Below the pieces are notes generated by a model. That model was not told the origin of the DNA. It did no database searches and worked only from the letters and a program-made list of their open reading frames with translations. Shown here piece by piece: positions 1-26,633 of a stretch of 26,633 nt of DNA (its first letter is position 1; every line of letters begins with the position of its first letter). The DNA is taken from positions 1 through 26,633 of the IMG/VR virus record IMGVR_UViG_3300028597_000063. One strand, written 5' to 3'. A program made the translations under genes and the position numbers. Source of the DNA: a virus.

Positions 1-48
1 GTGCCAAGAGTAAGGCACGCCATGGCAACCCAGAGCGGAGGGTCGTAG

Positions 49-483
49 TCACTCGGCCCGCGCATCTTGCAACGCCTGTACCGCCGCGCCTTGGCTCAGC
101 GGCTGCGCCTTATCGTTGCCAAGCGATGGCACCGAGCGTACACGGCTATCTTCACGCGGCTGCACAGTCTCGATGCTCAGTACTTCGAGCGGTGATACGC
201 GGCTACCGAGACCAGCCTGTGCCAGCAGCAGGGCGGTATTCGCCTGGGTGCCCTTGCGCAGGGCATTGGTCAGGATACCGCCGACAAGTGCGTCACACGC
301 TGCGCTGTACGCGGCGGTGTCTTCGTGGGTCAGGTCCTTGACCGCTGCCTGGAACTCGTCGTGCAGCTTCTTCAGGAACACGGTGGCGTCGGGTGCGGCG
401 CACACTTCCAGGCACTCTTGCAGGAACTTCTCGGGCACCACTACAGTGGCTTGGAAACGCAGGTCGAACTTGAAGGTTTGCAT
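49..483 (-). CDS. Hypothetical early phage protein, 144 aa
   Basis: I do not recognise the family. The ATG is preceded by a good ribosome binding site (GGAG, 6 bases before the start), which supports it as a real gene. The first 15 residues look like a beta strand pair (FKFDLRFQATVVV), followed by a helical, alanine-rich middle and a polar C-terminus (about residues 105-144) rich in Q, S, R and D that is probably flexible. There is no signal peptide or membrane segment. It directly follows the 72-aa gene with only 3 bases between them, so the two are probably translated from the same early mRNA. Function unknown; the position among small early genes fits a host-takeover or accessory role, but nothing in the sequence proves this. 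Confidence 0.8.
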   Translation of the reverse strand: MQTFKFDLRFQATVVVPEKFLQECLEVCAAPDATVFLKKLHDEFQAAVKDLTHEDTAAYSAACDALVGGILTNALRKGTQANTALLLAQAGLGSRVSPLEVLSIETVQPREDSRVRSVPSLGNDKAQPLSQGAAVQALQDARAE

Positions 484-486
484 GGA

Positions 487-705
487 TCACTCCTGGGCGA
501 TGTAGAAGATTGGGTTGTAGTTATCGAAGTAGTGGTCATTCCCCGTGCCCAAGTGGGTCACGAAGCCGTCCGGCTCCTCGACGTACTCCATCAGGATGCC
601 GTCGATCCACTTGAAGGTGCCTGACCACGGGTTGCCTCCGTACATCCACACGGCCACGAACTGGCCTTCGGTAGGCTTGGCACTAACTTGTACGAGCTTG
701 TCCAT
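487..705 (-). CDS. Hypothetical early phage protein, 72 aa
   Basis: A small, acidic, aromatic-rich protein (many W, Y and F, for example MYGGNPWSGTFKWIDG near residues 21-36). The alternation of aromatic and polar residues suggests a compact beta-rich fold, but I know no family for it. The start is preceded by GAGGTGAC in a suitable position. It lies 9 bases downstream of the oxygenase-like gene and 3 bases upstream of the 144-aa gene, inside the same tightly packed early cluster. No transmembrane segment, signal peptide or metal-binding cysteines are visible. Confidence 0.75.
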   Translation of the reverse strand: MDKLVQVSAKPTEGQFVAVWMYGGNPWSGTFKWIDGILMEYVEEPDGFVTHLGTGNDHYFDNYNPIFYIAQE

Positions 706-714
706 GATGTCACC

Positions 715-1449
715 TCAGTGCATGTTCAGATTGGACAGGGATTGGTTGCACCAGTGCACCAGCAGGTGCCGTTCCCCATAGATGACTTCGCACCCACGGT
801 GCAGGGTAGTGCGCCCTGCGAAGATCATTGCATGCCCTACGGACAGCGGCGGTACGTTGTACTGCTTGTTGTCACGCCAGACATCAGTGCCACCGCCGAT
901 GAATTCGGATGGGTCGGACAGCGCCACAACAGCGGTGAACTCGCTGTCAATGTCCTGATGCCATGCCGTCTCCTTCGTACCATCAGGGCTGTACACCGCG
1001 CCCTGAATGGACAGGCAGGACTGAACTTCTAGTTGCAACAGCAGGTTCGCGATGGCTGGCATAACCAGCATCCAAACCCCGTTCAGTTGGGTGAACAGTT
1101 CCGGGTGCATGTGGTTCAGCACGCACTCATTGATCTGCGCCTCTGGTTCCTCCTCGTCGTTTGGGGAGTACCCGAGGTTCAGTAAGTGCGCACGCAGGTA
1201 GCGGCACAGGCGAGGGTTCAGGTACGGCATGGAGTACACTCCGGGCGCATACTTCTTGATGTGCGTGTCCCGGAATGCACGCCATTGCGCGTCCCGGTTA
1301 CCGGCGCACGGCCCGTCCTCTTCGGCTAAAGCATTGGCTGTGAGGATGTGCCCACGGTTGGCCTTCAGGTGTGGGTGCAGCCAGTCAAGCGATGCAGGTT
1401 GCATCAACCGTGTCGTGCCGTGTGTGGGTTGTCCAGTCGAGTCGGACAT
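715..1449 (-). CDS. 2-oxoglutarate/Fe(II)-dependent oxygenase-like protein
   Basis: About 244 aa. The C-terminal half has the signature of the 2OG-Fe(II) dioxygenase (prolyl 4-hydroxylase-like) superfamily: H164-Q-D166 in WHQDID, a glycine-rich turn (FIGGGTDVW), then H217 in TLHRG, and R227 ten residues later, which would bind the 2OG carboxylate. These form the family's HxD...H iron triad plus arginine. Such enzymes oxidise a substrate (protein side chain, nucleic acid base or small molecule) while converting 2OG to succinate and CO2; the substrate cannot be told here. The N-terminal 90 residues are not recognised. I chose the ATG at 1449 because GGAG lies upstream; an in-frame ATG at 1488 has no binding site. 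With this start the gene overlaps the preceding 78-aa gene by 65 bases. Placement among early genes suggests modification of host or phage components after infection, which is inference. Confidence 0.75.
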   Translation of the reverse strand: MSDSTGQPTHGTTRLMQPASLDWLHPHLKANRGHILTANALAEEDGPCAGNRDAQWRAFRDTHIKKYAPGVYSMPYLNPRLCRYLRAHLLNLGYSPNDEEEPEAQINECVLNHMHPELFTQLNGVWMLVMPAIANLLLQLEVQSCLSIQGAVYSPDGTKETAWHQDIDSEFTAVVALSDPSEFIGGGTDVWRDNKQYNVPPLSVGHAMIFAGRTTLHRGCEVIYGERHLLVHWCNQSLSNLNMH

Positions 1450-1621
1450 GGTAGCTAGGCTCCCTACTTGATCCGATGTACATGACATCTAGCACGACAG
1501 CAGTACAGCCTACGTGCTGGGGTTCAGGTTGCAGTGCGTGACCGGGGCCACGCACCAGTTTAACTACGTCGCCCGCCTTATGCTTTGGGGCCACGCGGGT
1601 CGGCTTCGCAGCGCTCACCAT
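1385..1621 (-). CDS. Small SH3-like beta-barrel protein, 78 aa
   Basis: Begins MVSAAKPTRVAPKHKAGDVVKL. The pattern KAGDVVKLVRG, followed by strands CTAVVLDVMY and SYHVRL, is typical of small SH3-like or KOW-like barrels, but the assignment rests on pattern only. The start at 1621 has GAGGA five bases upstream; a longer reading from 1684 adds 21 low-complexity residues and lacks a good site. Its 5' end overlaps the membrane protein gene by 44 bases and its 3' end overlaps the oxygenase-like gene by 65 bases, in different frames, showing strong compression of the early region. The last 15 residues (TTHTRHDTVDATCIA) fall in this second overlap. Role unknown. Confidence 0.65.
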   Translation of the reverse strand: MVSAAKPTRVAPKHKAGDVVKLVRGPGHALQPEPQHVGCTAVVLDVMYIGSSREPSYHVRLDWTTHTRHDTVDATCIA

Positions 1622-1892
1622 AACGGTCCTCGAATTGTCGGCAGATGAACTCCAGGGCCTGCAGTTGCTGCCGACCCTGCACACGCTTGGCCCCGGCCAG
1701 CGCTTTCAGGTACGCTGCGAGGAAGAACAGCGCAATGGCGCCAGTGAAGTACAGCGCTGCCTCGCCTGCTGCGAGAATGGCAGCCTGCCGCTCGAATGGG
1801 TCTTGAATCGGCAGATCAGGAAAGCCGACCAGCAGGGCAAGGGCTGCGACCAGCACGAGTACATCCAGCAGGATGGTGGTTAGTCGTTTCAT
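1578..1892 (-). CDS. Small inner-membrane protein, 104 aa, two membrane segments
   Basis: Two hydrophobic stretches are clear: residues 6-23 (TILLDVLVLVAALALLVG) and about 45-63 (ALYFTGAIALFFLAAYL). The N-terminus is short and basic (MKR) and the C-terminal 40 residues are charged and probably cytoplasmic (AKRVQGRQQLQ...EDRYGERCEADPRGPKA). This fits a helical hairpin with both ends inside. The start has GGAG eight bases upstream and overlaps the stop of the acetyltransferase-like gene by four bases (ATGA type), suggesting coupled translation. It is too far from the lysis cassette to be an obvious holin; a role in altering the host envelope, for example superinfection exclusion, is only a guess. 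Confidence 0.75.
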   Translation of the reverse strand: MKRLTTILLDVLVLVAALALLVGFPDLPIQDPFERQAAILAAGEAALYFTGAIALFFLAAYLKALAGAKRVQGRQQLQALEFICRQFEDRYGERCEADPRGPKA

Positions 1893-2377
1893 ACGTTGCG
1901 CTCCATGTAGTGGACAGCCGGGCCGCCCTTTGTGGTGTTGGTTACTACGGACACAGTGCGGAAACCATGTCGAGTGTACAGGTCCAGCAGGTGCGGGTGC
2001 TCAAAACAGTTCAAGCAGTCAGCCCCGGCATCCACAGCGGCACGCATGAGCCAGTCACCCAGCCCCTTGTCTACGTGGTGCAGGCCGATGAGTTCGCCTT
2101 GCAGCACAGCGAAGCCACCGCGCCGGTCGTTGCCCTCCTGTGCTGTGTACACTATGCACTGGGTCTCATACCAGATGCGCTCACGGCCACGCTTGGCTTG
2201 TGGACTGCTGACAGGCCCGATACTGTCAGACCATTCGCGGTAGGCTTTGCCGATTTGAATTGCCAGCTCCCCGCTGTCCGAGCAACCTTCGCGGATCAAC
2301 GGACGGCGTCGTGGGTTGCTTGCCAGGGCATGCACCAGCGGGTCCATGCTGTACTGGCGGATCAGAACTTGTGCCAT
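1889..2377 (-). CDS. GNAT-like acetyltransferase, 162 aa
   Basis: The C-terminal half resembles the GNAT fold: a strand-rich core (FAVLQGELIGLHHV, about residues 89-102), then KGLGDWLMRAAVDAGAD (104-120), like the helix preceded by the acetyl-CoA pyrophosphate loop, and LLDLYTRHGFRTV (130-142), which matches the common GNAT ending in which a residue pair after LY precedes GF. The canonical Q/R-x-x-G-x-G/A loop is reduced to DKGLGDW, so cofactor binding is likely but not certain. GNAT enzymes transfer an acetyl group from acetyl-CoA to an amine; the target is unknown. The ribosome binding site is excellent (AGGAGG, 4 bases before the ATG) and overlaps the stop codon region of the upstream mini-gene. 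An early phage GNAT may modify a host protein, which is inference. Confidence 0.7.
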   Translation of the reverse strand: MAQVLIRQYSMDPLVHALASNPRRRPLIREGCSDSGELAIQIGKAYREWSDSIGPVSSPQAKRGRERIWYETQCIVYTAQEGNDRRGGFAVLQGELIGLHHVDKGLGDWLMRAAVDAGADCLNCFEHPHLLDLYTRHGFRTVSVVTNTTKGGPAVHYMERNV

Positions 2378-2385
2378 GTGTCCTC

Positions 2386-2556
2386 CTAACGCAGACGCTC
2401 AGGCAGTACACCTGAGCCGTATGGCGGAAAGTTTCGGTAGTCCAACTCCCACGCAGCGCGGAGTATGCGCTTGGCATCCTCCGTCAACTCGGGGCGGGGT
2501 GGTTGTATGACGCGGGGCTTCCACCCGCTCGGGTACGACATAACGGGGGCTGGCAA
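2386..2556 (-). CDS. Small hypothetical protein, 51-56 aa, probable TTG start
   Basis: This frame fills the gap between the 87-aa gene and the acetyltransferase-like gene and encodes a plausible protein: after MSYPSGWKPRVIQPPRPELT comes an amphipathic helix (EDAKRILRAAWELDY) and a short tail ending PERLR. An in-frame ATG at 2541 gives 51 aa but has no ribosome binding site. A TTG at 2556 gives 56 aa and has GGAGGGG six bases upstream, so I prefer TTG. That site overlaps the stop of the preceding gene, and the stop TAG of this gene is embedded in the AGGAGG of the next, so all three look translationally chained. No known family. Confidence 0.6.
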   Translation of the reverse strand: MPAPVMSYPSGWKPRVIQPPRPELTEDAKRILRAAWELDYRNFPPYGSGVLPERLR

Positions 2557-2558
2557 TA

Positions 2559-2822
2559 TCAACCCCTCCGATTGGCGTAGGCGTCACGCTTACGCATTGC
2601 CTGCTTGGCTTTGGTGAGGTAGCGCGGGTAGACAGCTTGGCTATCGTCGTTCCAGCTGGGGTCTATTACCGGCAGCTTACCGCCGCCGGGCATCCCCACC
2701 AGAGGGCCCCCTGTGAGCGGTGCGTAGCCCACCACCTCCCCGACGAACCCGAACCTTATCCCGTGGCTCCAGCAGCGCCCAACGCGCACCAGTTCACCCA
2801 CTTCGAATGCTGCGCGGCTCAT
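2559..2822 (-). CDS. Small SH3-like protein, 87 aa
   Basis: Starts MSRAAFEVGELVRVGRCW. The pattern of a short strand with GELVRVG, then GFVGEVVGY and LPVIDPSW, suggests a small beta barrel of the SH3 or KOW type, followed by a basic helical tail (RYLTKAKQAMRKRDAYANRRG) that could bind nucleic acid. The start overlaps the stop of the 180-aa gene by four bases (ATGA), a sign of coupled translation. It resembles the 78-aa protein further downstream in general design, but the two are not close copies. Function unknown. Confidence 0.7.
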   Translation of the reverse strand: MSRAAFEVGELVRVGRCWSHGIRFGFVGEVVGYAPLTGGPLVGMPGGGKLPVIDPSWNDDSQAVYPRYLTKAKQAMRKRDAYANRRG

Positions 2823-3361
2823 GCCTCCACCGCCGTAGCTTCCAGCTTCAGGCTGTGGCGCGCCTCGGTGATGGCCTTCAGCATGGCAGCTTGGGCAGGG
2901 TCAACGAAGCCTACGCCGTCGCTGGCTTTCTCACCCTTCTTGATGAGGGCGTCCAACAGCTTCAGGAAGTCCAGAGGCGCGTCCAGTTTCTCCGGGGCGC
3001 AGTCGTACCACGGCTCAGCTTCAGCGCCTTCCAGATTCGTGCTGCCCTTGCGGTTGAACAGGAACGGTTTGGACTCGTCCAGCTTGCCTTTCTCGTCGGC
3101 GTTAGGCAGCACCTTGCCGTACTTCAGAATCCAGTCCAGAAGGGCTTTCTTGCGGCTACCCTTGGGCATGGCAGCGAACAGATTCTCTAGCACCGATACG
3201 TCACGGTGCTCGTCAACGTGCGCCAAGCATGACATGCCGCACACCTGAATCATGGTGTCCAACTTCTTGCCGACCCTGGCGATGTCGGCGGTGGCCTTAG
3301 CGATAGCGTCGGCGCCTACCAGCAGTTTGGTCTTGATGCTTGGGGTTTTAACGTCGCTCAT
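2819..3361 (-). CDS. Hypothetical early phage protein, 180 aa
   Basis: A mostly helical, lysine-rich protein. The N-terminal 40 residues form a likely amphipathic helix (KLLVGADAIAKATADIARVGKKLDTMI). The middle contains VSVLENLFAAMPKGSRKKAL, then an aromatic segment with PFLFNRKGS and EPWYDC, and a C-terminal helical part with FLKLLDALIKKGEKA. Three cysteines (residues 41, 45 and 120) are too few and too scattered for a zinc finger. I believe similar proteins are found among podophage early genes, but I cannot assign a function. The start has GGAG eight bases upstream. It is the first gene after a 348-base noncoding gap. Confidence 0.75.
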   Translation of the reverse strand: MSDVKTPSIKTKLLVGADAIAKATADIARVGKKLDTMIQVCGMSCLAHVDEHRDVSVLENLFAAMPKGSRKKALLDWILKYGKVLPNADEKGKLDESKPFLFNRKGSTNLEGAEAEPWYDCAPEKLDAPLDFLKLLDALIKKGEKASDGVGFVDPAQAAMLKAITEARHSLKLEATAVEA

Positions 3362-3709
3362 GGTTGTTACTCCGTTTGTGTTGCGTTAGGAATAGTCACA
3401 GTAGATTGCAGGCTGCGGGTCCGGCATTCAATCCTCAGTGAGGCGTGCGCGCCCACCCTGCAATCTCTTTGGCTACTCTTGCGAGTGCGCCACCACACTG
3501 GCGGCGTTCCTGCTAATCAGGCGCTATGCGGCCATTGCGCGGCCTGCTATTCGTTGTCCGTGATACAACGCACGGTCTTGCTGTAGTGGTTTGGCATCAG
3601 TCGTGCTAGCTCTGAACTGGTAGGCGGATGCACTTACACAAAGCCCACCGGGCTGGGCTATGAGGCATTGCGCAGTGCTGACACTCCCGGCACCGCATAA
3701 AGAGCGCCA
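3362..3709 (-). other. 348-base intergenic region with stem-loops, no clear gene
   Basis: No convincing gene is seen here. The strongest structure is a perfect 10-bp inverted repeat, AGATTGCAGG at 3403-3412 and CCTGCAATCT at 3457-3466, enclosing 44 bases. Smaller stems are AGCCC/GGGCT at 3642-3654 and CGCCA/TGGCG near 3489-3505. A 13-codon mini-ORF (ATG at 3427, stop at 3386-3388) begins inside the loop of the 10-bp stem, with GAGG five bases before its start, and ends 25 bases before the 180-aa gene. No sigma70-like promoter was found. The region may process, attenuate or regulate the early mRNA. Confidence 0.5.
3403..3466. repeat. Perfect 10-bp inverted repeat (stem-loop) in early intergenic region
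   Basis: AGATTGCAGG and its exact complement CCTGCAATCT enclose a 44-base loop that can itself fold (GGCG, 4-base loop, CGCC at 3442-3453). It lies about 40 bases upstream of the 180-aa gene. There is no T-run after it on the minus strand, so it is unlikely to be an intrinsic terminator. In T7 early regions such stem-loops between genes are RNase III processing sites; that role here is inferred. Confidence 0.6.
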
Positions 3710-3727
3710 TCATTTCGGCGCACTCTT
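3700..3727 (-). terminator. Weak terminator-like hairpin at end of 106-aa gene
   Basis: AAGAG plus CGCC on one side pairs with GGCG plus CTCTT on the other, with a 2-base bulge and an 8-base loop that contains the gene's stop codon. On the minus strand it is followed only by TTTATG, so termination would be partial at best. It could instead protect or process the mRNA 3' end. Confidence 0.3.
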
Positions 3728-4030
3728 ACGCATGCTTTGCTTACCACGAGCCAGCTTACGTGGGCCGTCCGCCTGCCATGCAGTACCGGCGCTGGGTTTG
3801 GCCCCGCCGTAGTGCACCTCACGCATGCGTTTCTTCTCGCGGTTCCCGTCCGGCCCCATGTCGTTCAACTTCTGTACCTTGCGTTCACGCTTCGCGGTCT
3901 TGTTCGCACGCTGCGCTTCGGCACGCAGCTTGTCCGCCTTCAGCTTGCCTTCGCGGCGCAGCGCAGCACGTTCCTCGGGAGTCCGAGGATCGGTGCCTGC
4001 TGGCCAGCCTACAATCGGTTTATTCGCCAT
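3710..4030 (-). CDS. Basic, charged early protein, 106 aa
   Basis: Starting at MANKPIVGWPAGTDPRTPEE, the protein is very rich in lysine and arginine. Residues of about 22-60 form a long charged helix (ERAALRREGKLKADKLRAEAQRANKTAKRERKVQKL), possibly coiled coil, and the C-terminus is basic and disordered, ending RGKQSMRKSAPK. This looks like a nucleic-acid-binding or RNA-polymerase-binding small phage protein, but no family is recognised. The ATG at 4030 has GAGG nine bases upstream and overlaps the end of the previous gene by 11 bases; an in-frame ATG at 4060 has no good site. A stem-loop overlaps its stop codon. Confidence 0.7.
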   Translation of the reverse strand: MANKPIVGWPAGTDPRTPEERAALRREGKLKADKLRAEAQRANKTAKRERKVQKLNDMGPDGNREKKRMREVHYGGAKPSAGTAWQADGPRKLARGKQSMRKSAPK

Positions 4031-4301
4031 ACTGTGTAACCTCACATTCAATCGGCGCATTGTACTTGCAGCTCAGGAAGCCTGCAACAATCCATGCGTG
4101 GTGCATACCCGGCCCTACTGGAACGTCTATGATCGGCACTACCTCGCCCGACTCGAGTCGTGCGTACACCGACTTGTACGTGGCGAAGCTTGGCGAACAC
4201 ATCTCGATTCCGTCGCCGGTGTCTTGTGTGAAGACTACCTGAACGCTCACTGGTGTTGATCCTTGAAGTAAGTTCTGCAAGTCAAGCGACTTAGGCTTCA
4301 T
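4020..4301 (-). CDS. First early gene: hypothetical protein, 93 aa
   Basis: This is the first well-supported gene downstream of the early promoter array, the position of gene 0.3 in T7. The protein begins MKPKSLDLQNLLQGSTPVSV and is mainly beta strands (VSVQVVFTQDTG, VYARLESGEVVPIIDVPVG, HHAWIVAGFLSC). It is mildly acidic but is not an obvious DNA mimic like T7 Ocr, so I do not call it an anti-restriction protein. The start has AAGGAA eight bases upstream. It overlaps the 106-aa gene by 11 bases. First-expressed phage genes often block host defences; that is inference from place only. Confidence 0.75.
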   Translation of the reverse strand: MKPKSLDLQNLLQGSTPVSVQVVFTQDTGDGIEMCSPSFATYKSVYARLESGEVVPIIDVPVGPGMHHAWIVAGFLSCKYNAPIECEVTQYGE

Positions 4302-4323
4302 CGTCTTTGTTCCTTGTGGTCAA

Positions 4324-4442
4324 TTCGCTTATGGGCTCGCTCTGGCCCCACCCTGTGCCCAGGGTTCGCGCCGTTGATAACGCTGGGTCTGACATGCGGC
4401 ACCGTGCCCGGTATAGCCCGCCAGAGCCAGCTCATAAACGAA
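4324..4442. repeat. Imperfect 23-bp inverted repeat just before the first early gene
   Basis: Bases 4324-4346 pair with 4420-4442 with three interruptions; the outer arm (TTCG...CGAA) and the inner arm (GCTCTGGC/GCCAGAGC except for one mismatch) are both strong. The inside, about 73 bases, contains further short complementary segments such as CCCAG/CTGGG. Its place, about 20 bases upstream of the first early gene, is that of the T7 R0.3 RNase III site. Confidence 0.6.
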
Positions 4443-4461
4443 CTGTAGTGGTTGCTTTGCA

Positions 4462-4519
4462 ATGCACACTGGCTAGGCTTTCCATCCTAACTGATCCGTC
4501 GCCGGGATTCAGTGTGCAT
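4462..4519. repeat. Perfect 10-bp inverted repeat in the early leader
   Basis: ATGCACACTG and CAGTGTGCAT enclose 38 bases in which TAGG/CCTA and ATCC/GGAT also pair, giving a small branched structure. A separate stem AACCTA/TAGGTT with a 4-base loop follows at 4524-4539. These are seen directly; a function in the leader RNA is inferred. Confidence 0.55.
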
Positions 4520-4876
4520 CACAAACCTATCACTAGGTTCTGCCCTATTCGGGATGCCGGAACCTTCTGGTCCGGTCAGCTTCTAGCGGGTATCCCCTTT
4601 CGCCACGTTTCAGTGACCGCTAGCACACTTCTGAGCGTGTGAACTCCCCCTACCCTGCAACCCGCCTAGGAGACGACGGCATCGTTGTGTCTGCGGCTCA
4701 TCCGTTTGGACTTGCTCGGGCGCACGCTGTACTAACCCGTGGTTCTTCCGGCAGCCTAAGCCTTACCCGTTCTCCACCATCCGTCTTGTCGCTACTGCTG
4801 GCACCGTACGCTGCGTTTAAAGCGTCGTCACTAGCCGGTAACCGTGGGAGCTGGTTCCCTGTGTTGCTTGGCGGCC

Positions 4877-4905
4877 ATCTTACTAGCTGCCGGTGTTGCT
4901 GTCAA
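4877..4905 (-). promoter_or_regulatory. Early sigma70 promoter, proximal copy
   Basis: Minus-strand reading gives a perfect -35 box TTGACA (4905-4900), a 17-bp spacer, and -10 box TAAGAT (4882-4877). Transcription would start near 4870 and run towards the early genes. It is one of four such promoters pointing the same way, as with A1-A3 in T7. Confidence 0.8.
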
Positions 4906-5006
4906 GCGTTTGTTTCAGTGTCTGGGTGGTTACGACCACCGTGCTATCCAGACCTAGCGCACCAGTTATTTAAGCGCTTCTGGTGAGTCGCTGTGTTACG
5001 GTGTGC

Positions 5007-5035
5007 AGCTTACCTCTGTGTTGCCAGCTTGTCAA
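5007..5035 (-). promoter_or_regulatory. Early sigma70 promoter, second copy
   Basis: TTGACA (5035-5030), a 17-bp spacer and TAAGCT (5012-5007) on the minus strand. The -35 box is perfect and the -10 box is one base weaker than in the neighbouring copies. It lies 130 bp upstream of the proximal copy. Confidence 0.75.
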
Positions 5036-5158
5036 TCCCCGATGCCTTACGGCCTTACACTGGGTTGCTTCGCTCTGAGGTTGCATCCTTGGACCTTACC
5101 AGTTAGAGCCGTTTGCTCTGGGCTTGGCGTGGGGTTGCTTCCCGTCTTGCTGGTGCCC

Positions 5159-5186
5159 ATCTTACAGACTGTGGCGCCGTTGTCAA
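5159..5186 (-). promoter_or_regulatory. Early sigma70 promoter, third copy
   Basis: TTGACA (5186-5181), a 16-bp spacer and TAAGAT (5164-5159) on the minus strand. The sequence around it resembles the proximal copy, including bases within the spacer and upstream of -35 (GCTTGACA), which suggests origin by duplication. Confidence 0.75.
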
Positions 5187-5307
5187 GCCCCGCCGCTTGA
5201 CTGTGTGGCTGTTATCTTACCCACCAAAGCGCCCTGTGTTCCGTTGGCTTCCCGTCGCAGTTGCTTGGGTATTGCCCGGAGGCCCCAGCAGCGCTGCCAT
5301 GGGTCGA

Positions 5308-5336
5308 ACTGTACAGAGGCGGTGTGTATGTGTCAA
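5308..5336 (-). promoter_or_regulatory. Early sigma70 promoter, distal copy
   Basis: TTGACA (5336-5331), a 17-bp spacer and TACAGT (5313-5308) on the minus strand. The -10 box is weaker than in the other copies, but the spacing and the perfect -35 box match. It is the most upstream promoter, closest to the AT-rich island. Confidence 0.6.
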
Positions 5337-5350
5337 CCACTTTCGATCAT

Positions 5351-5382
5351 CGCTGGCAGAGCACCCGCAGAGCCTGCCAGCG
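5351..5382. repeat. Perfect 9-bp inverted repeat next to the distal promoter
   Basis: CGCTGGCAG (5351-5359) and CTGCCAGCG (5374-5382) with a 14-base loop. It lies 15 bases upstream of the -35 box of the distal promoter, a place suited to a protein-binding site or to a structure at the genome end. No T-run follows on either strand. Confidence 0.55.
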
Positions 5383-5500
5383 GCATTAGGAACCGGGAGC
5401 GCACACGCATGCACCCGAGCCTTAGTCTAGCCACCAAAGTACTGTACAACCACCCAGTGCTATCAGAGTGCAGCAGGAATCACCACGAATGCCCCGGAGT

Positions 5501-5650
5501 GCGCAATAAATCACTCACAGTATTGATCATTTATTAACCAGAATGAGCACAGATTGCGCAATCCAGAGCATTCTTAGCAGGATTCACTAACAATCAAGGC
5601 ATTCTTAGTGGGTAATTTAAAAGGTGCATTTAATGATAAGATTGAGATGC
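5501..5650. other. AT-rich island with inverted and direct repeats
   Basis: About 150 bases clearly poorer in GC than the rest of the window. It holds an AATAAAT/ATTTATT inverted repeat (5505-5511 and 5529-5535), the palindrome ATTGCGCAAT (5553-5562), and a direct repeat GCATTCTTAG (5568-5577 and 5599-5608, 31 bp apart). It lies just upstream of the early promoters. It could ease DNA melting for replication or serve promoter activation; I cannot tell which. Confidence 0.5.
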
Positions 5651-5689
5651 GCAGCAGCGAGATATTGTCATCGGGGATTGGGGGCCCCG

Positions 5690-6350
5690 CCGTGAGCCAC
5701 GGTAGCACAGAGCGCACTGCGCAGCACCAGCACAGCAACGCTAGGCGCTAAGCAACACAGAGTGAACCAGAGGCAGCACAGAGGTGGCCAGAGTAATCCA
5801 GAGTGCACCAGAGCATGCTAAGTGAGTCCAGGGTGATCTAGTGACACTCAACAGTACAGGGCAAAAGAAACAGTGCGGAGCAAAAAGAAACAGAGCCACC
5901 GAGCACGCACAGCCACGCACTGGGCACACTGAGCGCGCCAGAGGAGACCAGAGGCACGCTAAGCACAGCGATGAGCACCAGAGACAACCAGAGGTGCAGA
6001 GCAAGCACAGGTTCGCACTGTCACACTAGCGTGCTCCACTGCTCACCCAGCGAGCCAGAGCACACCAGAGCACACCATAGTGCGCCAGAGCTTGACAGGG
6101 TGGCCAGAGCACGCTAAGCTATGCACAGTGGATGAGAGATGCCACCCACCCTAGCGAAGTTTGCACTCCAGCCAGAGGACCGACGGGGGAAACCGGGTGC
6201 GTGTCGGGTCGGGAAGGGCCTCGGATAGATGCAGCAAATTTCGGGTGCACGTAGAACCCGCTAGCCACCCAGTCCACCAGAGAACACCAGGCACGCACGA
6301 GCAGGCCCAGGGCACCAGAGGCACCCAGGCTCAGTTCGTAACTCATGCTA
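5690..6350. repeat. Degenerate 10-bp tandem repeat array, core CCAGAG
   Basis: At least fourteen exact CCAGAG copies occur on the plus strand, none in reverse. They keep a spacing of about 10 bp within blocks: 5788, 5798, 5808; 5938, 5948; 5978, 5988; 6055, 6065, 6085. Degenerate units (CCATAG, GCTAAG, CCAGGG, TCTAGT) fill gaps in the same phase, for example at 5828 and 6075. A stretch at about 6120-6265 is mostly free of the unit. T7 has arrays of a 7-base unit (CCTAAAG) beside its terminal repeats; the setting here, between the last late gene and the early promoters, matches. A few short open frames cross the array, but their composition follows the repeat. Confidence 0.7.
6185..6218 (+). 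other. G-rich tract with G-quadruplex potential
   Basis: Five runs of at least three G (6185-6189, 6195-6197, 6206-6208, 6211-6213, 6216-6218) are separated by 5, 8, 2 and 2 bases on the plus strand. One loop is slightly longer than the usual limit of seven. The tract lies in the repeat-poor part of the decamer region. Confidence 0.4.
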
Positions 6351-6352
6351 AC

Positions 6353-6877
6353 TCAGGCTAGCTCAGGCAGCTCCTCCCACTCAATGGCCCACTTCCCAAG
6401 TGTAGTGCCAGATGGTGTGATGACAATGTAGTAAGTACCAGCACCGAGGATGCGCAGACCATCTAGCAGGTCGGCATTGCCCGAGCCACCACCGGCTGTG
6501 CCAGAGTCGCTAAGCAGTACCTCACGCTCAGTGCCGCCAGTAACGCTACCACCTACGAGCGCAGTCGTTAGGCCCACTACATCCCCGCCGAGGGTGTTCA
6601 TGCAGAACTTAGTGGCCAACGCTGTGAACGTACCGGACTCGGTACTACCTGTGCGCACCACAGCTCTCGCTGCACCACGGCCAGTCCATAGGCGCTGAGA
6701 GGTCAGGAGGAAGGGTACGGTGAATACCAGCTTGATAGTCACGACGGCATCAGCGAACTCACTGTACGCTCGGAACTTGTGCTTATGCAACAGCCCTAGG
6801 CTGAGGTCTTGCGTAATAGCAGCACCACGGAAGGTGGTGCCGCTCTCGTACTGCCCAGTGAGCATAGAGAACGGCAT
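6353..6877 (-). CDS. Beta-rich putative virion protein, 174 aa
   Basis: The last gene before the long noncoding region. From MPFSMLTGQYESGTTFRGAA the sequence shows alternating strands (VVTIKLVFTVPFLLTSQRLW), a Gly/Thr/Ser-rich middle (GSTESGTFTALATKF, LVGGSVTGGTEREVLL) and a C-terminal strand pair (TYYIVITPSGTTLGKWAIEW), which suggests a jelly-roll-like or beta-sandwich structural protein rather than an enzyme. The family is not recognised. GGAG lies six bases before the ATG at 6877; a longer reading from 6913 adds 12 residues and overlaps the next gene. It is transcribed with the late genes, so a minor virion or receptor-related component is plausible but not shown. The stop lies at the edge of the decamer repeats. 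Confidence 0.7.
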   Translation of the reverse strand: MPFSMLTGQYESGTTFRGAAITQDLSLGLLHKHKFRAYSEFADAVVTIKLVFTVPFLLTSQRLWTGRGAARAVVRTGSTESGTFTALATKFCMNTLGGDVVGLTTALVGGSVTGGTEREVLLSDSGTAGGGSGNADLLDGLRILGAGTYYIVITPSGTTLGKWAIEWEELPELA

Positions 6878-6887
6878 GTGCTTCTCC

Positions 6888-7085
6888 TTATGCGGCAGCA
6901 GCCACAACAGCATCTACCGCTGCCTTCAGTGCAGCCAACTCTGCGTCGATGCGGGTACGCTGCGCCGGGTTGATGGTAGGGCCATTGAAGGTACCCTGCG
7001 ACAGCTTCTGGATGTCCCAGTTGGACTTGGCCAGGGCGTTGGCCAGGGCTTCGAGTTGTACACGGGTTGCGTATTGAACAGCCAT
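6888..7085 (-). CDS. Small helical late protein, 65 aa
   Basis: Two helices separated by an FNGPTINPAQRTRI linker: an N-terminal one (TRVQLEALANALAKSNWDIQKL) and an alanine-rich C-terminal one (IDAELAALKAAVDAVVAAAA). The sequence shows no membrane segment or signal peptide. It looks like an oligomerising small structural or accessory protein. GGAG lies nine bases before the ATG. It sits between two other late proteins of unknown function, 10 and 25 bases away, and is probably co-transcribed with the lysis genes. Family unknown. Confidence 0.7.
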   Translation of the reverse strand: MAVQYATRVQLEALANALAKSNWDIQKLSQGTFNGPTINPAQRTRIDAELAALKAAVDAVVAAAA

Positions 7086-7110
7086 GGGTGAATCTCCTTA
7101 CAGGTTGGGA

Positions 7111-7431
7111 TTAGGAAGCGGACAACACGCCACCGGTGAGAGCACCGCCAGCGACAGTCGGGGTAAAGAAGGTGCCAGTGCCAGTGATGGTCACACCACT
7201 GATCTTCACACCGTTGCTCAGCACAACCTGGGTGGCTGGCAGCGGAGCTGGGCCGAAGCCAGCGTCGGTCAGGGCAGTCACCAGCGCAGCGCATGCAGCA
7301 TCAATGTCTACAGCTTGACCGGCGGTGATAGGTGCAGCGTTCTCAGCAAAGCGCTGGAGCGAGTGCGCGGCGATAACAGCACGGCGTTGCAGGGTCAGCT
7401 GCTGGGCAGCGGTCTTGGTCTCGATGGTCAT
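7111..7431 (-). CDS. Hypothetical late protein, 106 aa
   Basis: The first 60 residues are helical and alanine-rich (TAAQQLTLQRRAVIAAHSLQRFAENAAP, then IDAACAALVTALTDAGFG); the last 40 are strand-like and rich in Gly, Thr and Val (VVLSNGVKISGVTITGTGTFFTPTVAGGAL). This two-part layout fits a small virion or fibre-associated protein, but no family is recognised. GGAG lies upstream of the start. Its start overlaps the stop of the Rz1-like gene by four bases (ATGA), so the two are probably translationally coupled. Confidence 0.7.
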   Translation of the reverse strand: MTIETKTAAQQLTLQRRAVIAAHSLQRFAENAAPITAGQAVDIDAACAALVTALTDAGFGPAPLPATQVVLSNGVKISGVTITGTGTFFTPTVAGGALTGGVLSAS

Positions 7432-7637
7432 GGTGTGACTCCGTTCAGTTCATTGCACAGCTCTACGGCTGCGTGGTAATCCAGCAGGCCCTGGGCCATA
7501 CCGGCGTTGGTACTAGCGTTCACCAGCGGGTGCTGGCACGCTACCGGGCTTGGTGCAACGGATGCGCTGGCACAGGCTGTCAACAACAGCGGCAGGCACA
7601 GACTCAGCGCTCCAAGCAGGGTTCGACTTGAGTGCAT
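7428..7637 (-). CDS. Rz1: Outer-membrane spanin subunit, Rz1-like lipoprotein
   Basis: 69 aa with a lipoprotein signal peptide: basic start, hydrophobic core (LLGALSLCLPLLLTAC) and lipobox L19-T-A-C22, so about 48 residues remain after processing, anchored by lipid to the outer membrane. The mature part is short with several prolines, as usual for o-spanins. It starts within Rz in the +1 frame and extends beyond its end, the common overlapping Rz/Rz1 arrangement. Rz and Rz1 join across the periplasm and fuse the inner and outer membranes in the last step of lysis of Gram-negative hosts. GGAG lies upstream of the start. Confidence 0.85.
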   Translation of the reverse strand: MHSSRTLLGALSLCLPLLLTACASASVAPSPVACQHPLVNASTNAGMAQGLLDYHAAVELCNELNGVTP

Positions 7638-7848
7638 AGTCTAGCTCCTGGCGGGCCTCCTGGGCCTCGCGTGCTGCTCGCTGCGCGCCCTTCCGGGCAC
7701 GGTCGAGCTGTGTGTTGGCCTTGGCGAGTTCGCCGCGCAGGGCGTCCCGCTCGGCCCCTGCACGGGTGCCTATGTCGATAGCCATGTACAGCGCGACGGA
7801 CAGTAGGCCGATCAGGAACACGGCTGTTACGGTAAGCTTTGACGGCAT
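7513..7848 (-). CDS. Rz: Inner-membrane spanin subunit, Rz-like
   Basis: 111 aa starting MPSKLTVTAVFLIG. One N-terminal membrane segment (about residues 5-24) anchors it in the inner membrane; residues 30-75 form a long, charged, alanine-rich helix likely to be a coiled coil (ERDALRGELAKANTQLDRA...), which spans the periplasm in this family. The end contains CQRIRC, where cysteines may form disulfides. The ATG at 7848 has GGAG eight bases upstream and overlaps the endolysin end by 22 bases; the longer reading from 7968 would lie within the endolysin gene and is rejected. It pairs with Rz1, which overlaps it by 125 bases. Confidence 0.85.
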   Translation of the reverse strand: MPSKLTVTAVFLIGLLSVALYMAIDIGTRAGAERDALRGELAKANTQLDRARKGAQRAAREAQEARQELDYALKSNPAWSAESVPAAVVDSLCQRIRCTKPGSVPAPAGER

Positions 7849-8342
7849 AACTCGTACTCCTTCTGGCGACGGTTCTCCAGGCCCCGCACAGGCTTGCCCT
7901 GTACCGTTGCCTTGAAGCCCTTGGCTACCCCATGCCTGCCCTTCCACGGCGCAGTGATGGCTGCGCATGCAGCCTCCCAGTCACCGCGTGCAAGCGGCTT
8001 GATGAAGACGGGGTGCACCCAGCCGGTGACACCTACGTTGTAGGCCACCGACAGCATAGCCGCCTTGAGGCTCTCAGGCGCCTTCTCAGGCACGTACTTG
8101 GCGATCCCGGCCCAATGCTTGTCCAGGCTCTTGCGCAGCAGTACGGTGCATTCCGCGTCCGTGTACCGCTGCTTCGGAGTACCGGCAGTCTCACCGTAGC
8201 ACCACGTGGGCACACCGCCGATGTCGGCATAGGGTACTAGCTGGGGACCTTGCGGCCCCGACTCAATGGGACCGAGGAAGGCCCCGGCCAACGCGATGAA
8301 GCCAGCCGCGCCACCGGCGAGCAGCTTATTCCTTAGGTGCAT
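7827..8342 (-). CDS. Signal-anchor-release endolysin, GH24 lysozyme-like
   Basis: 171 aa. The N-terminal segment (LLAGGAAGFIALAGAFLG, residues 7-24) is weakly hydrophobic and rich in Gly and Ala, typical of signal-anchor-release endolysins, which are exported in an inactive membrane-tethered form and freed when the holin depolarises the membrane. The catalytic region reads E27-S-G...VPYAD40...T46-WCYGET. The D-x5-T part fits GH24 lysozymes, but the glutamate lies 12 rather than 8 residues before the aspartate, because of an extra SGPQGPQ-like stretch. The rest (LKAAMLSVAYNVGVTGW, RGLENRRQKEYELC) agrees with the phage lysozyme core. It would cut the MurNAc-GlcNAc bonds of peptidoglycan. It overlaps the holin stop by 17 bases. 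Confidence 0.85.
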   Translation of the reverse strand: MHLRNKLLAGGAAGFIALAGAFLGPIESGPQGPQLVPYADIGGVPTWCYGETAGTPKQRYTDAECTVLLRKSLDKHWAGIAKYVPEKAPESLKAAMLSVAYNVGVTGWVHPVFIKPLARGDWEAACAAITAPWKGRHGVAKGFKATVQGKPVRGLENRRQKEYELCRQSLP

Positions 8343-8532
8343 ACAGCAGCTCCTTCTTCTTGCGGGCGATCTTGATTTCGATCACAGCCTTGTACAGCTG
8401 GAAGCAGACAAGGATGCCAGTGAGGATGGAAACCACGGTGGGGATCGAAGGCACCGTGAAGTACGCTGCCAGGTACGCGGTAGACGGTGCTGCGGTCGTG
8501 GCGCGTTCAGTCACGATGTCTTTGATGCTCAT
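8326..8532 (-). CDS. Holin, small class II-like membrane protein, 68 aa
   Basis: From MSIKDIVTERATTAAPSTAYLAAY the protein has one clear hydrophobic stretch (about residues 25-51, FTVPSIPTVVSILTGILVCFQLY with a weaker preceding part) and a highly basic C-terminus (IARKKKELLYAPKE), typical of T7 gp17.5 and phiKMV-type holins. It would form lesions in the inner membrane that set the lysis time and release or activate the endolysin. The ATG at 8532 follows CGGAGGTAAC, a very strong site, and lies one base beyond the terminase stop. A longer frame in the same phase across the terminase gene is a shadow. Order holin-endolysin-Rz-Rz1 supports the call. Confidence 0.85.
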   Translation of the reverse strand: MSIKDIVTERATTAAPSTAYLAAYFTVPSIPTVVSILTGILVCFQLYKAVIEIKIARKKKELLYAPKE

Positions 8533-8533
8533 G

Positions 8534-10348
8534 TTACCTCCGGGTGCGGCGGCGCTGGATGGCTGCGCGTGTGCCTGCGGTTTTGGGTACTTGGGTGTCC
8601 GAGTAGCCCATAGGGTTGGCCATGTGCGTGCGGGCGTCAGCTTCGCGGCGCTTCTGTGCAGCCTTGGTCTCGTCCTGCGCCAGCACGTGCTTGAAGTAGC
8701 AGATGCTCGCGGCCCAGGCCTCGATACGGTCGTCGTGTTGCAGGGATTGACGGTCAGTGGTGATAGCGCTGATCTGGCTGAACAGCGAGTAGCTTGGGCG
8801 CTTGTCTGCGCCATGCTGCTTGCCTGCCTCAGCGTCACCCTCGAACACGCCCTTGTGCAGCACGATACGATGGCGCTGCATGGCAGACACAACCGAGTCG
8901 ATGATGCGCTTCTCTTTCTGACCAGTGCTGTACCGGCCAACGACGCCAACAGACCCGAAGTACGGATCAGGCGGGAATACTTCCATCGTGATAGGGTTGG
9001 TGTACCCCAGCTTGCGCTTCTCGAAGTGTGCGCGCAGGTTGATTTCGAACAGGCCGTGGCCCATGTTCGACTCACACTCTACGACAGTCACACCGTATTC
9101 CTTCACCTTGTCGGCAATCTTGTCGGCGTTCTCGTTGGTCAGACCGCCCTTCCACCCGGTGACGTACAGCGAGTGGATGTATGGGCCGATGGCCGTGGAG
9201 ATACCACAGCCAATCTCATCCGCACCACCACCGGCAGGGTCCAGGCACATTACACGCAATCCCGGCTTCACGAACTCGCAAGGGACCTGTACCGGATGAT
9301 ACATCGTGGCCATAGCGACGGGGAAGTCCCGAGGCAGCTCTACCTTCTGCTGAGGTGCAGCGAGGTACGGCAGCATCTCGGGGATGCTTTCCCAGTCGAA
9401 GTTGGCGACCAGAAGGTCACTCAGCTTCAGCTGTTGGCGAGCTGCATCACTAAGGCTAGTGTCGAGCATGTGCTGGAGGCTGAAGTCTTCCGGGCCTTTG
9501 TCCAGCTCTTTCTCGATGAGGTCGTCTTCGGTATAGCGGTCGGGGTCGGCAGGGGCACCTCGGGTGCCGTCGATTCCGTACCCGGTTTGCAGCTCGGGGT
9601 TTGCCCGGATGCGATCAAGCAGATAAGGTGCAAGCCTGTCGCCATACTTCTCTACCTCGTCAGGCGTTGGGTATCGCCCAGGCCAAATGCGCAGCTGGAA
9701 GCCACGGCCTGGGAGAGAGTTGTAAATCGAGTCCTTGGACTGAGGCGTGCCAAGGTACAAGATATCGCCGTGCGTACAGATCGACGAGAATTCCTTCGAG
9801 AACTGCATGAGCTTCGCACGCTCGGTGCTGGTCATGGAGTTCTTGTTGGTTTCAATGTCGTCCGGGATCAGCAAATCTGCCCGCTTACCGGGCAAGTTCG
9901 CCGTAATCCCGACGCATGCTACAGAGGGCGACTTGTCAATGCCCTTGAGCGCGTAGTGCACATCGAATGCTTCTACCGAGGATCGATCGCCTGCTTGCCG
10001 ATCAGGGCGCAGGTATTCGAGGATTTCCCAAGTTGTGATAAGGCGGATCACCAGAGTGGCAACTTCCGACGCCTGCTTCTCACCACCGGATACAATGAGT
10101 ACCCGGGTCTGAGGACGTTGGATGATTCGCCACACTGCGTACAGGGCTGCGAGGGTGGATTTAGCTTCACCCCGCTGGGCCATGACCATACGCAACCGTG
10201 GTCCGTTCTCCATGTACTCGGAGATGTTCGCTTGCATCTCAGTCAGCGGGAAGCCGAGAAACTTCATGCCGTCCGCTGCGAAGTCCACAAAGTGCAAGTA
10301 GTGGTCCGCCACAACGGTGGCATGCTGAATACGAATCTCGACTTCCAT
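8534..10348 (-). CDS. Large terminase subunit (T7 gp19-like)
   Basis: 604 aa, the motor and nuclease that packages DNA into the prohead. The ATPase half shows a Walker A-like loop (AQRGEAKST, residues 57-65), Walker B (ADLLIPDDIE, 157-166) and a coupling motif (LYLGTPQ, 197-203). The nuclease half shows the RNase H-like acidic residues: LD370PAGGGAD, VVECES with E424, and a C-terminal HDD (539-540). The length is close to T7 gp19 (586 aa). It is adjacent to the small terminase gene (9 bases away) and one base before the holin. GGAG lies upstream of the start. A role at unit genome ends is expected, since T7-like terminases make direct terminal repeats. Confidence 0.95.
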   Translation of the reverse strand: MEVEIRIQHATVVADHYLHFVDFAADGMKFLGFPLTEMQANISEYMENGPRLRMVMAQRGEAKSTLAALYAVWRIIQRPQTRVLIVSGGEKQASEVATLVIRLITTWEILEYLRPDRQAGDRSSVEAFDVHYALKGIDKSPSVACVGITANLPGKRADLLIPDDIETNKNSMTSTERAKLMQFSKEFSSICTHGDILYLGTPQSKDSIYNSLPGRGFQLRIWPGRYPTPDEVEKYGDRLAPYLLDRIRANPELQTGYGIDGTRGAPADPDRYTEDDLIEKELDKGPEDFSLQHMLDTSLSDAARQQLKLSDLLVANFDWESIPEMLPYLAAPQQKVELPRDFPVAMATMYHPVQVPCEFVKPGLRVMCLDPAGGGADEIGCGISTAIGPYIHSLYVTGWKGGLTNENADKIADKVKEYGVTVVECESNMGHGLFEINLRAHFEKRKLGYTNPITMEVFPPDPYFGSVGVVGRYSTGQKEKRIIDSVVSAMQRHRIVLHKGVFEGDAEAGKQHGADKRPSYSLFSQISAITTDRQSLQHDDRIEAWAASICYFKHVLAQDETKAAQKRREADARTHMANPMGYSDTQVPKTAGTRAAIQRRRTRR

Positions 10349-10357
10349 TTAGGTCTC

Positions 10358-10624
10358 CTAGTCGTTCTGCACGAGCTGCATGATGCCAGCCCGCTTGGAG
10401 TCGCGACCCGCAGCCGCGTCCTTGAGACGAGACTGAAGATCACGGAGGTCCTTCTTGTCCGCAGGGTCTGCGGTGATTTCGTTGTCCTTCAGGAACTTTG
10501 CAGCGCCGGACAACAGCGCCGGAGTCACCATGACTTCCTCGTCGAGGCAGGTTTGAATCTCCCCGATGTAGGCCTTGGTGACAAGCCGGTGCAGCGCGCC
10601 AAGCTCGTCCTTGGTCGCGGTCAT
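10358..10624 (-). CDS. Small terminase subunit (T7 gp18-like)
   Basis: 88 aa, the same size as T7 gp18 (89 aa). Nearly all helical and charged, beginning MTATKDELGALHRLVTKAYI, with LDEEVMVTPALLSGAAKFLKDNEI in the middle, a pattern familiar from T7-type small terminases, and a basic tail. These proteins form rings that recognise the concatemer and stimulate the large subunit. Its place directly between tailspike and large terminase gives strong support. AGGAGG lies five bases before the ATG. Confidence 0.85.
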   Translation of the reverse strand: MTATKDELGALHRLVTKAYIGEIQTCLDEEVMVTPALLSGAAKFLKDNEITADPADKKDLRDLQSRLKDAAAGRDSKRAGIMQLVQND

Positions 10625-10634
10625 TGTTTCCTCC

Positions 10635-12791
10635 TTAGCCGCTCAACTCCACAGTGCAGGAGGTGAACGATGCAGTGGTGCCCGCTTCTGCTCGGCCCAC
10701 AATCTCTACGGAGAGTGGTGAGTTCAGCAAGTCAGCAGTGGATGTGATTACCTGGCCAACGGCAGACCCGAGGTTCTGAACCGCGTCAATGCAGTCGAAC
10801 TCTACGGCGTAGCCTGTACGCGCAGTGGTCGGGCGAATGCTCAACCGAATGACGCCGTACTTACCAACTGCCACTCGGTACGTGCCTAACGTGACGAACA
10901 CACCACCGCCCAGGTTGAACCGTGGGGTGATGAGCGCACTGTTGGTACCCACAGAGCGGGCCTGAATGCGCATGCGGATGCACTGGTCGTTGTTGGTGAA
11001 GTACCCGGTGCGCAGTTCCGCGATCTGATCCAGCAGCACAACGTCGGTAGCGCTCGTGGTAGAGCCGCCGCCGTAACGGGTAGTGATGTCCCAAATCTGG
11101 TTCGCCTGGTACACGGTCGTGTCGTCGGCACCGCCACCCTTGCACAGGAACCGCCGCACGTTCGCGTCAGTGCCAGTACCATAGATGTCCGGGTCGCCTG
11201 GGTTGTCCGCGACGAAGCCGCCACGGGCGTTCTGTGCGATGTTGTTCGCGTAGAACTTGCAACCACGGGTGTCCACGGAGGTGTTCGACTTGTACGCGAA
11301 GATCGCAGCACCGTACGACACGGCAGCAGGGTGCTTACCGTTGTTGCGGAACTCGGTCTTGTCCATCACGGTCGAGGACTCGTGCTTAGCGTACAGACCG
11401 TACTCCAGCGCATCCTCGACCACAGTGTAGGTGGTGGAAGTCGCAGACAGGGACAGTCGGCCAGCGGTGTTGTCCATACCGTACCGCGCGCCCTTCAGAC
11501 GACCGCCGGTGAGGATGATGGTACCGCCCGGCAGGCAGGCTACGTTAGACAGCCCGTTGCCCTGGAAGCCGCAGTTCACCACGAACACGAACGCCCCGGT
11601 GCTTGCGCTAAGGCCACGCCAGACTTGCTGGGTGTTCGTAACTGCCGGGTTATAGTAGTTCTGGATGCAGAGGTTGCTGATGCTGATGCGGTTGCCCGCG
11701 CCAGACAGGAAGCCTTGCAGACCGGTGAGGCCAGTGCCGTCCAGCTTAGCAGGGTATGCCGAGGGGTCGGCACGGTCGCCCACAGGGGCAGGGAACGTGA
11801 ACGCCAAGTACGCCCGGCCAATAGCCAGGAAGTCAGGCAGGATGACCGCCTCGTTGTAGGTACCTGCTGCGCCTTCGATAGTCCAGCCGGAGGCCAATGG
11901 TGCACGATCCGCGAGTGCGGATACGGCGCCGTTGATACCACTCAGCGGACGGGAAGAGGATAGGCCGTCGCCAGAACCACCCGGCGCCACGTACAGTCGG
12001 TTCGACTCGGTAGCCAGCGGGTCCACGTAGAACAATGCTGTGCCCACCTTGATGACACCGCGTCCCCGGTGCCGCACGTTGTGCAGGTTCGGGATAGTGG
12101 CGGTAGACACGCGTGGATTGCTGTCCGGCCAGAACAGGTCGGCACCCTTGGCGAAGGCCGCAGCCACCGCGTTCACTAGGTCCGTCTGGTTGCTGGTAGT
12201 GCCATCCACCGGAGTGGACTTGTAGTCGTCAAGGAACACAGCCTGCCGCAAGCGCGTCTGCAAGTCCACAGGGATTTGCACAGGACCGTTCGGCACGTAC
12301 AGGACGTTCGGCGCGATGTTAGGCGAGCCGGTACCGATTTGCAAGATGTCTGCGATGCGCTGATCGAGGTACAGCTTGTTCGTGGCGTCACCTGGCTGCA
12401 CCGGATCACCCACGTTGTGGATGCGGTTCCCGTTCATGTCGAGCGGGGTCAGCAAGTTCTGCATGTCAGTGCCTTCATATGCCTCTTGGGCGATATAAAG
12501 AATCTGACGGAAGTCCTCGTCCAGCGTGTCGAAGTTGAACGGAGAACCCTCGCTGAAGATATGGCGGGGTTCATCCTTATCAGTCACACGGCGCAGCAGC
12601 ACTTCAACCCCGGTTGGTACCGGCACCTTAAAGCGGATGGTGTTCTCGTTGATCCAGCTGTAATCCGTTGGGGTAGCGGCAATCGTTTCGCCGATCTTGA
12701 CAACGATGTCGTCTTGTTCGAAGAACTCGATGCTCACGCCCAACACTTGCAGAGTACCGTCAGAAACGGCACTCTGAGTGCTGTAGGCCAT
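10635..12791 (-). CDS. Tailspike: T7-type fibre anchor plus beta-helix domain
   Basis: 718 aa. Residues 1-145 are the conserved T7 gp17 N-terminal domain that anchors the fibre to the tail (IEFFEQDDIVVKIGE, DEDFRQILYIAQEAYEG, LDMNGNRIHNVGDPVQPGDA). From about 190 the protein looks like a pectate-lyase-type right-handed beta helix: VFLDDYKSTPVDGTT, LYVAPGGSGDGLSSSRPL (266-283), then many short Gly/Asn/Thr-rich turns until about 570. The C-terminal 130 residues are strand-rich and may trimerise or bind sugar. This domain order is that of tailspikes that degrade capsule or O-antigen. Catalytic residues cannot be assigned from sequence alone, so depolymerase activity is inferred. There is a GGAG-like site (AAGGAG) before the start. 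Confidence 0.9.
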   Translation of the reverse strand: MAYSTQSAVSDGTLQVLGVSIEFFEQDDIVVKIGETIAATPTDYSWINENTIRFKVPVPTGVEVLLRRVTDKDEPRHIFSEGSPFNFDTLDEDFRQILYIAQEAYEGTDMQNLLTPLDMNGNRIHNVGDPVQPGDATNKLYLDQRIADILQIGTGSPNIAPNVLYVPNGPVQIPVDLQTRLRQAVFLDDYKSTPVDGTTSNQTDLVNAVAAAFAKGADLFWPDSNPRVSTATIPNLHNVRHRGRGVIKVGTALFYVDPLATESNRLYVAPGGSGDGLSSSRPLSGINGAVSALADRAPLASGWTIEGAAGTYNEAVILPDFLAIGRAYLAFTFPAPVGDRADPSAYPAKLDGTGLTGLQGFLSGAGNRISISNLCIQNYYNPAVTNTQQVWRGLSASTGAFVFVVNCGFQGNGLSNVACLPGGTIILTGGRLKGARYGMDNTAGRLSLSATSTTYTVVEDALEYGLYAKHESSTVMDKTEFRNNGKHPAAVSYGAAIFAYKSNTSVDTRGCKFYANNIAQNARGGFVADNPGDPDIYGTGTDANVRRFLCKGGGADDTTVYQANQIWDITTRYGGGSTTSATDVVLLDQIAELRTGYFTNNDQCIRMRIQARSVGTNSALITPRFNLGGGVFVTLGTYRVAVGKYGVIRLSIRPTTARTGYAVEFDCIDAVQNLGSAVGQVITSTADLLNSPLSVEIVGRAEAGTTASFTSCTVELSG

Positions 12792-12800
12792 ACTAGCTCC

Positions 12801-15800
12801 TTACTCAGGAATGAGATTTGCGAAGCCCCGGATGCCGGGGATAATGGACAGGATTGGGGTCGCGCTGATAGCGGACTCGGCAGCTGCTCCGAAGTTGCCC
12901 TGGGCTGCTGCACCTGCGGTCTTGTAGATTCGGTCAGCCAGGATCAAACCTGGTGCACCGAACTGCTGCTTCTCTCCAGTGATTACACCAAACAGGTCAG
13001 AGAACAGGCCGAAGCTACCCATCTGCCCGAAGGACTTAGCGATGAGTTCTTTCTCGTCTTTAATCTCTTTGCCCTGCATGGTGCTGTTCACTGCGGTGGC
13101 GAGCATCGACAGTGGCATCTGGTACAACATGAGCAAACCCAGTCCTGCGAACCCTTCGCGGCCAATGGTCCCGGCGAGCACTTTGTTGTGCGCACCAAGG
13201 ACGAAGCTGCGGAAGGTGAAGATGAATTTACCGACTTGGCTGAACTGTGCGAAGGCAGGGATTTCACCGGTGCGGTTACGCAGCACGGAGTCGTCCATCG
13301 CCTTGGTCAGCGGGCCACGGACCTCAGCCCACAGGCCATCCGACCACTTTGCAGTGTCGGTGCCCACGCGCTTGATTTCGTCCGTTAGTCTTATCATAGT
13401 ATGCACCTTTAACCCATACTGCTCCCAGGCTGCCATGGCCCGTTTATCGCCCTTCCCAGCCTTGGTCAGGGAGTCCACGACGAGGTTAGCCACCATGCCC
13501 GCCTGCTTGGTCTGAACGTACTTCTGTGCGTTCAGGTACGGCACCAGTTGCTGAGCCTGCTGGAGCGCCAGCTGCACGCGGCTGCTGGTTGGGATGTCGA
13601 AGTTGTCCTCCAGTCGTTGCACGAATGGCCGCATGCGGATATCCGCCGAGGCGTTCCGACGCAGGATGCTGTGCAGCTGCGTAGCAGTGCTGCCATCGTT
13701 GGTCGCGTTCTGCATCATCTTCCCGAAGCCCGGCATCTCCTGAGCCAGGTACCGCAGGGAGCGCAGGGCACCATACCGCGCCATAGCCGGGGCAAACTCA
13801 GTAATCTGCCACAGGCCGGACGAGGCCAGGCCCACCATACGGGTTGCTGCCTGGGACATGCGCAGCAGCTGGGGGATATCCTCACCCACCGGACGTCCGA
13901 GGATGGAGTTGATGGTCTGGTCGAACAACTCCACCGCCTCCTTGCGCTTGGCTTCTGACTTCACGCTGTGGGCCAGCTCGGTACGCATGGCCCCAAGCTC
14001 AGACACGGAGCCAAGCCCCTTGCGGGCCAGGGCCGATTGACCTGCCACCCGGTCAAGGTACTGTTCTTGGATGCGGGTGATGTCGGTGCCAAGCAGATCA
14101 CCAACAGTGAACCGCTCCCCGCCTACATTGATGCCGTGGCGGTAGTCGAGGTCCACGCGGTGCTTTAGGAATGGCGCCTTACCGGCCTCGTCCACCTTGC
14201 CCGCCAGCAGGTCCAGCACTCGTTGCATGCGGTCCTTCGGCACGCCCTGGTTCTGGAGCATGTCGCGGAGTTCGGCCAGGGTCTCGTTACCGGCATGGCC
14301 ACGAAAGGCGGTGTCCTCGAAGTAGCCCTTGCGGCGAGCACGGTCAATGATAGCCTTTGCCACATCGCCTGCCAGCTCTTGATCCCACCCGTTGGCCCGG
14401 ACCAGCGAGGTACGCAGCATGCTGACGATGGTGCTGTTTGCCTTCTTCTGGTCCATGCCCTGCTTGGCCAAGGCCGCGTCCATGCGCTCGATGGAGTCAT
14501 TGTCCCAGCGGCGGCTCACCCAGCCAGAGCTGGATTCGACCTCCTCGGCACCCTGTACCCCGGCAGCCTTCATCTCAGCCAGCGCAGCGGAGTTCGCTTG
14601 GTCGAGGCTGTCGGCCATGGCGCGAATCTCCTTGGACTCTGCGGAGTTCCATGGGAGGCTCTGCCGTGCTGCTTGCTCACGCCCCTGCATCTCCCGCATC
14701 ACACGGCGCTCGATGGCCTGCTGAGCTTCTAGTGCCTTGCCTGGTGTCATGACCTGGGCGCGGATGCCAGCACCGGCCTTGGACATTTCTGCCCGCAGCA
14801 GGTCCTCGTACTGATACTGGTACTGGGCCAGGTCCGCACGGATGGCACGCGTCTGCGATACCACGCTGTCGCCGGTCATGTTGATAGGGTCATCGACCAG
14901 AGTGTCAGCGATCTTCTTGGCCTCGGCGCTGTAGCTTGCCAGCGACTTGTGCAGGGACCAGCTTAGGTTGCGGGCCAGCTTGGTGGTGGTCGCGTCCTCG
15001 TTCGCAAACAGGTTCGATGCCACTGGCACCTCGGGTTCAGGCATGACGCCCACCTTGTAGAAGCTGGCTGTTCCGTCCTTCTCCAGCACCTGGGATCGCA
15101 CTCGCAGGGGTTGCTCGGCCAACTGTTCAGTCAAGCCCATGGCACGCACCAACGCGTTCTCATCTTTGGCACCCAGGCCCAGCACGCGGCGGATCAAGTC
15201 AACGGCCTTGCCTAGCACCGTCGTACCTTCCATTGGGATCGACTTCAGGAAGTCCATGAACGGCTTGTCGTTAGAGAACAGGCCCGCCATGAACTCGTCG
15301 GCATTGGTCAGGTAATACTTGGCATTGCCGCCCAGTGGCTTCCCCTTCGCCTTCTTCGCTACCCTCTGGTGCAGGTTGTCAATCTCCCGCACAATCCCAC
15401 CGATGGCAGTGTTGGGCTGGGCGCGCCCGAACTCCAGGCGGTGGGCCGTTACGGCGTGGGCAATCTCGTGCAGGTGCGTCCAGTCCGGTGCGCCGTCCCG
15501 CATAGCGATTAGGTGACGACCTGGGCTGTAGAACGAGCGGGAGTCCTTTCGGGTGCTCTTGTGCACAGGGATGTCGCCCACCATCAGCTCGTCAAGACGC
15601 TTGGCCAACCCGGACATCAGCGGGTCCTTGGTGGCAGCGATGCGCGCCAGTGTTGCGCGCGCTGTACCTACTTGGTCCCCGAACTGGTCATTGGCGGCCC
15701 TTACCTTGCGGGCGTACGTGGCCACATCATCCGTGCCTGCCACCACTGGCTGAACCTCGTCCGCAACCTTGGGCGCCACAGTCTCGTCAGGCTTTGGTGT

Positions 15801-16625
15801 TGGGACTTCGGTACGGCGCATTTCTGCCACTTCGGCCTGCACATCCTTGGCCACCCGAACCTCAGACTTGGTGCCGGTGGCCAGCTCGTTTACTACACTG
15901 GCCGGGAACTCGACATCACGCGGCTGCAGGCTGCGGCTAACCGGGTTGTACACGGCTGCTGTAGCACCGGCGTTAATCAGGGCATTAGTGACGAACTCCT
16001 GTACTCCTACCGGTCGGGTCTGCGCTTCGATGGCAGTGATGCCCAGGGCACCAGCACCAGCGGTAGCACCGGCTGCGGCACGCTGCACGCCACGGCCCAG
16101 CCGGGCAGCGGCAGCGATGCGCCCAGCGCCAAGCGAAGCTACGTCCACGGCGAGGTACGCTGGGTCAATCATCATGAGCGGGGTGGCCGTCCATGGGTTG
16201 TCCCCGATGGCCTGGAAGTTCGCACGGCTACGCTCGATGTTGCCCAGTCGGTAGTCGAACTCGGCATCCGACTTGGACTTCATCAGGAAGGCCCGGTCAT
16301 CCGTGCTCAGGGTGGTATCCAGAACTTGGATTCGCTGGCCAACGGAGAACCCTGCCTCGGGCTTGAAGTCCGGGGAGTTGAACCAGCGCCATGCAGCCAT
16401 CGGGGACATCTCGTCGATGGCAGCATCCACGCCCATACCCACGGTGGCTTCCTGCCGGGCGTTCGCCTGCTCAACGATGCGGGCCTGGGCGTTCTGCTGG
16501 GTTCCCACAAGGATGGAGGATTGCGGCACCGCTTCCGGTGCCACGTACGCCTGTTGCTTGGTGGCCGTAGCCGACGGCAACTGGTAGTCGACCTTGAGTG
16601 GGTCGTGGATGTCTGGATTTGCCAT
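12801..16625 (-). CDS. Internal virion (ejection) protein, gp16-like, with zincin motif
   Basis: 1274 aa, similar in size and place to T7 gp16 (1318 aa) and the large phiKMV ejection protein. It is very rich in Ala, Gln and charged residues with long helical stretches, as expected for a protein that leaves the capsid and forms a conduit across the host envelope. The N-terminal SLT transglycosylase domain of T7 gp16 is not seen. Instead, H386-E-I-A-H390 in THLHEIAHAV is followed by NADEFMAGLF with E444 as a likely third ligand, the signature of a zinc metallopeptidase (zincin) fold. The C-terminal 450 residues (for example VGLASSGLWQITEFAPAMARY) contain hydrophobic segments suited to membrane insertion. 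The start lies four bases from the preceding gene. Confidence 0.85.
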   Translation of the reverse strand: MANPDIHDPLKVDYQLPSATATKQQAYVAPEAVPQSSILVGTQQNAQARIVEQANARQEATVGMGVDAAIDEMSPMAAWRWFNSPDFKPEAGFSVGQRIQVLDTTLSTDDRAFLMKSKSDAEFDYRLGNIERSRANFQAIGDNPWTATPLMMIDPAYLAVDVASLGAGRIAAAARLGRGVQRAAAGATAGAGALGITAIEAQTRPVGVQEFVTNALINAGATAAVYNPVSRSLQPRDVEFPASVVNELATGTKSEVRVAKDVQAEVAEMRRTEVPTPKPDETVAPKVADEVQPVVAGTDDVATYARKVRAANDQFGDQVGTARATLARIAATKDPLMSGLAKRLDELMVGDIPVHKSTRKDSRSFYSPGRHLIAMRDGAPDWTHLHEIAHAVTAHRLEFGRAQPNTAIGGIVREIDNLHQRVAKKAKGKPLGGNAKYYLTNADEFMAGLFSNDKPFMDFLKSIPMEGTTVLGKAVDLIRRVLGLGAKDENALVRAMGLTEQLAEQPLRVRSQVLEKDGTASFYKVGVMPEPEVPVASNLFANEDATTTKLARNLSWSLHKSLASYSAEAKKIADTLVDDPINMTGDSVVSQTRAIRADLAQYQYQYEDLLRAEMSKAGAGIRAQVMTPGKALEAQQAIERRVMREMQGREQAARQSLPWNSAESKEIRAMADSLDQANSAALAEMKAAGVQGAEEVESSSGWVSRRWDNDSIERMDAALAKQGMDQKKANSTIVSMLRTSLVRANGWDQELAGDVAKAIIDRARRKGYFEDTAFRGHAGNETLAELRDMLQNQGVPKDRMQRVLDLLAGKVDEAGKAPFLKHRVDLDYRHGINVGGERFTVGDLLGTDITRIQEQYLDRVAGQSALARKGLGSVSELGAMRTELAHSVKSEAKRKEAVELFDQTINSILGRPVGEDIPQLLRMSQAATRMVGLASSGLWQITEFAPAMARYGALRSLRYLAQEMPGFGKMMQNATNDGSTATQLHSILRRNASADIRMRPFVQRLEDNFDIPTSSRVQLALQQAQQLVPYLNAQKYVQTKQAGMVANLVVDSLTKAGKGDKRAMAAWEQYGLKVHTMIRLTDEIKRVGTDTAKWSDGLWAEVRGPLTKAMDDSVLRNRTGEIPAFAQFSQVGKFIFTFRSFVLGAHNKVLAGTIGREGFAGLGLLMLYQMPLSMLATAVNSTMQGKEIKDEKELIAKSFGQMGSFGLFSDLFGVITGEKQQFGAPGLILADRIYKTAGAAAQGNFGAAAESAISATPILSIIPGIRGFANLIPE

Positions 16626-16629
16626 AGTG

Positions 16630-19287
16630 TTACCTCATAGCTGCGGAGAGTCGTGCAGTGTACTGCGCCCTCCGCTCGGGAGATGACGCTTTGTAGGCTG
16701 CGGTTTTGGTGAGTGCTTGCTGTGCACCGGCCTTGTCGCCCAGGCTGATATAGGCCAGCAGGTCAGGGTCGCGGGCCGAGTTCGGCGACTGGTAGGACAG
16801 CTCCCCGAAGAAGCGTACCCAGTCCTCGCCGTCCACGCCCACGGACTGCATGGTGCGCACGGCCTGCCGGGCTGCATCGTTGGATGCGGCTGCGAACGAC
16901 TCGTTGATTTGCCCTTGGGTGTACACACCGGTCGGCCCTGGGGCCTGGTAGTGGTTGTTCGACTGGTGGATTCCTACGCCGAACGACTTGCCGCCGCTGT
17001 CGGCGTACGCGGTGTCCCGCACGCTCTCGCTGGCCACGATATCCTGCCGGAGCTTGATCATCGTCGCCGGGTCTACGCCGTGCGTATTCAGCCCGTTGAA
17101 CTGTACCTGTGCACCGGTTGGGCCTTTGAACACAACCCCAGGACCCTCGGTACGTGCAGCCTCAGCGGCCTCGGTGTTCAGGATTTCCTGGACCTTCGGA
17201 GCCACCTGCTTGGGGTCCACGGTGCCGGACTTCACGATAGCCCCGTTGGCATTGTACTCCCTGAACATCAACTGGTTGTCAGCCGAGGTGCTCCAGGCCA
17301 GTCGGTTGCCGTCTGCGGGCTTGTACATCTCGTCGATAGCCTGCCCGACCATTTCCTTGTCAGCGTACTGCGGCACACCGAAGTAGGACTGGACGTTCTG
17401 ACCGCGCGGCATGGTCAATGGCCCGGATGACGTCTCGACGGTGCGCTGTGCCAGGTTGGCCAGGGCCTTGGCATTGCGAGCTTTGCCGGTCATAAACGGA
17501 GTGGTCTTGCTCACGATGGCCAGCTCTTCCGCATACTTCATCTGCGTGTCGGCCATGACCTCGTTCACACGGGATTGGTCCTCGAACCACATACGCCCAG
17601 TGCGAAGCTGGTCCCGGTTCGTAGCGTCAGCGAAGATGCTGAACTTACTGGAGATGGTGCCCAGCAGCTGCCTGTCCGTGATCTCGGCAACGAATCCCGC
17701 GTCCTCCTTGTTGTTGTCGGCCACGCGCTGGGACCGTACACCACCGGCCTGCTTGTCCTGCTGAATCTGACCTCGGGCGTACTTGATGGCCGTGGTCGGA
17801 TCAGCGATCCCGTTGCGCTGGGCTTCGCTCAGGTACAGGAACATGTCCTTCTGCTCATCGGTCATACCCGACACGAACCGGGAGTACGCACCTGGGTTGG
17901 TGGTCTCGGCAATGTTCAGTGCTGCCGAAGTCTGCTGCACCAGCAAGGCATTGTTCGGGTCCATCTCGTCGGCCATGCCCATCTGGCTGATAGCTGGGCC
18001 AAGCAGCTCGCCAGCCTTGGTGAGGGCTGTATCGAGGCCGTTAGTGTTGCCCAAGGCCATCAGGCTCGATACCTGCTGGTCCAGTGGCATGGTGCGAATG
18101 GCCTTCATGTACGCCTTCAGCCCGTCCGCCTGGGACTTGCCCATCTGCGTCATGGTCTGCACATCGCCAGCCATGTAAGCCTGCGCGAGCTTACCGTTCG
18201 AGCTATTGCGGGCCGCAGCAGTGAAGTACTGCTTCAGCACAGTCTCACGCTTGCCGGGGGATAGCAGCTTAGCATGCCCCATGGCGTCCAACAGGCCGTT
18301 CACTTCCTCGAACGTCTGGTTCGCGCCGATATCCGGATCAGCCCACTCGGAACTCCAGATAGCCAGCTGTGTTTCGGCCTGCCCGCTGCGCAGCGCCTTC
18401 ACACGATCCATGGCGGCACGTTGGGCCTTGTCCACCTTGATCTGGTCCTCGAACGGCAGGCGGGACATCAGCGTACCCTTCTTGCCGTCTGCGAACTCGA
18501 ACTGCAAACTCTGGAGCTTGTCATAGACCATGGTGTTGTCAGCAGATGCTGCGAACTCTGCCGCCTGCTGGGTGAGCTTGATCTGTACATCCTGCGGCAG
18601 ACTCGGGTCGGACCACACATCCTTGTACAGGCTGGACACGAAGCCAGTGACCTCCTGGTCATACAGCTGCAAGTCGTCCTTAGCAGCTTCCATGCTCGCA
18701 CGACGGGCAGTCATGCTGGTCTGGATCGCCTTGGATTTCTGGTCCACAATCCAGGCAGTGCGACCTACCTCGTACTTCTTTCCGTACGTGCGCATGTCCA
18801 TAGCGAGCTGTCCGAAGGTTGCCGCCCGCTGCTGCCTGGACATCCCATTGAGCTGACTGAGCAACGGTGCGCGTACTTCGTCCAGATACTGCTTGAACTG
18901 CTCCGGGGTCTTCTGCACGAGGGTCGGCATATCCGCCAGGACCTTGGCCTGGGTCTCTGCCATGGAGAGTTTGCCCAGCGTGTCTCGGTAGCCAGCGGTC
19001 TCCCACGCCCCGGTAATCTGGTTCCCCTCAAGGTCCGCCTCCGCCTTGCCAGCAGATGCAGCCGCCACCCCTTGCAGATACTGCTCCTCGGTCTCGACTT
19101 GGAAGGCTTTGGCTGCCAGGTCAGTTCCGACTTCGGCCAGCTTCATTGCCAGGCGGTCGCTGGCGGATTCCCCTGTGACGAACTTGGCGTAATCCGGGGC
19201 CGCCTGTGGGCCACCGGTACCGAGGCCGAGGGCCTTCGGATTGTACTGGCCACCCACTTGGACGGCCTCAGATTGACGCATTACCAT
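16630..19287 (-). CDS. Internal virion protein with C-terminal lysozyme domain (phiKMV gp36-like)
   Basis: 885 aa, close to phiKMV gp36 (898 aa). The first 730 residues are helical and rich in Gln and Ala, the usual style of T7 gp15-type core proteins. The C-terminal part (about 740-885) carries a GH24-like lysozyme signature: E754-SVRDTAYA-D763, with exactly eight residues between E and D, then SGGKSFGVGIH, where S768 takes the place of the usual Thr. This would open the peptidoglycan locally during DNA entry. In T7 the muralytic activity is at the gp16 N-terminus, so the arrangement here is of the phiKMV kind. GGGAG lies six bases before the first ATG; a second ATG two codons later is possible. 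Confidence 0.85.
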   Translation of the reverse strand: MVMRQSEAVQVGGQYNPKALGLGTGGPQAAPDYAKFVTGESASDRLAMKLAEVGTDLAAKAFQVETEEQYLQGVAAASAGKAEADLEGNQITGAWETAGYRDTLGKLSMAETQAKVLADMPTLVQKTPEQFKQYLDEVRAPLLSQLNGMSRQQRAATFGQLAMDMRTYGKKYEVGRTAWIVDQKSKAIQTSMTARRASMEAAKDDLQLYDQEVTGFVSSLYKDVWSDPSLPQDVQIKLTQQAAEFAASADNTMVYDKLQSLQFEFADGKKGTLMSRLPFEDQIKVDKAQRAAMDRVKALRSGQAETQLAIWSSEWADPDIGANQTFEEVNGLLDAMGHAKLLSPGKRETVLKQYFTAAARNSSNGKLAQAYMAGDVQTMTQMGKSQADGLKAYMKAIRTMPLDQQVSSLMALGNTNGLDTALTKAGELLGPAISQMGMADEMDPNNALLVQQTSAALNIAETTNPGAYSRFVSGMTDEQKDMFLYLSEAQRNGIADPTTAIKYARGQIQQDKQAGGVRSQRVADNNKEDAGFVAEITDRQLLGTISSKFSIFADATNRDQLRTGRMWFEDQSRVNEVMADTQMKYAEELAIVSKTTPFMTGKARNAKALANLAQRTVETSSGPLTMPRGQNVQSYFGVPQYADKEMVGQAIDEMYKPADGNRLAWSTSADNQLMFREYNANGAIVKSGTVDPKQVAPKVQEILNTEAAEAARTEGPGVVFKGPTGAQVQFNGLNTHGVDPATMIKLRQDIVASESVRDTAYADSGGKSFGVGIHQSNNHYQAPGPTGVYTQGQINESFAAASNDAARQAVRTMQSVGVDGEDWVRFFGELSYQSPNSARDPDLLAYISLGDKAGAQQALTKTAAYKASSPERRAQYTARLSAAMR

Positions 19288-19299
19288 ACGGCTCTCCCG

Positions 19300-19833
19300 T
19301 TAGTTACCCTGGCCTAAGCCGAGGTTCATTCGCTGCGTGGCGTACATGCTGCCTACCGACAGGGCCGTGTTCAGCAACATGTCGGTAGGGCTCGCAGTAC
19401 GTGGTTTCTTGATGGACTGAAGCGAGTTCTGCCCGCTCAGAATCACATCTTGCAACTGCATGTTGAACGTCTCGATGTTGCGCTCATTCTCCTCGCTAAT
19501 CTCTGCACGGGCGCGGTCGAACTGCGCCTGTACATCAGATTGCACCGCGTCAATCGAAGCACCGATGGTGCCGGATGCGGCGGCGTTGTTCGCCGCCACG
19601 CCCGCCGATTGCAGTTCCTGGGCACCCAGGTCAGCTTTACGCTGGGCCAGGGTGCGCTTCTCATCAGCCTGCTGTACTTGCAGCATGCCGATCTGGAACA
19701 GGGTGCGGTGGAAGTTCTTGGTGTTCGCCTCGCTCACTGCGCGGGCTTCTTGCAGCGAAGCCTTAGCAGCAGATTTGTTCTGCTGCATCTGACCCAGCAT
19801 GCCGAAGCCCGCCATTGCAATCAATGGCCACAT
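19300..19833 (-). CDS. Internal virion protein, gp14-like
   Basis: 177 aa (T7 gp14 is 196 aa). It opens with a short hydrophobic stretch (MWPLIAMAGFGMLGQMQQNK) and continues as a long Ala/Gln/Glu-rich helix (about residues 20-130), as in T7 gp14, which is ejected first and placed in the outer membrane. The C-terminus is Leu/Met-rich (DMLLNTALSVGSMYATQRMN). Its place between tail tube protein B and the two large core proteins matches the T7 order 12-14-15-16. The start overlaps the previous stop (TAATG), and GGAG lies within the end of the preceding gene. Confidence 0.85.
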   Translation of the reverse strand: MWPLIAMAGFGMLGQMQQNKSAAKASLQEARAVSEANTKNFHRTLFQIGMLQVQQADEKRTLAQRKADLGAQELQSAGVAANNAAASGTIGASIDAVQSDVQAQFDRARAEISEENERNIETFNMQLQDVILSGQNSLQSIKKPRTASPTDMLLNTALSVGSMYATQRMNLGLGQGN

Positions 19834-22181
19834 TACCGTCTCCTGATCTTACGATTCAATCGACCCACGTAGTCGATGCCTGTGATGTTCATTTCCCCAG
19901 TCCCGGTCGTGTACAGCAGCAGGATCGTGGAGTCTGCATCAGTCCGGCATGGGATGGTCGCCCTGGAGTCGCCAGCCGCCGTGCTCTTGCCGGGGCTCAG
20001 CTCGGTGGAACTGTAGAACAGCGTGGCCTGGGATTGCACCTCCGTGTCCTCACTGTAGTTGTCCGTCACCAGCACCTTGTACTCGTGGGAGTTCTGCGTG
20101 GTCACTCCGAACTTCAGGATGGTGAACTTGGCGGATTCCACCTTGTTACCATTCTGGTCGAAGTACACCGGCTGCGTTGGGCTGAACGCCATCTTGTACC
20201 GCACGCCAATGCACACCGTGCCGCTGCCGAATCCAGCCTTGGTGGTGAAGGTCTGCGTGGATTGGTTGAAGGACTTGATGCCCAACTCCTCGCCAGCCAA
20301 GTCACCGATAGCAATGGTCAACACACGTTCCATCGTCGGGTCAAACCGTGCCATCCACGCAGGCACTTGGCCTACGCTCTCTAGCACCTCCACCTCAGTG
20401 TACAGATCAATGAACGGGCGACGGGTATTGTCCCGGCTGATGCTCCCGCGCTTCGGGTCCACCGAGGCGCACACTAGCAGGCCATTGCGAACGAACAGTA
20501 GGTTCACAACCCCTTGGCTGAAGTAGGCGTAGGCCACTGGGTACGCAAACCGCCAAGTGTGCCATGCCTGTTGGACCTTCTGCTCACCGTCCCACAGGTA
20601 CTCGTACACGATCAGCGCATTCCGCTCGCCCGTGCTACCGAACACCACCATGTTGCCCGTTGTACTAGACACGCCGAAGCGGCAGTTCCCGCCCATGTAC
20701 TTCGGCAGGTGCGCTGTGGCATCGTTCGACACGTACTGGGCTTCGCTGTACTGCGACGAAATCATCTCCATGAACCCAAAGAAGTCCTGGGAACGCGGCG
20801 CAGGGAACAGCAGGGTTCGCCCGATTGGCACAGGCTCAGCTCCCATGTCTCCGGCGTAGTTCGAGGTCACGACCACGGTTGCTGTGCGGGGTGTGATGGC
20901 CTGTCCGTTCGAGGGCACGAGTGCCTGATACTTGTCCGAGAACAGCAGAAGGTCCTTCTGGAACTGGATGGCGTAGCGGTACTCGGCTGAGCTATTGGCA
21001 GAGCTGCCCACGGCAATCGGATCGGTGTCGATCAGAGCGGCTACGGTGGAGCGCATGAACCTCAGCGGGTTCGTGCTGGAGGACATGAACACCTGGGAAC
21101 CACTTAGCAGCACCAGTCGGTTCATGTACGAGGATAGCCCAGTGATTCCTCGTTGCAGGAACTCCGGCAATGGGTTGTTGTCATCGTCCCCCGATACCCG
21201 CCCTTCGTACGTGAGTTGCTCCACGGACCACAGACCTGCCCCGTCCACCTTGAACCGCACCGGCATGTTCGTGATGCCACTGGGGCTGTTGTACGTGCCG
21301 GACTCCAGCCACTCGGTAGTGGCAGAGGAGTACTGGTAGTACTTGAAGGATCGCTGCTCTCCCACTGTCATGATGTAGCCATCGGCAGTCGAGTGCAGTA
21401 TCTGCGGTAGGTCGGACTCCAGTCGCACCTTGGATGTGTTCGAGCAGGTGATGTACAACGCGCCGGAGCCGGATACGACGGAGGTCGTGGTGACTGCGGT
21501 GGTGCCCTGCACGTACACGAACGAATCCACCACAGCCAGCGTCACCCCGATGGCCGCAAGGGCTGCCGGTGTCTGGCTGGTAGCCAGTGCGTTTGCTACG
21601 AACTCCGGGGTAGCCTTCGCCGCATCCCCAGGCGCCGTGCCATCCACAGTTGTGTGGGACAGGGTGATGGCCCCGAGGTTCGTGGTGATGGTCACGACGA
21701 AGGACTTGGCGTACGCACCACTTCGAACGAAGTAGAACCCGCGGCGAGCTGGGCTTATAGCCGCTGCGGACACAGGCTGAGCGACCGGCTTTTGCGCAGT
21801 GTTCAGCATGTAGAAATCCGAGCCAACAGTTGTGGCCTGAATCTGGTTGATGTTCAAGGCGGACAGGTACGGCAGACTACCGGCACCGAGCATGGCGCTC
21901 ATGTCGGAGTTCAGCACCACCCAGCGGGCAGTGTTCGTACCCACGATGATGTGCACGCGCTGGCCATTGATGTCGGTGTCCCACGCCTTGACGCTCTGAT
22001 CCGACTCGCCTGTGAAGTCGAAGCTGAATCGGTACTCAGCCCCCGGCCTGCGCCTTGGGCCGGTGGTGGTGTCGCTGAGCATGTTCTCTTGGGCACTCAC
22101 CTGGCCCGGTAGGCGTAGCTTCGCCAGCTGTTGGCTCACGCCTTGCAATAACGATGGGTACGCGGATTCTGATGCAGACAT
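19833..22181 (-). CDS. Tail tubular protein B (nozzle), T7 gp12-like
   Basis: 782 aa, near T7 gp12 (794 aa). The start (SESAYPSLLQGVSQQLAKLR, then GQVSAQENMLSDTTTGPRRRPG) is the conserved opening of this family, and the rest is beta-propeller-like strands (IHIIVGTNTARWVVLNSD-type repeats, PVPIGRTLLFPAPRSQDFFG, WHTWRFAYPVAYAYFSQG). The protein forms the hexameric nozzle at the end of the short tail. GGGG lies upstream of the ATG. It follows protein A with one base between them and overlaps the gp14-like start, forming a tight tail-core operon. Confidence 0.9.
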   Translation of the reverse strand: MSASESAYPSLLQGVSQQLAKLRLPGQVSAQENMLSDTTTGPRRRPGAEYRFSFDFTGESDQSVKAWDTDINGQRVHIIVGTNTARWVVLNSDMSAMLGAGSLPYLSALNINQIQATTVGSDFYMLNTAQKPVAQPVSAAAISPARRGFYFVRSGAYAKSFVVTITTNLGAITLSHTTVDGTAPGDAAKATPEFVANALATSQTPAALAAIGVTLAVVDSFVYVQGTTAVTTTSVVSGSGALYITCSNTSKVRLESDLPQILHSTADGYIMTVGEQRSFKYYQYSSATTEWLESGTYNSPSGITNMPVRFKVDGAGLWSVEQLTYEGRVSGDDDNNPLPEFLQRGITGLSSYMNRLVLLSGSQVFMSSSTNPLRFMRSTVAALIDTDPIAVGSSANSSAEYRYAIQFQKDLLLFSDKYQALVPSNGQAITPRTATVVVTSNYAGDMGAEPVPIGRTLLFPAPRSQDFFGFMEMISSQYSEAQYVSNDATAHLPKYMGGNCRFGVSSTTGNMVVFGSTGERNALIVYEYLWDGEQKVQQAWHTWRFAYPVAYAYFSQGVVNLLFVRNGLLVCASVDPKRGSISRDNTRRPFIDLYTEVEVLESVGQVPAWMARFDPTMERVLTIAIGDLAGEELGIKSFNQSTQTFTTKAGFGSGTVCIGVRYKMAFSPTQPVYFDQNGNKVESAKFTILKFGVTTQNSHEYKVLVTDNYSEDTEVQSQATLFYSSTELSPGKSTAAGDSRATIPCRTDADSTILLLYTTGTGEMNITGIDYVGRLNRKIRRR

Positions 22182-22182
22182 A

Positions 22183-22737
22183 TCAGCCCCTCAGTGAATT
22201 ACGGTACCGTGCGTAGCGCGGCGACTTCCGAGTGCTGTACCGAACGTTACGAAGGTGCTCTGCCGTTGCAAGTTCCTCTGCGCTGTCGGCCATCTCCCGC
22301 CACTGCTCAACAATTGGCTCTAGGCCGATGTCAGTCAGGTACGTGGTGACTAGTGCGTAGTAGAACACGAACGACGCCACCGATTCGGGGAGGTCTTCAA
22401 AGCCGACCCGTTCTGTGAGCACACCCGTCACTGGGCCATCCCAGGTGAAGGATACGGTTTCGTTGTTGTACAGCTTCTTGCCCCGCACCGATCCCCGGAA
22501 GTCAGCATCCGGCAGGAAGGCCAGGGTATCGTTCGGCAGGGCGATTGTCTTGTCAAGTCCTGGGAATAGCTTGACCTGCGCAGTGTTGAACCACCAACCT
22601 TTGGTCAGGGTCTCATCAAGTGCTCGGTCAATGTTCGGCAGGATGACGGCCAGCGTCGGGTGCCTTGCGTCCACCCGCGTAACAGTGTGCTCCCCGAGTA
22701 CGGGGAGGATACCGTTGCATGCGTCAAGTAGCTTCAT
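22183..22737 (-). CDS. Tail tubular protein A (adaptor), T7 gp11-like
   Basis: 184 aa (T7 gp11 is 196 aa). Recognised from KLLDACNGILPVLGEHTVTRV and ETLTKGWWFNTAQVKLFPG, which are typical of this family, and from its place between capsid and tail tube B. It forms the dodecameric ring joining the portal to the nozzle and bears the fibre attachment sites. GAGG lies seven bases before the ATG. It is the first gene after the terminator behind the capsid gene, so its level would depend on read-through or on a promoter not seen here. Confidence 0.9.
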   Translation of the reverse strand: MKLLDACNGILPVLGEHTVTRVDARHPTLAVILPNIDRALDETLTKGWWFNTAQVKLFPGLDKTIALPNDTLAFLPDADFRGSVRGKKLYNNETVSFTWDGPVTGVLTERVGFEDLPESVASFVFYYALVTTYLTDIGLEPIVEQWREMADSAEELATAEHLRNVRYSTRKSPRYARYRNSLRG

Positions 22738-22748
22738 CTCTTAACCTC

Positions 22749-22790
22749 AAAAAAAAAGGGAGAGCAAACCGGTTATGGTCTGCTCTCCCT
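22749..22790 (-). terminator. Strong intrinsic terminator after the capsid gene (T-phi-like)
   Basis: On the minus strand a perfect 10-bp stem (AGGGAGAGCA/TGCTCTCCCT, 22790-22781 with 22766-22757) with a 14-base loop is followed by nine T (22757-22749). It begins 10 bases after the capsid stop. T7 has its terminator T-phi at the same place, between gene 10 and gene 11, where it keeps capsid mRNA abundant while letting partial read-through supply the tail genes. Confidence 0.9.
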
Positions 22791-22800
22791 GTTGGTGGCG

Positions 22801-23808
22801 TTACTCTTTGAAGCCGACGCCTACGGCATCCGGGCGGTACTGGCCGACAGTGTACATGGTGTACGAGTCGAGCACCGACTGGAAGTTCTCAGGGTCGTCC
22901 CAGTGACGCACGGTCATCGGGCAGGCCTGGACGGTGACGAGAGCCTTCTGCGGGTTGAACACGACGAAGCACGCCTTCACCTCGTCAGCGGTGACGTTGA
23001 AGTCAGGGCCGAGGTGGTGATCGGTGATCGGCGCGGTTGGGAAGCGCGGGGTCTCGATGACCAGGGTGCCGTTCAGGCGAGCCACGCGGCGCTCGGCAAA
23101 GTTGTTACCAACACCCGATACGCCGCCCTGGTACTCGACGTTCATCAGCTTCTTCTCGTCCAGCAGAACGTCGAAGGTGTCCGGGTCCATCATGGTCTTC
23201 AGGCTGGCGATGGAGCCGCCGAGGTCGCGCTTGACGAACTGCTTCAGCAGGTCCTTGTGCGCCTGCACGATGATAGCAGCCTTGGCCTCGCGGTCTGTCG
23301 CGGCGTTGAAGCCGGTCAGAGTGACCTTCATGCCATCGTGGAACGCGCCAGCCAGGTGAGCCGGGGCAACGAAGGCCGAGCACTTGATGAGCTGGATCAG
23401 GTGGGCCTGGTCGAACGACTTGGCGTGGGCGGTGCCGTGTTCAGCCGAGTACTGCGCCTGGAAGTCCGGGGCAGTCCAGTCGTCTTGGTAGTCGAACGGG
23501 GTACGGATGAACGAAGTGGTGTCCACGGTCACGATGAACTTGTCGTTCGCGATTCGTGCAGAAGTCAGCTTCTCGCCAGACTTGCGGCCCAGCACGGCAG
23601 CAGCGCCGATGCGGTCGCCACGCCAGGTGTTGGACTGGTGCATGACCGACTTGAACACGGTCAGGCCCATGGAACGGAAAATGGATTCGACGCGGAACGA
23701 ACCCTCAACGTCGCCTTCGTAGGCTTCGATGTGGATGTCTTTGTCAGCAGCGGCACCTGCCCACCAAGTACGGGTGAGGGCGGCGGCGTTGTATACTGGA
23801 TCAGCCAT
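22801..23808 (-). CDS. Major capsid protein, T7 gp10A-like
   Basis: 335 aa (T7 gp10A is 344). Start at MADPVYNAAALTRTWWAGAA; GGAG lies six bases before this ATG, while an in-frame ATG at 23820 overlaps the site itself and is rejected. It contains conserved family stretches such as RIGAAAVLGRKSGEKLTSAR, FDQAHLIQLIKCSAFVAPAH and LLKQFVKRDLGGSIASLK. It forms the icosahedral shell (HK97 fold in this family). It follows the scaffold gene by about 86 bases and is followed by the terminator. An extended capsid form by frameshift, as gp10B in T7, cannot be judged here. Confidence 0.95.
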   Translation of the reverse strand: MADPVYNAAALTRTWWAGAAADKDIHIEAYEGDVEGSFRVESIFRSMGLTVFKSVMHQSNTWRGDRIGAAAVLGRKSGEKLTSARIANDKFIVTVDTTSFIRTPFDYQDDWTAPDFQAQYSAEHGTAHAKSFDQAHLIQLIKCSAFVAPAHLAGAFHDGMKVTLTGFNAATDREAKAAIIVQAHKDLLKQFVKRDLGGSIASLKTMMDPDTFDVLLDEKKLMNVEYQGGVSGVGNNFAERRVARLNGTLVIETPRFPTAPITDHHLGPDFNVTADEVKACFVVFNPQKALVTVQACPMTVRHWDDPENFQSVLDSYTMYTVGQYRPDAVGVGFKE

Positions 23809-23894
23809 GTGAATCTCCAATCAGGGAAGGGAAGTCCGACTTACTCCCGAGTTACCGGAATGCGGTTTACAACCTTGTTCTCAAGCCCGCGCCT
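23809..23894 (-). other. Scaffold-capsid intergenic spacer with capsid ribosome binding site
   Basis: 86 bases, one of the few gaps in the late block. It holds GGAG six bases before the capsid ATG. T7 has a phage-polymerase promoter at this place, but I see no T7, SP6 or sigma70 promoter here; a promoter of an unfamiliar phage polymerase could lie within it. Confidence 0.4.
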
Positions 23895-24806
23895 TTACAG
23901 GCCCTGGTGCTTGCCGTACGCACGGCGAGCGAACAGCTCTTGCCGTTGGGCCTCATAATTGGCCGCACCGCGATCCAGCTTGCCGAGTTCGGCCTGGAAG
24001 CCTTCCTTCGACAGACCGGCTGCGATGGTTGCGCCTGCGCCCGACTGGATCAGGCCAGCGGGTTGCACGGTGGCGCCTTGCGAGTATTGCAGCATCAGGT
24101 CAACCCCTGCGAGTACTTGTGCTTCGTTGCCGGAATCGGTCAGAGCACGCACGATCATCTTGACCTGCTCAGGGGCAGTCGAGTTGAACGCCTGCACTGC
24201 CGAGTTGAAGTTTGCTTCGCCACCAGCACGCGCATGCAGCGTAGCCACTTGCCGACGTTCGGTTTCCACCGCATTCTGCACAAGGGACTGGGCCACTTGT
24301 ACCAGATGCGCGGCGTTCGCACCGCCTTTCTCGGTCAGGTGCGCGATGTCGATCAGGTTGGCATCGCCGTACTCGATGGCCTTGGCCACAGCACGCTCTA
24401 CGTCTACCCCGGAGTTGGTGAGTACGCCACGAAGCGCACCCTCCAGGCCAGTGGCTGGCGCAGCGGCAGGTGCTGCCACAGGAGTAGCCGCTGGCTGCGC
24501 GGATGCTGGCTGCGCGGCCTGGGTCAGGCCTGCCAGCAGAGCGAGCAGTTGCGGGTCTACACCTTGAGGCTGTGCGGGTACAGGCTGCGCGATATTGGCA
24601 GGCTGTTGGGCCGGTGCTTGAGGTTGCGGCAGTCCCAGGCCAGACAGTGCGTCAGGGCCTTGTGGTGCGGCGGGCTGTGGCAGCGCAGCGGGCTGGGGAG
24701 CTGGCTGGGCTGGCAGGTCACGCGAATGCACTGTGGCTACGGCGCCCGGTGGAATCGGGGGAATGCCTGCGCCTGGTGGGACTGCAACGTGTTGTACTTG
24801 GGTCAT
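23895..24806 (-). CDS. Capsid scaffold protein, T7 gp9-like
   Basis: 303 aa (T7 gp9 is 307), starting MTQVQHVAVPPGAGIPPIPP. The first 140 residues are low-complexity, rich in Pro, Ala and Gln (AQPAPQPAALPQPAAPQ, AQPASAQPAATPVAAPAAAP), and likely disordered. The rest is helical (RAVAKAIEYGDANLIDIAHL, FNSAVQAFNSTAPEQVKMIV), with a basic C-terminus (YEAQRQELFARRAYGK), typical of the end that binds the capsid protein. Scaffold guides prohead assembly and then leaves. The ATG at 24806 has GGAG six bases upstream; the longer frame from 24842 overlaps the portal. Its place between portal and capsid is decisive. Confidence 0.9.
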   Translation of the reverse strand: MTQVQHVAVPPGAGIPPIPPGAVATVHSRDLPAQPAPQPAALPQPAAPQGPDALSGLGLPQPQAPAQQPANIAQPVPAQPQGVDPQLLALLAGLTQAAQPASAQPAATPVAAPAAAPATGLEGALRGVLTNSGVDVERAVAKAIEYGDANLIDIAHLTEKGGANAAHLVQVAQSLVQNAVETERRQVATLHARAGGEANFNSAVQAFNSTAPEQVKMIVRALTDSGNEAQVLAGVDLMLQYSQGATVQPAGLIQSGAGATIAAGLSKEGFQAELGKLDRGAANYEAQRQELFARRAYGKHQGL

Positions 24807-24807
24807 G

Positions 24808-26373
24808 TTACTCTCCGAGGTTCTGTAGAGTTTCGACCGCATCGGATGCCGCAGCTTGCTGCATCATCATCTGCTGGCCGTTGTTCTGCTGGGCCTGTGC
24901 ATCAGCCTCTTCTTGAAGCTGCTGGTCAGACTTGTAGATCAGCGATGTGTCTACGCCTGCGCTGGTCAGGATCATGTCGATGATTCGATCAGGATCAATC
25001 TTGCGACTGATCTGCATGAGTCCCGGCACAATAGCCAAGGCGTTGGTAGCGGCCTCCACCAGATTCTGTACGTCAATGCTCCGACCCAAGGCCGGGATAC
25101 CCGCGATAATCTCCAACTGGAGGTCGCCGGTTACAAGGACGCCAAGGTTATCTGGCTCAACCTCAGTCATGAGGATGTGGGCACATGGTACCTGTAGCTG
25201 AGCCGACAGCGAACTGTAGTTGCCGCCGAGTGTGGTGTCTGCTTCCAGGGCATCCGCACGAATCTCGTACGCCGTGACGCGCTCGGCGTCCCGGGTGTTG
25301 CCCTTGTACATGAAGGCTTTCGCGAGGTTGTCAAACGTGGCTTGGAGCCATGCCTGCATTGCGCCGAACTTAGCGGCGTCACCTGCTTCGTGCGCTTGAA
25401 TCTCACCAGCGTTGCCCTGCACGTACTCACCATTCTCGGAATTGGCAAGTTTGTCAATGTCGGCGCCCGCTCCTGGGGACACCATGTTAACGACCTTCAT
25501 CATCTCGATACCGTACAGCGCCATTGCCTGGGCACCGTCGGACATCTTAGCGAACCCACCGGCGTAGTCCTCCACGAGGCCACGGCCATAGTTCTCACCA
25601 GCCACTAGGTTCCACGTGAGGGCAATCCAAGGGCAGAGATGACGCGGGTAGTGGCCAGTGGTGCCGACTGGTGTGTCGTCAGCCTCCTGGGTTACTTCCC
25701 AGTACTTGCGCCCGCTAGGGTCTGTCTTCAGGCAGATGCGGGTGAACAGCATGACGTTTGGTGCAGGTGCCCCGTCGATTTCCTGATACCGTGATCGGTC
25801 CTTCATACGAAGGGCAGTCTTCACGGTTTGGTCCAGGCTCTCGAACGGGGTGGATTCTCTCAGCACGATATCAATAGCCTGTCCTTTACCGTCGCGGCGG
25901 CAGCTGTAAGACTGCAAGCCGTATGCGGTGAAGTTGCCTTCCTTGCTGTCCCGGTGCAACAGAACGTTGCCGGTGACGATCAGGTGGCGCAGCGCCTGGA
26001 TGAGCTGGGAGTAACCAGCGTTTAGGAACACACGGAGGCTGGCCTCGGTTTCCATCCTGGCGAACTGGGCGTTGATAGCGCTTTCGTCCATGCCTCGGGC
26101 GATCATGGCTTTCTTTAGGCCACGCCCTGGTTTGCTGTTGAAGAACGAGCGACCTGCCGGGAACAGCAGGGCCACCAGTTTAGGTGCCAAGTTGTTTACC
26201 AGCAGTGCGCCATACTCTTGGTAGTCGCGCTCAACTACCGCCGTGGTACCGTTGTGGTGTATGGCCAGATCGACCATCAGCTGAGGCAGAGTCCAGTGCG
26301 CATACAACTCGCACTTCAGGATTGTCTGATCATCGCGGTACCGTCGGAAGCGCTCACCGTGGGTGACGCGCAT
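24808..26373 (-). CDS. Portal (head-tail connector) protein, T7 gp8-like
   Basis: 521 aa (T7 gp8 is 536). Recognised by features such as ERFRRYRDDQTILKCELYAH, NNLAPKLVALLFPAGRSFFN, NYGRGLVEDYAGGFAKMSDG and VSPGAGADIDKL, known from T7-type collar/portal proteins. The C-terminus is Gln-rich (QQLQEEADAQAQQNNGQQMM). Twelve copies form the ring through which DNA is packed and ejected. Its ATG overlaps the stop of the preceding gene (TAATG); there is only a weak ribosome binding site (CGGGAT), so translation is probably coupled to the gene before it. Confidence 0.95.
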   Translation of the reverse strand: MRVTHGERFRRYRDDQTILKCELYAHWTLPQLMVDLAIHHNGTTAVVERDYQEYGALLVNNLAPKLVALLFPAGRSFFNSKPGRGLKKAMIARGMDESAINAQFARMETEASLRVFLNAGYSQLIQALRHLIVTGNVLLHRDSKEGNFTAYGLQSYSCRRDGKGQAIDIVLRESTPFESLDQTVKTALRMKDRSRYQEIDGAPAPNVMLFTRICLKTDPSGRKYWEVTQEADDTPVGTTGHYPRHLCPWIALTWNLVAGENYGRGLVEDYAGGFAKMSDGAQAMALYGIEMMKVVNMVSPGAGADIDKLANSENGEYVQGNAGEIQAHEAGDAAKFGAMQAWLQATFDNLAKAFMYKGNTRDAERVTAYEIRADALEADTTLGGNYSSLSAQLQVPCAHILMTEVEPDNLGVLVTGDLQLEIIAGIPALGRSIDVQNLVEAATNALAIVPGLMQISRKIDPDRIIDMILTSAGVDTSLIYKSDQQLQEEADAQAQQNNGQQMMMQQAAASDAVETLQNLGE

Positions 26374-26633
26374 TAACCGATCCCGAGGGTAGAGCTGAGA
26401 CTACCGCCCGTGCGCCGCTTCTTCAGCTGGGCACTGGTGTCGAAACCGAGGGCAGAGCCACCGGTAATGACGCTGGCGATGTTGTCCTGCTGGGCATTCG
26501 ACTGCAACGCAGCCTGGTTGGCGGCAAGGGTTGCTTCCTGATCCCGCTGCATTTGCGCGAGTCTGGCTTGCTCCTTAGCCGCTTGGTCAGCAGCGCCGGT
26601 ATTGCCCGTCAGGCCACCGAGGCCACCGCCAGA
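26373..26633 (-). CDS. C-terminal part of a T7 gp7.3-like virion protein (cut by window edge)
   Basis: The open frame enters from the window edge and encodes 86 residues to a TAA that overlaps the portal ATG. The visible part is Gln/Ala-rich and helical (AKEQARLAQMQRDQEATLAA), then LGFDTSAQLKKRRTGGSLSS and the end TLGIG. T7 gp7.3, also directly before the portal gene, ends with a similar pattern (a KKARAGGKKSLS segment and a glycine-rich end), and it is a small tail protein needed for assembly and host adsorption. The start lies outside the window. The assignment rests on place and on this C-terminal pattern. Confidence 0.7.
   Translation of the reverse strand, partial: SGGGLGGLTGNTGAADQAAKEQARLAQMQRDQEATLAANQAALQSNAQQDNIASVITGGSALGFDTSAQLKKRRTGGSLSSTLGIG

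Follow-up and report, generated by a model that had tools for sequence, protein, structure and literature searches.

The window, by which we mean the whole stretch of 26,633 nucleotides analysed here, is a 26.6-kb fragment filed as a virus record of IMG/VR (IMGVR_UViG_3300028597_000063), with its main genes all on the minus strand. Those between 26633 and about 6119 encode virion, packaging and lysis proteins (internal virion proteins, a tail spike, terminase, endolysin and an Rz-like protein), and small early genes, also on the minus strand, run from 4301 downward. Since late genes, a non-coding stretch and early genes follow one another in this order, we infer that the record crosses the junction of a permuted or concatemeric genome. 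Direct terminal repeats are found at the corresponding place in the records of phiKMV, LKA1 and Ep4. Diverged short repeats of the CCAGAG type, with a strong AT skew, occupy positions 5746–6141 of the window, ahead of the presumed terminal repeat; in T7, short-repeat arrays adjoin the terminal repeats. The window terminase is 75% identical to those of Pseudomonas phages MKPT02 and Bertil and 61–63% identical to those of phages of Sphaerotilus, Macromonas and Variovorax (63% for Sphaerotilus phage R1). Bertil and Sphaerotilus phage R1 are classified in Krylovirinae, and the nearest packaging protein thus lies within this group. On sequence grounds, the window virus is a phiKMV-like podovirus.

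The first early ORF (4020–4301, minus strand) encodes 93 amino acids and belongs to phrog_28861. It is followed by a basic ORF (3710–4060, minus strand; 116 amino acids, 32 Lys plus Arg against 12 Asp plus Glu) that is a distant member of phrog_5722 (E 2.8e-5), the family of phiKMV ORF1. Positions 3000–8000 gave no close DNA relative when compared by megablast with a phage collection, and no relatives of the early proteins encoded at 4020–4301 and 2819–3361 were found in IMG/VR. Further along the early region, the minus-strand gene at 715–1488 codes for a 2OG-Fe(II) oxygenase (phrog_61) and that at 1889–2377, also on the minus strand, for a member of phrog_2563 whose acetyltransferase match stayed below threshold. 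Phages of the phiKMV type are described in PMC7552054 as having an acetyltransferase, Rac, directed against the host polymerase.

Upstream of these genes, the first-pass annotation had described four minus-strand copies of TTGACA, each followed at 16–17 bp by a −10 box. All four were confirmed, at 5336, 5186, 5035 and 4905, as were the distances of 150, 151 and 130 bp between them. They comprise promoter 1 (5308–5336; TTGACA, 17 bp, TACAGT), promoter 2 (5159–5186; TTGACA, 16 bp, TAAGAT), promoter 3 (5007–5035; TTGACA, 17 bp, TAAGCT) and promoter 4 (4877–4905; TTGACA, 17 bp, TAAGAT), with a start expected near 4870 for the last. When a site was defined as an exact TTGACA, a spacer of 16–18 bp and TANNNT, the whole window held five, namely the four array copies and one promoter-like site on the opposite, plus strand (6092–6120; TTGACA, 17 bp, TAAGCT). 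Simulating the window 400 times with a second-order Markov model gave an average of 0.14 such sites and never more than 2, and not one simulated window contained two sites within 460 bp of each other on one strand. The four-site array is far beyond chance. A looser promoter scan returned 6 sites in positions 1–20000 against 4.9 ± 2.0 expected, and would alone have masked the array.

Tandem near-consensus boxes at promoter spacing are what characterizes early-promoter arrays of the phiKMV/T7 type, and gene order and relatives place the array between the genome-end region and the first early gene, pointing to the early genes. The proposal that these are host sigma70 promoters for the early region is well supported by their position and by conservation of the array in relatives, and we consider the four boxes almost certain to be such promoters. 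Two further proposals fared less well. Similarity beyond the boxes had been taken as a sign of duplication, and 15 nt around the −10 boxes of the 4905 and 5186 copies (4869–4883 and 5151–5165) are indeed 87% alike, but ungapped flanks match, over all pairs, at 2–8 of 12 positions upstream and 5–9 of 20 downstream. Because the flanks are so dissimilar, we rejected duplication as the origin of the array. The suggested decayed fifth copy (GGAACA, 17 bp, TAAGAT at 5219–5214) is present as written, but its −35 box matches at 3 of 6 positions and it is a weak candidate.

Arrays of three to five exact-TTGACA promoters in the reading direction occupy the same place in 16 of the 21 loci scanned, a set that left out MR18. 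LKA1 has two such promoters, Axy21 one, and Ep4, VAC51 and phi-2 none, the phi-2 record beginning shortly ahead of the leader RNA described below; BK-30P, scanned outside this set, has no site of the exact-TTGACA kind. The boxes are thus kept in the nearest relatives, with zero or one site in the more distant Ep4, VAC51, BK-30P and Axy21. Among IMG/VR loci, all 13 fetched by the basic protein carry 2–5 array promoters, and the six retrieved with the type II pattern (see below) carry 4, 4, 0, 4, 5 and 4, the zero being phi-2. Leftward promoter sites also occur upstream of the array in 8 of the 21 loci (the window, Bertil, phiKMV, SeaD2, L027, SeaP4, phiGM22-3 and Axy21); that of phiKMV, at 146, lies within the annotated terminal repeat. 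A host promoter pointing leftward is also present at the left genome end of T7.

Four copies had at first been called a generous array. This is not supported: four early promoters are annotated in the phiKMV record and four in that of LKA1, so that four is the usual number, and PMC5638911 counts four in phiKMV and five in PAXYB1. Mapped early promoters of the sigma70 type are likewise reported in PMC10134795 for LUZ100, a more distant T7-like Pseudomonas phage. Because relatives carry and annotate such arrays, the array is, by this comparison, a conserved feature of a kind already known.

A structured leader of 569 nt (4302–4870, minus strand) separates promoter 4 from the first early ORF. Its predicted fold of −220.3 kcal/mol (z −3.62) was equalled by none of 100 shuffles. 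The leader holds no minus-strand ORF of 60 or more amino acids, and its core has stops in all three sense frames. This core, which we term type I leader RNA (4446–4681, minus strand), is delimited by alignment A1 and its compensatory changes; between it and the first ORF stands a long minus-strand hairpin (4321–4445; arms 4321–4346 and 4420–4445, 85% complementary) that could possibly be an RNase III site. We found the core by blastn in Draal01, Draal02, Draal03, SeaD1, SeaD2, Eisa9, Luke-3, IPa-2, Ep4 and KBC54, and by pattern search in four IMG/VR contigs, while the type I pattern retrieved no contig from a collection covering 84,980 species of bacteria and archaea. At the seven loci measured, the core begins 167–248 nt past the last −35 box.

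Alignment A1 consists of eight distinct type I sequences; L025 and the close copies Eisa9, SeaD1, IPa-2, Draal01 and Draal02 were left out. KBC54, the 5′ half of which differs, was kept out of both A1 and A2 and thus serves as an independent test of the type I model, R1. The alignment contains 31 pairs in five helices, with 98.7% of its 237 cells paired and compensatory changes, altering both sides, in 14 of the 31 pairs. None of 500 shuffles did as well on four of five measures, and 82 did so on the count of further pair types; when the structure was slid along the alignment, 35–49% was paired. G-U pairs fill 21 of the 237 cells, and these pair in the sense strand only. Helix 1 illustrates the variation, occurring as CUCUCUA/UAGAGAG, UUCCCUA/UAGGGAG, CUUCCUA/UAGGAAG and UUCUGCA/UGCAGAG. 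R1 matched KBC54, which is outside the model, over its full length with 47 bits; its match to the window (4522–4681) scored 109 bits, with the window sequence part of the model by construction. Compensatory conservation is concentrated in the core upstream of the terminal hairpin, where the loops are invariant. These comparisons show that the leader RNA is conserved by structure.

No Rfam 15 family reached the gathering cut-off in the window, and with a relaxed E-value positions 4250–5400 and the loci of five relatives gave three sub-threshold matches, two to eukaryotic lncRNAs and one to a snoRNA. A literature search, to which most subscription papers were external, returned no title or abstract describing the leader RNA. 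Loci L001–L007, which came from the terminase search, have no leader match to R1 or to the type II model R2. A 49-nt match in MR18 falls inside an annotated gene and was dropped. We also observed a 28-nt stretch, 27 of 28 positions identical, shared by phiPsa17 (L038, 675–702) and a variable stem of the Luke-3 leader RNA (L019, 1044–1071); the phiPsa17 copy lies in a T7-type early leader, and Xanthomonas phage Laurelin and Providencia phage PSTNGR1 also have matches to this stretch.

The slot held by type I RNA is occupied in other relatives by a second class, type II. Drael01 and Draal03 share promoter-proximal DNA (33 nt, 97%), after which Drael01 continues into this different RNA, found also in Bertil, MKPT02, phi-2, phiNV3, phiGM22-3, VSW-3 and SeaP4 and, more distantly, in LKA1. 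An alignment of seven type II sequences gave 28 pairs, 7 of them with compensatory changes; 0 of 500 shuffles were as good on four of five measures, and 10 of 500 on further pair types. MKPT02, LKA1 and HHBS51_1 had been left out of alignment A5, and R2 then matched them with 109, 30 and 26 bits, respectively, and also matched each of the six IMG/VR loci that the type II pattern had retrieved. This pattern found no contig of bacteria or archaea. The MKPT02 leader (L012, 5486–5661) carries an extra hairpin within the conserved GCGGA loop of the type II RNA.

Neither R1 nor R2 matches the leader class of the other. Both classes contain the loop UAGGCGGA and the 3′ motif AAGMAACYACC, read by eye, but since the models do not cross-recognise, common descent of the two is only suggested by these short motifs. 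The phiKMV leader (L017, 1270–1745; z −4.45) matches neither model, and at least 88 phage records hold most of its sequence; it may represent a third class. For the L046 and L048 leaders the fold z-score is near zero, with a range from about zero to −1.1 over L046, L048 and L052, and in Bertil, MKPT02, SnaR1 and Axy21 the antisense strand scores about as low as the sense strand. In view of all these values, the argument for an RNA rests on the compensatory changes and not on fold z-scores.

The small basic protein that most type I carriers encode in the first ORF behind the RNA belongs to phrog_5722/28721; in L028 and the window it is encoded by the second ORF. Among the type II carriers scanned, phi-2, Drael01, Bertil and VSW-3 have phrog_24696 at this place and LKA1 and HHBS51_1 have phrog_14276, with weak cross-matches between the families. 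The first ORFs of VAC51 and Axy21 gave no match to them, and no Pfam match was obtained for the basic protein family. First genes after the type I RNA differ among carriers, being of an MSRVAKK type in Luke-3 and Draal03, of an MNQIG type in L028 and L026 and of another in the window. The components also occur together outside podoviruses: HHBS51_1 (PQ287641.1; L029, 1260–1956), an unrelated 76-kb Pseudomonas myovirus with tail sheath and baseplate genes, combines a TTGACA promoter with a leader and a basic protein that both resemble those of LKA1 (82% over 355 nt for the leader, 82% over 85 amino acids for the protein).

Altogether, we put at roughly three in four the probability that the promoter array feeds a functional, conserved leader RNA, transcription from the array being predicted. 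On DNA entry, the four sigma70 promoters would load host RNA polymerase at the left end of the phiKMV-like genome and give rise to nested early transcripts, all with the structured leader just upstream of the first early gene. The leader RNA, alone or with the basic protein, would act in cis on the host polymerase and suppress pausing or termination, which would let the enzyme reach the phage RNA polymerase gene, which is 15.7–17.5 kb away from the leader RNA in the three carriers read (Luke-3, Ep4 and VSW-3). In phiPsa17, a T7-type Pseudomonas phage, the polymerase gene starts at 4598, and neither an R1 match nor a phrog_5722 relative was found; an R2 match of 13.9 bits (E 0.19) lies inside the polymerase gene and is not credible. 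This link between the RNA and a distal polymerase gene compares three carriers with one non-carrier and is tied to phylogeny. According to PMC7552054, phiKMV-like phages draw host polymerase to their early and middle genes through strong sigma70-like promoters, and their own polymerase gene is located immediately upstream of the structural genes.

As a function for the leader we would prefer anti-pausing because of the place of the leader, its distance from the promoters, the different first genes behind it, the link to a distal polymerase gene and the analogy with put RNA, the effect of which lasts at least 10 kb (PMC9378689). Several observations count against it. A simple scan of the Luke-3 and Ep4 early regions found no intrinsic terminator to overcome; Ep4 has the type I RNA without an exact-TTGACA promoter; the basic protein of the window is encoded by the second gene and is only a distant family member; and 9 of the 13 IMG/VR basic-protein loci, which are of the phiKMV type, match neither R1 nor R2. 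Taken by itself, the antitermination step is proposed as possible but doubtful. The fuller proposal is rather unlikely, namely that a new class of phage leader RNA would, with a small basic protein from the first or second gene of the early operon, make host polymerase processive and termination-resistant over the ~16 kb before the phage's own polymerase, as part of a promoter–RNA–protein module swapped among podoviruses and at least one myovirus.

A plainer account, to which we give somewhat less than an even chance, is that of an ordinary early array as in T7 and phiKMV, with the leader serving as a passive or stabilising 5′ UTR and RNase III cutting the terminal hairpin so that translation of the first gene is released or activated. 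T7 early RNA is processed by RNase III. The window, type II leaders and phiKMV have long hairpins just ahead of the first ORF, the phi-2 record annotates an inverted repeat (388–475) ahead of its first gene, and in 7 of 9 type I leaders a first ORF begins 11–12 nt past the RNA motif, if a short spurious ORF of the window is included. Neither a spacer nor a cleavage site, however, explains why compensatory conservation resides mainly in a core upstream of the hairpin with invariant loops, and the same core precedes different first genes. A role of the hairpin in translation or RNase III cleavage would be compatible with antitermination and may accompany it.

Alternatively, the leader might be excised as a trans-acting early noncoding RNA that binds, for example, a host protein or defence factor, with the basic protein as its partner or chaperone. 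Two RNA classes in one slot behind near-identical promoter-proximal DNA (Draal03 and Drael01) are consistent with this, as is the movement of the promoter–RNA–protein set to an unrelated phage, which an exchangeable early function would be expected to show. Nevertheless, no promoter–terminator unit of its own was seen and the leader RNA abuts the first gene, and we regard a trans-acting RNA as improbable. That the TTGACA copies are packaging or concatemer-processing repeats at the genome end, as the adjoining CCAGAG-type repeats at 5746–6141 might suggest, is scarcely credible, as the boxes hold a promoter spacing of 16–18 bp while their flanks diverge, and the direct repeats annotated in phiKMV, LKA1 and Ep4 stop short of the early promoters or leader.

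The leader beside the promoter array is an RNA supported by covariation, has no Rfam 15 match and sits where the phage begins to take over transcription. With the polymerase gene of phiKMV-like phages far downstream, it makes the reach of host polymerase directly testable, and the two leader classes and the basic protein can serve as markers in early regions whose annotation is now mostly blank. In T7, tandem host promoters at the left genome end (A1–A3) drive the early genes, an arrangement that resembles that of the window; T7 has three promoters, and its polymerase gene is among the early genes, not far downstream. phiKMV has four tandem sigma70-type promoters (897–1272 of NC_005045) between terminal repeat and first early gene and a leader of ~0.5 kb followed by a phrog_5722 gene, but its blastn matches list only phiKMV-type relatives, with no alignment here, and its leader lacks an R1 or R2 match.

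Two RNA-based systems of other phages offer a parallel for the leader itself. The put RNA of HK022 is, as described in PMC9378689, likewise a structured leader of early transcripts made by host polymerase, with putR ~270 nt after the start site. At ~70 nt and two stem-loops (PMC9378689), put differs from the leader core described here, which measures 173–236 nt and has other hairpins; its consensus structure appears to depart from the put-type pair of stem-loops. Lambda N binds nut RNA by an arginine-rich motif (PMC4496710), whereas the basic protein here, without a Pfam match, is basic in its overall composition and its RNA binding is putative. As with lambda N and nut in that source, the module would pair an RNA element in the leader of an early operon with an early RNA-linked protein.

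Follow-up and report, generated by a model that had tools for sequence, protein, structure and literature searches.

The DNA analysed here, called the window throughout, is a 26.6-kb virus contig with its genes on the minus strand. The genes run in the order portal, scaffold, capsid, tail tubes, internal virion proteins, tail spike, small terminase (TerS), large terminase (TerL), lysozyme, spanins and three small proteins, and these late genes are followed by a non-coding gap of 2.05 kb (6352-4302) and then by the early genes. Such a phiKMV-like late gene order, together with T7-type TerS and TerL, is characteristic of the Krylovirinae or phiKMV-like phages, and the window is on these grounds assigned to a phiKMV-like phage (Autographiviridae), of which it is a piece. 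The closest isolates by TerL are the Pseudomonas phages MKPT02, Draal, Bertil, Misse and Strit (74-75% identity), which are Krylovirinae members or relatives. The TerS model has three helices and a mean pLDDT of 75 (moderate confidence), and no solved TerS in the PDB was matched, either by sequence or by the fold of this model. The part of this gap that separates the last late gene from the early promoters can be identified from its sequence as the concatemer junction, and it holds the repeat array described below. Searches of IMG/VR with the genes adjoining the array found no relatives, whereas a TerL profile did find them. The features are collected in Table 1.

Table 1. Features of the window; the limits of the repeat blocks are approximate
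Feature	Position	Strand	Remarks
Small terminase (T7 gp18 family)	10358..10624	-	PF11123, E 5e-21; phrog_891
Large terminase (T7 type, RNase-H-like family)	8534..10348	-	PF22530, E 4.5e-26; phrog_17672, E 6e-133
Repeat block A	6265..6350	-	before the predicted left DTR end; CTCTGG-type cores at 6320, 6312 and 6282; lag-10 identity 0.45
Left-terminus island	6176..6255	-	0.48-0.69 identical in nine junctions; DTR predicted to begin at about 6213 (TT/CCCGACCCGACACGC)
Predicted DTR	5896..6213	-	about 318 bp; span between two conserved landmarks; single copy in the assembly
Repeat block B	6040..6120	-	inside the predicted DTR; CCAGAG at 6055, 6065, 6085 and 6104; CCATAG at 6075 in phase
Repeat block C	5920..6000	-	inside the predicted DTR; CCAGAG at 5938, 5948, 5978 and 5988; lag-10 identity 0.45
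Right-end element, two copies	5857..5896	-	CTCTGTTTCTTTTTGC at 5895, ACTGTTTCTTTTGCC at 5874; predicted right DTR cut; pause-like
Repeat block D	5740..5840	-	past the predicted right cut; CCAGAG at 5767, 5788, 5798 and 5808; CACAGAG variants in phase
Early sigma-70-type promoters	5336-5308, 5186-5159, 4905-4877	-	3 found, 0.6 expected

The early side of the gap has several features of its own. Between the array and the promoters lies an AT-rich TTAATAAATGATCAA element (5516-5540, minus strand) that recurs in relatives (ATTTATTAACCAATG) and is possibly a site for a host architectural protein. Two stretches of early-promoter DNA have counterparts in other phages. That at 5020-5192 matches the early promoter region of the LUZ24-like Pseudomonas phage tf, which belongs to a different group, with 80% identity (173 bp), and that at 5181-5264 matches GP100 (Zobellviridae) with 88% identity (84 bp); it seems that promoter modules are common to different phage families. 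The early leader ahead of the first early gene (4302-4780, minus strand) has conserved, hairpin-rich stretches in common with Draal03 (L013, 6250-6490), for example AGGGCAGAAYCTAGTGATAGGTTT, as well as a 26-nt inverted repeat (4446-4535), and may be a structured leader RNA, one without a match in Rfam.

Between 5690 and 6350, the hexamer CCAGAG is found in 15 exact copies (5767-6315), all of them on the plus strand, where shuffled sequence has 1.28 copies on average and at most 5, and CTCTGG is absent from the same strand. This confirms the initial annotation, which had seen more than a dozen exact copies in one orientation. The 10-bp autocorrelation that it had proposed as a check is also present: lag-10 identity over the region is 0.381 against 0.275 in shuffles (z 5.6-6.1), none of 500 shuffles reached this value whether 2-, 3- or 4-mer counts were kept, and the spectral power of the array peaks at 9.92 bp. 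Where cores lie 10-11 bp apart the distance is exactly 10 bp in nine pairs and 11 bp in one. Degenerate units keep step with the exact ones, as had been claimed, since the 24 cores with at most one mismatch fit a single phase throughout, with a best period of 9.96 bp (R 0.67; p 0.0005 when compared to random positions). The description of the array as blocks is only partly correct. There are four of these (A to D), mostly with 10-bp steps, but the stretch at 6260-6120 is not repetitive (one copy, lag-10 identity 0.27) and holds the predicted left DNA terminus, and a few of the intervals between cores are 8 bp. A few exact tandem copies are present. No inverted repeats or iteron-like palindromes were found within the blocks. 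It is worth noting that two other readings of the region were rejected. A protein-coding array was discarded as the open reading frames over it are short and occur on either strand, and no gene is annotated at this place in the relatives; a structured RNA was discarded as there is no Rfam match and the folding is only weakly more stable than in shuffles (z -1.84).

The assembly of the window contains one copy of the junction, and its direct terminal repeat (DTR) is in this case a prediction, placed between two conserved landmarks. The predicted length fits the distance from CCCGAC to the right-end element in the four contigs most similar to the window (295-371 bp in L043, L044, L046 and L047; TerL 75-76%), and annotated DTRs of relatives are 277-478 bp long. 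At the left landmark the minus strand, which is the gene-sense strand, reads TCCCGACCCGACACGCACCCGGTTTCCCCCGT from 6214. This matches the start of the annotated 414-bp DTR of phiKMV, TCCCGACTCCGACACGCCCACCCTTCCCCCGT (start motif TCCCGACTCCGACACGCC), and the island around it also agrees with the DTR start annotated in Axy21 (CCCGACCCC) and with the beginning of the Misse record (CCCGACCC); because of these matches the left DNA terminus is inferred at about 6213. The right landmark is the best-conserved 20 bp of the junction (identity 0.74). It reads CTCTGTT followed by TCTTTTT and matches six of the seven letters of ATCTGTT, the class II pause signal that, with a U-run, occurs at the T7 concatemer junction (PMC11617373). 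Elements related to CTCTGTTTCTTTTTGC are found at the annotated DTR right ends of LKA1, Axy21, phiKMV and LUZ19. With the cut marked by a slash, these and other annotated right ends read ...gcct/TGCCTCTTTTGCC in LKA1, ...ccta/TCTGTCTCTTTTCG in Axy21, ...ctag/CCTTGCCTCTC in phiKMV, ...cta/GCCTTGCCTC in LUZ19, ...gctc/TGCCTTGCTTATTTTGC in KP34, ...ggca/TCTGTATTATCC in JG068 and ...ccct/ATCTGTTACAG in T7. In a close relative such as Misse or MKPT02 the ends of the DNA are predicted at the TT/CCCGACC site and just before CTCTGTCTCTTTTGC. The array, which had been compared to those beside the terminal repeats of T7, both flanks and fills the predicted repeat, and the T-rich, pause-like element marks the predicted right terminus.

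A weight matrix for the right end was built from the window, Misse, Draal03, MKPT02, VAC_51 and SnaP-R1, none of which has an annotated DTR, and compared with DTR coordinates as annotated in the phage records. In LKA1 and Axy21 the annotated right end ranks first of ~83,000 genome positions, in LUZ19 it ranks third, and in phiKMV the first rank goes to a site 18 bp past the right end. The matrix misses the DTR end in LIMElight (rank 66), phiGM22-3 (rank 133) and T7 (rank 172). Among loci fetched from IMG/VR with the TerL profile, 17 have a strong match 1.7-5 kb past TerL. The right-end element thus locates DTR right ends in several genomes, and the features of the junction could allow a simple prediction of genome ends in assembled phiKMV-like contigs, where the information on ends has been lost. 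In the case of JG068 the ends are known from direct Sanger reads (PMC3765740). Read mapping assigned the close relatives Draal01 and Drael01 to headful packaging (PMC11256456), and this is at odds with a fixed DTR unless the assignment is a library artefact. Inside the predicted DTR there is a further, moderately conserved spot at 6016-6035 on the minus strand (identity 0.58). In phiKMV, LUZ19, Axy21, phiGM22-3, Misse, L048, L069 and L102 the DTR contains a leftward promoter of the sigma-70 type (TTGACA-16-TAnAAT or similar), 90-277 bp before the right cut, which is a positional counterpart of the leftward A0 promoter of T7; none was found in the window.

In an alignment of nine close junctions the conserved islands are the left terminus (0.65-0.69) and the right-end element, and the blocks of the array, at 0.11-0.44, belong to its least conserved stretches. 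The core is CTCTGG in the window, CCTGACTG in Misse, MKPT02 and L044, CCTGG in phiKMV and LKA1, and GCTGGGCTATC in LIMElight, so that the repeat unit differs even between relatives with 75% identical TerL. The expectation that similar arrays would be found in related phages therefore holds for their common place and phasing of about 10 bp, but not for the CCAGAG unit, which is absent even from the closest relatives. By these comparisons, the unit changes fast and its position and period of roughly one helical turn are kept.

Simple lag-10 autocorrelation was too strict for the relatives, in which the spacing jitters and the mean period differs, and it was replaced by a spectral test in which the junction is ranked against all other 400-bp windows of its own genome in ten frequency bands of equal width. 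The test included 17 genomes, and the counts omit T7. The junction takes first place in its genome in 10 of the 16 phages in the 9.5-11.5-bp band (median rank 1) and fails to do so in six, compared to first ranks in 0-3 of the 16 in the nine other bands (median ranks 12-50); these counts overstate independence somewhat, as phiKMV/LUZ19, phi-2/phiGM22-3, L043/L044 and L046/L047 are close kin in the sets used. The best junction periods range from 9.9 to 11.3 bp. Averaged over 14 phages, the power in the helical band is highest at the right cut, where it reaches 1.99 (mean) or 2.13 (median) times background, and declines within 300-400 bp of it. The T-richness of the sense strand has its maximum at the right cut too (AT skew -0.46), the strand becomes A-rich over the early promoters, and in most phages it is T-rich and A-poor at the cut. 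The early-promoter stretch is also non-coding, yet its helical-band power is near background, which means that a lack of coding alone does not explain the periodicity. In a separate IMG/VR set, picked by the right-end element alone, the mean ratio is 2.05 in the helical band against 1.04-1.69 in the other bands, with the higher values near the second harmonic. These results support phasing of about 10 bp as a property of the family, and it is no peculiarity of the window. We also considered, and rejected, one bendability motif (CTG/CAG) that all junctions would share; CTG dominates the sense strand in most of them, but not in VAC_51, JG068 and T7.

To our knowledge, it is still unsettled how T7-like terminases recognise the concatemer junction and how the terminal repeat is duplicated. 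We lean, with some reserve, towards a reading in which the array is part of a phiKMV-like concatemer junction and its cores form a multivalent face along one side of the helix. The packaging machinery would dock on this face, or wrap it, around the right cut, beside a phage RNA polymerase paused at the neighbouring right-end element, and concatemers would be cut at the junction and the DTR duplicated. The small terminase would be the first candidate for the protein that binds the array. A more general proposal, which we put forward only tentatively, is that the right cleavage site in Autographiviridae is marked by helical periodicity and strand asymmetry, with no fixed sequence, and is read by shape or wrapping. 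If this is true, the letters of the junction are free to turn over while the rhythm is kept. The periodicity at the right cut and the pause-like element linked to it provide a concrete site to footprint and mutate.

Three other explanations have to be weighed. It is unlikely that the array is a slow zone for transcription, where the cores (CTCTGG/CTCTGT) would act as weak copies of the class II pause on the phage RNA polymerase and helical spacing would be secondary. Pausing does not need a spacing of one turn, the cores of LKA1/phiKMV and LIMElight are less pause-like, and the T7 repeats are unlike the pause, even if TCTG is common to the right-end element and the cores, the T7 junction is among the class II signals (PMC11617373) and the T-rich strand at the cut would agree with such a role. 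Just behind it we place neutral drift of functionless tandem repeats in non-coding DNA where slippage is tolerated. This would account for the rapid change of the unit, and the exact tandem copies do suggest recent slippage; however, drift should give shorter or longer units just as readily, and across subfamilies it is specifically the helical band that is enriched, with the centre at the right cut. Least probable is bent or bendable DNA bound at the first-entering end by a host architectural or injected virion protein, in the service of ejection, early transcription or recombination. One-turn phasing is compatible with bending and the array region adjoins the early promoters, but the peak is at the right cut instead of the promoters, and the opposite genome end has a block of its own, ahead of the left terminus.

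The reading of the array as a docking or wrapping face has partial parallels in known systems. TerS rings of the SF6 type carry neighbouring DNA-binding motifs at a distance of about one DNA turn, and the pac DNA has been proposed to be wrapped (PMC4737164), although this model is disputed (PMC9611059). The pac sites of SPP1/SF6-type phages are, under that model, similar in that DNA thought to be wrappable lies beside the packaging cut; these phages have another terminase family and package by headful. Among phiKMV-like relatives, the junction arrays of Misse, MKPT02, VAC_51, LIMElight, KP34, phiKMV/LUZ19, L046 and L047 have the same position relative to the DTR right end, with periods of 10.2-11.2 bp and cores unlike that of the window, and no description of them was found in the open-licence literature searched. 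In phi-2 (L021, 42297-43144), a different kind of terminal array is annotated at the same junction, namely a 105-bp tandem array with inverted repeats at the right end of that phage.

A close parallel is T7, whose arrays beside the terminal repeat are named SRL and SRR. The unit there is CCTAAAG at about 13.1 bp, compared to CCAGAG/CTCTGG at 9.9-10.0 bp in the window, and the two sequences are unrelated. The comparison with T7 made in the initial annotation holds for position and single orientation and is not supported in the spacing of the T7 repeats, which is neither 7 nor 10 bp; it follows that phasing by one turn is not universal. The pause-like element of the relatives lies at the DTR right end, as ATCTGTT does in T7, with a T-run after it in several (ATCTGTCTCTTTT). 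The copy in the window reads CTCTGTTTCTTTTT, a likeness of sequence, and ATCTGT with a T-run is found in Axy21, VAC_51, SnaP-R1, L049 and L061. In both systems short, degenerate units in one orientation (here 15 copies to 0) are found with the same class of terminase, before, in and after the DTR (here a predicted one, not a measured one) and ahead of the early promoters. Blocks B and C lie inside the predicted DTR and blocks A and D outside it, block A being by position the counterpart of SRR and block D that of SRL. The array is probably a sequence-plastic, helically phased counterpart of SRL and SRR, with a role in concatemer processing or packaging.
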